From: Limnomonas spitsbergensis
Lineage: Eukaryota > Chlorophyta > Chlorophyceae > Chlamydomonadales
Reading direction: 5' to 3'
Assembly: GCA_037349105.1 (NCBI GenBank)
Contig: JAYJMM010000114.1
Span: forward strand, 5,633,501-5,697,500
Length of the DNA: 64,000 nucleotides
The notes below the pieces were generated by a model. It searched no databases and was not told the origin of the DNA. It saw only the letters and a program-made list of their open reading frames with translations. Positions 1 through 64,000 of this stretch are shown here, one piece after another (the first letter of the stretch is position 1; each line of letters starts with the position of its first letter). The position numbers and the translations under genes are program-made.

Positions 1-3000
1 GCAGCGCCCGGCCGTCTCCGAGCGCCACTCTCAGAGACAGGTCGCTGCCGCCCTCGCTGGAAGGCACGCCGCCACCCTCACTCGACGGCACGGCGGCTGC
101 AGCGGATGCCTGCCCGGAGTCGCTGCCGTGCTGCCCGCCCTCAGCCTCCTCCACCTAAAAGCAGAAGAAGAAGCCATCAAGTCTTAGTGCACCAATTCAT
201 ACTTTGAACAGAGGGTAACGATGGAGGCAACAACAAAACTGGCCATCACCACCCCACAGCCTGATCTGAGATACTGGGGAGGGCGCTGGGGGAGGGTATT
301 TTAGGGTTCAGGGGATGGCTTGGATCAAAGCTAAACCAGAACCTTGTCCTTCAGGTTCAGGGCTCACGGCGAGTAGGGGGGCTGGACGAAGGGAAGCACT
401 CGTGTAGCATAAACCCAGCCCGGGATGGCTTAACCCTTTACCGGAAGTAGGGTTGACCATGCCCTAACTGATATTACGGTTGGCTAAACCCCAACCGTCT
501 TCAGGGTTGGACAAGCGCTAACCGGTTCAAGGTTGCACGATGAGCCAACAGATTTGAAGGCTACTTAAACCCTCGCCCGCTTCAGGATTGGATCAACCCT
601 CACCCCGCCCTCACCTGCATCGATATGTCAACAACAATGATGGTGATGTTGTCGCGGCTCCCGCGCTCCATTGCCTTCTTTGCCAGCACGCTGGCCGCCA
701 CGCGGCAGGCCCCGTGCATGGACATGCCGCGCTCCTTGCAGCGTAGGATGCAGCGGTGGGCCGTGTTCATCGCCTCCTAGACAACACAGGGGCAGGGGTT
801 CAGGCCTAGGCTTTGCTGAAGTTTCTACATGCTGCTGCGTGGGTTGACGCGTCTTGGTTCATGGTAATGGCTCCCACCATGCTGCTAAACAGTGTTTAGG
901 GTCGGGGTTTGTACATCTGTACTGCCGGGCAGGATCCAAGGCTCGGATTCTCACCAAGCTGCTCTGAAAGTTTAACGCCAAACCATCACGACTGGCTACC
1001 ACCGTGCTGCTGATCAGCAGCGTTTCTTTTTTCTGCTACACACCCATCTCTGGCAGGCCGCCCCACGGCCGTGAAAGGCCTGATTGGGACCGGACTTGGG
1101 TCGGCCTACGACTGGTGGCCAAAAGCAGCATGGCTGGCCTCGAATGGGCCCCCCGGCCTGAGGCCGGAGTGCGGCTGACATGTAGCCGAGTCATGCACAA
1201 AAATACTCTGCTTCTAAGGCTTACAGGGTTAGGGTTTGTTCAGGTTCTGGTTGTGCTGCTGAAAACAGGTTAGGGCTTAGGGTTCATGGTCCCTCCCACT
1301 GAGCTCATTAATGGGGCAAGGGTTTGTACAGGTTCTCACAGAGCTGCAAGGCAGGGTTCAGGTTGTCAGATAGCTTTCGAGAGAGCTCAATGGTAGCTTA
1401 AATGGTCTCCATTGGGGGTTTGGGGTTTAAGGTTGAGGGTTAAATGGTCTCCGTTTGGGGTTTAGGGTTTAATGGTCTCCGTTTAGGGTTGAGGATTTAA
1501 TGGAATCCGTTTAGACACGAGTCCTCGCCCTGCTGCTCAATACATCCCACACGTCTAGTTTAAGGTTCAGGGTTCAGACACATGTACTCACCGTGCTGCT
1601 GAACACATCCCACAAGCCGTCTGTAGCAATGATCAGGATCTCGTCTTCTGGGCAACGTAGTCGACACAACATCTGCGACACATAGAAAGGGAAACAACCA
1701 GATGAACAAACAGGTGGGCAGGCTGGCCTTGCAAAGCACAATCGACACAGCATCTGCAACACAAGAGATGGCGAACAACCAGATGAACAAACAGGTGGGC
1801 AGGCTGGCCTTGCAAAGCACAATCGACACAGCATCTGCAACACAAGAGATGGCGAACAACCAGATGAACAAACAGGTGGGCAGGCTGGCCTTGCAAAGCA
1901 CAATCGACACAGCATCTGCAACACAAGAGATGGCGAACAACCAGATGAACAAACAGGTGGGCAGGCTGGCCTTGCAAAGCACAATCGACACAGCATCTGC
2001 AACACAAGAGATGGCGAACAACCAGATGAACAAACAGGTGGGCAGGCTGGCCTTGCAAAGCACAATCGACACAGCATCTGCAACACAAGAGATGGCGAAC
2101 AACCAGATGAACAAACAGGTGGGCAGGCTGGCCTTGCAAAGCACAAAAGGCACAGCATTTGCAACATTTTCACAAAGGTGGGAAATCAGGTGTGCAGGCA
2201 GACATTGCGACGACGTAGCGCAAGTGGCACGACATCATCAGCAAAACGAAAAACACCATGCTCTGATTTATGATTGCTGCCCACCTCTGGCTCCGCAATG
2301 ACGAACGGGCGCATGCAGTGGTCGCCGATGGAGCGGGACATGGCGAGGAAGCCCTGGACGCGGCCTGACACTACCTTACCGCCCGCAAGTCGGATGCGGG
2401 CCTGCGAAAACAGATAATATGAATGTTAGGGTCTATGGTAGGTTTTACCACATTCCAGGGTCTAGGTTTCATTGCTACACAAGGGGAGGCGAAAGTGGCT
2501 GTGTGATACGAACAGCGCGCTGATGCCCGCACCGGCGGCGAAAGATATTTGGGTGGATACGGCGACAATGCAACGAGACCAAGTAAGTGTCATGAAACCG
2601 GGCTCTCTTGCGGGCCTCAGATAAAACACAAGCAGGCCGAATCCACGTGCCAGTCCCCACAGCCAGCAGGCAACGCCACAACATCGAGCGCTTCACAAAC
2701 ACGTATGCCCTCCAGCAAAGAAGAAAAAGGCGATGACGTCATTGCCCCGGTGACTAATCCCATTCTCTGCCCCAGCCAAGAACCAGGCCCCGGTGACTAA
2801 CCCCATTCTCTGCCCCAGCCAAGAAACAGGCCCCGGTGACTAACCCCATTCTCTGCCCCAGCCAAGAACCAGGCCCCGGTGAGTCACCCCATTCTCTGCC
2901 CCAGCCAAGAACCAGGCCCCGGTGACTAACCCCATTCTCTGCCCCAGCCAAGAACCAGGCCCCAGTGACTAACCCCATTCTCTGCCCCAGCCAAGAACCA

Positions 3001-6000
3001 GGCCCCGGTCAGCCTTTAACAAACAACTGGCATTGATCTCGGCATCATGATTTTGTGTGAGAGAAACACCAACGTACATTCCCTGCCTCACACCCACCTG
3101 ATCCACATCTACCCCCAGCTCAGGGTCTACCCCGACCCTAAACCCTCGTTGGACCCCGGCTTTTAGTTTATCCTGAACCTTAACCCTCACTTGCACCCGG
3201 GGAGGGGTTTACCCTGACCCTAAGCCCTTGTCTGACCCCAGCTAAAGAGCGGATTATGAACCTACACCCTCATTCATACCCAAGGGGGCTTTACCCTGAC
3301 CCTAAACCCTCGTCTGCCCCCTGGGAGGACTCCATCTTGCCCTTAACCCTTAACATTCATTTGACCCCAGCTAAAGTCTTATTCTGAACCTACACCCTCA
3401 ATTGCCCCTGGGGAGGGGTTCAACCTGAAACTAAGCCCTCGTTTGCCCCCGGATAGAAGCTTGTGACACACTCACTGTCTCGTCAGGCCGGTTGGGTTTG
3501 TGATCATCAGTCAAGGCGATGGTGTCACCACTCTTGAGCATAACAGCACGAGAGTCACCTGGACGAAGAAAACAGGCGAGTTTCAAAACACTTGACATAA
3601 GTCCAAATGTTATAAAACAATTTGCAGTTTTTAAACGAGGAAACACATACCGTATATCCAGCACTCACAATTACTGCCACATGAGTCTGACGATCAAACA
3701 AGCGACCTGGCGGTCAGCCCGCCCTCTGACAAAAGCATCAGCGACCGAAGGTGTACGTTTGCAACTTGGGCGGGGCTAAGGGACGAGGGTGGCGGGTTTA
3801 GCGTCAGGGTCTAAGGTTGAGGGTATAGGGTGAATGGTCAGGGTGATTACGAGTATAAAAACAAACTCGCATAATCCAGGTCGTTCCACCTCCATGCACA
3901 CCTCTCACGGCACTATGCCAACACCAGTTGCGTATGTGTGTGTGTTTTCCAACAACTGTGAAGACTTCCATGGCTCCCATGCACGCCCCCGCCTCGAGTA
4001 CGGGCAAGCAGGGTTTCAGATCAGGGTCGAGGTTTTGGAACGTCGCGTTTCTCGCACCGCATTGTGCCCCGTCCAGGCGCGCCTCTTTTGGACAGTCGCG
4101 ACGCCAGCCATGGCACCCTTGTGCTCCCCTTTCCCAGTCAGGGCGCATGTGAACTGGTCATTTCGAAACCACACGCTTACCACATTGGGCCGCCCACATG
4201 TGCATCTTTCTGATCATCAAAACGACGGCCATAGCTCCCCCACACTCCCCCGGCGGTGTTCCCACAGTTTAATGTGTTCCTCGCTCTATCCCCGCTCACC
4301 GCAGTGGGCCACCCAGATGTGTGTCTTGCCGACAATGGAAACAACTGCCAAGCTGTCACATGCTCCACCATCTCTATGCCGGTGTGCATACAGTTTAATT
4401 AATCCCTCCTTCAATCCCCTCTCACCGCAATGTGCCACCCAGATGTGTGTCTTGCCGACAATGGAAACAACTGCCAAGCTGTCACATGCTCCACCATCTC
4501 TATGCCGGTGTGCATACAGTTTAATTAATCCCTCCTTCAATCCCCTCTCACCGCAATGTGCCACCCAGATGTGTGTCTTGCCGACAATGGAAACAACTGC
4601 CAAGCTGTCACATGCTCCACCATCTCTATGCCGGTGTGCATACAGTTTAATTAATCCCTCCTTCAATCCCCTCTCACCGCAATGTGCCACCCAGATGTGT
4701 GTCCTGCCGACAATGGAAACAACTGCCAAGCAGTCACATGCTCCACCATCTCTATGCCGGTGTGCATACAGTTTAATTAATCCCTCCTTCAATCCCCTCT
4801 CACCGCAATGTGCCACCCAGATGTGTGTCTTGCCGACAATGGAAACAACTGCCAAGCTGTCACATGCTCCACCACCTCTATGCCGGTGTGCATACAGTTT
4901 AATTAATCCCTCCTTCAATCCCCTCTCACCGCAATGTGCCACCCAGATGTGTGTCTTGCCGACAATGGAAACAACTGCCAAGCTGTCACATGCTCCACCA
5001 CCTCTATGCCGGTGTGCATACAGTTTAATTAATCCCTCCTTCAATCCCCTCTCACCGCAATGTGCCACCCAGATGTGTGTCTTGCCGACAATGGAAACAA
5101 CTGCCAAGCTGTCACATGCTCCACCATCTCTATGCCGGTGTGCATACAGTTTAATTAATCCCTCCTTCAATCCCCTCTCACCGCAATGTGCCACCCAGAT
5201 GTGTGTCTTGCCGACAATGAAAACAACTGCCAAGCTGTCACATGCTCCACCATCTCTATGCCGGTGTGCATACAGTTTAATTAATCCCTCCTTCAATCGA
5301 CTCTCACCGCAATGTGCCACCCAGATGTGTGTCTTGCCGACAATGGAAACAACTGCCAAGCTGTCACATGCTCCACCATCTCTATGCCGGTGTGCATACA
5401 GTTTAATTAATCCCTCCTTCAATCCCCTCTCACCGCAATGTGCCACCCAGATGTGTGTCTTGCCGACAATGGAAACAACTGCCAAGCTGTCACATGCTCC
5501 ACCATCTCTATGCCGGTGTGCATACAGTTTAATTTATCCCTCCTTCAATCCCCTCTCACCGCAATGTGCCACCCAGATGTGTGTCTTGCCGACAATGGAA
5601 ACAACTGCCAAGCTGTCACATGCTCCACCATCTCTATGCCGGTGTGCATACAGTTTAATTAATCCCTCCTTCAATCCCCTCTCACCGCAATGTGCCACCC
5701 AGATGTGTGTCTTGCCGACAATGGAAACAACTGCCAAGCTGTCACATGCTCCACCATCGCTATGCCGGTGTGCATACAGTTTAATTAATCCCTCCTTCAA
5801 TCCCCTCTCACCGCAATGTGCCACCCAGATGTGTGTCTTGCCGACAATGGTAACAACTGCCAAGCTGTCACATGCTCCACCATCTCTATGCCGGTGTGCA
5901 TACAGTTTAATTAATCCCTCCTTCAATCGACTCTCACCGCAATGTGCCACCCAGATGTGTGTCTTGCCGACAATGGAAACAACTGCCAAGCTGTCACATG

Positions 6001-8280
6001 CTCCACCATCTCTATGCCGGTGTGCATACAGTTTAATTAATCCCTCCTTCAATCCCCTCTCACCGCAATGTGCCACCCAGATGTGTGTCTTGCCGACAAT
6101 GGAAACAACTGCCAAGCTGTCACATGCTCCACCATCTCTATGCCGGTGTGCATACAGTTTAATTAATCCCTCCTTCAATCCCCTCTCACCGCAATGTGCC
6201 ACCCAGATGTGTGTCTTGCCGACAATGGTAACAACTGCCAAGCTGTCACATGCTCCACCATCTCTATGCCGGTGTGCATACAGTTTAATTAATCCCTCCT
6301 TCAATCCCCTCTCACCGCAATGTGCCACCCAGATGTGTGTCTTGCCGACAATGGAAACAACTGCCAAGCTGTCACATGCTCCACCATCTCTATGCCGGTG
6401 TGCATACAGTTTAATTAATCCCTCCTTCAATCCCCTCTCACCGCAATGTGCCACCCAGATGTGTGTCTTGCCGACAATGGTAACAACTGCCAAGCTGTCA
6501 CATGCTCCACCATCTCTATGCCGGTGTGCATACAGTTTAATTAATCCCTCCTTCAATCGACTCTCACCGCAATGTGCCACCCAGATGTGTGTCTTGCCGA
6601 CAATGGAAACAACTGCCAAGCTGTCACATGCTCCACCATCTCTATGCCGGTGTGCATACAGTTTAATTAATCCCTCCTTCAATCCCCTCTCACCGCAATG
6701 TGCCACCCAGATGTGTGTCTTGCCGACAATGGTAACGACGGCCGTGGCACCCACAAACTCCCCCGCCTCCGTGCCAGCGAGCTCCTGGTCCGTCATGCCG
6801 AATGAGGCGCGCAACGCATCCGTGACCACAGCCGTAGGACACATGGAGTCACCTGTTCCAGGGGTCAGGATACAAGGTTCAAACACACACCCTAGACCTA
6901 CTTTCCTAGATTTAGGGACTCGTGTGTTGTAGGGTTCACCCCCTTGGCTGACCCAAATGCGTCCAAGGGTGTGTCCATGCAGCTGAGTCACAGAACAAAA
7001 TAAACCCTGGCGCCTGCGCAGGGCCTTGTGTTCCTCTACTTCCCCCTTGCCTGACCCAAAGGCATCAAGACGGAGCCCATGCAGCTGAGTCACAAAACAA
7101 AAGGAACCCTGGCGCCTGCGCAGGGCCTTGTGTTCCTCTGCCTTCCCCACCTCACCTGATTCAAACGCGTCGGAGGCCATGTCCATGCTGCCTGTCTTGA
7201 ACAGCGACCCGGAGGGCGGCGAGGAGCAGGCAGAGCTGCCATCCATTTGGCCGCATATGATGGTCTTAAGGTACGATGTGAAGTGGCGGTGCAGCCTGAG
7301 GTGGGAGGGTGGTGAATAATATGAAAATAAAACCTGAATCATTCCATTTTCGATTATAAGGCCGCATCCATTCATCCCCATATCCCATGGTCTAGAGGTT
7401 CAATGCCAAATGGCCGTGATGCCTGCCTGCCACCCAGTGTCCAGAAACAATCCTCTCCGAGGGTGGCTGCCTGATACCTGGGAAGCAGACAGCAGTCTGG
7501 GTGTCAGGTACCAAGTGCCAGCAGGCTGGGTGCCAGGTGTGAAGTGCCAGCGGACTGCCAATAGATCGGGTGCCAGGCGCCTGGGCAGCAGACGGCGGAC
7601 TGCCATACTTCAGTGCATCGTTCCCCCGGTCTCAACCCTAAACCGAGTTTTTGAACACAACCCCGTCAGGGCAGTGCTGCGCCACCTCGTCACCGGCATT
7701 GGACACAAAAAATCGAGATAAAAAGAAAATGATCACATGTTTCTGTGTTGAAAGTTTGAAACCCTAAACCCAGACGTGGTTTTAATCGCACCTGTCAGGG
7801 CAGTGTTGCGCGTCCTCTTCACCGTCATGGCCAGGAAACAAAAATACGAGAGTGAAAAAGATCATCCTCTATTTTCGTGTCAAAACCCTTACAGCAGACG
7901 TGGTCCTCTTGATCGCACCTGTCAGAGCAGTGCTGCGCCACCTCGTCGCCGCCATGGCCGTCAAACACTGAGAAGAATGCGAGGTCCTCGGGGAAGCCTG
8001 CAGAACCAATAGGGTTGGGTCATCATGACAGGAATGGCAAAGCTTGATTTCAGCTTTGAGGTACATTTCAGCTGCATGTCAGCCATCTCCTGGCCTCAGG
8101 CGCCGCCAGTCTCGCTGCATACGCCTGTGTCTAGAGGCCGGTCAAGGTTTGGTACCCTGGTTCCAACTGGACCTACGGCAGCCTCGGTTTGAAGGGGGCC
8201 AAGGCGAAAATATCAAAACTGGGTGCCTGTTTCAAATTATGCAGAGACAAATGCCATCAGATTGACTAAGTCCGCCTGTT

Positions 8281-8312
<32 letters not shown>

Positions 8313-9603
8313 CAGCCTGGGTGGGTCGAAGTGACGTCAGCCCCTCGCGCTTGGTACATCTGCCCTCCTGTGCTGGTTACATCACAGGCAAAACGCTTGC
8401 TCCCGCTCGCAAAAAATGATGCATCCTTAGGCCAATCACAGGCTGCACGCCAGCACCCAGTAGAGGATAGCATACTTGGTGTGCTCCGCCATGCAGCCAT
8501 GCAGGGATGTTTCGACTCAATGGCCAGTTCCGGCTTAAGGGGCCGGCCACGAATTAAAAAAAATTGACACTTTTCCCCAGCAGGCCAGCAGTGCCCAGCG
8601 TTAGCAGCAGACCAGCAGTGGGCAGCAATAGCAGGGAATGAACTAAAACTCTTTAAAGTAATGTGAGTACCGGTATACAGAAAGGGGATTACAGTTACAC
8701 TGGTATAGTGGTATGAGGGTAACTCATAAGTCATAAGTGGCCACCATCCCTCCCATGCCCATGCTGCGTGCGACCTCTTAATTCCACAGGTGCACTGCGC
8801 GGGACCAGTGCGGTGTTGCATGCGCATGGCGCTCCGCCGACAGCGCCTGCCCATGCAGAGTTGCATGGGCCGGGGCGTTCCGCAGCAGTTGCACGAAAAT
8901 ACTTCATCACATCCCCAGCAATATCGAGCGACGGTCGACCACTGTGCAGATGAACCGAAGCCTAGGTCCAGAGGAGGTTTCAGCTCTCCATGGACAGCCC
9001 AGTCATGCAGGGCATGCTGAACTGATGGGTCCCGTTGGGTGGCATGGCCTAATGCCCAGCCCCAGTCCATAGCGGCATGCACTTGTGAAGCTGCAGTGCA
9101 TCGATTACATCTTTGCCGTCAGTGCTGAATAGGGGATGTTCAGACCAAGGGTCTGACAAGCACGAGTGGGGGGGCATGCCTGGCTGTCACTTTCATGCCT
9201 CTGATGCTAGTTCATGTGAACAGACCCCAGGGGAAGACAGGCAGGCAGACAGGCAGCAAGGAAGGCCGTGAGACCGAGCTGCGGGCGAGACGAAGAGCTG
9301 AAATATAAGAGCATTGTCGAAGCTATCGGGTGCTCCGGTTCTACCGCGAGCACCCGGAATGGGGAGGACTGGCTGGCTACTGAGGGGCGAGTGCGGAAGC
9401 AACTCCGTTGGCGGGTGCAATAACGCACCCTGTCAGCTGCTGCTGTCATGAGATACCTGCTGCGCTGAAGATCGAGGGTCAGTCGCACCTGGAATCGACA
9501 GCGAGGGATCCTCGGCTGAAGAGGCGTCGTGCTGCGGAGACGTTTCTTGTCCGACGCCGTGTGAAGGCGAGCTCAGCTTCTCCTGAACGGAGTAACTATC
9601 CTC
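1..9603 (-). CDS. PP2C-family Ser/Thr protein phosphatase, multi-exon, 3' end outside the window
   Basis: A metal-dependent phosphatase that removes phosphate from Ser/Thr. Exons in transcription order: 9489-9603 (candidate, Ser-rich), 7919-7997 ([13 protein letters not shown], metal-binding motif), a poorly bounded piece at about 7156-7264, 6694-6852 ([20 protein letters not shown]), 3476-3558 ([11 protein letters not shown], then [10 protein letters not shown]), 2285-2401 ([20 protein letters not shown]), 1592-1672 ([19 protein letters not shown]), 615-776 ([13 protein letters not shown]) and 1-154 (acidic, Ser/Gly-rich tail, open to the edge). From 6852 down to 1 all junctions are GT-AG and the phases agree, so the catalytic core is secure. 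The metal Asp residues of DGHGG, DG and DN are present. The tail after VVDI is not part of the usual core. The join between the 7919 and 6852 exons and the true start codon are unresolved. The introns hold three junction-spanning repeat arrays, listed separately. Confidence 0.85.
1018..1210. mobile_element. MITE-like element, copy 1
   Basis: About 190 bp in a PP2C intron. It begins with CAGCGTTTCTTTTTTCTGCT and ends with a near-inverted version (AAAAATACTCTG). The middle is related to the copies at 11232 and 16014 (GGCAGGCCGCCCC, GGCCTGATTGGGACC). The flanking octamers match only partly, so the insertion boundaries are approximate. Confidence 0.5.
1692..2147. repeat. 81-bp minisatellite, six copies, spanning a splice acceptor
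   Basis: ATGAACAAACAGG recurs at 1702, 1783, 1864, 1945, 2026 and 2107, a period of exactly 81 bp. On the minus strand each unit carries a copy of the acceptor and first codons of the PP2C exon 1592-1672 (TTGCAG then ATGCTGTGTCGA). The units appear to descend from that intron-exon junction. Because 81 is a multiple of three, long open frames arise in several frames; these are by-products. Confidence 0.93.
2741..3007. repeat. 43-bp tandem repeat, about six copies
   Basis: The unit contains GGTGACTAACCCCATTCTCT and CCCCAGCCAAGAACC, with a period of 43 bp (GGTGACTAA at 2749, 2792 and 2835). It lies in the PP2C intron between exons 3476-3558 and 2285-2401. From there to about 3450 the intron is degenerate CCCTAAACCCT-like sequence. 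Confidence 0.9.
4300..6740. repeat. 126-bp array: 20 copies of a PP2C exon end plus its splice donor
   Basis: GTGTCTTGCC recurs every 126 bp from 4321 to 6715, 19 exact periods. On the minus strand each unit reads [13 protein letters not shown] followed by the donor GTGAG, then intron-like sequence, then CTTGGCAG and the exon end again. The copy at 6694-6740 is the 3' part of the real PP2C exon 6694-6852; the others lie in the downstream intron. Units are nearly identical, with a few shared variants (CCCCTC/CGACTC, GGAAAC/GGTAAC) suggesting recent expansion in blocks. The frame is open on both strands, which produces long spurious ORFs. Confidence 0.97.
7640..7919. repeat. Degenerate intronic copies of the PP2C DGHGG exon end
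   Basis: The end of exon 7919-7997 (GACGAGGTGGCGCAGCACTG then CTGACAG and the donor GTGCGAT, minus strand) is echoed near 7800 and again near 7660, about 130-140 bp apart. The copies lack an intact DGHGG motif. Confidence 0.75.
8010..9488. other. Non-coding stretch, PP2C intron or 5' region
   Basis: No supportable coding sequence on either strand. It holds a (CAG)n tract at 8283-8310, a few CA- and GC-rich patches and no obvious transposon. An upstream PP2C exon could be hidden here. Confidence 0.4.
8283..8310. repeat. CAG trinucleotide microsatellite
   Basis: About nine CAG units in a row, in non-coding sequence. Confidence 0.9.
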
Positions 9604-10528
9604 CTGGCGAGGAAAATATGGGGGGAGGGGAAGGGTTTTTTAATAACTATATACTGCAATTGGTGATGAGTTATATGTCGAAAGCACGACACAATCTGAT
9701 CGGTCTCTAGAATACTGCACACACGCCCTCTGGGTAGCTAGGGCGGGGTGTTTTGGTGTTCTCACCATGTGCTTTCCGAGTCCTTGTGTGGTCTTGACGC
9801 CATATCCCTGCATGACATAATGAAAGGTGTTATCAACACAACAGCTCCGAGCGGGGTTTCGATGCTGACGATACAATATTATGCAGCTAAGAGAGCTTGT
9901 GGCGCACCGTGTATGGGGATCTCGCACTCCTGATTTCATCTGCAAAGAGAGATCCCGAGCTCTCTGCAAGCAGAGAGCTAAATCCAAACTCCTCCTTCAA
10001 TTCGTAGCACAACCCGGCATTGCAGCAGCTCTTATTGACAAGGTTAACCTCGTGAGTGGCCATATATTGGGCCTAGGCCCAATTAAGACGGGCAGTAGCG
10101 TCCTGTCCCAGAAGGCCGGACAAGCAGCTCGTATCCACGTAGGTAGGTGTAGAATAAGGCCAGTGACTTGAAAAAGCTTGTTATCATGCACCGCGTATCA
10201 CTAAAAGGCGACGCGTGTCAAAGGCAGCTCGTATGAAGTCCCCAACTATCCTCACCTTTCAGTCCGTACTGTCAATACTGCCAATCAGTTGTCGACGCAC
10301 CGTACAAACCGAGACCCTGTCCCGTCCTCCCTCCTCACTCGTGCACCTCCCCCCAACCTCACCCGTCCTTCGCCTCAACTTCCGCCTCCACTTCCGCACC
10401 AACCTTCAAGAACACATCCCGTAAAATCGGATCCCCTCACTTCTCTCTACGTGGCAGCGTCAGGCCCAAAACAGCGTAACAGCTTTCGCCCATTTGTACA
10501 TCCGCCCGTTCAGCCTATTCCGGCTGTC
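9604..10528. promoter_or_regulatory. Probable divergent promoter region
   Basis: This lies between the outermost candidate PP2C exon (-) and the L-galactose dehydrogenase start codon (+). No gene is recognisable. The last 250 bp before 10529 are C/T-rich, as expected of a 5' UTR. No TATA box can be assigned with confidence. Extra PP2C 5' exons could lie here. Confidence 0.35.
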
Positions 10529-13500
10529 ATGTCTGTTCCGATGCTTCCGCGCCGTCCTTTAGGCTCCACTGGGCTGAACGTCTCAGTCCTCGGCTTCGGC
10601 GCATCGCCCCTCGGGGGGGTGTTCCAGGTGTGACCCCCCCAGTTCGCACATTCTCCATGCAACCATGCTAGACGGCCTCCCAACATGTGCTTCGCATGCC
10701 CTGCATCATGATGCCTTAACTGCGCGTCCACTTTTGAGAAGCTGGGCTGCCAACCTCACTGTTCGTGAAGTCTATGATGCCCTTTGTTAAGTCCATGTTA
10801 AGTCCAAAGATGGCATGTGATACCCGGTCCCATATGGATACCTTAGGTGCCATATCAGTTTTCATTTTGCATGGCTCAGCTACAGTCCAGCTACATACCA
10901 GCTACCTCCATCCCTTCCATCGGAGGCCCCATGCTCGACCAGCCATGCTGCATTGGCCTCAGCCTGCAGCCATGCTGCTTTGGCCGCTGGCTGCACTGAG
11001 GCAATCAGCCCCACTGAGGCATTCAGGCCTTCAGTGACCGAAGTGCAGTCTGCCGAGGTTGGAATTGAGGCTCGAAAAATAAACAGTATGCCCTCCGTGG
11101 CTCAGCTGCAGTGCCTCCTTCACCCCATGCACTCTTGACGAAACGACATGCATGCATGAACGGCATGCGTGCATAAAAAGACAGCCATGATATGCGACGT
11201 GCAAGGGCGCCCTTGTATACATGGTGCTACTCAGTATTTATTTTTCCAGCTACATGTCCACCTTCGGCAGGCCGCCCCGCGGGCACCGAAGGCCTGGTTG
11301 GGACCAAAGCTGGTCCGGCCTGCGACTGGCGGCCAAAGCAGCAGGGTTGGCCACAAAGGGTCTCCGGCCTCCGGCCAGAGTGTAGCTGACTTGTAGCTGA
11401 GTCACGAAAAATAAACACTGGTGCAGCTACCAGTCGGTTCAACCAGCCATACCAAATGGACCACATCCGCATGATACAAGGTATACCGTAGAAGTCCTAT
11501 GCATCGGCGAGAAATTAATGTGTTTTCGCTGTTGCGCCCCGAGAAACCCCCAATTCAGCAAGAAAAGACAAGTACCGGTAGGGGACGTCAAACAAAAATT
11601 CCTTCAAAAAGCGCTCTTTGGCTGAAAACTTCTGTTTTTCCTCGTTCGCGGAGGAGTATCAAGTTTACGGTGATGCACACCCTCTGCCCACATCCATATC
11701 ATCGTACAGACCCCAACTCCTGATCCTGCAACCCCAATTTCTTTCATTGTCATCACCTGCCAGATTATCAGGGCGCAGCCCATGCTGCAAGGCATCACCC
11801 ACCTGATCCCTGTTTCAGATTTCGGACGTCTTGTGTGAAAGGTGTTGACGTGAAAATTGCAGCAGCCACTGCCCTGACCCCTGAGCCCGTACCCGCGCGC
11901 TTCAGATGGCAAAGCCTGGGGTGCCCTCTACGACATGGTCTCTGCCTAACCTAGCCGGTAGACTGTTTGAATGTGGACCAGTGCTTCTTTGAAGGTGGTA
12001 GAGAAACCATTTTCTTGTAGTGCCTCATTCTTTTGACTTTTAAAAAGCTCTTTAGTGAAGCGGTGACTCTAGACCCTCGCCTTGCCTGACCTAGCCGTCG
12101 GACACCTTGGCGTACATGATGGCACCTGGGTTGGGGTACCTTAGATTCGATTCGCCTTCCCTCGAGTATGAAATAACAATTTCTTGTAATGCTGCCCTCA
12201 GGGCAAATTATCGACAAAAAGTAATAAATTTTCGGACTCAATCATTCGCGGCGTTCATCCCTAGCCGTGATGACAAGGACCCCATGGGCCGCCACCCCAC
12301 GTCAGCATCAGGAGCGTCCTCGAACATCTATCGAGTTTTGGCCTGAGGGTAGCATGACATAAACAATTGATTCAGACCCAATGGAGACAACTTCAAATCT
12401 ACGGTATGCTATGTAGTAATTTAGGGTCTTGCAATACCACTCATAACATCCAGGGTTTATTTTTCGTGACTCAGCTACATATCAGCTACATATCAGCTAC
12501 AACAGGTACAACAGCTCCCTGCCAGAGGCCCCAGGTGTGGCCAGCCATGCTGCTTGGGCCGCCAGACTTCAAATGCTGCAGGAACTCTGAACCCTAAGCC
12601 CTCGACTTCTTGAGTCCAAGCCCTACCCCTTGCCTGACCTAGCTGGTGCACCCCAGCGTCCGCAAGAGATCACCTGACCTGTCCCTGAATCCTAAACCGC
12701 ATGCCTCCGACACGAGATACCCAGGAGCTCTGTACCCTAAACTCTAAACTTTTGTGACTTTTTCACCCCTGCCTGACTGCAGCCGGAGGACCCCAGCGTG
12801 CGCAAGATATCATCCAACCTGTCCCTGAACCCTGAACCACATGCTTCCGACATTAGGTACTTAGGAACTCTGAACCCCTAAACCCTTAACCCTTGGGTCT
12901 AATCCCTGACCCTTGCGTGAACCCAGCACGCACAAGAGATCACCTAACATGTCCCTAAACCCATAACCCCAACCTGTCCCTGAACCCTAAACCCGAACCC
13001 CAAATGGCATGCCTCAGACACCTGGCACCCAAGAACTCTCAACCCTAAACCCTTAACTTCAGTCAAGGCCCTGACTCCCGCCTGACCGTAGCCAATGGTT
13101 CTCAGCGTGTGAAAGAAGCCGTCCACCCTGTCCTTGAACCACACGCCTCCGACACTATGCACGCAGGAAATCTGAACCCTGAACCCTTAAATCTAACCAC
13201 TGAACCTTTAATACCGAACCCTTCAATCCAATCTCCAAACCCTAAACCCTTCAATCCAATCCATAAACCCAAAACCCTGAACCCTTCAATCCAATCCCTG
13301 ACCCCTGCCTGCCTGCCTGCAGCCAGTGGACCCCAGAGTATGCAAGCAAGCCGTCCACCCTGTTCTTAAACCCTAAACCACACAGGAACTCTGAACCCTG
13401 AACCCTTCAATCCAATCCCTGACCCCTGCCTGCCTGCCTGCAGCCAGTGGACCCCAGCGTGTGCAAGCAAGCCGTCCATGACGCCTTCAAGGCCGGGATC

Positions 13501-16500
13501 AACTTCTTCGACACGTCGCCGTTCTACGGAGCCACGAAATCAGAGACGGTGGGCGGGGCTAGGGGGCGGGGCGGGGTGGGGCAGGACGGGACGGGGCAGG
13601 GCGGGCCGGGGCGAGGGAGGGGGGAGGGCGCATGCTGTTTGATGGGGCAGGCGTGCGATCTGGGCAGAGGAGAAAGCAAACCTGCAGCGCGCTTGATCAC
13701 CAGAGCGTATGCAACGGGGTTTGGGAGTGTTTTGTGCTCAGCAAAAAACGCCTAGGGTCCCCTTCAGTGAATACAAAATAGCCGGATGGCAGCTGTTTTA
13801 CCCCAGATACCCTAACCCTAACCCTGAGCCCTGAGCCCTGAACCCTATGCACCGAGACATCAACCGTATCTTTGCTTGCAGCGCAGAGCAACCGCCATTC
13901 TCCCACCTCCACACCGCAGGTACTGGGCATGTCCCTGCAGGGCCTGCCGCGCTCCGAAATCGTGCTCTCAACCAAGGTGATGCATTGATCCCGCTACCGT
14001 ACACCCGTTAGATTGAAGGGTTCAGTGTTTGAGCATGTCGCTGCAGGGCCTGCTGCGCTCCAAAATCGTGACATCAATCAAGGCGATGCATTGATCACGC
14101 TGCGCCTGCTTGCTGCTTTACCCCCTTTGCATTGGGTTTGAATTGCATGGTGATTTGCTTTGCAATGGCATTTGCATTTACATTACACGATTGCTCCATA
14201 ATCGTGTTTTCGACCAAGGTGACGCTAACTGACCTTGCTACCGTAGTCCGTACGCCTGCTAGGGTTGAGTATTGAGGGCTTAGGGTGTTGAGGGTTTGGG
14301 GCATGTCGCTGCAGGGCCTGCTGCGCCCGGCATTGTGCGTTCAGCGAAGGTAACGCACTGATCTCGCTATCGCACGCTTGCTAGCTGCTTTTACGCTTTG
14401 CATTTGCATCGGGTGTGCATTTGCATTGTTCCTTGCATTTTCTAATGACATTGCATTGCTGTTTGCATTGCTTTGCTCTGGTCTCGCTACCATACGCCTG
14501 CTAGCTGCTCTTACACTTTGCATTAGCATTTGGTGTGCATTTGCATTTCTCATTGGCATTGCTTTGCATGAAGCTTTGCATGAAGCTAAACCTTTATAAT
14601 AATCTCTAGAAATGAAACGATTACCTTCATTGATGGACTCCATGGAGCCGCTGCTCAGGGTTAAGGTTCCAGGGTTTACGTCACTCCTTTTGTGTTTAAA
14701 TGTTAATGCAATCAGCCTATTCACCACTGCACCCTTTACCCTAGTATCAGGATAGTTTCAGTCACCAGTTTTCACGCTGGTGACTAAACTCATCCTGGTT
14801 CCAAAGTTTAGGGTCGAATGTTGTGTCGATATGAATCCCAAGTCAGGCGAGGGGGCCGTCACCTTTGGGCGGGGACTCTCTGGGTGGCAAGTGCCTTGCC
14901 CGGGACGCAGTCGAGCGTTCTGGTTCAGGTTTCATATTTTGTACCGCTACTCATGTCTACGGCAAGCCAGAGTCAGGGCCTGGGCGCTGGCTAGCCCTAG
15001 ATTCCAGTGTTTCTTTTAGTGCGTGCCGAAGCACCTATGGGGGGCCGCCGGGCGGCCATTGCTGGGCCTATGGGGACCAGACCATGACTCATCTACGGCC
15101 GGTGGCCCTATGAGTGGGGCTTGCTGCACCAGGCCCCGTGCTGTTGCTGAACTGTAGCTGAACGGTAGCTGAACGGTAGCTGAACTCTAGCTGGACTGTG
15201 GCTGAAGCACGCTAAATTAACCAGTGGTTTGGGCCTCCGAGGTTGCCGTTAAAATAACCCCTCATATTCCTGGGTGAAGTCACAGTCCAAGGTCAAGGGT
15301 TCAGGTTGTTTATGGATGTGATTCCTGTGTCAGTCCACAGCCTTTGTGTCTAAAGCCCTCCCTTAAATTCCTGCATGGCTCTCGCAGTAAACCCTAGCCT
15401 ACACCTGGCCCCCAAGCCACCCCTTCCGCCCCCTCAATGGCCGTCGTTGAAACTGGAAACCTGGAACTTGTACAGGTTGGGCGGTATGGCCAAGACGTGT
15501 TTGACTTCTCAGCGGAGCGTGTGACCGCAAGTGTGAACGAGTCTCTGGAGCGCCTTCAAACCAGCTACATTGACATTATCCAGTGAGTGGCAGTGGTTAC
15601 TTTTGTGTGCCTTAGCTACAATTCAGCTACATCGACCTTGTCTAGTCAGAGGCAGTGATCGCTTTTATGTGCTTCAGCTACAGTTCAGCTTCATCGACAT
15701 TATCCAGTGAGTGTCAGTGGTTCCTTTTTTGTGCCTCAGCTACAATTCAGCCACATCGACCTCGTCCAGTAAGCGACAGTGGTCGCTTTTATGTGCTTCA
15801 GCTACAATTCAGCTACATTGACATTATCCAGTGAGTGGCAGTGGTTACTTCTGCGTTCTTCAGCTACAATTCACACTTATGACCCCCTCCCGATGTAGGT
15901 GTTGTGTCATCCATCTGTACCGGCATCCATGATGTACTGCCTGTGTTTTTGTGAAACCAATTGCCTCCTCTGATTCACATGGGCGACATGGTCAGCGGAA
16001 CCCTGACCATATGCATTGATTCTTTTTTTTGACTCGTCTACATGTCAGCTACACCGAGGCCTCTGGCTGGAGGCCCTGTTTGTGGCCAGCCATGCTGCTT
16101 TAGCCACCATTCGTAGGCCGGTCCAGGTTTGGTCCCGATCGCGGCTTTGGGGCGTCTGTGGGGCGGCCTGCCGAAGGTGGACTTAAGCTGAAAAAAGAAA
16201 CACTGACCATATGATCTCAATTATTTTAACAAAATACACCGGTGTCCGGTGTCTAATCCCCCCCCCTCCCACTGCTGGTTTCATGATATTGTGTACGGTC
16301 ACCTGGACAAGATTGTCAGCAACACCCTTGTGTCCATACAATCTCAACTTCGAAATGTATTGAAATCCAGTCTTACCGGTCATTCCGCACAGTAGGTTTT
16401 GGGGCATGGAGTACGGCGACCTGGTCAGCATTGTCAGCGAGACCCTGCCAACACGATCTCAACCTTCGAAATATTTATATTCAATACCGGTATTCCAATC

Positions 16501-19500
16501 ATTATCCCGCCACTGTAGGTGTTACGATATTGAGTGCGGCAACCTGGTCAACTTTGTCAGCGAGACCCTGCCAGCACAGTCTCAACTTTGTTATTTGTTT
16601 AAATTCAATATTTATCGGTATTTATCCCGCACTGCAGGTGTCACGATACTGAGTGCTGCGACCTGGTCAACATTGTCAGCGAGACCCTGCCAACACAATC
16701 TCAACCTGATAATTCGTTTAAATACAACATTTGTTTATCCCACCACTGTAGGTGTCACGACATTGAGTACGGCGACCTGGACAAGATTGTGAGCGAGACC
16801 CTGCCGGCCCTGCAACGCCTCAAGGAGCAGGGCTTGGTCCGACACATTGGCATCACAGGCCTGCCCCTCAGCGTGTTCCGCTACGTACTGGATAGAGCGC
16901 CGCCAGGTGGGATATCCGCTGCTCTATAATAGGGTTAAGTTTAGGTAAAATCCTCAACTCTAACCTTGCCCCCATTAAGCCGCCCCTCAGCGCGTTCCGC
17001 TACGTACTGGATAGAGCGCCACCTGGTAGGATATGCTCTGGTCTGTTACGGGGTTTAGTTTAGGTCAAACCCTCAGCCCTAACCTTGCCCCCATGAAGCT
17101 GCCCCTCAGCGGGTTCCGCTACGTTCTGGATAGAGCGCTGTCTGGTTGGATATGCTCTGGTCTGTTACAGGGTATGGTTCAGGTCAAACCCTGGACCCTA
17201 ACCTTGCCCCCATGAAGCTGCCCTCAGCGGGTTCCGCTACGTACTGGATAGAGCGCCACCTGGTAGGATATGCTCTGGTCTGTTACAGGGTATGGTTCAG
17301 GTCAAACCCTGGACCCTAACCTTGCCCCCATCAAGCAGCCACTCAGCATATTCCGCTACCCTCTGTCTGGCGCGCTGCCTGGTAGGATATGCGCTGGTCT
17401 ATGACAGGGTTTAGTTTAGGTCAAACCCTCAACTCTAACCTTGCCCCCATGAAGCTGCCCCTCAGCGTATTCTGCAACTCACTGTATGGCGCGCTGCCTG
17501 GTAGGATATCCGCTGCTCTGTTACAGGAGTAAGGTGACGGTAACATCTTTTATCTTGAAGCTAACCTCATGAAGCTGCCCCTCCATGTACCCTGCTGTGC
17601 ACTCCTGGATGGAGTGCTACCGGGTAGGGTATGCGCTGCTCTATGACAGGGTGCAGTTTAGGTCCAACCATCAACCTTGCCCCCATGAAGCTGCCCCTTA
17701 GCGTATTCCGCTACCCTCTGTCTGGCGCGCTGCCTGATAGGATATGCGCTGGTCTATTACAGGGTATGGTTCAGGTCAAACACTTGACCTGGAACTTAAT
17801 CCCTGAAAGCTACCCCTAGGCGTATTATTATGTGTACTGGATAGAGCACCGTTTGGCAGGCCTCTCGCTGTACAATGGGTTTAGGGTCTAGATTCAGTCT
17901 TATCCCCCGACCATGAAATCGCTGCATGGCCTATTCCGCAACGTGCTAAAGATGCAGAATGCTTTCGTACTGCCAGAACTGACTCAAGTACTCTCCTTCA
18001 ATTCGCCCTCCCTTCTGCTGGTTGCCTGCTCAGGTACGGTGGACGTAGTGCTTTCGTACTGCCACAACAGCCTGAATGACTGTACGTTGCTACCCGAGCT
18101 GCCGTACCTCGAGGACAAGGGCGTGGGCATCATTAGCGCCTCGCCGCTGTCCATGGGCTTGCTGACAAAGGTGGGCTTGTTGGATCTCAGCAAAGTAATT
18201 CAGCCACCAGAAGGACCGTAATCACAGCACTGGTTGCATTGCTGGCGACCAGATTTGCATATCCTCAAGGGTGAGGGCGCCGGGATCATCAGCGCCTCGC
18301 CGCTGTCCATGGGCGTCCTGACAAAGGTAGGTTTGGTGCCAATGGTGGGCTTGCTTGCCATGGTGGGCGCGGAGCCAATGATGGGCTTGCTGACAAAGGT
18401 GGGCTTGGTGTCAATGGTGGGCTTGCTTACAATGGTGGGCTCAGTACCAATGATGGGCTTGTTGACAAAGGTGGGCTTGGTGCCAATGGTGGGCTTGCTT
18501 ACAATGATGGCCTTGCTGACAGTGGTGGGCTTGCTGTCAATGGTGGGCTTGCTGAGAAAGGCGGGCTTGCTGTCCATGGTGGACTTGCTGTCAATGATGG
18601 GCTTGCTGACAATGGTGGGCTTGCTGACAAAGGTGGGCTTGGTGCTAATAGTGGTTGACTTACTGACAATGGTGGGCTTGCTGTCCATGTGCACTGCTGA
18701 AAGGGGCGGGATCCAGTGATTATTGGAGTGCACAATGTACCATACTTTCAGATTGCCTTCACGCACAAATATTGTCTTCGAGCGGTGGGCGATAGGCCGC
18801 GCGGACTACAAAATAATCACCACTGAGGACTATTAAACAATGAAACTTGCACCTGCGGGGCCTGATAAACCTTATAATTTATTTTCCTAGGGTTGCAGGA
18901 AGGCTTTTTAGATGTACGGTACCACTTGAGGTGGTCGCTCGGCGGCCACCGCTGGGCCGGTCGTGATATAAGTTTGACCGTCCCACGGCATACTGAAGGG
19001 CATGCTGCGCCAGGCCTCCTCGGCTGTAAGGCGTGATGTAGATGAATTGTAGCTGAGGCATCCTAAATAAGGCTGTGGTGGGCTGCCCTGTCCGAAGGCA
19101 AGGCCCGGGCGCTCCCGTGAGGAAGTGTGTGAACTCTCTGTGCTGACATGTGGACATCATAAAAGATGGTTTGAGTGGCGGCATTACTTCGTGGTTTTCT
19201 GACGGAGCCGTTGATGTGCAATCGTGGGGAGAAATTGAAAGACTCATTTCGTTTTTTCATTTGACTGTGCTGCACCCCTGCCCTGGCCACCCGCAGCAAA
19301 AACTAAACCCTAAACCCTGAACCCCGCAGCAAGGTCCCCCTGAGTGGCACCCCGCCCCAAAGGAGGTTCAGGAGGCAGTGAAGACAGCCGTCGCCAGGAC
19401 CAACGCGCTGGGTGTGGACATTGCCAAAATAGCCCTGGCCGAGGCCCTGCGGTACGGAAAGGGGTGGGGGGGGGGAGGCAACCATCATGACTTACTTATC

Positions 19501-20183
19501 ATGATCTACTTGTCTGATTCATTTCCTGAAGTTGCCGTGTGCCAGAGTTGCTGACCAAGGTCTTCAAGGATGTCAGAGTGCATACCTGCTTGATTAATCG
19601 CCTGTTGTCGGTTTGTGCGGTTACGGTACTTGCTCATGAAGAGGCGGAATTCCAGCGGGGCGGAATTTAATTTCGCGTCGTTGATTCCACTGTTCTCTTG
19701 GAAACTATCGTAGCATTGACAGTGGTATCCTGCAACTATGGTATTATTGGTATGCAATACCCAGCGTTGCCTTGCGTAAAGCCTGGTGTTTCTCAACCGC
19801 TATGAGCAGTTGCGCTTTCTCTGGCTTTCGGTGCCTCTGTCAGCATACGCCAAATCCCCTCTGGACGGCCACCGGGTGGTAAACCGCTGGGTCAAGGGGG
19901 ACCAAACCTTGACCGGCCTACGGTCAATGAACCAAGTGGGAGATGCCTGAAATGACAAAAGATCATGAACATCTGAATCCACGCGCGCAGATCCCCCAGG
20001 ATCGCAACTACCTTGGTCGGCATGGCGACGCCCGACGTGGTCGCCTCCAACGTCCGGACGGCGCTGGAGGCATGCGGCCTGCTCGCAAACTCTGCGTCAG
20101 AGCTCGAGGCGTCGGCCCTGGCAGAGGTCACAGCTGCTCTGTCCAGTATCCACGGAGTTTCGTGGCAATCGGGCAAGGTCTAA
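10529..20183 (+). CDS. GalDH: L-galactose dehydrogenase (aldo-keto reductase), complete
   Basis: Oxidises L-galactose to L-galactono-1,4-lactone with NAD, the penultimate step of ascorbate synthesis in plants and green algae; expected to be cytosolic. Eight exons with consistent phases: 10529-10627, 13444-13548, 13920-13976, 15476-15582, 16752-16906, 18034-18170, 19330-19451 and 19991-20183 (TAA), giving 324 aa, close to the plant enzyme (about 320). Landmarks: RRPLGSTGLNVSVLGFGASP at the N-terminus; FFDTSPFYGATKSE carrying the catalytic Asp and Tyr; VLSTK with the Lys; FDFSAERV and SLERLQTSYIDIIQ; CHDIEYGDLDKIVSE with the His; GITGLPLSVFRYVLDRAPPG; ISASPLSMGLLTK. All four AKR tetrad residues are present. 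The C-terminus is TLVGMATPDVVASN onward. The acceptor of the last exon could alternatively be 10 nt downstream. Nearly every exon edge has echo copies in the neighbouring intron. Confidence 0.95.
10856..11089. mobile_element. MITE-like element, copy 2
   Basis: Starts CAGTTTTCATTTTGCATGGC followed by CTCAGCTACA and ends CTCGAAAAATAAACAG, an inverted version of the family end. It lies in intron 1 of the dehydrogenase. Target duplication is not clear. Confidence 0.45.
11232..11420. mobile_element. MITE-like element, copy 3
   Basis: 189 bp. The left end CAGTATTTATTTTTCCAGCT and the right end GAAAAATAAACACTG form terminal inverted repeats. The flanking octamers GTGCTACT and GTGCAGCT match at six of eight bases, as expected of an aged 8-bp target duplication. 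Confidence 0.7.
12450..12590. mobile_element. Partial MITE-family fragment
   Basis: Carries the family end GGTTTATTTTTCGTGACTCA and three tandem ATCAGCTACAT-like units, then GCCAGCCATGCTGCTTGGGC as in other copies. No matching right end is seen. Confidence 0.4.
12630..13443. repeat. Degenerate echoes of the exon 2 acceptor, dehydrogenase intron 1
   Basis: About five diverged units resemble the junction at 13444 (CCTGCCTGCAGCC then GTGGACCCCAGCGTGTGCAA). They lie near 12640, 12780, 12910, 13085 and 13325. Each is followed by CCCTGAACCCTAAACC-like filler. The copy at 13325 is the closest to the real exon. Confidence 0.75.
13977..14600. repeat. Degenerate echoes of exon 3 and its donor
   Basis: Downstream of exon 13920-13976, the string ATGTCGCTGCAGGGCCTGCT recurs near 14035 and 14304, and the exon end CTCCAAAATCGTG...CAAGG(T/C)GA recurs near 14065, 14195 and 14335. 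Between them lie TTTGCATTTGCAT-rich runs. Confidence 0.7.
15563..15842. repeat. 63-bp array of the exon 4 donor region, five copies
   Basis: The end of exon 4 (AGCTACATTGACATTATCCA then the donor GTGAGTGGCAGTGG) repeats at about 15563, 15624, 15687, 15749 and 15811. Only the first copy is in the reading frame of the gene. At least two intronic copies keep an intact GTGAGT donor. Confidence 0.9.
16014..16205. mobile_element. MITE-like element, copy 4, with 8-bp target duplication
   Basis: 192 bp. The left end CATTGATTCTTTTTTTTGAC mirrors the right end GCTGAAAAAAGAAACACTG. It is flanked by perfect 8-bp repeats ACCATATG (16006-16013 and 16206-16213), the duplication length typical of hAT-superfamily insertions. 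It is in inverted orientation to the 11232 copy and carries no coding sequence. Confidence 0.78.
16240..16751. repeat. About 120-bp array of the exon 5 acceptor and exon start
   Basis: Upstream of exon 5, four decayed copies of its acceptor and first 70 or so bases occur (GGTGTCACGA, GACCTGG, then TTGTCAGCGAGACCCTGCC) at about 16240, 16381, 16504 and 16624, before the real one at 16739. Several keep a TAGG or CAGG acceptor. Confidence 0.88.
16860..17950. repeat. About 119-bp array of the exon 5 donor end, ten copies
   Basis: CCCCTCAGCGTGTTCCGCTA and GGATAGAGCGC plus the donor, part of exon 5, repeats at about 16863 (real), 16982, 17101, 17219, 17338, 17457, 17578, 17692, 17812 and 17927. Similarity to the exon declines with distance. 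Confidence 0.92.
18171..18690. repeat. Exon 6 end copy followed by an 18-bp-type minisatellite
   Basis: The exon 6 end (ATCAGCGCCTCGCCGCTGTC, then CTGACAAAG and donor) is duplicated at 18270-18330. From there short units of the form GGGCTTGCTGACAATGGT repeat about 20 times. The satellite unit is the splice donor itself with its flanks. Confidence 0.88.
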
Positions 20184-20920
20184 GCAGTCTCATGTTCCCA
20201 AGGCCTTAAGCAGGCCTTCCCTCGCCGGCCCTCCTGCTATGGAGTGTCATGGCGGTCAGGCAAGGTCTAAGCCGTCTCATGCTCCCAAGGCCTCAAGCAG
20301 GCCCGAGCTTGATTGCCAGGGAAATCACGGCTGATCAGCCGCTGACGAAAATGGGGAAGTAGAAAATAGGGCCGATCGCCTCGCTAGGGACGTGTCGGCG
20401 CAGGCTGGAAGAAAAAGAGAGGGGGGGCGGCAGTAACACTGTATCGCTAGGTCTGAGCAGGTCTTAGCTTACCTGCTATCCTGTATTGCTAGGTGTGACG
20501 GAGGCTGCCTATGGGGTGTCATGGCTATCGAGCTAGTCTTAGCTGTCCCGTTTTTTTCGATTTCAGGTGAAAAGTGGAGGCTATGCAGTGCGCAATCAAG
20601 TCTGTTCAGTTTTTTGAAGTTTCTTAGTTTTGGCAACGGACGTCGAGCAAGTCCTTGAGTGCTCCTGCCGCCATCCTGTATTGCTACTAGGTGTGAGGTG
20701 TGCAGGCCTTGGAGTGTCGGGGCCGTCGGGTAAGGTCTAAGCTGTATGGTTTTCCAGCTTTAAGGTGAAAAGTGGAGGCCTTGCAGTGCAATGGCCATCG
20801 AGCAAGGTCTGAACAGGCCTTAGCAGGCCTGCCATTGTGTACCGCAAGGTGTTAGGAGCGGTGGTTATGAGTTTAGGCCTTGCGGTTTCGTGGCCGTCGG
20901 GCAAGGTCGGAGCGGTGGAC
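20150..20920. repeat. Echoes of the dehydrogenase stop-codon region
   Basis: The end of the coding sequence (GGCAATCGGGCAAGGTCTAA) is followed by degenerate copies near 20250, 20520, 20710, 20800 and 20890 (for example GTCAGGCAAGGTCTAAGC). They lie in the 3' UTR or flank. Confidence 0.7.
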
Positions 20921-22897
20921 CACTAGGCACCACAGGTTTTCTGCTACGGTAGTTCACAGTCGAGGCAGATATGAGGTGTGGAGGCAGCGTGGAGGTGTGG
21001 AGGTGTCTTGCCTATGCTGTGAGACCTCAAGTGAGGGACCACCTTGACAGAACTTATTTTTCTTTTCACAAGTCTTTGTAGGGACGCAATTCTGTGTATA
21101 GGGTTAGCAGTGCAGCTTCAGCAGGCAGCTCTGCAGCCACCAAATGCCCGATTCGGGCCGAATCTTGATCGGCCTTAAACTCAAGCAGTCCGTTTGGATG
21201 TGCATGAGGCCTCCGGCCGAATGTAAGAGGTAGCTTAAATGCAGCCGAGACAGGTGGCCGAGACGCACGAAAAGAAAAAAACGGACATCGGACCGAAGAT
21301 CGTGAGATTGTCGTCAGGGAACTGAAGTGCCAAAGAGTCACTACTGAGTCCCTTGTCTTCTACACGGTGGGGTTCATTGTTGTGCCGGAATCTCCGCGGC
21401 CGCAATCAGCCTCAACACGGTTCTGTCACGTATACTGCAATAGACTGTGACAACTAAGTACCCTACATGATGCGCAACAACTACAGTACGCCCCCGCACC
21501 GCACACGCAACACACATCACCAGCAACATCCAACATGCATCCAACAATGCAGCACCATCACATGCACCATCACCTAGCATGTTCAGTTTTTCAAACTTCG
21601 AAGCGCAAACTGAGGAAGCCCAGGAAGGAGCAAACTCGGCAGTTGCTACCGGTACACACAGCCTACTCAACAGTTTTCAGGGCACACACGGCACTCGTGG
21701 GCTGCGTCAAAGGCACAGCTTTTACAGGTACAATCCCGTTCGTTCCTGGTCACTGCGGTAGTCACTGTGGTACTCTTTCCCTTCTGGGATTGCATGGTGT
21801 TTGCGCCTGCAGTTTGTACCGGCAGCAGCACCCGCCGTCATCGGTTTAGATCCCTCTAAGCACCAAGGTGGAACCGGTTTCATACGGTCCGGTAGGTCGA
21901 GCGGTGAGGGCAATCGAAGCGTAGAGGTTGCTGCACCTTAGGCATGCAGATATTTTCAGCACGGGTCTTCACGCACATGCAGTAGCCAGTAGTTGAGTCA
22001 CCGTATGGTATTTGCATTGTTACGCTTATTTCGCGGACATTGCTTACCTCTAACTTCGTTATTCAATTGCACTGTGTAGAACCCTGCGACAGTGCACGTC
22101 CCAATCACGTCCCCTATCTACGGCCGCATGTGCCGTTCGCAGTCGTGTGCGGCATTATTGCACATCTGAAGCTGAATGTTCAGTTATTTCTAACTTCGGC
22201 ATTACTAAGCAGCGCTGTTTTCTCCCAACGTTGACGTGGGACCATGCTCGAAGTCCAAACGACTGCCGGAACAGCTTTCAGAGATAAGGCCGGCGACAGT
22301 GGCGAGGTGAATTCGAGCTAGCCATCCAAAACCGATTCAAAACAGGTACGATTGGTTCGAAATGAACTGGAAACGCCGTACAATTCCTTTCGTCGCTTTA
22401 AGCTTTCGTTGCTAGCTGTTCAGTCACTCATTTACATTTGTAGACTACGCTCACAATACGCATTGACCACGTATTGCGGGTTGAAACAACAAATAGCACC
22501 ACCAATGCTCACCCTATCGCGTTGTTAGCCAGCTCGCTCGCTGCCTCTGTTAGGCTGCTGTCCGGGGTGCTTTCTTTCGCCGTCGTCACTACTGCCTCTA
22601 CCCGAGCCAGTTCCCGCGTGGTTTATTGGAGCCTAATCCAAGGTATGCGCTTTTGTTCCTGCTCGGGGTTACACGCGCACGCATAATGAAGAGTGAGGCA
22701 CCGAAAGACAGTGTCGGTGGAAAGAATGCTCATGAAATGGATGCACTCCCATCCCCGGCCCCTTGATTTTTAAAACTTGCCCTCGAGTTGTGTGCCCGCC
22801 CATTTGCCCCTCTCACCTAAGTAACGTACGTGGCATTCACGCCTCTCCCCGTCTCTTGGTTCGTTCTGACTTAATTTGACCCGTGCGCTGACGACAG
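20921..22897. other. Intergenic region, no gene seen
   Basis: Low-complexity and unique sequence between the dehydrogenase and the wall glycoprotein. Short open frames lack family resemblance. The promoter of the downstream gene should lie near its right end; no TATA box is convincing. Confidence 0.5.
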
Positions 22898-25800
22898 ATG
22901 GAAACGCATGCTCCCAGTATCCACAAGTCAGCGGCAACGCTGCTCCTGAGCTTCTGGCTGTTGCTGGCCGCAGCACCAACCTGCTCGCAATCGCCTCCTG
23001 CTGCAGCTGCCCCCCGCCCCTCGACCCGCTCCCCGGCCCCACCCTCCCCGCCAACCAACGTGGTTTCCGAACTGGGCGTCACCCGCAACCTCGTCGTCTC
23101 CCTGAACACCTCCGTCCTCCCCGCGGTGTACACGACATCCAACACCACCATGCGTTTTAGGCTGACGGTCAACGCTAGCTTCTCCGCCTTGGTCAACAAC
23201 AACCTGACGACAGCCTTCTTGGTCGACCTGAGCGATGCCCTGGCACGAGTGTTCCAGGTCCCCACCACCGCAACCATCACGCCCAATGCCTCCATCTTCA
23301 TGGCAGACATGAGTGCTGGGTCGTGGCCCACAGGTACCTTCACAAGCACTGACTATGTCGCCGTTGTGTTTGATGCCGAAGCGTCGCTGAACTTCGCCGG
23401 CAGCGCTTTTGCCCGAGTAAATCCCAATTTCAACCCGCTACTGTACTGGACGACAAACACCTGCCCCGCCTTCAGCATTCTGGCCCCCAACAGGCCCCTC
23501 TCCTGCCTGCCAGTCACGTTTTGGACCTACGTGAGATGGTTTGGCGAAAAGTGGCTAAGCTACGATGCGTTGAACACCTTCAAAGCATCATCACTCTTCG
23601 GTGAACGCATCAACGAGCAGCCCCCTTCCCCCCCTCCCCCGTTCCCACCGAACCCGCCTGGATGGACCATTCCCGCCCCACCACCCCAAAGCCCGTCCCC
23701 TTTGCCCCCTTTGCCCCCAACCTCTCCACCATCCTTTCCCAGTCCCTTGCCCCCGCTGCCCCTTCCCCCCACCCCCCAACCGCCAACTCCCTCTCCTCCC
23801 TCTCCATATCCTTCCCCACCAGAGCCCTCTCCACCACCCGTCCCTCCAGTAGCACCCTCTCCCCCGACCCCTCCGCTACCACCCCCCTCTCCGCCACATC
23901 CTCCCTCCTTTAGGTTTTCTCCCCCCCTCCCCTCGCCCCCCTCCCCTCCCCCCTCCCCATCCCCTCCCCCCCTCCCCCTCCCCTCCTCCCAGCCCTCCTC
24001 CCGGCCCTCCTCCCAGCCCTTCTCCCAGCCCTCCTCCCAGCCCTCCTCCCGGCCCTCCTCCCATCCCTCCTTCCAACCCTCCTCCCAGCCCTCCTCCCAG
24101 CCCTCCTCCCAGCCCTCCTCCCAGCCCTCCTCCCAGCCCTCCTCCCAGCCCTCCTCCCAGCCCTCCTCCCAGCCCTCCTCCCAGCCCTCCTCCCGGCCCT
24201 CCTCCCAATCCTCCTCCCAACCCTCCTCCCAGCCCTACTCCCAGCCCTCCTCCCGGCCCTCCTCCCAGCCCTCCTCCCAGCCCTCCTCCCAGCCCTCCTC
24301 CCAGCCCTCCTCCCAGCCCTCCTCCCGGCCCTCCTCGCAGCCCTCCTCCCAGCCCTCCTCCCAGCCCTCCTCCTGGCCATCCTCCCGGCCATCCTCCCAG
24401 CCCTCCTCCCAGCCCTCCTCCCAGTCCTCCTCCCGGCCCTCCTCCCGGCCCTCCTCCCGGCCCTCCTCCTAGCCCTCCTCCCAATCCTCCTCCCAACCCT
24501 CCTCCCAGCCCTCCTCCCAGCCCTCCTCCCAGCCCTCCTCCCAGCCCTCCTCCCAGCCCTCCTCCCAGCCCTCCTCCCAGCCCTCCTCCCAGCCCTCCTC
24601 CCGGCCCTCCTCCCAGCCCTCCTCCCAGCCCTCCTCCCGGCCCTCCTCCCGGCCCTCCTCCCGGCCCTCCTCCCAGCCCTCCTCCCAGCCCTCCTCCCAG
24701 CCCTCCTCCCAGCCCTCCTCCCAGCCCTCCTCCCGGCCCTCCTCGCAGCCCTCCTCCCAGCCCTCCTCCCAGCCCTCCTCCTGGCCATCCTCCCGGCCAT
24801 CCTCCCAGCCTTCCTCCCAGCCCTCCTCCCAGTCCTCCTCCCGGCCCTCCTCCCGGCCCTCCTCCCAGCCCTCCTCCCAGCCCTCCTCCCAGCCCTCCTC
24901 CCGGCCCTCCTCCCGGCCCTCCTCCCGGCCCTCCTCCCGGCCCTCCTCCCAGCCCTCCTCCCAGCCCTCCTCCCAGCCCTCCTCCCAACCCTCCTCCCAA
25001 CCCTCCTCCCAGCCCTCCTCCCAGCCCTCCTCCCAGCCCTCCTCCCAGCCCTCCTCCCAGCCCTCCTCCCAGCCCTCCTCCCAGCCCTCCTCCCGGCCCT
25101 CCTCCCGGCCCTCCTCCCGGCCCTCCTCCCAGCCCTCCTCCCAGCCCTCCTCCCGGCCCTCCTCCTAGCCCTCCTCCCAACCCTCCTCCCAGCCCTCCTC
25201 CCAGCCCTCCTCCCGGCCCTCCTCCTAGCCCTCCTCCCAGCCCACCAGGTGCGTCTTGTCTTGCAGCCGGGAACCACATCATGCTCATGCCTTGCCGGTG
25301 TTTCTGGAAATTCCACAATGCTCACCTCGTGTCACCTTGCCTTGCCATTCTGCAGGCTATGGAGGGGCACACAGGCATCTTGCTGCAGGTAAGTGCATGA
25401 CAGGCCTGTGTCAGTCCCTCGATATCAATGTCTCTCCCAGATCTATCAAGATATATTTGCCAGCTCGAAACACAATCTTACTCTGCTTACTCAGGAGCGC
25501 ATGGCAGCCCTGACGACAGGGAGCTACTGCACCGAGCCCTTTTCGCAGTCCTCAAAAGCGGCAACCCCACCCGCAAAGCCATGTCTGAAGCAACAGGTAA
25601 TTTCCCTCTGGCACCCACTTGCTTGGACACTCGCAATTGGATTGTCTCCGTCATTGCGTACCCTGTTTCGTGCCAAACGAATTGTAAGCACAGACCCTGC
25701 CAGTCCCTGTATCCCTCCCGCGTTCCTGCTCTCGCTCTTAACTGTCTGTTCCCTATTCCATGAGTGCAGCGCAAGAGAAGGCGCACGAACTCTCCCAGAT

Positions 25801-26749
25801 CCTCCGCAGCAAGTCCTCCCTCCCTGCAGAACTTCCATCAACGCACCAGCAGGCTATCAAGAGCTTTGCCCCCATGCAAATCCTATCTGCCGGCATCCTT
25901 CCAGCTGGCCAGTGCTACTGCAGATTTGACTACGACTGGAGCGAATGGTTGCTGACCGACCCGGCCTGCCGTGCATCCCTGTACCAGCGTGCATCTGACC
26001 CTCGCTCCGGAATGGCACATGTCTGGCTGGATGACTACTTCAGCTATGAGCCACCAGCCGGAGGTGTGCTCATGCCACCCAATGCTGGTCAGATTTCGGC
26101 TTTCCTGTACAGCGACTGCACTCCTGCGCCTCCTTGCAGCTGCATGTATGTGGAGATGGGTGCCTCATCCGAGGTGAGGTGCTGCCTGCTTGCTTCCGCC
26201 CCTTCTAGGATGAACAGTGTTTTCTTTTTTCCATATTTGAAATGATCATCATGTCTTGTCCATCTGTAAACAATGCACTGGGTGATTCACCGTCTCGATT
26301 TAAACCACTTGAAAGTAGGCATTATTTCAGTCTTCTCATTCTGAAAGCAAGCCACTAAAACTTTATTTCCGTGGCTCTCCTTGCAGGCCTGTTACAACGA
26401 GATCCAGGTCTTCGCCGCAGACACCGCTCGCAACGTCCCTGAGCTGGTGCTCCAAAAGGCTGTAGCTGAGGGATCCGACTATACCTCTGAGATCCGTATC
26501 TGGATCCAGTCTGCCTTCCCTAAGGGTTCCTGCGATTTGTACCAGGGCGAGCCTTACGTCTATGCGCCGCTGGCACAGCCCAAGCATGCTTTGTTGAAGG
26601 TGTGGGACACTGTCGTGAGTGTGAGCATCGCCTCCACTCAGCCCGTGGTCCTTGTTCAGTTCCTGCTTGCCTCTCTTTGCACCCTTGCTGTGCTGGCCTC
26701 CATGCTGGTGGTCAAGAAGCTCGTGCAACCCATGCCCCGCCAGGCCTGA
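22898..26749 (+). CDS. Secreted or membrane-anchored Ser-Pro (SPPP) hydroxyproline-rich glycoprotein
   Basis: Probably a cell wall or extracellular matrix protein. Exons: 22898 to 25248 (ending CCA G before the donor), 25356-25388, 25495-25596, 25770-26173 and 26387-26749 (TGA); phases agree from 25248 on. The N-terminus starts METHAPSIHK and has a hydrophobic signal segment (LLLSFWLLLAAAPTCS). A folded domain of about 200 residues follows, with several N-glycosylation sequons (NTS, NTT, NAS). Then comes a Pro-rich linker and about 105 SPPP-type tetrapeptides. The C-terminal domain is Cys-rich (CYCRFDYDWSEWLL, CTPAPPCSC), followed by a membrane helix (VVLVQFLLASLCTLAVLASM) and a short basic tail. 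In the frame of the start codon the repeat reads QPSS and stops at 24472. The SPPP frame connects to the downstream exons, so a pyrimidine-rich intron near 23914-23995 or a poly-C indel is needed. No specific family name is claimed; pherophorin-like is possible. Confidence 0.82.
23990..25245 (+). repeat. 12-bp coding repeat, (AGCCCTCCTCCC)n
   Basis: About 105 tandem dodecamers with CAGC/CGGC/CAAC variants, encoding SPPP/GPPP/NPPP in the frame that joins the downstream exons. Blocks are duplicated at a higher order: the GGCCATCCTCC pairs at about 24375 and 24785 sit in similar surroundings. On the minus strand the repeat gives long Gly- or Arg-rich open frames that are by-products. Confidence 0.97.
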
Positions 26750-28109
26750 ATCAGCCTTAAACAGCCAGCAACCTGACCTTAACAATCTGGAAAAAGAATA
26801 CTGTGCGCCACATGCGTCAGTCATCACTTTCCTTGTAGATACGCTATTATGTTGATACATGTTTTTGTAGAGCCCATTGGCTGACAGGGGTGACTAATTC
26901 AGTAATAGAGGGTGGTCCTCTTAACGTTGAGTATCACCAGCGGCAACTTCGACTGTCCATCGTCCATATACTTCTCGTGCTTGCTTGACTACCTACATAT
27001 ATTTCCGAGTTGTGACGTCTTTTTGCGCCATGGCATTACATATTCAGGCTTAAGCGTTAAGCAGGGCCCATCAGGTATGCACCGTTCTACACATATTTTG
27101 AATTAGGATGCTGCTAGGAATGTGAACATCATTGCTTGCCCCACCGAGAAGGAGACTCTGAACCGAGAGCCACATTGGCACAATTTGTGCCCAACATCTT
27201 ACCAACAATACAGACAGTCAGGCACCACCTCAAGAGTCAATACGACTTGGCCTGATACCTAATGTAACTGGGATACCCGTGAGACCTCTTAAATCTGATG
27301 GGACCTTGGACCACCTGAAGTCGTGAACAAGTACGGATTGTACAGATACAACCAGAGATATCCTGGATATTTGGATACAAGTATGCAGCCCAGGAAGTTT
27401 TCAGTAATGCGGTGGTCACCAGTAGATTAGACCAAAGTTGGAATTGTCCCAGCCAAAAGTAAATATGGCACGGGTTGCTCCAGGAGCAACTGTCGTATTT
27501 TTTGTTTTGTACTAAAACCATAACATTGAAGCATGACACATACGGAACTGTGATACCAACGTACCTTCAACACCAGCCAGGCAAATGCTGTTTTCTATAA
27601 ATCCTGGCACTGATGCAGCTGTTAAGACCCCCAATTATTGACACTTTCAATGTTTAAGACTTGCTTCAGACCTTGACTGGCAAAGTTGATAGCACATGCA
27701 AATAAAGCCGGGACAGAACCGTCCTCAGCTGCTTCCAGCAGGATAATTCCATCGGTAAACGGGACCTGCTTCCAGGACGAACGGTGTGCGACTAAAATGG
27801 TGCAGACTATGCCAATCTGGTAGACCAACCCAACAGGAATCCAGGAATTTCCAGGAGCATTATCGATTATCCCTTGATATTGGGAAGCAGCCCCCCACCT
27901 CATCCCCCCCACACACTAACAAGTGATGGAAGATTGCTTTTGACCGAAACCCTTTTGGGGTTACCGTATATAACGGCTATATAACGGCTGTCCCAAGCCC
28001 AAGCAAAAAATATTGTTATCCCGAGGCTGCTACTACCGCTGTCAATCCTTCAACAATTAGCGACCTTGGCCTGCACTTCGCCCTTGAATTGAACACCTAC
28101 TGACACCCT
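26750..28109. other. Convergent intergenic region, no gene seen
   Basis: Lies between the ends of the glycoprotein (+) and the eIF2B gamma gene (-). AT-richer than the flanks. No protein-like open frame, tRNA or transposon is recognised. The segment 28040-28100 is a diverged copy of the eIF2B gamma coding end. Confidence 0.5.
28040..28105. repeat. Diverged copy of the eIF2B gamma stop region
   Basis: ACCTTGGCC then ACTTCGCCCTT and CAACGCCTGCTGACAC at 28118-28165 are matched by a second, mutated set starting at about 28062, roughly 72 bp away and just beyond the stop codon. Confidence 0.75.
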
Positions 28110-31100
28110 TCACTTGGGCACCTTGGCCAGAACTTCGCCCTTGTATTCAACGCCTGCTGACACGGTGAAGCCCGGGCCGATCTGCAAGAAAAAAACATTC
28201 GCCAATCGAGCAGTATTAGATACGAAAGGATGCACTTGCCTGCAAGTTCATGCACCTCTTAATTAGGTGCACGTCATCATGCATTAGCCAAACATCCTTG
28301 ATGGGCAGGTCCTCCGAATGGTGCTAACGACTTCTTCGAGTTGTACCGGGCAGGCTTCGGTGGGATGCCCTGGCCTTTGTGGAAGACGTGATAGATATCC
28401 TTGAGGCATAGACGTTTTCAGAGGCTGGAACTTCCCTTGTCTATCTTTTCCAGCCTTTTGTTTTGTCCCTTCACTTTATTTCCCACTTTCCCTCCTTTTT
28501 GAGCAGGGCCCAGAGATGCAACGTCATTGACTAGCCAAACATGCACTATCAGCTCGATACTGTACCATGCACCTGCCGACGGCCGGACGGTACAAATCAC
28601 TAAGCTTAAATTTGGGTGATGCAAGCAATTTAAGCATGCAAGAACCAGTAGCTAATAGCTAGGAACCCACATGAGAGCTGATGATTTGAGGCTCCCATGA
28701 CAGACAGAGACCTCACAGCTGAGAGCTGATAACGTGAGGCCTACCTGATAGACAGACAGACCTGATGTCCTGATGTAAGTCTTACCTGGCAGTCCCTACC
28801 GGCAGCTTGTTCCCTCCGCTGCACACCAGCAACGGTAGCCAGGAACCAACACGAGAGCTAGTTTGTTGAACCCTCAACCCTAAATCAAGACGCGCTCACC
28901 TGACTATCCTTGACCGTAGCCCGCTCCTTCAGCTGCATACCGTTGGGCAGAAAGCTGTTCTGGATGATGTAAGCGTCACCGACCACCATGTCGTCCATGA
29001 GCACCAAGTTTATCAACTTGGCATTAGTTCCAAGCCTACACGCAGGGGCACAAAAAATTACAATCATTGCGATGCGGGACAAATGAGCTACCACATCAGC
29101 AAACACATCATAGACACCGCCCGGGAAGGAAAATAACCAGTACTGCTTATTTGTGTGTGCTTCAGCTAGATTCCAGCTGCAGCGCAGACTACTGCCGGTT
29201 GCTCCTGGTGCATCGAGATGTCTGCTGAATCGGCCGCATGTGGCAGATTCGGCCCCGGCGGAATGCAAAGGTGGTCAGGTGCACACTAAAATTTAAACAC
29301 TGAGAAAAACAGAAGCCCTGGTCACCTCGTCTCCAGGCCTCACTGATCTTACCATCAAACCCTCACCCTGAGCCAGGTCTCAATGACCACAATCAGAACC
29401 TGTGACCCCTTAACCAAGCCTCATCGACCATACCCCAAACCCCTAAACCAGGTCTCAACAACCTAAGCCAGGTCTTGCTGGCCCAACCTCTGAACCCCAC
29501 CTGTTATCCCTAACCTTAAACTCCTACTCCTGATTTCTGACCCCTAACCCCTTCCGCAGGCCTGACTGACCTAACCCGTTTCCGAGCACTGAGCGCTTGA
29601 TGCTGCTCTTATCCCCCAGGATGCAGTTCTCTCCGACAATGCAGCCAGCCGCCACCACAGCCTTGATGCCCAGTATCGTGGTTGACGCAGCAATGTTGTT
29701 GTATCCCGAAGGGCGCAGGCTGGACAGATGAAGGGCGATGCTAGGGTCTGCCACCTACGGCAAAATAAACAGTTAGAGACCGTTAGGAACCATCTGAAGG
29801 CAATTAAAACGCGAGATAAGGGCCCTAAGAAGGTCGAAACTCCCTCATAGCAAGGTGCGGATATACAGACACCCCTGCTCCCCCTCCAATCAGGTACCGG
29901 TCACAAGATGGACTTGCACGAGGTGTATCCCCCAGCCCTCATGCTGCATACTGGATTGCCTTTAGGGTTGAACCTGGGTGCCCCATCTTATCCATTGTAC
30001 CTAGATTGCAGCACATCATATTTCTCCCCAGTCGAGGTTCCAGATCGAAAATCTGAGGTCCCAGCTTGAGGCCACAGAATCCAGACCCCAGGTCTCAGAT
30101 CCCAGATTAAAGATCAGAAGCATCTCTATCAATATAAATACGTGAATTCCCCACCCTATCTTAAGGGTTAAGGGTTCATGGTAAACCCTAAAACATCCGC
30201 CAGACCTCTCCCCTCTGACCTCCCTGATAACACATACCCAGCCCCCTCTCCCCTCCCTGCTTGGAATTTACGGCTGAACCCTTAACTCTAGACTCCCCCT
30301 TCTGACCTCCCTGGTAGCACATCCCCATCCCCCTTGCATCTCCAAGTCGTATCTCCCTGATCAGGATTTACGGCTGAACTTTGAACCCTGTACCCCCTCT
30401 TACCTTCCTGTTTGAATTTACGGTTGAACCCTTAACCCTTAACCCCCTTTGATCTCCATGTTCAGGATTTACAGTTGAACCCTAAATCCTACACTCCCCC
30501 CCTCACCACCCTGTTTAGGATTTATGGTTGAACCCTAAACCCTTTAACCCCTCTCACCTCCCTTTGTGGTTGAGCCCTAAACCCTATACCCCCTTCTCAC
30601 CTCCCTGTTTAGGATTTACGGTTGAAGTGTTCAACCCTAAACCCTCAACCCTACCCCCCCTCACATCTCCCTGTCAAAGATTTACAACTGAAATCCAAAC
30701 CCTAAACCCTATACCCCCCCTCTCACCTCTCTGTTGACCTCCCCATAGGATGTCAAGTCGGTCACACGCGCGCAGTAGTTTGAGCCGGGGGTGCAGCACT
30801 TGCACGCGCAGGCACAATGGTGAGGAGCTCCCCAGGGGGTCAGCCGCGGCCTGCAGCATAGAGTGCGTCATGTCCATGTAGTTGAAACCTGAGAGGGTGG
30901 GTAAGAGGGAATGGACGCTAAATCAAGGTGCAATAACAGTTGTAAACACCTGGATAAGACAAGACCGGATCTGGTGCCAGTGCAAACCAGCAAGCAGCAC
31001 AGATCTCGCATCATGTTGACAAAAACAGGCTCTCCACTCGTAGCCGTAATCCTATATGATATGCTTCTTACTCTTTCTTCCTTACTTGGCACCTACTTGG

Positions 31101-31430
31101 CACCTACTTGGCACCTACCTAGCACCTACGTGGCACCTACTTGGCACCTACCAGATACCTACCACGCAGGATCAACCCGGCACCAACCAGAAACCTACTA
31201 GGCACCTACCCGGCAGAACGAACCCGGCATCCCCCCCCCACAGTCCCGCCAAACGTGTACCTGGTGAATAAACCCGATGATTGGCGTCGCTCGGGGCCGC
31301 CGCTGCAGTCTGGGCACCTGGCGCTGCTGCTGGTACAGCTGCCGCGTGCGATGAGCGCCCGCTGCGGACCTGCTGTTGACCGAACCTTGACTGGCTTAGT
31401 GAAGGAGGGGTAGCGCTTCAGCGTGGACAG
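28110..31430 (-). CDS. EIF2B3: Translation initiation factor eIF2B gamma subunit, C-terminal half
   Basis: Part of the eIF2B guanine-exchange complex that recycles eIF2-GDP. Exons in transcription order: about 31261-31390 (start uncertain), about 30727-30850 (start inferred), 29576-29754, 28900-29035 and 28110-28181 (TGA). Sequence marks: the Cys cluster CACKCCTPGSNYCARVTDL and YGEVNRE, then left-handed beta-helix repeats (STTILGIKAVVAAGCIVGEN, CILGDKSSIKRSVLGNG, LGTNAKLINLVLMDDMVVGD, QLKERATVKDSQ) and the tail GPGFTVSAGVEYKGEVLAK. This order matches plant eIF2B gamma. GDP-mannose pyrophosphorylase is the nearest alternative but lacks the Cys cluster and this tail. The N-terminal nucleotidyltransferase domain (LAGG...PKALLPV type) is not found upstream within the window, so the gene is partial, displaced or split. 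Confidence 0.78.
28296..28531 (-). mobile_element. SINE-like insertion, copy A
   Basis: About 236 bp flanked by an 11-bp direct repeat TAGCCAAACAT (28285-28295 and 28532-28542). The part at 28434-28530 matches copy B (TTTCCAGCCTTTTGTTTTG, GTCCCTTCACTT). It lies inside an eIF2B gamma intron. Confidence 0.55.
29761..30726. other. eIF2B gamma intron of degenerate TTTAGGG-like sequence
   Basis: Mainly repeats of the type ACCCCCTCTCACCTCCCTGTT and TTTACGGTTGAACCCTAAACC. On the minus strand these resemble the donor CAGAGAGGTGAGAGG of the neighbouring exon, so they look like another junction-derived array. Confidence 0.55.
31083..31200. repeat. 11-bp tandem repeat
   Basis: CTTGGCACCTA-type units (TTGGCACCTAC) recur about eight times with variants, then decay. 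It lies in an intron of the eIF2B gamma gene. Confidence 0.85.
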
Positions 31431-32340
31431 AAGAGGCCTGCGGCATCGTCAAGGGATGCGTGCATCGATTTGTATATTTCAGCTTGTGCTTATTCAGGGC
31501 ACGACAGATCACCTTTGAGAGTATGGGAGGCCACCGGGTAGTCAACATTGGACACCCCTTACGCTCTGTGATAGACCTCTATTTTAATACAGACAAGGAA
31601 CGATTTGCAAGTCCACTAAATGTAAGAGGCCATAAAACCAGGTACTGGAGCATGCACCAAAGAGATCAAGCCTTCGGAGCACAAACTGATGCATACAAAC
31701 ACAAGTGGACCGGTCACTCATGCATTCCCTGAACACGACGATCCATCGCTAGACAAACTAAGCTGTACGTTGGGCCCTCTGGTCTGCTTACCATGCAGAG
31801 TCTCCAACAGCCACCGTCATGGTCCTGCCGAGGACACTGCGGTCACCAGGAAAACCGGCATTTCAAAAATGGCTTGACAAATATCCGCAATATTGCACAC
31901 ACATTGCCAGCATCTCTGGCTCTCCCTCCCCCCTATCACAAGACGAGCAATGGACGCAAGGAGCAGCAACCCAGCCTAAAGGGAAGGGCCCTTATTTGGC
32001 ATCTGTCCAAAATAAATGTGTCATTCTAAAGGGATTAAAGTGGTACTAGCTCGATCAGCTAGCATCATCAAGTCTCTGCTCTAGGCACTTGGAGCGTGGT
32101 GTGACCTGGAAATTTTGAATTTATTTGCCTTGGACAGCTTGAAAGTGTTTCCTGGTCGCAACAGGTGGTCTGAGAGGGCGAACCAAATAGAGATCTTGCA
32201 AAGACCCAGCCATAGCAACGCTGAGCCATTCGCGTAGAATTTTGAAGATTACCTGAGGAGTAATTAACCCAGGACAATAATGGATTCATGGTACCTGATT
32301 GTCTGAAGATCAACAGCTAGGGTTGAACTGTGTTTAGAAC
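31430..32340. other. Stretch with no recognisable feature
   Basis: No protein similarity, RNA gene or repeat is recognised. It is where the missing N-terminal exons of eIF2B gamma would be expected, but none is seen on the minus strand. Confidence 0.4.
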
Positions 32341-32349
32341 AGTGCATAC

Positions 32350-32390
32350 CCGCTGGGCCCTGCTGAACGCTCGGCCACGTGGGGCTGATA
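32350..32390 (+). mobile_element. SINE-like fragment
   Basis: GCTGGGCCCTGCTGAACGCT followed by CGGCCACGTGGGG matches the GC-rich core of SINE-like copies B and C. No flanking duplication is seen. Confidence 0.4.
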
Positions 32391-33262
32391 AGGAATGACT
32401 AGGCTCAATTCCATGTACCATGCACAGCCTGGGCCATGGTGCAGCCATGCCATCCTCGTATGTGAGGGAGCAGGAACATGGAACCCGGCGCTCTAGTCGG
32501 TTATAGGGTTTAACTGTTTGATCGATCAACAATTGCAGAGAAAGTCAAGAGCTAATACCCGGTTTTGAGTATTTGTCTAAGGAGTGCTCGCAGGAAGGCA
32601 ATCAGGACAGGCGCAGCAAACGTCAAGGAGGAGTTGTCAAGCGACAAGCCTACGAGTCAACTGACCTGCGCAGCAGCAAAGGTGGGGGGAAAGTGTAGCA
32701 AATAGAAGGGCAATAGGTCGCGGAACTATCCTTGGTACCTAGAGGTCAGAGGAGCAAAGGTGCGACATCCAGCCGAGGACAGGCAGCGATTCTTATTCTG
32801 CAATCCCGACCTAGCTAGCGGGCCCTCACCATCATGTCGTAGTAGGCAAAGGAGCAGAAGCGGCGTAGCTGGCTGCACGATTTGCTGTGTTGCTACTTCA
32901 GGCAATTGGTGTCATTTTGAGTTACAGGAATTATAGATCCGACAGAAAGCGGAGGAACCAACCTAGGAATGCTTCCAAAGGAGTACCCGGTGGCAGATCC
33001 GGATCCGGAAGAGGATGAAGGTCCCCAAGTGGCTAGTGAGGAGACCAGGCCCCAGGAGGCAGAGGAGACCAGGCCCCAAGAGGCAGGTAGGGATATCAGG
33101 CCCGAGGTGGCAAGAGGAGATCCGACAGGTTGGTCAAGCAGCGTAGAGCGGGTGGACAGGAAGTTTCAGGAAGGGGCCGAGGGCCCAGCCGACGGAGCTG
33201 TTTGCAAAGGGGCAAAGGAGGATAGGTCGACAGGGGCCAGCACCCGCAGGGTCGAAAGGTAG

Positions 33263-33425
33263 CCTTGTATATATTTCCAGCCTTTTGTTTTGTCCCTTCA
33301 CTTAATTTTCCACTTTTCCCTCCCTTCTTGTCCTGCCCCCTCATGTGTTTCTTTCCATCTTTCTTCCCAACTCTTTCGTTAGGCACCCACGTGGCCAAGC
33401 CGGGCCCACAGGTGTAACGTCATTG
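33263..33425 (-). mobile_element. SINE-like insertion, copy B, with 21-bp target duplication
   Basis: 163 bp flanked by perfect 21-bp direct repeats (33242-33262 and 33426-33446, beginning ACCCGCAGGG and ending CGAAAGGTAG). Read on the minus strand it starts CAATGACGTTACACCTG, has a GC core (GGGCCCGGCTTGGCCACGTG) and ends in an A/G-rich tail. A long target duplication with an A-rich tail is the signature of target-primed retroposition. Confidence 0.7.
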
Positions 33426-33702
33426 ACCCGCAGGGTCGAAAGGTAGTCTGGGAACCAGCTTAGGATGTGAGCAGTGGAGGCAGATGATGGATACCACGCA
33501 GACGGCATCATATCCAAATAACTCAAGGAGGCCGGAAGCAGGAGGCCGGAAAGGAAAGAGAGCCTTGCGCATCGCTAGGAGCCAGGAAAGCTAAAGCGCT
33601 ACCCGTCGCAGTAGGGACAGTGAGCGCGGCCACGTAGGAGGTAGCCCCGGGCAAAAGAGAGACAGGACTGGATATGCAGGAGGCTGTGTCGGTTAATCAG
33701 GA

Positions 33703-33802
33703 GGTCAATAACGTTACACCTGCCTCTGGGCCCGCTCAAGGCTCAGCCGCGTGGGCGCCCAACTGTTCAGAAGGGAGAAAAGAAGAAACTAAAAGGAAGA
33801 GG
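33703..33802 (+). mobile_element. SINE-like insertion, copy C, with 12-bp target duplication
   Basis: 100 bp flanked by GGTTAATCAGGA (33691-33702 and 33803-33814). It has the same start (AATAACGTTACACCTG) and core (CTGGGCCCGCTCAAGGCTCA) as copy B and a purine-rich tail (GAAAAGAAGAAACTAAAAGG). It is in the opposite orientation to copy B. I cannot identify a tRNA or 5S parent. Confidence 0.7.
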
Positions 33803-34020
33803 GGTTAATCAGGAAGTGAGAACAACCGAACAGGGGGCTGTTATGACCAGGCAATTAGTGCCCACCGCAGTGAGAGAGCTGCAGGTAGGCAGGATGCCGA
33901 AAGGAGCCCTGAGGGCAGATGGAGAAACAGAGGAAGACGGGCCAGATCCGAGAAGGAGTAGGACGGAAGCTGAGGGGCCGGGCTGAAAGTCCAGGGCTGC
34001 CACCTAGGCAAGAGTTTCAG

Positions 34021-34846
34021 TGTTTCACCAAGGTCGTGTGATCCCTAGGTAGCACCGTCCTCTACGATGTTCGAAACCCCCGCGTCCCAGTTCCCTCCTA
34101 GCTCCAGTAGGGCAGGACAAAGAAACAGGATGGAACAAAGGAAAGGCCAAAGCGGAGCCCTGTCATCCGTCCACGGAGTAAGAGTTGGACGTGCACACTT
34201 AAACAAATTTCCCTGTCATTTTGTTGCAATGGGCTTCGTCATGCCGGATCTGGAGAACTCACGCTTGCATTGCTTGCAACGCCATCCCGTATTGAGTTAT
34301 CAACGAATCTGTCTATAACGTCAGCGAAGTCCTCATGTTATATCGAACATGTTGTGAAGGCGTACTATCGCGTGGTTGCTAAAGCCGCCCTCTAAGATGT
34401 CTAAGCCGCACATGTGCAGGGGCTGCATGGCCTGCCATGTCGCCCGGAAGGGCTGCAAAACAGTTTCCTGCATGGTGAGCCGGATCGGAGCAGTATTGCC
34501 GTATCCGGAGCAGAGCAGCGATCCGCTCCAGACACAAAACCGGGTTTGCCGTATTGTGCTACCTCGGCAAGAATCTCTGCACGCTCTATATATCTGCTGC
34601 CCGCCCTTCATACTTTCGAGTACCTGCTCTATGAAGTATTGAATTTTGAAATCAAACCTCAGTGCACACAAGTTGGGATGCAGAAGTCAATAGTTGTTCC
34701 GCCCATTCTAAAATGCACCAGGGAATCTTTGCTCCTTAATGTGTTTGAGTTTCAACACCATGATGTCCGTGCCTATTTTTTTGAAGCGATAACAATCCAT
34801 TTTAGGGCAAAAAATTTCCTGAGATTATTCAGATGTCCACGCAGAA
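34021..34846. other. Left flank of the retroelement, no gene seen
   Basis: Unique AT-richer sequence with no recognisable gene, ending in the AGAA target duplication (34843-34846). Confidence 0.5.
34843..34846. repeat. Target-site duplication AGAA, left copy
   Basis: Four bases directly before the TGTC terminus. The same four bases follow the GACA terminus at 51769-51772. Confidence 0.75.
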
Positions 34847-35476
34847 TGTCACAGTATATTACAGTATACGTGACAGAACCGTTTAGACCGCAGTTAGCGG
34901 CCGCGGAGCCTCCGCAGCTTATCTGCGGAGTCTCCGGATTTGAGCTGAGACCTAGAAACCCGCTTACGCAGGATTAGTTTGACAGGTTCTACCGTACTCT
35001 GAACTGGGCCTGCCGGGTCCCTGTATCCCGGCAATTGCCTTGGCTACTTACTTCGTCCCTTTCTAAAGGACAGACCTCTATTTGTAACAAGCACCGGCAG
35101 TCTTTGAGACCAGCAGCTTCCATATAAGTCAGTACCTTAACTCGAGTCAAGCCTAGCTCAGCCACCGCTGATCTAGCTGGAGACAAGTACCCCAGTAAGA
35201 GAAACGAGACTCTGCAGAAGAAGAAGTACGCAGCCTCGTCCCGTCCGTCTCTCCGCGTGTTACGCGGTAAGTGTCCTTAACATAGCCCTGCTGGATCGCG
35301 ACCAGACGGCCAGAAGGCCTATGCCCCCAAAGTCTGTTGCTATATATACACAATATCCACCTAGCTGCTTAACTCGAAGAGCACTCGCAGCCAGTGAGTA
35401 GTCACTGAGCCTGCCCGTAGGCGTCCGTCACTGCAGTGAGGAAAGAAGTCCGCCACGGACCTGAAGCGCACCTCGC
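34847..35476 (+). repeat. Terminal repeat block C1 (630 bp)
   Basis: Identical to C2 (50906-51535) except for one base. It contains a hairpin CTCCGCAG/CTGCGGAG (34910-34930), a TGTAA poly(A) signal of the green-algal type at 35083-35087 and a TATATATA run at 35341. It starts with TG but is not followed by block A, unlike the right-hand copy. Confidence 0.95.
35050..35072 (+). promoter_or_regulatory. Candidate self-primer segment inside block C1
   Basis: A 23-nt segment (begins ACTTCGTCCC, ends AAAGGACA) whose exact reverse complement sits immediately after block C1. The equivalent in C2 is 51109-51131, just upstream of the TGTAA signal at 51142. Confidence 0.6.
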
Positions 35477-35477
35477 G

Positions 35478-35500
35478 TGTCCTTTAGAAAGGGACGAAGT
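35478..35500 (+). promoter_or_regulatory. Candidate self-complementary primer-binding site
   Basis: Begins TGTCCTTTAG and ends GACGAAGT, one base after block C1, and is a perfect 23-nt reverse complement of 35050-35072. It occupies the place of the primer-binding site in LTR elements. It is absent after C2, so it belongs to the internal region. I saw no obvious tRNA 3'-end match (TGG + tRNA tail) instead. Confidence 0.6.
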
Positions 35501-36175
35501 GGATCTAGCCTGATCAGCCTGATTTGCCAATTCCTGCTAAAGGTGCTTGTGCAGCGAGATTGGAATTTTGTTTGTATGCAAACAACCTTGGACAGCATAT
35601 GAATTGCACTTTGCTGTGGTAATCTCCATAGAGAGTGCCAAGTTAAGCCCTGAGAATCACTAAGAGTGGCAACTTAGTGTTGAGTCCAGGAGAGGCTTGA
35701 GGATCTGGCTGTGGATTTATACACCCAGCAGATAATTCCTGTATGACTGCAGATTGAGATCAGGTGGATCCAATCATTCATCATTGACAGAAGTAAACTT
35801 GTTGACAGATCATCCAAGGTTAAAATTTTGTGGTGTACCAAAGGATCCCCGCAGGTGTCAGAGAGGAACTGACACAGCGCAAGATCCGCCAGGAGGCAGA
35901 CATCCGCAGGGGACGTGCGCCAGCTAGAGGCAGCCCAGCCAGCAAAGGTGGGAAGGGGCTAAAAAAGGGCGAAGGAGGATTCCGCCAGATACAAATATTA
36001 GTGAGCATAAAAGCAGAGGGCAAGGCCTATCGCGCAAAATTGCTGTACCTGCCGTCCAGCCTTGACTAGCAGATCCTCACCAGGTTGCAGTAAGGATAAG
36101 GAGCAGAAGCCTAAACGTTAGCAGGTTTTGTAGGGGGTGTCGCCAGCACGCCTGCAGAACAGTGCGGTTCGTAAA
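35501..36175 (+). other. Retroelement 5' leader
   Basis: About 675 nt between the candidate primer-binding site and the first ATG of the giant ORF. The frame 35830-36069 is open but has no ATG start at its beginning and no recognisable domain. A leader this long could hold packaging signals; none can be named. Confidence 0.5.
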
Positions 36176-39100
36176 ATGCCTGTAGAGATGACAGGCATAG
36201 ATCTAAACCCCGATAGGCACCAGCACCCTGACGTCCAACGGAGGAGTGGGCGTCTGAGGGGGCTGGAGCCGGGAATAGACCTAAAAAATGCTAGTGCTGA
36301 GATTGTGGCAGAAGCCCTGTTGATAGCGGAAAAGCTGTCAGAGCCAGTAGAACCGCCCGCAGAGGATTGCAGGGTACGTGAGCCAGACCGTGTACCACCC
36401 AGAGGGGCAGGGGCGCAAGCAGATGGTGCAGTACTAGTAACACGAAAAGGCATTGGTCGAGGGGGTCCGTTGCCCGCTGGTTCCGACAGCTGTCTGAATT
36501 TCGAGCAGGGGCAGACTCAAGCGGGAACCCCAGAGTTGATCTTGGATCAAGCTACGGAAGCATCCCAGAGCTGTGACACGCGACAGAGCAGTGCACCTGA
36601 GGCCGAGCCGCAGCAGAGCCTGCCCAGGGTGGCAAGTGTTACACAGCAGGTTGAAAAAGATCCCAGCCAATCGGGTCTAAGGGCAGAAGTAGCCGCAGCT
36701 TCAGACAAGTTTGCAGGCTGGCATAAGACCTGCGAAGTCAAACCTCGAATAAAGACGGAGGGAGATGGGGCCAGGATTGTGCCTGCAGAGGTCAAACACG
36801 AGGAAGATGAGCCACAGCCAGCAGCAGGCAGACAGAGCTCGCAGGCAGGCAAGGACAGGGAGAAACCAGCTGAGCCGGTAGGGAAGCCTTGGGCTGATCT
36901 ATCCGAGGAAGAACAGCCAGACCCAGTTCAGGAAAAGCAGGGGCAGCAGACTACAGCAGAACTGCGTCCCGTGCAGCAGCTGCAGCCGCGCAAGGCACTG
37001 GTTAGAAGAGGAGCTGGATCCACAGTCTTCGGCACACCGCTGTCCAGTTTTCCACCCAGCGTGAACAGACCTGCGCAGACGTCCAAGGAGGGATCTGGCA
37101 GCCAGAGGCAGAGAGAGCCAGAGCGCTCGGAGACCGGGGGAGTCGCGTGCGGAAATGAGGAGGTAGAAGGGCCGATCGGTTGGGCAGGAATTGTGCAGTG
37201 GGCAACAGACCTGTGGAAGCAAGTGTGCTCCAGGACGTTCTTGCATTTCCAGGACCAGGTCACAGCCATTGAGGAGTTCAAGGCCCATCATCTGCGGGGA
37301 TGGGCAACAAAGGCCATGTTGGGTATCCCCCACACAGGTCTGGACAGGGCGCTACTGTTAGCCGCCCTTGGACAGGTATCCAAGGGAAGGACGGGACACG
37401 AAGCAGCCAGGGCTGTTAAAGCCTTCGCAGACGAATGGTGCAAAGAGGTCACAGGAGACCAGGAGGAACCTGGGTCAGAACCAGAGGATGAGGAGGACCA
37501 GGTGTGGGAAGGATTTGAAACAGGGGTGCAGCGGCCTGAGGGGATCAGGGAGGTGCAAAGGTGGCAGCAGCAGGCAGGAGCCGCGCCAACACCAACACTC
37601 AGATCTGCAGCCTTCGAGGTCAGCAGCGAGCCCAGCCTCAGAGGACGGCCAAGGGGCAGGGAAGCACCCAGAGCCAGCAGTCCAGCCGCCAGCGAAAGGG
37701 CGGAATTGACTAGCCAATCACTTGCCAGAATGGCAGAGCAAAGCACAGCGACACGCAGAGCAAGCAGGCAAGAGTCTTATGAGTTGCTGCGCATAGTCGA
37801 GGACAAAGAGAACGCATACCAGGAAACCCAGGTGGATTACATCAAGGAATTCCTGAGGAACAGGCAGCCAGGCGCGGCAAGAGGAGCTAGGAGGAATGAG
37901 CCTGCAGGCAGCGCACAGAGCAGTGGCCCAAAAATACAGGAGACCAAAGAGGAAACACAGTCTGATTCCTACGCCAGGAATTACACAGGCGGGACGCAGC
38001 CAGGTCGGCAGAGCCGGGAGCCGCCCAGGGGGCAGGCATACTCCAGGGAACAACCTCACCAGCATAGCCAAGAGCCGCCCAGAGGACAGGCAGAGGGCAG
38101 GGAACAGCCAAGCCAGCAGAGCCAGGAGCAATTAAGGGGACCAGCGGAACGCAGCAGAGGTGTGCGGCAGGAATGGCAAGACCAGGAGCTGCCCAGGGGA
38201 CAGGCAGAGCCCGGCAGAGCACAGCCGTGGAGACCTGGATCTGACAGCAGACCAAGCAGAAGCGAACCAGAACGACCGCCACCCGAAGGAAGTAGAGGCT
38301 CGGCAGGCAGAGCGGGCAGACAGCCATCACGAGACGCTCACGATCATGATGAGGATTATAACAGACATGACAGGTATCAGTCAGGCCGCAGCCCATCGAG
38401 GGGCGGCAGTGGAGGACCTAGGTCGCGGTCAGGGTCAGTAGATTCGGGACCAGGGGGAGCGGACAGACGCAGGCCAGGAGCCAGACAGGAGTCCAGCGAC
38501 CAGGAAATGAAAAGGCTCGATCGGGAGCAGGCGAGGGTGAACCTGCAGCTGCAGCAACAGATGGTATTGCAGCTGGCAGGGGTAGCCAAGGTAGCCAAGA
38601 TCCCAGCCATCCAAGGCAACGTACCAGTCCTGGATATGTCACACCCAGGAGCGGTTGCAGCCAGAAAGTATTGCCAGGCGTGTGGGTACTGGGGATCGCA
38701 CAACAGGTTGGCAATGTCAGATGACCAACCAGCATTGGCCGTGGTGGCAGGTGAAATAGCTGGATCATGCCAGTCGCCGTCAGCTATGACGTTGCTGATC
38801 AAGTCGCTGGTCAAGCTGTGGGACAGCAAGCCTGCCAGCATGAGGCCGCTGATGGCAGCCATCAGGGCAGCGCCCCACGCAGGAAACAGAATTGCCAGAG
38901 AGGTGGAGCGGATCGGACAGCAGTGGATAGCCCCAGCGGAGCAGCAGGGTTGCAAAGCTTCGCTGCTCACGTTGTGGATCAGGGTGGTCCAGGAGGAGGT
39001 GGGAAAGCCAACTTCAGAGGAGAGGACGGCCATCACCAACCTCAGGCTAGGAGTAAAAACTACTCTAGACCCGGACGTCAAGCCAGAGGAGACGGTGGAA

Positions 39101-42100
39101 GCATTTGCTCACAGAGTACTGACAACGGCAGAGTTGCTGCAGATCTCAAGGGATGCAGTAGATCACTTCGGCAGAAGCCACTCGGTCTCGCGCATGTTCC
39201 ATGACGGACTCCCAGCGGTTGCTAGAGCCAAGCTGAGCAAGTTCGTTATGACGGTGCCAGGGTATCTCAGCATGAGCGATGAAGACCAAATCGCAGTACT
39301 CACGCAGCAGGTGGTGCTGTGGGAGAGGTTTGCCCTGGAAATGGGTGACCTGGGAGGTACCGGCTTCAGGCAGGTAACCAACAGCGGGCCTGGCCAGGGA
39401 GAGGCACAGCCCAACAGGGGCAGGAGAGAGAGAGCAGGACAGTGGGAGATGCGAACACGCCTTGATGGAATTGTGCACCCCACAGGCTCAGCAGCAGTAC
39501 CACAGGCGCGGATGGATGGTAAACCCAGAGGAGTTACCTGGGCGGACCAAGCAGGGGCGGCAAATTACAACGCTGAGGGTGGCTCAAGCGCAGCCAAGGC
39601 ATGCTACCAGTGCGGTAGTACGTCGCACCTAGCCAGGGATTGCAGGGCGCCCAGGGCCAGGGATGAGCGCAGACCTATGCCCCTGGTTACAGACATCACA
39701 CCTGGACCGGCCAGACAGCCGCAACAGCAGTATCCGCAGCAACAGCAGTATCCCCTGCCGCCAAGGCCGCAGCAGGGACAGGCGGCAGGCAGGTCGTATG
39801 ACAGGAATCAGAACAATAGACAGTATCCTAGGCCTGGGCCTGGCCAGGGAGGTCAGGCGCAGCAGGCAGCCCACGTGTCGCATCTCAGCAATGCAACGGG
39901 GCAGGCTGAGCCAGAGGGATGGCACCAGACCATGGCAGAGATGCTCAGCGAGTCCGTAGCACTCATGACGCAGGTTGGGCTGGTACCCAAGCCTGCAGGT
40001 TTCAAGCAGGCAGTTCATAACGCCCGTCCTAAGTCGTTTTTGCCAGAACCTTTGCAGGAGGAGGAACCAGTACCAGGATTCACGGTACAACCCTCCAGGA
40101 AGGGAGCAAAGAGGCTGGTATTGAGTAAACTAGCTGACGATATGTCTGACATCCGCCTACAGGTGTTCAAGTTGAACGAGCGGCTCTCAGCGCTGTCGTT
40201 CACCACGATGCCCATGGGAGGAGACAACACCGGCCACAGGGGTGAGACTAGTAACACCAGGCCAGAGGGTAGAACGGTGACGGCTGCACCCAAGCTGCAG
40301 TATTTCAAAAATGACAGAAGCAACCTGGAGCAGTGTGTGGGACTTATGGTCAATGGGAAGGTCCTGGTGGCTCAGAAAGCACTCATGGACTCCGCATGCA
40401 CGTGCCATGTCATCACTGTCAATATTGCAGAGCAATTAGTTGCCATGGGGGCGGAGCTGGTGCGTACAGACGAGAAGATTCGTACCACAGACAATGCAGG
40501 GGCAGATCTGTATGGAGTACTGTTCATTTATGTGGTGTATGGATACGGAGGGCCCAATGCCATTATGGAGCCCACGGTGGTCAGGGTCGTTAAGACACCA
40601 CCGGATGCATATGAGCACTTGGTAGGGAACCCAGAGTTCCTCAAGTATAACGGGGTCTTAGAGGCAGCAGGAAGGCTGACCTTACGGTTCAGAGAGGGCC
40701 CACAGAGAGTGCAAGGGGTCAAGGACCTTACGCTGCCACTACTGCGGGCATCTCCGGCAGGGGGGTACCAGGCAGCAGCAGTGGCATGGGCAGGAATTCA
40801 GTGTGGATTCGCAGAAAGAGAGGGGTGGCCAGCTGCAACAGTTGAAACAGAGCACGAACCGCTCTTACAGCATTCCATGGCCACACGCGCAGGTACCGCT
40901 ATGAGGGCCGAACAGGGCGCAGGACCCAGCAGCGAGCCAAACCCCAGGCTACAAAGGCGCAGGCCGGTGCCAGTCGAAGCAGCAGTGGAAGAGACCGCCA
41001 CACCAACCGCAGAGGAGATGGCAAGAGCGCGCAGAGCCGCGGAACTCTCTGACGTTGAGAAGAGGGCGGTCAGGGACTTCATGCCAGCATGCCCCGCCTA
41101 CCCGTGCGCCTTGTGCGGAAAACCAGACAAGCACGCGGTGGAGGAGTGTGAGAGGAGGATTCAGGACTTTTCGCGGACACCCGAAACAGCGCCTGCGGTG
41201 CAGGCAGGGCCGCCTGCAGCGCAGAGGAGGGGATACGGCACAGCTGCAGCCGATAGAGCTGCACAGGCAACTTCAACGCGCAGCAGGGGAGAGCAGCAGC
41301 AGCAACAGCAGCAGCTGCAAAAGCAACCGCAGGTGGCAGGGCCTAGAGTGCAGCAGGCCAGCAGCGGCAAGGGTAGGCAGGCGCAACAGCAGCAGGGGCA
41401 AGGAAAGCCAGGGGCGGCAAGGGCCCCCGCGCAATCAGCCAGCAACAGCGAAGATGAGGCGCAGGAAGCAGAGGAGGAGGAAGATTGCAGCGTAGAGAAG
41501 GTTCCAGAGCCAGGGACCAGCCCACAAGACAGGCAAATCAACAGGCTGGCAGGGCAAGTCAACGGGCTGAAAAAGGCTCTAAGATGGAGAGAGCGGCAAA
41601 TGTGGAAGCAGTCAGCAGAATTTGTGGATTACCTGAAAGGCCAGCTGGCTGGGTGGAAGGTCATCACGGATGGTCAGCAGGTCATGACAACGGTCCAGCG
41701 AGAGTACATCCTGCGGGCAGAGGAGCTGACCGGGCTGCAGGAGGCCCTGGGACTACAACACTTGGGGGGGCCGCCAAACCACGGGCAGCCGCTCCCATAC
41801 GAAACAGACCCAGAGTTGGCGGGGTGCGTCAGGGCAATGTTGGCGACTCCGTCCCCGCTACGAGACGTGGACAGCGAGCATTCCGGCATGGAGGAGCCGA
41901 AGAAGCGCAGTCCTTCTAGCAGCGACGAGAGCGGCTCAGGGGACAGAAGGCTACGACGGCGCAGCAGAAGCGCGCAAAGGGCCATCAGTGAGGAGCGCCA
42001 AGGGGCGGTGCCAACGCCGGCAGCCAGGACCCAGCGGCAGGGCGCAGGGAGGCGCAGCAACAGCGAGGAAAGGAGCAGGGACCGCAGACAGCGGTCACCA

Positions 42101-45100
42101 TGCAGGGACCAGCCCAGGGGCAGATCCAGGGAACGGCACCATGCTGAGGTTGCCAGGCCTTACAGGCAGGGGCAGGAGCACCAGAGAGGCCCAGGCCCCG
42201 GGCCGACAAACAGAACCCTGGCAGAGGGCAGCGGGGCGGCAGAGCCTAGGCGTCACCTGGGACCGCGCCATGGTGGATTGTGCTTCAAGTGCAATCAGCC
42301 GGGGCACTTTGCCAACGAGTGCACCAACCCGGAGCAGGCCGGGCTGACAGGCGACAGGCCAGGGGCGCCTGCAGGCCCAGCACGGGGCTATGGAACCTGG
42401 GGCCCAGGCAGGGGCCAGGGGATGCCCATGGAGAGCAGGCGCAGGACCTTCGATACTGCCATGGGAACTCCCAGTGCAAGGGACTTCCAGCAGGGGGCAG
42501 CAGGCCCCAGCGCGTGGCCAGAACCGCCAGCGCGACAGGAACCACCGGAGGGCGAGCAACCAAGGTGGGAGGGGACAGGAGGCCACACGTGCTTCATGAC
42601 AGGCCACATGGGAATTAGCCAGGACAGAGATGCCTACCAGGCTGAGGTCAGTCAGGCAGGACCAGTTCAGGTGGCCCCTCAGAGGGTGCCAGAAGGGCAG
42701 GTAGCCAGTCAGGTAAGCCACTGGGCGATGGCTGTAGAGGCGTTAGCCATGAACCATTATGGGACTATGCCTGCAGGGTCGGCCAGATCCGTAGCACATG
42801 CGTTGGAGTTCTTGAAGGATCTCCAGAGGAGGGGGTGCCCAGCTCCGTGTGTAGGATGGCCAAATCTGATGCAGAGGTTCCTAGACAGGGAATGGGACAA
42901 GTATGATGAGCAGTGGGATGAGTTTGAGAGACGCGAGCGGGAGGCAGTACCCCAGCACGACGTAGACGGGTGGGATACCGATTCAGGATCCAACCTTTCA
43001 GCAGGCAGATATGAGCCTCAGGAACCCTCGCCCTTGCATGAAAGAGAGTTTGGCGTGTTATGTCCAGGTACCCCGGAGGGCAATCAAGACACAGGCAGAG
43101 GGGTAGCGGGAGCAGCCGCCGAGACAGAGGAGCCACACAGAGCGGGGTTGCGACTCCCAGCGGCCAGAGGGACCGCAGCAGGGAGCCAGCTGGACGCTCG
43201 GGCGGGGCCCGTTAGGACCCATAAAGGCACCAGCTCTCGGTGCAATGCTTGGGGAGGAATCGACGAGGACGGAGAGACACAGCACGGCAGCGAGAGGGAA
43301 GGGAGGTCTGACGCAAGGGGCGAGGACAGGCAGCTTGACCAGTCCTTCAGCAGAGACAGGTCCTACAGCAGAGAACGCATCTACATACAGCCGTTCCCGC
43401 AGTCGCTGCCAGCAGGCGAACCCTTTGTGCAGTACTTCCGCCTGGGGGAAGAGATGCCAGAGGCGTCCACCTCCGGGGCCATGCTGACTATGCCAGGGGA
43501 GTGCAGGGACGGGCCATGTCGGTTGCAGAACCATAGGCTCCTGGACGGCGGAGAGCAGACATGTGTTGACAGGGCAGCAGCCATGCAGGCAGTTGCCAGG
43601 ATGATTTTCCCGTGGGACGCAGTGACAGCTGTCATGCTGGGCGCTGCGCTCAAAGGATACATCCTGCCCAGCACAAATATAGCAGATTACATGCAGAGGG
43701 GATGGTCGCGGCACCCCATCTATGCATACTGCGTTAGCGAGATGGTGAGTCTCGCCATTGCAGCAGGCATCACAGCGGTGGATGCAGCATGCTGGGCGCA
43801 CCCGGACATGCCAGACATTGCGCCAGCCGAGGGGATGTGGCAGGGCGCGCAGCCAGGATTCATGCGCACACCGTGGGCGATGGATTGTGTCCGTGAGCTG
43901 ATGGGGCACCCAGCCCTCAGAGACCGCGCATTTTATGTGCCAGTCCAAGCCATGGGCGAATTCGAGAGATTTGTGGAAACAACAGAGCAGGCCCCAGTGA
44001 GGGCAGGGCTGTGTCACCCAGGCAGGCCAGGGCGGTGTGAGGCGACCATAGAGGCGTCCATCGTCATCCCCAGGACGGTCGCAGGACAAGCAGTGCCGTG
44101 GGGGCCAGCGCCAGGGGACGCCAGGGCAGCCATTCCAGTCCAGCAGCTAGTAACTTACTACTATGAGGAGATGGCTGATGAGGAGTTGCCCGTTTCATCG
44201 GCATGGATCCACATGCACGCGACTCACGATGATATGCCCGTCTACCTGTTTGCAAGGCACCAGCAGGACGTGGCAGTCACTAAGTGCGCGTCAGTAGACA
44301 AGGCGGAGTTCCATGCCTATACCTACGCTAGGGGAGCAGACCCGGCAGTGTGGACGCTCATGCTAATGGCGCTGCAGAGGGTCCTGCTCCCAGGACAGCG
44401 ATCAGCGGCCATGCGGCATGTGTGGGGCGTAGAGGATCAGTGGGCGCCTACAGAGGTAACAGCCTGTCCAACATGGCCTTACGGACCCCAGCAGTCGCCA
44501 GCATCAGGAGCCATGTGGGAAGGAGAGGAAGAGCTGGCGAGCTCGCCGTTCGCAGTAGAACGCCTGGCAGCATATGTGCACCAGTGGGTGCGTCAGGAGC
44601 GGAGGGCGTGGCACGACAACAGGGCCAGCAGCGTGCTGCCCTATTGGCAGGCTGACGTCATAACGACGCAGTTGTGGAGACAAGCGCACCCAGCAGGGGT
44701 GCGCACGCTGCACCCTCTGTTCAGAGGAGCAGGGGAAGTAGGCATCGAGGAGGAGTTGGAGGACTTGAGGAACCAGCCGAGTAGGGGACATGGGCCGGTG
44801 GGCAGGCGAGGCGCCGATGCAGAGGAGCCAGCGGCAGCCACCGACGGCCCTGTCCAGGATGAGGAGCCGGAATGGACCCAGGCGGCATTTGTAACATTTG
44901 GGGCGGCAGCAGCCTCATGGGAGCTGCTGGAGTATGTGGACGACTTGGGGGTATCAGCACTGGAGGCTGAGCCTAGGGGACGGGCAGAGCCCCAGGCGCC
45001 CCTGGACAGTGTCGGCACATCGCCCACGGAGGACTCAGACAGCAGGATCCCAGAGCTCAGCGACAACGTTTCAGAGGGCCCACCACCACTGGTTGAGATC

Positions 45101-48100
45101 ACCGAGTCAGATGAGGAGTGGCACGAGGCAGGAGCCAGGCCCTCGGACCAGGATAGCGTCACCAGAGCAGAGGCTCGGGATGCAGAGGGCAACTACATGC
45201 CAGCAGACAGCGGCCCAGGACCAGGAAGTCCAAGGTACGGCATGGTGGGAGAGCTGCCACAGCTGAGGCGCGCGTGGATGCGCGGCATCTTTCAGGAGCA
45301 GGCAGCAATGAAAGAGCGCAGAAGCAGGAGGGCCGCTATAGAGCTCGGTAACGGGATCACGCTGGAGGAGGAGGCAAACCAGGTCACAGCGGGGGTCAGC
45401 CATCAGCATGCAGCAGACCAGCGCGCTTGCAGGACCGAGGGGGCAGCAGCAGGCAAGGAGAGCAACGGGCGCCCAGGAGACCCCCAGATCAGCCCGCCAG
45501 CACAGACAGCGGCACAGGGGCCTTGGGGTGACCCAGCAGCGTACAGCACGGGACGCTGGGTTGCAGTGCTCAGGAACTTTGTAGATCAGCTGGACGTGCT
45601 ACGAAGGCAGGACATGGGGCAGCAAGAGGCGGGCCAGGAGGCTAGCCTGCTGTTCCGACTTAAAATGCTACCACAGCCCGATCCGGACCCCAGGATGGGA
45701 GGTTACAGCAGGGCAGTCAGGGAGCTACAGGAGGAGCTGACGGAGAGAGTATCAGCCCTCTACACGAGGAGAGCAGAAGGAGCGGACACCCAACAGCCGT
45801 CGGACAGCCGCAGCAGACAAGCCCAAACCGGCAGGGGCGAGGACCTCGCCAGAAGGGTTGCCGGCGCGCGGGAAACCATACGACGGGGCTGTGGGCAAGA
45901 TGAGCCCGCGGGTGCAGGCAACAGCGAGGCTGTGCAGCGCGCCAACCACAGGCAGGAGAGGATGGCACAGTGCAGCACAGGACAGATCCCAGGAGCAGGG
46001 CCAGAAAGGGCCAGTGCAATTTGGGCTGACACTGCCAAGTTGCAAGGAAAGAAGTCTAAGAAGGCCAGGAGACGCGCGGGAAAGGCGCAGAGGGCGGCCG
46101 CGGACAGGAACCGAGGCAGCAGACCAGGATTGGACTGCCCAGCCCTGCCACTCAGGGTCAGCCAGGTAGACCTGGAGATCACGTGGGCCAGAGGACAGCA
46201 GCCGCCAGCGCAGATTGCAGAGCCAGGCGTTCAGCCCGCAGAACAGTTACCGCAGCAACCCATGAGGAAGACGACAGCGTGCAGAGGACTCCTCACCTGT
46301 ACAGCAATTAAAGGGATCCTTACGGGGGCGCTCCAGCTGATACTGGTGTGGCTTCTGCTGTCGGTGTGTGTGCCGGGGGCGCAAGCTACCGGGCAGGGAG
46401 TGCGAGGAGGAGGATTTACAGCAGGCCAAGGTGCTTTTGTTTCTGGAAGGGAGGCAGCAGCAAAGCTGTCGTCTGGATGGTTGCGCCCACCGGCTGTCAG
46501 CTCCATGAGGGACACCGGCGGGAGGGGCGCATGCAGCCAGCAGGAGAGATGGCACAACGGCAGCACCACTGGCGAGGAAGAGCTGCCCGCGGTGGACGAC
46601 CCGCAGGCGGCTGTGGTGATCGACATGTTTCAGCCGGGGGGAGTAGTGGAGCCACCCGCAGAGTACGTCAAGACCAAGGAGGGATGGCTGCTGGGCAAGC
46701 ACCCCGACTTCACTGCGGAGCAGCAGGAGAGCCTGGAGCAGAGCCTCAGGGATCGCCAAGGAGCATTCGCTTACTCCATGGAGGATCTACCAGGCTACTG
46801 CGGCACGCAGGGCCTGGATACAGCTTGCCTGTCAAGTGGGGCTGTGCGGGCCATGGAGACCGAAGGAGTCGTCCTCTTCGAGCCTTTTGGAGGTATGTGC
46901 TCAGGGCTGGAAATGGTACTCAGGGCAGGTATCCCAGTAGTGCGGTACTTGTATGCAGATATCAGTGAGGAAGTCAGAGAGATCGCAGGGGGTCGCCTGT
47001 TGCAGTTGCACAAGAGATTCCCCCAGTTGCTTCCGGTCAGAGCGTTTGATAAGGCTTTCAGAGCGTTGCCGCAAGATGTGTATGCCATTACGGCAGAACA
47101 CCTCAAGGAGGCGGGTGCCCAGGAGGGGCGCCAGTGGTTCATGGTAGCAGGCTGGGAGTGCCAGGACCTTTCGTCAGCTGGCAAGGGGCGGGGGCTCGCG
47201 GGAGAGAGAAGCAAGTCTTTCTTCCCGTTAGTCAAGCTGTTGGGTACTCTGCAGTTCCTGCAGGGACCTAGGCCGCCAGCGTACCTGATTGAGAATGTAG
47301 CAATGCAATTGAATCAGAAGAGTGAGAAGGCCAGTGTTGAGGCTTTTCAGGAAGTGTGCAGGATTCTAGGGACACCGGCGTTGTTTGACGCAGCGCAGGT
47401 GGGGTCTTACGCCCACCGCACCCGCAACTATTGGGGGAATATTGCCCCCGCAGCAGATATTGAATTTGTGATTCGTGCGTCGACCAGACCCCACGAGGGG
47501 ATTGTAGACGACATTCTGGACAAGGGCAGCAAGGCCCAGGTAGTATCATGTCCGGACAATGGGGGGTACCGCATCAATGTCACAGGGCAACCCAGGAAGG
47601 TGCTGCCGTGTTTGATGGCCACGCCCTCATCATATGCTTTCCGGAACGGGCAAAATGGGATGGTGTACAGGCCCATGGGGGACTTGCAGGAGCCCAACGC
47701 AAACGAGCGTGAGCGCGCCATGGGGTACGCTGTGGGGTCCACATTGCCGCGCCCAGACTTCCCAGAGGCAGCCAGACGGGCAGCCTTGGGCAGGTGCATG
47801 GATTCATGGGCACTCAGTGCATGGCTCAATGTGGCACTCGAGTGTGCTAAGATCATGCCAGCAGAATTGACGCGCAGGGCAAAGCTGCCAGGCCAGGACA
47901 GGGACCCAGTGCTGGGGGCGACTTTAATGTCCAGCCACTATGCCCTTGCTACTGCAGGCAACGCGTGCTCTGGCAGCGGGGAAGCGGCCGCGTCATACAG
48001 ACAGTGCCTGGGAGAATCGGCCGCGGCAGACTGGGCCGACGCGGCACAGGAACCAGGTGGGAACGCGTCTGAGGCACAAGTTGATGTTGAAATCAGAGTA

Positions 48101-49969
48101 ACCAGGGAAATAGAGAGTGAGAAGGACCAGCCAGGTTGTCCTGCAGGACCGTCGGCTAGGGTTGATGTGTGGGCAGATGAGCCCGTCTTGAGGTTTCTCC
48201 GTGAAAAGACTTATGTCCAGGGAACAGAGCTAGGAGAACAGACTAGAATACAGCGCAGAGCAGCGCCATTCCAGTGGGAATCAGAGAGGGGAGGAGTCCT
48301 GATGAGACTCATGCCTGATGGTAGACGTTGTGTGGTGCCCAGGCCAGAAGACAGGCTAGCAGTGATCCAGACAGCGCATGCAGGTACGGGCCATTTCGGC
48401 AGCCACCGCACGGCTTTCATGGTCATGCAGCAGCATTGGTGGCGGGGGCTTCGAGCAGCAGTCAAGAAGGCGGTGCAGGAATGCGGTGTGTGTGACAGGG
48501 CCAGGGCATCCACGTTCAATCACATACAGCCCAACCTGCACCCGCTACCCATTGAGGGGTTGTTTTTCCGGTGGGGAGTGGACCTGTGTGGTCCATTCAC
48601 GACCACTTCCAGGGGAAATCGGTTTGTGATGGTGTGTGTGGAGCATTACTCCAAATGGGTGGAGTTGATCCCCATTCCAAGCAAGGCGTCTGATGTGACG
48701 GCCTTGGCATTCTTTCAAAATGTTGTTGCACGATTCGGGGGATGCGCAGAGGTGGTGACAGACCAGGGAACAGAGTTCCAGGGTGAATTTCAGGACATGT
48801 TGTTGGACTGCTTCATTGACCATCGCACCACTTCTGCCAACCACCCCCAGGCAGACGGGCTTTCCGAGAGGGCTGTCCAGACCCTCAAGGCAGGCCTGCG
48901 CAAGTGCTGCGAGGAGGGCAGCAGCGACGAGTCCTGGGACAAGATGGTGCCCTGGGTAGCCCTTGGCTTCCGATGCTCGCCGCAGCAGGCCACGCGCATG
49001 GCGCCGTACGAGGTGCTGTTCGGACAGAGACCCACCTTCCCCTCCAGAGTGGGAGCGGACCTCTGGAGCACAGCCAAGGTGGCAACGGCAGAGGAGGCAG
49101 CAGACCTGCTTTTGGCCAGAGTGGCCAGGATCAAAGAGGCACTGCCAGTCGCGGGTGAGCATCTAAAAATTGCGCAGCACCGCGACAAGCTGCGATATGC
49201 ACGCATTCGTGGGGGAGGGTATGTCCCCCAGGTCAGGCGTTTTGCAGAGGGAGATTACGTGTATGTGAAGTATTCGTCAGAGCGACGCAGCCTCGATCCC
49301 AAGGCCAGGCCTGAGATCCTCAGGGTAAAAACACTGGGGGCGACGGGAACTTTGGTGCTGGAAGGGGCAGATGGCCTCACAGTTACAGAGAATGCAGTCA
49401 ATTGTTCCCCATGCCACTTGCCCAACCTCAGGGGAGTGGTTGATTTCAGTGGAACCAGACCCAATAACAGCCTGTCATGCGAGGTGTGCCAGCTGCCCGA
49501 TCGCGGAGAGGTGATGCTCTTGTGTGATGCCTGCAATACAGGTTGGCACATGGACTGCTTGGTACCAGTACTCGAGGAGGTGCCTGAGGGAGAGTGGTTG
49601 TGCCCACACTGCATGCCGGAAGACAAGGGAGCTGGGCCCGCTGCAGTAGCAGGGCCCCCCACAGAGGAGCGCAGTTTACAGGTCCAGGGGCGACCGAGCC
49701 CAGCGGCCAGAGCGGCTGCCAGGACAGCCCAAAAGGCCGACGTCATGGACAGGCCTGAGGTGGAAGTCATGGCCACCAACCCAGCAACAAGGCAAATGGA
49801 GCGGGGCATCGCAAGACCAATGGCGAACGGGTTGTATGACATCTCGTACACCACTGGCCGGGGAGAGGCCAATGTCACCCCGAGAGCAGTTACAAGAAGG
49901 GCCAAGGTGGCCAAAGAAGCAGCAAGGGAGGAAGAGGAGTCAGCCCTTGAGGATTTTACCGGGACCTGA
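36176..49969 (+). CDS. Gag-protease-methyltransferase-integrase-PHD polyprotein, no reverse transcriptase
   Basis: 4597 codons without a stop; first ATG at 36176 (the frame extends upstream only to a GTG at 36137). Landmarks, numbered from this ATG: gag-like helical region about 775-1062; zinc knuckle CYQCGSTSHLARDC at 1143; protease-like ALMDSACTCHVI with D1405; a degenerate knuckle at 1644; coiled coil about 1787-1864; perfect knuckle CFKCNQPGHFANEC at 2036; an uncharacterised globular region about 2270-2860; a signal-like membrane segment 3363-3400; pre-RT motif (FAYSMEDLPGYCG) about 3500-3543; C5 cytosine methyltransferase 3565-3895 (FEPFGG, C3662, ENV at 3706, RTR at 3748); integrase HHCC finger H4068/H4073/C4103/C4106 and DDE triad D4136, D4196, E4231; a C-terminal SH3-like stretch; PHD finger 4435-4479. 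The slot after DLPGYCG, where RT and RNase H normally sit in gypsy elements, goes straight into the methyltransferase. Low-complexity Gln/Arg/Gly-rich linkers are abundant. Confidence 0.92.
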   Translation: MPVEMTGIDLNPDRHQHPDVQRRSGRLRGLEPGIDLKNASAEIVAEALLIAEKLSEPVEPPAEDCRVREPDRVPPRGAGAQADGAVLVTRKGIGRGGPLPAGSDSCLNFEQGQTQAGTPELILDQATEASQSCDTRQSSAPEAEPQQSLPRVASVTQQVEKDPSQSGLRAEVAAASDKFAGWHKTCEVKPRIKTEGDGARIVPAEVKHEEDEPQPAAGRQSSQAGKDREKPAEPVGKPWADLSEEEQPDPVQEKQGQQTTAELRPVQQLQPRKALVRRGAGSTVFGTPLSSFPPSVNRPAQTSKEGSGSQRQREPERSETGGVACGNEEVEGPIGWAGIVQWATDLWKQVCSRTFLHFQDQVTAIEEFKAHHLRGWATKAMLGIPHTGLDRALLLAALGQVSKGRTGHEAARAVKAFADEWCKEVTGDQEEPGSEPEDEEDQVWEGFETGVQRPEGIREVQRWQQQAGAAPTPTLRSAAFEVSSEPSLRGRPRGREAPRASSPAASERAELTSQSLARMAEQSTATRRASRQESYELLRIVEDKENAYQETQVDYIKEFLRNRQPGAARGARRNEPAGSAQSSGPKIQETKEETQSDSYARNYTGGTQPGRQSREPPRGQAYSREQPHQHSQEPPRGQAEGREQPSQQSQEQLRGPAERSRGVRQEWQDQELPRGQAEPGRAQPWRPGSDSRPSRSEPERPPPEGSRGSAGRAGRQPSRDAHDHDEDYNRHDRYQSGRSPSRGGSGGPRSRSGSVDSGPGGADRRRPGARQESSDQEMKRLDREQARVNLQLQQQMVLQLAGVAKVAKIPAIQGNVPVLDMSHPGAVAARKYCQACGYWGSHNRLAMSDDQPALAVVAGEIAGSCQSPSAMTLLIKSLVKLWDSKPASMRPLMAAIRAAPHAGNRIAREVERIGQQWIAPAEQQGCKASLLTLWIRVVQEEVGKPTSEERTAITNLRLGVKTTLDPDVKPEETVEAFAHRVLTTAELLQISRDAVDHFGRSHSVSRMFHDGLPAVARAKLSKFVMTVPGYLSMSDEDQIAVLTQQVVLWERFALEMGDLGGTGFRQVTNSGPGQGEAQPNRGRRERAGQWEMRTRLDGIVHPTGSAAVPQARMDGKPRGVTWADQAGAANYNAEGGSSAAKACYQCGSTSHLARDCRAPRARDERRPMPLVTDITPGPARQPQQQYPQQQQYPLPPRPQQGQAAGRSYDRNQNNRQYPRPGPGQGGQAQQAAHVSHLSNATGQAEPEGWHQTMAEMLSESVALMTQVGLVPKPAGFKQAVHNARPKSFLPEPLQEEEPVPGFTVQPSRKGAKRLVLSKLADDMSDIRLQVFKLNERLSALSFTTMPMGGDNTGHRGETSNTRPEGRTVTAAPKLQYFKNDRSNLEQCVGLMVNGKVLVAQKALMDSACTCHVITVNIAEQLVAMGAELVRTDEKIRTTDNAGADLYGVLFIYVVYGYGGPNAIMEPTVVRVVKTPPDAYEHLVGNPEFLKYNGVLEAAGRLTLRFREGPQRVQGVKDLTLPLLRASPAGGYQAAAVAWAGIQCGFAEREGWPAATVETEHEPLLQHSMATRAGTAMRAEQGAGPSSEPNPRLQRRRPVPVEAAVEETATPTAEEMARARRAAELSDVEKRAVRDFMPACPAYPCALCGKPDKHAVEECERRIQDFSRTPETAPAVQAGPPAAQRRGYGTAAADRAAQATSTRSRGEQQQQQQQLQKQPQVAGPRVQQASSGKGRQAQQQQGQGKPGAARAPAQSASNSEDEAQEAEEEEDCSVEKVPEPGTSPQDRQINRLAGQVNGLKKALRWRERQMWKQSAEFVDYLKGQLAGWKVITDGQQVMTTVQREYILRAEELTGLQEALGLQHLGGPPNHGQPLPYETDPELAGCVRAMLATPSPLRDVDSEHSGMEEPKKRSPSSSDESGSGDRRLRRRSRSAQRAISEERQGAVPTPAARTQRQGAGRRSNSEERSRDRRQRSPCRDQPRGRSRERHHAEVARPYRQGQEHQRGPGPGPTNRTLAEGSGAAEPRRHLGPRHGGLCFKCNQPGHFANECTNPEQAGLTGDRPGAPAGPARGYGTWGPGRGQGMPMESRRRTFDTAMGTPSARDFQQGAAGPSAWPEPPARQEPPEGEQPRWEGTGGHTCFMTGHMGISQDRDAYQAEVSQAGPVQVAPQRVPEGQVASQVSHWAMAVEALAMNHYGTMPAGSARSVAHALEFLKDLQRRGCPAPCVGWPNLMQRFLDREWDKYDEQWDEFERREREAVPQHDVDGWDTDSGSNLSAGRYEPQEPSPLHEREFGVLCPGTPEGNQDTGRGVAGAAAETEEPHRAGLRLPAARGTAAGSQLDARAGPVRTHKGTSSRCNAWGGIDEDGETQHGSEREGRSDARGEDRQLDQSFSRDRSYSRERIYIQPFPQSLPAGEPFVQYFRLGEEMPEASTSGAMLTMPGECRDGPCRLQNHRLLDGGEQTCVDRAAAMQAVARMIFPWDAVTAVMLGAALKGYILPSTNIADYMQRGWSRHPIYAYCVSEMVSLAIAAGITAVDAACWAHPDMPDIAPAEGMWQGAQPGFMRTPWAMDCVRELMGHPALRDRAFYVPVQAMGEFERFVETTEQAPVRAGLCHPGRPGRCEATIEASIVIPRTVAGQAVPWGPAPGDARAAIPVQQLVTYYYEEMADEELPVSSAWIHMHATHDDMPVYLFARHQQDVAVTKCASVDKAEFHAYTYARGADPAVWTLMLMALQRVLLPGQRSAAMRHVWGVEDQWAPTEVTACPTWPYGPQQSPASGAMWEGEEELASSPFAVERLAAYVHQWVRQERRAWHDNRASSVLPYWQADVITTQLWRQAHPAGVRTLHPLFRGAGEVGIEEELEDLRNQPSRGHGPVGRRGADAEEPAAATDGPVQDEEPEWTQAAFVTFGAAAASWELLEYVDDLGVSALEAEPRGRAEPQAPLDSVGTSPTEDSDSRIPELSDNVSEGPPPLVEITESDEEWHEAGARPSDQDSVTRAEARDAEGNYMPADSGPGPGSPRYGMVGELPQLRRAWMRGIFQEQAAMKERRSRRAAIELGNGITLEEEANQVTAGVSHQHAADQRACRTEGAAAGKESNGRPGDPQISPPAQTAAQGPWGDPAAYSTGRWVAVLRNFVDQLDVLRRQDMGQQEAGQEASLLFRLKMLPQPDPDPRMGGYSRAVRELQEELTERVSALYTRRAEGADTQQPSDSRSRQAQTGRGEDLARRVAGARETIRRGCGQDEPAGAGNSEAVQRANHRQERMAQCSTGQIPGAGPERASAIWADTAKLQGKKSKKARRRAGKAQRAAADRNRGSRPGLDCPALPLRVSQVDLEITWARGQQPPAQIAEPGVQPAEQLPQQPMRKTTACRGLLTCTAIKGILTGALQLILVWLLLSVCVPGAQATGQGVRGGGFTAGQGAFVSGREAAAKLSSGWLRPPAVSSMRDTGGRGACSQQERWHNGSTTGEEELPAVDDPQAAVVIDMFQPGGVVEPPAEYVKTKEGWLLGKHPDFTAEQQESLEQSLRDRQGAFAYSMEDLPGYCGTQGLDTACLSSGAVRAMETEGVVLFEPFGGMCSGLEMVLRAGIPVVRYLYADISEEVREIAGGRLLQLHKRFPQLLPVRAFDKAFRALPQDVYAITAEHLKEAGAQEGRQWFMVAGWECQDLSSAGKGRGLAGERSKSFFPLVKLLGTLQFLQGPRPPAYLIENVAMQLNQKSEKASVEAFQEVCRILGTPALFDAAQVGSYAHRTRNYWGNIAPAADIEFVIRASTRPHEGIVDDILDKGSKAQVVSCPDNGGYRINVTGQPRKVLPCLMATPSSYAFRNGQNGMVYRPMGDLQEPNANERERAMGYAVGSTLPRPDFPEAARRAALGRCMDSWALSAWLNVALECAKIMPAELTRRAKLPGQDRDPVLGATLMSSHYALATAGNACSGSGEAAASYRQCLGESAAADWADAAQEPGGNASEAQVDVEIRVTREIESEKDQPGCPAGPSARVDVWADEPVLRFLREKTYVQGTELGEQTRIQRRAAPFQWESERGGVLMRLMPDGRRCVVPRPEDRLAVIQTAHAGTGHFGSHRTAFMVMQQHWWRGLRAAVKKAVQECGVCDRARASTFNHIQPNLHPLPIEGLFFRWGVDLCGPFTTTSRGNRFVMVCVEHYSKWVELIPIPSKASDVTALAFFQNVVARFGGCAEVVTDQGTEFQGEFQDMLLDCFIDHRTTSANHPQADGLSERAVQTLKAGLRKCCEEGSSDESWDKMVPWVALGFRCSPQQATRMAPYEVLFGQRPTFPSRVGADLWSTAKVATAEEAADLLLARVARIKEALPVAGEHLKIAQHRDKLRYARIRGGGYVPQVRRFAEGDYVYVKYSSERRSLDPKARPEILRVKTLGATGTLVLEGADGLTVTENAVNCSPCHLPNLRGVVDFSGTRPNNSLSCEVCQLPDRGEVMLLCDACNTGWHMDCLVPVLEEVPEGEWLCPHCMPEDKGAGPAAVAGPPTEERSLQVQGRPSPAARAAARTAQKADVMDRPEVEVMATNPATRQMERGIARPMANGLYDISYTTGRGEANVTPRAVTRRAKVAKEAAREEEESALEDFTGT
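39602..39643 (+). other. CCHC zinc knuckle 1
   Basis: CYQCGSTSHLARDC fits CX2CX4HX4C, the nucleic-acid-binding knuckle of gag proteins, directly after the helical gag-like region. Confidence 0.9.
42281..42322 (+). other. CCHC zinc knuckle 2
   Basis: CFKCNQPGHFANEC fits CX2CX4HX4C about 890 residues after the first knuckle, after an Arg/Ser-rich stretch. Two widely spaced knuckles suggest a duplicated or composite gag. Confidence 0.9.
46868..47860 (+). other. C5 cytosine DNA methyltransferase domain in the polyprotein
   Basis: Motif I is LFEPFGGMCSGLE. The motif IV region is VAGWECQDLSSAGKGRGL, with the catalytic Cys but Glu in place of the usual Pro before it. Motif VI is YLIENVAMQ and the motif VIII region is AHRTRNYWGN. 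The C-terminal RCMDSWAL resembles motif X-like ends. Methyltransferases are known in some algal gypsy elements; whether this one is active is unknown. Confidence 0.88.
48377..48868 (+). other. DDE integrase domain with HHCC zinc finger
   Basis: The HHCC finger ends ECGVCDRARA. The catalytic core has WGVDLCGPF (D4136), VVTDQGTEF (D4196) and HPQADGLSERAVQ (E4231). The D-to-E gap is 34 residues, one fewer than the usual 35 of gypsy integrases. Confidence 0.95.
49478..49612 (+). other. PHD finger at the polyprotein C-terminus
   Basis: Cys4-His-Cys3 pattern: CEVCQLPDRGEVMLLC, CNTGWHMDC and GEWLCPHC. PHD fingers read histone H3 tails, so it may steer integration, much as chromodomains do in chromoviruses. 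Confidence 0.92.
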
Positions 49970-50672
49970 AGCCCGGAGCGGCAGGGCCGCTGAGCCATGA
50001 CGTCACCCACGCCGTAGCTGGCAAGGAGCGGGCAGGCACCTACAGAGCAGAAATGCAGACGCAGTGCGGCTTGTCCTAGTACCCAGTAGGCAGCGGGCCG
50101 GCAGCCAGCGGACCGAAAACGGAAGATGCAGGAGTAGAGTTACGTCAGCTTAATGAAAATTTGTTTCTCGAATACCGTGGCAGCAAGGCTACAGTAGTAC
50201 ATAAGTTGTGAAAATGATGAGCGAGGAGAATTAGTCAACTCGAGCAATTATAGCACAGCAGGGGGCAGATCACGCTGCTACGGCGCACATTTTCTGTGGC
50301 CTTTAAAGACCAGGCGGCTATGGCGCAGTGGGGCGAGAGCAGCGGTTGTTCTTAGCTTGACCTGATAACTTTGAAATTTCACTGTTTGCTAGCCAGTAGT
50401 GGGCTGAACAGCTTGAGTTTGTAGGGTTCTGCGCATTGCGCTTCAGCTGAAACTCGGTTGATTTTTTTATTTCTGATTTGAAGAAGGCCTGAACCAGGCA
50501 GATTTTAGAAGGCCCGAACCAGGCAGATTTGTAGAAGGCCTGAACCAGGCATATTTGCAGATGATGATTTGAGCTTCTACATACATATTTTTCCAGAAGT
50601 TTATTTCAGTACCACCCCTTTTTCCGGCTCCCCGCGCATGCCTGGAGGGCTTAACGCTGGGGAGCGGGGGGC
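49970..50672 (+). other. Retroelement 3' untranslated region with purine-rich tract
   Basis: Non-coding. It holds three copies of a roughly 33-bp repeat (GAAGGCCTGAACCAGGCA) at 50479-50560. It ends in the G-rich tract 50659-50671 (GGGGAGCGGGGGG), the likely polypurine tract for plus-strand priming, directly before block A1. Confidence 0.65.
50659..50671 (+). promoter_or_regulatory. Candidate polypurine tract
   Basis: Twelve of 13 bases are purines, and it lies immediately upstream of block A1. The sequence just before block C2 is not purine-rich. By the primer rules, the 3' LTR would therefore begin at A1. Confidence 0.6.
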
Positions 50673-50903
50673 GAGTAAAGTAGTAGGGGCGGTACCCACG
50701 AGACGGAGACTTCCAGGCAGAGATATCCAGTTAGGGACTTCCAGATACAGTTATCTTGTTGACACACTCTTGTCTGAAGTACAAGGAGCATGAGTGTACG
50801 GTGATGTACCGTGTTTGTGAGTAGAGGACACCTCTCTAAGGTGTCCTGACCGGAGTTTACGGTATTTACCATAGTATTGCAGTTACTGCTTTATGGTGCG
50901 ACA
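50673..50903 (+). repeat. Terminal repeat block A1 (231 bp)
   Basis: Identical to A2 (51538-51768). It starts GAGTAAAGTAG and ends GTGCGACA. A perfect hairpin AGGACACCT/AGGTGTCCT lies at about 50824-50846. Its end abuts C2 through GC, forming the palindrome GACAGCTGTC. Confidence 0.95.
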
Positions 50904-50905
50904 GC

Positions 50906-51535
50906 TGTCACAGTATATTACAGTATACGTGACAGAACCGTTTAGACCGCAGTTAGCGGCCGCGGAGCCTCCGCAGCTTATCTGCGGAGTCTCCGGATTT
51001 GAGCTGAGACCTAGAAACCCGCTTACGCAGGATTAGTTTGACAGGTTCTACCGTACTCTGAACTGGGCCTGCCGGGTCCCTGTATCCCGGCAATTGCCTT
51101 GGCTACTTACTTCGTCCCTTTCTAAAGGACAGACCTCTATTTGTAACAAGCACCGGCAGTCTTTGAGACCAGCAGCTTCCATATAAGTCAGTACCTTAAC
51201 TCGAGTCAAGCCTAGCTCAGCCACCGCTGATCTAGCTGGAGACAAGTACCCCAGTAAGAGAAACGAGACTCTGCAGAAGAAGAAGTACGCAGCCTCGTCC
51301 CGTCCGTCTCTCCGCGTGTTACGCGGTAAGTGTCCTTAACATAGCCCTGCTGGATCGCGACCAGACGGCCAGAAGGCCTATGCCCCCAAAGTCTGTTGCT
51401 ATATATACACAATATCCACCTAGCTGCTTAACTCGAAGAGCACTCGCAGCCAGTGAGTAGTGACTGAGCCTGCCCGTAGGCGTCCGTCACTGCAGTGAGG
51501 AAAGAAGTCCGCCACGGACCTGAAGCGCACCTCGC
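50906..51535 (+). repeat. Terminal repeat block C2 (630 bp)
   Basis: Second copy of block C, here between A1 and A2. It is not followed by the 23-nt complementary site that follows C1. Confidence 0.95.
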
Positions 51536-51537
51536 AT

Positions 51538-51768
51538 GAGTAAAGTAGTAGGGGCGGTACCCACGAGACGGAGACTTCCAGGCAGAGATATCCAGTTAGG
51601 GACTTCCAGATACAGTTATCTTGTTGACACACTCTTGTCTGAAGTACAAGGAGCATGAGTGTACGGTGATGTACCGTGTTTGTGAGTAGAGGACACCTCT
51701 CTAAGGTGTCCTGACCGGAGTTTACGGTATTTACCATAGTATTGCAGTTACTGCTTTATGGTGCGACA
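51538..51768 (+). repeat. Terminal repeat block A2 (231 bp), right end of the element
   Basis: Ends in GACA, the inverse of the TGTC left terminus, and is followed directly by AGAA. Confidence 0.95.
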
Positions 51769-52593
51769 AGAATTCAAAACATGAGCCAGACTGCCTGCCT
51801 GGAATGACTGACACGGGGCAAATTCGCCAATTATGATTGTACGGACTCAAAGGAATTCGACCCTCGTTTAGGTCGCTGGGGGCCTCCGCCGAAAAGGTAG
51901 ATACAAAAATACACATGAAGGCAGTGTAGCCGAATGCAGGCTTCAAGATCGAGGAGGCAAGCTCAATGGGAGGCTTCCTCAAACCCTGCCCCACGGGCCA
52001 TTGGGGGAGGGTTTCAGGAAGAAAGAAAGCTACGCCTTTTTTGGGCGTGGAGATTAAGGAAACAATGCAGCTTGGGGCCGTAGCCACACCCGCGCCGTTA
52101 CCATATGCAATTGGCATATGCCATTGGCGTATTCTTTTCTCTATTCACCGTACATAAATACGGTACAGTCAGAAGGTACGGTGCGTGCGTTTGTTAGATC
52201 AGACCCTCAGCCACAAAAAATAAGGACCCCAACTGGCCTTAGAGAATCTACATGCATGCATACACCTTTGCCATTCAAAACACAATGGCAGATCAGGCCG
52301 TGATGCCCCACCCATGCATAATCTGCCTGCCCCCCACGCATGGGCCCAAATTGGCCCCCCAAATACATCCTCCAGTTTTACATGCATGCACCTTTGCCAG
52401 GAAAAACATTTCGGCAAGCTGCCCCAAGTTGTTCTGAAAACGGATCCAGATATGCTTGCTGATCCATGTACCTGCTCGAGCCTGGCCCTAGAAAGAAAGA
52501 AAGAAAACTACGCCCCCCTAGGGTCTTGCGGGTTAAGGAAACAGCGCAGCTCGGGGCCGAAGCCACATCCGCACCCTTACCATACGCCTGGCC
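51769..52593. other. Right flank: diverged direct repeats, no gene
   Basis: Two segments (about 52015-52110 and 52485-52585) are diverged direct repeats (ACTACGCC, GGTTAAGGAAACAGCGCAGC, TCGGGGCCGAAGCCACATCC). A second pair shares CATGCATGCA and CACCTTTGCCA near 52250 and 52380. A TGTAA on the minus strand at 52378-52382 could be the poly(A) signal of the coiled-coil gene. Confidence 0.5.
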
Positions 52594-55500
52594 CTAACTC
52601 AACATGCCTGAGGTTCTCCCCACGCCACCCTCCAGCTTCTTGACCCGCTGCACCAGCAGCTGCATCACGTTCGTGACCTTGGCCTGCATGGTGTTCATGC
52701 GGTCTGCCATACCCTCCTCAACCTGCCGCACGTGCGCGGCGGCGTTGTCCTGCAGCTCTGCCACGCGGGCGTGGAACAGGTTGGCGTCCAGGACGTTGCC
52801 CAAGGAGGAGGATAAGCCGTTGGCGGAGGACGGGCCGGCGGTTGTGCTCTGCAACGGGGCGGGGCAAGGCGGTGTGAGGGAGAGGGTGTGAAGGGGCGGG
52901 ATGGGGCAGATGGCGCAGATGAGGTGAGGGAGAGGGTGTGAAGGGGCGGGATGAGGCTCGATGCGTGAGGACTAGGAGGTGTGGGGCGGGGCGGGTTGGC
53001 GCAAATGAGGCGAGGGAGCGGTGGGACGGGGTGGAGGAGGCGACAGAGGGGCTGACCGTGCACCACTTACCTCTAGCATCCTGACCCGCTCCACCAGCAG
53101 CTGCAGCGCCGACGTGACCTTGTCATGCATATCCTTGACCTTGCTGCTGCTCTGCTCACACGCCTCCGCAAGCTTCTGCTCCAACACTTTGGCCACCTGG
53201 TCTTGAATCTCTTGCATCCTCGTGGCGCTGTCCACCGGCGGTGGCCCCGCAAGGTCCCCCACCGTTACTATCGGACCTCCCGAGCTCTTGGAGGCGGCGG
53301 CCATCGCCGCGCCTGCCGTCAGCGCCGTGGCGAGCAACTGCTCTTCAAACGCGGCAAACTGCTCCTGGAACGCGGCCAAGCGGGCATCGAGCTCCTTGTC
53401 CGCTTGGCCCGCAACCGGCGTAGGTGCACTACCGGCTGGAGCAGCGGCGGCAGTCGCCGCCGCCGCCAACTGAACCTCCATGTCCGCAACGCGGGCGGAC
53501 AGAATCTCCACAGCCTGGGCCGTCGCATGCGTTGGCGACACGTCATCTGCAGCAGCCACTGCGGTTTCGAGCGGGGCAGACACAGCCGTTGCCTGCTCCA
53601 AGGACTGGACGCGAGCTTGAAGGCCCTGCATCTGTTGCTGTAGCAAAGCGGGAGCGTCGGCGCCTGCCGCGGCAGCGGAGGGGCCCTGGGTAGCGGCGGC
53701 GTTGCTGGCGGCGCGGGCAGTCGTGAGAGGCGCCCCCGCGACCAATACCTCCAGCCCCTTGACGCGTTGGACGAGCATCAGCAGCAAAGACTGGGTCTTG
53801 TCCTGAAGTTGCGTGACACGGTCGTGCAACTCGCTGGCCAAGGCGTCAACCTGTGTTCAGGGTATGGGGTGAAGGGGTCAGATATCAGGGTTCAGGGTAA
53901 AACGACCAAGGGATAGGGCTCATGGACGAAGGTAAGAAGGGTCAGAGGTGTGCAGTGTTATATTCAGTGCTGTGCAATTGCGCCGTAATTCTGAAATCAT
54001 TTAAGGACACACATAACTTGGCGTTGGCAGCCCGTCGTGACAACAATTTTGGGTTTATAATTGTAGGGTCAGGGTTTAGGGTTTAGGGCTCGCGCTTTTG
54101 GGGGGTGATCTCTCCCCATGGTTGCAACAGGCTGCCGGCGCCATGCTGTGTGAAAGGGCTTCCCTGGATTCTTAACGAAATACTGGCCCAACGCAGCACT
54201 CTCGCGATACATTAACGTACCCTAATCAGCCACATTCTCTACATTAAGGTTGTCGTCGAGGATAATACGGTAGTCGTGATAATTGTCGTCAAGTGATAAT
54301 TGTCGTCGAGTGATAATAGTGTCGACCCTGAACCACACCCACCAGCACAGTAAGACCTGGCCCATCCGTGACCGGCTTTTCCTTGAGCTCCTCCGAGATT
54401 AAGGATTGAGGCCCCGGTCGGCCCATCGCTTCATTCGGAATGATCTCTCCATCCAGCCTGGCATCCTGACCCCGTTGGATCAACGCGGATTCAGGGCCAT
54501 GCGCGGGATCGACGGGGCTTGCGGCAGCGTGAGAGACGGCATCGACCGCCGCGGCAGTAATTGCGCCTGGCTGGTGGCCAGCAGCCGCCGGCGACGGCTC
54601 GCCCGCCGCGGCCACCACCTTGAACTCAACCGGCACCAGCCGCGCTGCCAGCTGCGCCTCGGTTTCGAAGCCGGGCGCTGCCTCCCCGGCGGCGCTGTTG
54701 GGCGGCGCATGGCTCTCGAGAGCCATCACGTAGCCTGTCAGCGCCTCGTCTCCGGACGACGGCGCGTCACGCGCGCTCGCCCCGATCAAGACCGACGCCG
54801 TAGCGGCGGTGGCAGCAGGCTCGCCACCCATCCTAGCCTCCATCCCCGTGACGCGCTTGTGCAGCCAAGTCAGCAGCCGCAGCACGTCGGCTTGCTCGGT
54901 CGGCACCCCGGCGAGTACAGCGGCAGCATTAGCTGGGTCAGTTGCAGCGGCGCCGCCTCCAGCGGGCCCTGGAACCTTCACAAGATCTGGCACCTGCTGG
55001 ATCAAAGTCAGCAGATGCGGGCTCGCCAGCACGACATCGACAGCTGCCAAACTTTCCTCGAGCGCCTTCACTCGGGTCACCAGCAGCTGCGAGCCCTCGC
55101 CAGCCCCCGCCTCAGCTGCCGCCGCCGCCGCCGCCGCCCCCTCTCCTCCCGCTGCCACGCCCTCGGGCGTAGCAGCGGCAGCGGCGGGGGCAGCCGCGGC
55201 TGCGGCGGTCTCCAAAGCCTTTAGCCTGAGCCCCATCTTCTTGACATCTGCTGAGAGTTTCTTATCAATGGCTGGAGGCGCTGCTGGTGCGGCTGGTGCC
55301 GCTACAGCTTCCGGGTCGGCGGACGCTTGCCCCTCAGCCTGCCCACCCTGATCAGGAACCACAGCCACTCCACCTTGCACAGCGGCAACCGGGGCCGCTG
55401 CAGCCGCCATGGCGGCAGCCTCAAGCTCTTCCAGCCTGTCCAGCACGTGCTGAATCGCACGCTGCGACGCCGCCGCTGCCTGAATCATAGCCGCCTCAGA

Positions 55501-58500
55501 AACCGTCGCCAGAGAGGCTGCCTGGCTCTCCACCAGGCGCTCCAGGCTGTCAATCTTCAGCTGCTGCTGCTGCACTGCGTCGAGGCTGGCTGCGGAGGCC
55601 AGGCCAGATGCCTGGCCATCTTGGACCTGGCGGGACTCGACCAGGGCCAGCTTAGCACCGAGATCGGCAATGAGGTGCTTGTGGCTTTTCTCGAGCTTGG
55701 CGACCAGGGCGGCCTGTGCAAGTGGGGAGAGGAAGAGGACTTGCTGTTGGATCTAGATATGACCGGATCCAGGTTTTACCTGATCCAGGCTGATGTGATC
55801 CAGGTGTTCCTCGGATTCAGGACAACCCAGATCCGGGAGTTCCTACGATGAAGGACAAACCTAATCAAGGTTTTCATCGGATCCAGATTTAACCTGACCC
55901 GAGTTTTCATTGGATCCAGATATAACCTGACCCGAGTTTTCATTGGATATAGATTTAACCTGACCCGAGTTTTCATTGGGTCCAGATTTAACCTGGCCCG
56001 AGTTTTAATTGGATCCAGATTTAACCTGACCCGAGTTTTCATTGGATCGAGATCTAACCTGGCCCGAGTTTTCATTGGATCCAGATTTAACCTGACCCGA
56101 GTTTTAATTGGATCCAGATTTAACCTGACCCGAGTTTTCATTGGATCGAGATCTAACCTGGCCCGAGTTTTAATTGGATCCAGACTTAACCTGACCCGAG
56201 TTTTAATTGGATCCAGATTTAATCTGATCCAGGTTGAACAGATCCGGGCTTCAACAGAAAACATGTGGCATATCGGTAACAATTTATTTTTATAATCAAC
56301 CGATACGGTACGTAGGAGGCATTTCCATATTACCAGCACATGCCGGTGTTTGAAGTAAATGTCATATGTCCCTGCCTCTCCTGCCCCTGCCACTCCTACC
56401 TCTACCTCTCTTGCCCCTACCTCTCCTGCCTCAACCTCTCCTGCCCTGACCTCTCCTGCCTCTGCCAATCCTGCCCCGACCTCTCCTGCTCCTGCCTCTC
56501 CTGCCCCTGCCTCTCCTGTCCCAGACCTTATTTCTTCTTCCCCTGCCCTTGCCCTTGCCACTCCTGCCCTTGCCACTCCTGCCCCTCTACCCCTGCCTCT
56601 TCTGCACAGCCCCGTCCTTGCAACCCGCTCTCACCTGCGCCAACTCAGATCTTACAAAGCGGGCCTCCAGCCCGGCAGCTGGCACCGTGCTTCCGCTGAC
56701 GGCTTTGATCTCCGGAACCGGGACCGCCTTCAGGGCCGCCACGACACCCTCCAGGGCAATGAGGCGGCCGGAAGAGATCTTGGAAGAGGCCTCCATTGCC
56801 GCCTACGTGGAAAAAGGATACAGTGTTCCTCGTGGTGTGGCTCAGCTACATTTCAGCTACGTGTCAGCTACAGTCCACTTCAGCTAGAATTCATAATTCC
56901 AAACCTTGACCTGCCTGCAGACACAGGCCAAAGCGGCATGGCTGGCAGCACAGGGGGGTTCCCTGGCAGCAGGTATCTGAATTGTTGCTGAACTGCGGTC
57001 GAGCCACAAAAAAGAATGAACACCACTTGGCACCCAACGCACTGCCAGAAATCTGCCATCTGACATTTCGAGGCCTAAGGTTCTCTTGGGTTAAGGGTTT
57101 AGAGGATCCTTAGCCCGCAATCCTTGTCCATCGATTTTGCAGTTGTGGTTAATAGTGGTTGGGGTTGGGCCCTAAGCATCATGGAATGTACTTCCTGCAG
57201 TTAAGCTACAATTCAGCTACAGTTAAGCTACAATTCAGCTACCTGCCTATCAGGCTTTGGCCGTGTTAGATCCAGCCTAAGCCCCTAGCCACATCCCCAC
57301 CTGCAGCTGCTGGCTCTTCGTCTCCCTTGCTTCAAGTCCCAAACCTCATGCCCACCTGCAGCTGCTGGCTCTTTGTCTCCCCCGCCTCAGCACGGACATC
57401 GGCCTTAATAGCTCCAGCTTTCAGTCGCTTCATGCGGTCGCATAGCTCCGTTAACTTGGCCTCCATGTCCTCTGTCGACTTGATGCCCTTGTGGGCCTGC
57501 CGAGGGAGGGATGATGAAGATCATGAGGAAGATGATGCAGATCAGGGATACGAGTGAAAGGTTTAGGTTTAGGGTTCAGAAAGATGATGCAGATCAGGGA
57601 TAAGAGTGTAAGGTTTACGCTTTAGGTTTCATCTTGAAGGTAAGTTTGGTCTGTTTGTCCTCTGTTGCCTCTATGCCCTTCTGGGCCTGCCGAGGGTATA
57701 GGTTTTGGGGGAGAGGAATATTCAGCGTGATGCATAGATGAATAAGGATCCAGCATGGAGATCATCCAGATCTCCTCCTCCTCCGTCGCAGACCACGATG
57801 GCCTGCCAAGTGAGGTTGGGAAGAACAGGGATCAGCAGGAAGGATGCAGGGTTTAGGAACCACAGGGTTCTGCTCACAGTGTGTTCAGGGTTTGGGAAGC
57901 ATAGGGTTTGGCAATTAATGTTCAGCGTTAAGGAAGAATAGGGCTCAGCACATAGGATCAAGAGATCACACCAGTCCTGGTCTCATGTCGCCTTGACTGT
58001 CTTTCCTGAGTTCAGTTTAAGCTTTAGGCCTTAACACTCAACCCTCAGCTTAAGGCCTTAACCCTTAACCCAAACACTCAGCTTAAGACCTTAACCCTTA
58101 GCTCCCCCAAAAACACTCAGCGTGAGGTCTTAACCCTTAACCCTAAACTAAACTTTCCCGAGATCAGTGAACATAGGTTCAACTGGAGGAGGGCAGTGCG
58201 AGGGGCTCAACGTCAAAGGTCCGGCACGAATAGTGACCGGATTTGTGAATGGGTTAAGAAGGGCTGGCCAGGCTCTTGGTATCCCTCTGCTCCACGCGCT
58301 CAGCCTAAATACTCAGCCCCAGACCCTAGCACGCCCGCTCCGCCTTGCCATCCCCAGCATAAAGAGTTTCACCTCTTTCCAGCTAATGCTGCATATTTTA
58401 CACAGCTCGACCCTGAAACTTGAAGCCTGGACCCTGACTCGCCTGCTCCGCCTTCGCCGTCTCTTGCTTATATACTTTAGCCCCCTTCCTGCTGTGGCTC

Positions 58501-61419
58501 TTCTCATGACTCATCAGCCGACTTTCGTGGTTGTCTAAGCGCCTGCATGTGGAGAGCCATGGGGTCATGGATCAAAAGATAATGCAACCAAGCTCATCAG
58601 CCGGATCTCTTGGCATGATGGATCATCAGCACGCTCTCATGGTTGTCTAAGCGCCTGCATGTGGGCAACCATATACTTTTATGGCTCAATAATAAATATG
58701 CACCCATGGTCATCAGCCGGAGGTCTTGGTGCGATGGCTCATCAGCAGGCTCTCGTGGCTGTCTAAGCGCCCGCATGTGGGGAGTTATAGGGTTTAGAGG
58801 ATCAATAACAAATCATGCACCCATGGCTCATCAGCCGTCTCTCGTGGTTGTCTAAGCGCCTGCATGTGGAGAGCATGGGGTCATGGATCAAAAGACAATG
58901 CGACCGAGCCGCTGACTTCCAAAAATCTTTTGTGACCGACCTGGAGAAGCCATGCATGCCACCCAGGGATGCAGCCGAGAGGATCCCACCATCCCCCGGG
59001 AATAAGTGGGGACAAGTCCCCCGGGACGTAGTGGGTACAACTCCAGGTTTTGGGCTGCAGTTCTCATGTTATTGATCTTCGCTATTGATTGTTGGGTACC
59101 GAAATCTTCAAAAAAGCGCCGCATGCGCGAACAAAAAACCTGATCACTCGGTTTTCCCAACTCGTTTCCCCCTGTTCGGGGTATCACGAATTAGGTGCTG
59201 AGTGACTGCGTTTGACCTCAAGACCAATAGTTGTTCGATGCCATGTTTGGGTACGAGTCGTACATAGTACCGAAAAGAAAATCGCTGAAGCTGGGTGACT
59301 GACCTGGCGAGGCCATCAAAGACATCTGGATATGAAGCAGAGACAAACGGCCCCCAAGGTTTACGGGTTTAGGTTTGGGGCTTAAGGTTTGAGCTGGGTG
59401 AATGACCTAGAGAAGCCATCCATGACAACTGGGGAGGCAGCGGAAATAAAGCCACCGCCCCCCAGGGATACAGGTTTGGGGTTTGGGCTTTAGGGTTGAG
59501 TTGGTTGACTGACCTGGCAAAGCCATCTATGACATCTGGGGAGGCAGCGGAGAGGAAGCCGCCGGTCCCGAACGCACGCCGGATAAAGTCCTCAAGCATC
59601 TTAATCCTTGCGGCCATACGCGAGTTGGTGGGCTGAGCCTGGGGATAAAGATATTCGGGGGTGGGGGATAATGATATTCGGGGGTGGGGGGGTGAGAATA
59701 TGGAGAGGTGTACGGATGGAGGGATAGATAGATGGAGAGGCGAGGGGCACACACTTGCTGTGATCCAGAATCCTGAATAGCGACCTTGGGCCCTGCATCA
59801 GGGATTAGGTTTAAGGGTTAAAGGTTTAGGAATTAAGAGTTTAGGGGTCCAGGGTTTAGGTTAACGGGTTTGAAGTCTATGGTTCGGTCATCGGGTGTGA
59901 TTCAGAATCCTGAGTAGCGACTATAGGCCTTCTGTCGGGGCTTCTACGACAAAATAATAATTTGACGGGGATTTTGTTTTGTTTCACCACGGACATTGTT
60001 TGCGGTGGGCTCCTTGGCCGTAGCACATGCTCCTAGTCATCTGCCACAGACAGCACTAATAATATCTTCAGGGAGCACTCTTGCGGCTAGGTGGCTTCAG
60101 TGACACATCAGGACAACCCAGCCTTCTGCTGAAAGGGCTTGGTGCAACAAGTCCTGCTGCTTGAGCCACCGGCCGTCGGTCGGTCGGTCAAGGCTTGGTC
60201 CCAACTGGCCCTGGGGTGGCCGCGGGATGGCCTGCCAACGGTGGTCTGATGTGCGCTGAAATAATAAGAGTGAGCCCCCAAGAGTGGCTCCAAGCCTTAT
60301 CCCTCACTTTCAGCCCCAAGCCCAAGCCCTCACCTCCAGCCTAAACCCTCATCCCCAGCCTAAGCCCTTAACTCTCACCCCCAGCCTTAAACCTAAACCT
60401 TCACCGGCAGTGTGAACCTTAAACCCTCACTGCCAGCCTAGACCATTGACCCTCACCTTCAGCCTGTAACCTCAGCCCCTACCGTCAGCCTCAACCCTGC
60501 CCCCCCCCCCCCCCCCCCCCCCCCCAGTCTAAACCCTTAACCCTCACCGCCAGCCTCAACCCTAAACCCTCACCTCTAGCCTCAAACCTTCCCCCCTGCC
60601 TAAACCCTAAAACCTCCTCCCAGCCTTAACCCTGAACCCTCACAGCCAGTCTGAACCCTTAACCCTCACCGCCAGCCTCAACCATCAACCCTCACCGCCA
60701 GCCTCAACCCTTAACCCTGACCTCTAGCCTCAAATCTTAACCCTCACCTCTAGCCTCAACCCTAAACCCTCACCTCTAGCTGCAACCCTAAACCCTCATC
60801 TCTAGCCTCCCCCCCCCCCCCCCCCCCCCTGCCTAAACCCTAAAACCTCCCCCAGCCTTAACCCTGAACCCTCACAGCCGGCTTGAACCCTGAACCCTCA
60901 CAGCCAGCCTCAACCGTAAAGCCTCACCTCTAGCCTCGACCCTAAACTCTCACCTCTAGCCTCAACCCTTAACCCTCACCTCTGGCCTCAACCCTCCCCC
61001 TCCGCCTAAACCCTAAAACCTCCCCTAGCATCAACCCTAAACCCTAACAGCCAGCTTGAACCCTAAACCCTCACCTTCAGCCTCAACCCTCAACCCTCAC
61101 TGCCAGCCTCAACCCTAAACCTTCACCTCTAGCTTCGACCCTATACCCTCACCTCTTGCCCCGACGGCTCCGCAAACAAGGTCGATTCCACAATCTTCTG
61201 CGTGGACCAGGGGGCAGTCGCTGGCACCATGCGGCCCTCCAGTGGCCAGACGCTCCGCATGACGACGGGGCCCGTGCACATGTACGGGCTGCTCGTGTGC
61301 GGAGATATGGGCTTGCCGTCTCCGTACGGGTTGCTTGAATGTGGGTGCGCGGCTTTCCCGTTGCCGCGACGGGTGTAGCCGAGATGAGGCGCTGTCCGCG
61401 ACATGTTGTCCAGGGTGTC
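52594..61419 (-). CDS. Large Ala-rich coiled-coil protein, 5' end unresolved
   Basis: No family is recognised. Exons in transcription order: 61153-61419 (Pro/Ser-rich, PHLGYTRRGNGK), 59514-59638 (NSRMAARIKMLEDFIRRAFG), possibly others, 57356-57496 (EDMEAKLTELCDRMKRL), 56635-56802 (LIALEGVVAALKAVPVPEIK), 54343-55713 (457 codons), 53071-53850 (260 codons) and 52594-52848 (84 codons plus TAG). From 57496 onward all introns are phase 0 and GT-AG. The join between 59514 and 57496 is out of phase, so at least one exon is missing there. The protein is heptad-rich with long Ala/Pro linkers. A motif of the form LLVxRVKxLE recurs (LLVTRVKALE, LLTWLHKRVTGMEA, LMLVQRVKGLE, LLVERVRMLE, LLVQRVKKLE). A structural or scaffold role is plausible but unproven. 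Confidence 0.75.
55845..56240. repeat. 33-bp minisatellite, about twelve copies
   Basis: Unit GGATCCAGATTTAACCTGAC then CCGAGTTTTCATT; GACCCGAG falls at 55896, 55929 and 55962. It lies in the intron between coiled-coil exons 56635-56802 and 54343-55713. The period of 33 gives a long open minus-strand frame (KTRVRLNLDPM repeats) that is not joined to the gene. Confidence 0.93.
56370..56600. repeat. Pyrimidine-rich tandem repeat
   Basis: Imperfect units of TCTCCTGCCCCTGCC type, in the same intron. Confidence 0.85.
56821..57024. mobile_element. MITE-like element, copy 5
   Basis: Left end CAGTGTTCCTCGTGGTGTGG with CTCAGCTACA, and right end GAGCCACAAAAAAGAATGAA, related to the family ends. Internal AGCTACATTTCAGCTACGTG units. 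No clear target duplication. Confidence 0.5.
57560..59300. other. Intronic stretch of the coiled-coil gene, repeat-rich
   Basis: Holds a decayed copy of the exon 57496 acceptor near 57660 (CTTCTGGGCCTGCCGAGGG), TTAACCCTTA-type filler around 58030-58150, and about four units of a roughly 110-bp repeat at 58500-58880 (GTGGTTGTCTAAGCGCCTGC). At least one exon is expected somewhere here because of the phase mismatch, but I cannot place it. Confidence 0.5.
59295..59513. repeat. Echoes of the exon 59514-59638 donor end
   Basis: The exon end and donor (TGACCTGGCAAAGCCATCTA, plus strand) are echoed at about 59301, 59403 and, more weakly, 58938, each with the same GACATCTGG-like continuation. Confidence 0.75.
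60300..61140. repeat. Degenerate telomere-like C-rich tract with poly-C runs
   Basis: Dozens of units of CCTCACCTCTAGCCTCAACC and CCTAAACCCT type, interrupted by homopolymer C runs at about 60499-60524 and 60809-60828. Resembles interstitial TTTAGGG sequence mixed with an exon-edge motif (CCCTCACCTCT is the reverse complement of the donor at 61153). Confidence 0.85.
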
Positions 61420-61780
61420 CTACAACAAGATGCAGTGAGGATGAGGGTTAAGAGTTAGGGGTCAATCGCTGGCGATTGCCGTTTGTGACATGTTGTTCAG
61501 GGCACACTTCAGCGGGGCACGGGAAGGTTAAGGGTTTAGGAATTAGGGTTCAGTGCAGGTGATTACCGTCCACGACATGCTGACCAGGATGTGATCAGGA
61601 TGCATTGAGGTTGAGGGTTTAGAGTTAGGGATGATTGGTGATTGGTGATTGCCGTTCGTGACATGTTCTTTAGGGCACCCTTCAGTGGGACGCAGGAAGG
61701 TTTAGGGTTAAGTGCTGGTAATTGCCTTCGTAGCATGTTGTTCAAGGCACCCTTCAGCGGCAAGTGGCTCCATGCTCGTG
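61420..61780. repeat. Echoes of the exon 61153-61419 acceptor
   Basis: CGACATGTTGTCCAGGG at the exon start is echoed at about 61487, 61574, 61660 and 61735 (GTGACATGTTGTTCAGGGCA and variants), each followed by AGGGTTTAGG-like filler. Confidence 0.8.
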
Positions 61781-61995
61781 GAATGGGACTAGATGCTAGA
61801 CAAAGCTAACATACTGCACAACAGTTGGTATAGCCAGGAAATACAGCTCAGTTATATTTTTAACCAGGGTTCAACCCCCTGGTTCAGCCCGCAGCAATGA
61901 GGGGAAGCCATGTTCAGGGATGAGGGTTCAGGAACTTAGGGACAAGGTTTAGGGTTAAGGCTTCAGCCTGTTCAGCTCGCAGGCACAGAGGAAAC

Positions 61996-62230
61996 ATGGA
62001 CATCTTCCCTCCCCCAGCCCAACCTATGGCCCATAGCCCAGCGCAGCCTAGCCCAGCCAATGGCCCAGCTCAGCTCAGCCCAGACCATGGCCCAGCCCAG
62101 CCAAGGTTCTTGGGCCCAGGGCCCAGGGCCCAGCCCAACCCAGCCCAGCCCAGCCCGGGCCCAGGGCCCATGGCACATGGCCCGGCCCAGCCCAGCCTTG
62201 CCCAGCCCAGCCCAGCCTCCAGGTACCAAC
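61996..62230. repeat. CAGCCC-type simple repeat
   Basis: GCCCAGCCCAGCC runs with ATGGCCCA variants. Open frames here are by-products. Confidence 0.9.
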
Positions 62231-62339
62231 CAACCGACCCGTACATTATGCAGGAAATATCCTTCATCGTGCCCCCTCTTGCTGGAGCCTCTCCGCTCGC
62301 AGCCTCTGCCCCTGTCTCAGCCCCTGTTGTTCACACACC

Positions 62340-63050
62340 TTTCTCTGGCATTGGCTCTCAGGCACGATGTTGCGAAGGATGCTGGGGAGTCTCTCTCCAC
62401 CACTCACTACCCGAACCCTGTCACAGCCTCTGCGACAGCCCCTGTCGCCCCCCTGCCTCATGTCTTCCCGTCTTGACTTGCAAACATGACGCTGGAGATA
62501 GTGCTAGGGAGTCTCTCTCCACCAATGTCCACCCCAACCCTGTCACCCCGATGCCACATATCCTGTTGTCTACACACCTTTCTCCCGTCTTGACTGGCAA
62601 ACATGATGCTGGAGAGTCTCTCTCCACCGCATTCCACCCCAACCCTGTCACAGCCTCTGTCACAGCCCCTGTCGCCCCCCTGCCTCATCTCCTGTCATTC
62701 ACACACCTTTCTCCTGTCTTGACTTGCAAACATGATGCTGGAGGGAGTGCTGCGTCGGAGTCTCTCTCCACCGATGTCCGCCCCAACCCTGTCACAGCCC
62801 CTGTCACCCCCCTGCCTCATCTCCTGCCGTCCGCACACATTTCTCCTGTCTTGACTTCCAAACATGATGCTGGAGAGAGACTCCCCAGCACTCTCTCTCT
62901 CTCAGAGATAGCTGGGGAGTCTCGCTCCACATCTTTTCACCCCAACCCTGCCTCATCCCTGTCGTTCGCGTACCTTTCTCCCATCTTGGCTCGCAGGCAT
63001 GGTGCTTGATAAAATATTGGGGAGTCTCTCTCCGCTGCTTTGCACCCCAT
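62340..63050. repeat. About 125-bp tandem array, six or more copies
   Basis: Units carry GTCTTGACTTGCAAACATGA, GGAGTCTCTCTCCACC and CCCCAACCCTGTCACAGCC, varying in length through internal CCTGTCACAGCC duplications. No coding function is supported. Confidence 0.88.
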
Positions 63051-63429
63051 CCCTGTCTGCAGCCGCAGGCTTTGAGGGCGAGCTGTTCCGTACTGCAGGG
63101 AGCTCCTGCGGGGTCGGTATTCAGGGTTCAGGGTTCCAGGCCAGGTTCGGGGTTCAACGTTCAGGGTTCAACGATCAGGGTGCTGCGTTGAGGGTTCAAC
63201 ATGGTTGCCCCCCCCCCCCCCCCCCTATCCTGCTTAAGTCCCACCCTCCTGACCCACCTCTTGACCCCCTCTGTTCCCCCCCTCTCCCCCCTTCTCCCCC
63301 CCTGCTGCTTGCTCACGCTGCTGCCCCACCTCTTAAGCCTCTCTCCAACCGCCCCACCTACATATGTCCCGCCTCTTCCTCTCCCTCCTGCTGCATGTTG
63401 ATCTTGCAGTCTTCCTCGGCACCTCCCCC

Positions 63430-64000
63430 CCCTCCATATTCCCCCCCTATTTCCCACCATCTCACCCCCCTCCATATTCCCCCCCTATTTCCCACCATCT
63501 CATCCCCCTCCATATTCCCCCCCCCTATTTCCCACCATCTCACCCCCCTCCATATTCCCCCCCTATTTCCCACCATCTCACCCCCCTCCATATTCCCCCC
63601 CCTATTTCCCACCATCTCACCCCCCCTCCATATTCCCCCCCTATGTCCCACCATCTCACCCCCCTCCATATTCCCCCCCCTATTTCCCACCATCTCACCC
63701 CCCTCCATATTCCCCCCCTATTTCCCACCATCTCACCCCCCTCCATATTCCCCCCCCCTATTTCCCACCATCTCACCCCCCTCCATATTCCCCCCCTATT
63801 TCCCACCATCTCACCCCCCTCCATATTCCCCCCCTATTTCCCACCATCTCACCCCCCTCTATATTCCCCCCCCCTATTTCCCACCATCTCACCCCCCTCC
63901 ATATTCCCCCCCTATTTCCCACCATCTCACCCCCCTCCATATCCCCCCCCATATTTCCCACCATCTCCCCCCCCCCTCCATATTCCCCCCCCTATTTCCC
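63430..64000. repeat. 36-40-bp C-rich satellite, running off the right edge
   Basis: Units CCCCCTCCATATTCCCCCCC then TATTTCCCACCATCTCA, about fifteen copies, with length differences only in the C runs. A 20-base C run is at about 63208-63225. Confidence 0.93.

Follow-up and report, generated by a model that had tools for sequence, protein, structure and literature searches.

We found that a retroelement in the window, the 64,000-nucleotide stretch of Limnomonas spitsbergensis DNA analysed here, belongs to a multi-copy family whose integrated copies carry their terminal blocks in the order C...A-GC-C-A. The element is a Ty3/gypsy-type retrotransposon, and most of the integrated copies examined have this arrangement. 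From the order of the blocks and the signals beside them, we propose that the cDNA ends are probably joined to each other, and that the DDE integrase, instead of acting on the cDNA ends, cuts the palindrome GACA-GC-TGTC that lies within the 5' repeat copy.

Terminal blocks and putative priming signals

As the initial annotation had described, the left end of the window copy carries block C only (630 bp), and the right end carries A-GC-C-A (Table 1). The near-identity claimed for both pairs of blocks was borne out: C1 (34847-35476) and C2 differ at 1 of 630 bases, and A1 and A2 are identical over 231. The outer ends read TGTC...GACA with AGAA on both sides, and the palindrome at A1-GC-C2 is GACAGCTGTC. 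A purine-rich tract lies before A1 and a primer site after C1; judged by these two signals, the repeat of the cDNA would be A-GC-C, and the insertion would be permuted, as had been suggested. The same signals imply slightly shifted block borders, with C running TGTC...CTCGCG (631 bp) and A running AGTAAAG...GACA (230 bp). The GC is constant inside A-GC-C and missing at both outer ends of the element. By position, primer site and tract border the repeat as they do in Ty3/gypsy LTR retrotransposons; the difference from these is that the repeat so defined does not stop where the integrated element stops, and that full repeats do not flank the insertion.

Tf1/sushi elements are self-primed, the primer site being complementary to an upstream stretch of their own RNA. 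The present primer site may be a similar case: it is the perfect complement (23 nt) of an upstream stretch inside C (positions 204-226), so that priming probably occurs by self-priming. Primer site and complement paired without mismatch in 18/19 left ends and with one mismatch in the remaining one. At the thresholds applied, the window yielded no tRNA and no Rfam family. The C blocks contain TGTAA, which we take to be a green-algal poly(A)-signal-like motif; the one in C2, at 51142, is the only one on the + strand within 50001-51768, suggesting that the RNA probably stops before A2.

Table 1. Positions of the features of the window copy, with the basis of each assignment.
Feature	Position	Strand	Basis or remark
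Left target-site duplication AGAA	34843..34846	+	Sequence; same 4 bases at 51769-51772
C1, left terminal block TGTC...CTCGCG	34847..35477	+	630 bp, or 631 to primer-site border
Putative self-primer ACTTCGTCCCTTTCTAAAGGACA	35050..35072	+	Perfect 23-nt complement of 35478-35500; probably near RNA 5' end
TGTAA, putative poly(A)-signal-like motif	35083..35087	+	Sequence
Putative primer-binding site TGTCCTTTAGAAAGGGACGAAGT	35478..35500	+	Sequence
Single open frame, 4610 aa	36137..49969	+	GTG is the frame's first codon
Zinc knuckle, better of two	42278..42328	+	PF00098, E 2.5e-9
Joint at which 1731 bp (RT-RNase H) of L049 are absent	46808..46815	+	Sequence comparison
Cytosine-C5 DNA methyltransferase (DNMT) domain	46865..47830	+	PF00145, E 6.7e-5; approximate borders from alignment
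Integrase zinc-binding domain (H2C2)	48347..48508	+	PF17921, E 9.2e-11
Integrase core (rve)	48572..48847	+	PF00665, E 4.9e-9
PHD finger	49478..49612	+	PF00628, E 1.3e-9
Purine-rich tract GGGAGCGGGGGGCG, putative plus-strand primer	50660..50673	+	Position only
A1 block, ending GACA	50673..50903	+	AGTAAAG at 50674 is the probable functional start
GACA-GC-TGTC palindrome, proposed integrase site	50900..50909	.	Sequence; in 20/20 fetched right ends
C2 block	50906..51535	+	Repeat comparison with C1
C2/A2 joint, CTCGC-AT-GAGTAAAG	51530..51544	+	Sequence
A2 block, right end of element	51538..51768	+	Identical to A1
Right target-site duplication AGAA	51769..51772	+	Sequence

Census of the family

The full 1096 bp of A1-GC-C2-A2 were matched at 96-100% in at least 40 places, the window included (40 scored of 2137 candidates), and a 41st match was partial. 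From the 39 other full-length places, 20 other copies were fetched. Left ends were found in 19 of these 20, one C1 lacking its first 132 bases. All 18 of the fetched copies that retain intact left and right ends start with C, end with A and are flanked by perfect 4-bp duplications, as is the window copy, and the duplications mostly differ between sites. The order was thus C...A-GC-C-A in 19 copies with both ends readable, the window included; identical LTRs at both ends, as in Ty3/gypsy elements, were found in none of the 18, nor were the plain A+C or C+A repeats that the initial annotation had named as evidence against its reading. Full-length matches elsewhere and duplication-flanked copies ruled out an assembly error or chance. 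C1 and C2 of one copy differ at 0-3 of 630 positions in 19 copies (11 of these being identical), as against a mean distance between copies of 1.29%; A1 equals A2 in 17/21 copies.

The fetched copies had been selected by their A-C-A match, as had the 20/20 right ends that show GACAGCTGTC at A1/C2, so an unbiased test of the arrangement comes only from counts made on other borders. Right ends picked by the border between tract and A1 continued as A-GC-C in 64/72 cases, as A only in 7/72, and were truncated in 1/72. The junction was exact in 54 of the 64 (52 within the distance tolerance and 2 at 204 bases, just outside it) and variant in 10. At the other end, no A match was present in the fetched stretch at any of the 19 left ends found, and A stood upstream of C in 0/40 scored left ends (40 scored of 2423 candidates) and in 0/15 paired left ends. 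Pattern matching was exact, so that diverged copies were missed, and pairing drew on lists of 100 places per pattern and covered contigs C3-C34; reversed-pattern controls gave 4, 0, 0, 0, 0 and 0 matches. The right-end order A-GC-C-A was also present in a single stretch belonging to a second, diverged family. The suggestion that the arrangement is shared by a family therefore stood, on the 19 copies, the 64/72 right ends and the second family. Its novelty has to be qualified: the figure legend for KnitGypsy-Dnmt3 of Klebsormidium nitens already reports DIRS-like repeats with Gypsy domains (PMC5890265). That element, compared by its description only, resembles ours in its Gypsy domain set, in DIRS-type repeats and in carrying a DNMT within Pol; in the available part of the account there is no mention of a primer site, a tract, a palindrome, duplications or joints, nor of a mechanism (PMC5890265). 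Within the accessible text of the open-licence PMC literature, this legend was the sole precedent found for the repeats, and none was found for a mechanism.

Coding content and a sister copy with RT-RNase H

In the 4610-aa frame, Pfam searches detected a gag-like part with zinc knuckles, a DNMT, an integrase and a PHD finger. The nearest solved structure by sequence is Ty3 Gag-Pol (E 3.9e-18 over the integrase part), and the DNMT domain has DNMT3A as solved relatives (E about 2e-5). The acidic triad D1788, D1848 and E1883 (numbering of the sister copy L049) is invariant in 12 aligned proteins, and the 150 scored copies are listed at 100% identity. No integrase relatives were found in viral contigs, an alignment search of which yielded just three weak matches, all to the DNMT part.

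The initial annotation had set the PAT/Ngaro-like block order against the DDE integrase. Both sides of this observation held, in that split direct repeats and integrase domains are present and no tyrosine recombinase was matched by Pfam in the window frame or the L049 piece. DIRS/PAT/Ngaro elements are not known to have target-site duplications. Since no tyrosine recombinase was matched in these frames and 4-bp duplications are present (18/18), a plain element of that kind was ruled out. As described in the part of the source available, PAT, Ngaro and VIPER elements resemble the present one in block order, one left and three right, but encode a tyrosine recombinase (PMC6681497), whereas the family of the window copy encodes a DDE integrase and is flanked by 4-bp duplications.

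The window frame had no Pfam match to RT or RNase H. Its sister copy L049 contains RVT_1 (3.9e-22) and RT_RNaseH (6.8e-30) followed by H2C2 and rve, the order of RT, RNase H and DDE integrase in Ty3/gypsy Pol; the H2C2 and DDE core, the short duplications, and primer site and tract where expected are further features shared with this group. An RT-less Ginger-like DNA transposon, considered for the window frame, was dropped since L049 carries RT-RNase H in frame. The 1731 bp missing from the window copy can be placed in three registers, one of which gives GT...AG borders, and their removal is in frame. The same RT-RNase H-less joint occurs in 41 places and the intact donor in 164. RT-RNase H was apparently lost by splicing; if true, RT-RNase H in a removable intron would be a second peculiarity of the element.

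Proposed joining and cutting of the cDNA

In the route that we propose, the RNA would start near 35050 in C1 and end after the TGTAA in C2, which would leave A2 outside the RNA. The RNA would fold back and prime reverse transcription on itself; if synthesis followed the standard scheme, using the tract that precedes A1, the product would be A-C-body-A-C with the ends AGTAAAG...CTCGCG. These ends would not be integrase sites. The C end would be joined to the A start, at times with an A added or with T or TG left over from the primer. Integrase would cut each strand of the palindrome after CA, and as these cuts are staggered, a single step would produce two processed ends that carry a 2-base overhang. 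Insertion of both ends would involve a 4-bp stagger, with loss of the GC.

The C/A joint could be read in 75 places. It was blunt (CTCGCG/AGTAAAG) in 60 and different in 15: 7 with +A, 4 with +T, 2 with +TG, 1 with ATG (the window) and 1 with CTCGCT. Five minority-joint copies (two +TG, two +T and the window) were compared with their nearest relatives. In 3/5, relatives at 0.12% distance carry the majority joint; for the other two the nearest relative lies at 0.7% and, for the window, 0.93%. The joint thus looks as if it were remade in each round. The +A joints (7/75), which fall outside the copies compared, could represent one inherited lineage.

Integration from a circular intermediate, one of the two origins offered by the initial annotation, comes near the route we favour, but a symmetric two-repeat circle does not hold. 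It would contain two identical sites and would predict C-A-C...A insertions about equally often, but the 40 scored and the 15 paired left ends include no such case. The cut thus seems confined to the 5' site, and the preferred explanation needs an extra, hypothetical asymmetry. The 5' palindrome would become duplex about one body length of synthesis before the 3' palindrome, which could explain cutting of the 5' site alone.

The cutting proposed here resembles an idea once put forward, then rejected, for retroviruses. The Panganiban-Temin model had retroviral integration proceed via the circle junction, and linear cDNA is now the accepted precursor for retroviral-type integrases, the circle-junction idea having been abandoned in the late 1980s, according to the part of the review available (PMC11054761). 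Cleavage by foamy-virus integrase of the palindrome in two-LTR circles has been reported (PMC1180852, in the portion available). An integrase cleaving a palindrome at a repeat border is thus proposed here and reported there; the difference is that in retroviruses the palindrome forms where the cDNA ends meet, and ours lies inside the repeat, not at the joint (PMC1180852, PMC11054761, both as available in part). Chances seem about even that a whole clade of giant DNMT-carrying Gypsy elements dispenses with cDNA-end integration, using as its attachment site a lone palindrome inside the repeat that is cut solely in the 5' copy. If true, joined cDNA ends would be obligate in its life cycle, and the clade, with RT-RNase H kept in a removable intron, would provide a living case of integration via a repeat-repeat palindrome. 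A high-copy natural element whose genomic copies apparently record internal-palindrome cutting would allow the circle-junction question to be tested with a single enzyme and a single oligonucleotide. A DDE-based route to split direct repeats would also mean that repeats by themselves can be a misleading basis for classification. TOC1 and TOC3 of Chlamydomonas are other elements whose terminal repeats are odd.

Four other explanations were weighed. In a variant of the preferred route that has no circle, cutting might come first and joining later: integrase would cut the 5' palindrome of a linear, unfinished cDNA and insert both ends, and host end joining would connect the free C end to the free A start at the target. 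This would account for the polarity and the ragged C/A joint together, but the released 231-bp piece must remain in the complex, and we regard it as unlikely. Rather unlikely, too, is a cycle like that of DIRS/PAT/Ngaro, in which the RNA would be C1-body-A1-C2-A2, A1-C2 would template circle closure and the DDE integrase would open A2/C1. In its favour, the blocks follow one another as in split direct repeats, which are given as A1 ... B1 A2 B2 in the part of the source available (PMC6681497), and a single polarity is expected if the A2/C1 joint alone is cut. Against it stand the primer site with its 23-nt self-complement and the purine tract, both at standard places, an RNA that probably ends before A2, given the sole TGTAA of 50001-51768 (+ strand) in C2, and the scanned frames, which gave no match to a tyrosine recombinase. 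Such a cycle would also copy C2/A2 faithfully, yet C2/A2 varies while A1/C2 is constant in 20/20 fetched copies.

The A-only right ends (7/72), with 4-bp duplications in 3/3 tested, may be A1xA2 recombinants or products of a direct double cut, which would be a second route. That double cutting gives C-body-A as the primary insertion, the A-C-A end arising later via cDNA recombination at A, is very improbable, as A-GC-C is found in 64/72 right ends and A-only elements, having no downstream C for first strand transfer, should be sterile. That recombination rearranged the repeats of an ordinary LTR element, or that the assembly is wrong, is scarcely credible: A-only and A-C-A-C-A ends could arise by recombination between A copies, but the same form recurs at 18 other sites with 4-bp duplications, A-GC-C in 64/72 right ends and A-GC-C-A in the diverged family, and plain A-C...A-C predicts A upstream of C1, seen in 0/40 scored and 0/15 paired left ends. 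The A-C-A-C-A form itself appeared as four junction pairs, 869-884 bases apart, among the 100 junctions listed, a spacing whose source could be recombination or longer joined forms.

An arrangement shared by a family

The searched genome (260 Mb, 124 contigs) contains the window. Re-reading the window element upheld the order C...A,C,A reported in the initial annotation: C1, body, A1, GC, C2 and A2, with AGAA on both sides. One long frame encodes 4610 amino acids and includes zinc knuckles, cytosine-C5 methyltransferase and integrase domains and a PHD finger; a retropepsin-like stretch, DSACTCH, was spotted by eye. The Pol part has 213 protein relatives (7976 candidates scored); among the 120 listed, identity was 36-50% over the aligned parts, and the four named by organism all belong to green algae (Haematococcus lacustris twice, Scenedesmus and Pleodorina starrii), which makes a green-algal host the most likely.

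The arrangement is a property of a family and not of the window copy alone. An A1-GC-C2-A2 query found at least 40 full-length places, window included, at 96-100% (best 40 of 2137 candidates). Exact patterns gave 508 A/C junctions, 101 borders between C and the primer site and 328 borders between purine tract and A1, with 4, 0 and 0 hits for the respective reversed patterns. The integrase part was printed at 100% identity in 150/150 scored places (best 150 of 1302 candidates), three of them with a single internal stop; open frames reached 5307 amino acids. Both ends were fetched for 20 copies, and left ends were located in 19, the twentieth lying outside the fetched stretch. All 19 begin with C (one without the first 132 bases of C1), no match to A being present in the stretch fetched at any of them, and perfect 4-bp duplications flank all 18 copies with both ends intact (15.1-18.7 kb).

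Right ends were also counted independently of the A-C-A order, by pairing the 72 exact tract/A1 borders listed up to C34:1892785, the end of the A/C junction list, with that list. Pairing succeeded within tolerance for 52 and at 204 bases for two more; the remaining 18 were fetched, plus two others from contig C34. Ten of the 18 carry A-GC-C in a form that varies near the junction, so 64/72 right ends, scored up to C, carry A-GC-C. Seven are A-only, with other DNA directly after A (six end in GACA, one in GGCA), and one has a break inside A. Both extra C34 borders are A-only and share one flank. On the left side, three A-only copies all had 4-bp duplications (GGCC, CCCC, CAAC).

A diverged second family was reached through integrase motif variants, in two stretches covering right-end repeats. 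L071 has A, GC, C and A again, the two A being 99.6% identical, and also contains GACAGCTGTC; its matched repeat parts are 74-82% identical to the window. L070 gave one A match, and GACAGCTGTC is absent from that stretch.

Coordinates of features in the window, in related copies and in the searched genome (G000)
Sequence	Position	Feature
Window	34847-51768	Element
Window	35050-35072	Stretch within C complementary to TGTCCTTTAGAAAGGGACGAAGT
Window	36485-36494, 43624-43633	Two more GACAGCTGTC palindromes, inside coding region
Window	46808-46815	Site lacking 1731 bases of L049
Window	21386-21452, minus strand	Match (84%) covering roughly the first 70 bases of C
Window	about 23789-25370	Long tandem array, 12-base units
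Window	about 4128-6821	Long tandem array, 126-base units
L049 (sister copy)	1877-3607	Segment absent from window
L071 (second family)	763-996, 1631-1864	First and second A
G000	C4:3625458, C22:251541, C28:3837022, C32:2269816	A second A/C junction follows at 869-884 bases; right ends probably A-C-A-C-A
G000	C41:3967493-4013328	Three copies spaced exactly 19,649 bases, as in tandem duplication
G000	C34:3298544-3351609	Four tract/A1 borders inside 53 kb, unevenly spaced

Repeat joints and the predicted cDNA

The purine tract directly precedes A1, and TGTCCTTTAGAAAGGGACGAAGT, directly 3' of C1, is the perfect complement of a stretch inside C. This pairing is free of mismatch in 18/19 left ends, with a single mismatch in the remaining one, and the complementarity fits self-priming. 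By the primer-site and purine-tract rules, the cDNA repeat should be A-GC-C, with ends AGTAAAG and CTCGCG. TGTAA, used as a poly(A) signal in green algae, occurs once on this strand within 50001-51768, in C2. An RNA ending in C2 after it would leave A2 outside, and A2 would therefore have to be rebuilt in every round. The identity of A1 and A2 in 17/21 copies, despite a mean difference between copies of 1.29%, agrees with this.

The A1/C2 joint was GACA-GC-TGTC in 20/20 fetched copies. The C2/A2 joint was CTCGCG/AGTAAAG in 60/75 exact-pattern places, the minority carrying an extra A (7), T (4) or TG (2), CTCGC-ATG-AG in the window and CTCGCT in one other place. The extra T or TG are the primer site's first letters, as would follow if the minus strand retained one or two letters of the primer. 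For five minority-joint copies, none of the extra-A class, the nearest relatives lay at 0.12% with the majority joint (three copies), at 0.7% (one) and at 0.93% (the window). The C2/A2 joint is thus most simply read as remade every round. Loss of GC is confined to the element's outer ends.

The palindromes inside the coding region compare with an expectation of 0.03 per element; the first is kept at +1629 to +1639 in 18/18 left ends checked.

Polarity and a proposed route of integration

The data fit a route in which the cDNA ends are joined and integrase opens the palindrome of the 5' repeat copy. A staggered cut after CA on both strands would produce two recessed ends at once, the overhang being 2 bases; if shown, cutting at an internal palindrome would be a surprising mechanism. 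Foamy-virus integrase is described as cutting the two-LTR circle palindrome (PMC1180852), and the circle model of integration as later replaced (PMC11054761).

The circular intermediate suggested in the initial annotation comes close to this route, but a symmetric circle would give C-A-C...A alongside C...A-C-A, and C-A-C...A was not found among the places scored or paired. With a query that strung together the A1 tail, GC, C2 and the sequence following C1, on which such an insertion should score highest, 40/40 scored places start at most 12 bases from C's first base (best 40 of 2423 candidates), and in the paired lists 0/15 had an A/C junction 631 bases upstream of the C/primer-site border. 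Timing could explain this one-sidedness, because the 5' repeat would be duplex shortly after the second strand transfer and the 3' repeat only once the whole body had been copied.

Cutting before joining, with no circle involved, explains the data as well as joining before cutting. The block order of split direct repeats is given in PMC6681497, and KnitGypsy-Dnmt3 resembles the present element by description in combining DIRS-like repeats with Gypsy domains, its account offering no mechanism for the repeats in the parts concerned (PMC5890265). The position of the variable joint, at C2/A2 with A1/C2 constant, makes a DIRS-like cycle less likely.

Absence of the RT-RNase H segment

L049 contains RT and RNase H, downstream of the gag part and upstream of the methyltransferase. 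The 1731 bases absent from the window are a multiple of three, the frame stays open, and in one of three possible registers they are bounded by GTGAGT...CAG. The window's joint occurs in 41 places (9 + 32, two sequence variants) and the intact donor in 164; copies on contigs C79 and C123 share the joint and have their own duplications (TACC, GGTC). The gap looks like the product of reverse transcription of a spliced RNA, making the segment a candidate retained intron whose removal could turn Gag-Pol into Gag-integrase; such copies would then depend on RT supplied in trans. Alternatively, the segment may have been deleted in a shared ancestor.

Elsewhere in the window, Pfam matches in frames over the array of 126-base units pass as repeats alone, no single stretch being significant. 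The minus-strand match to C, which starts TTGTCACAG, may mark the end of a relative that is older or short.
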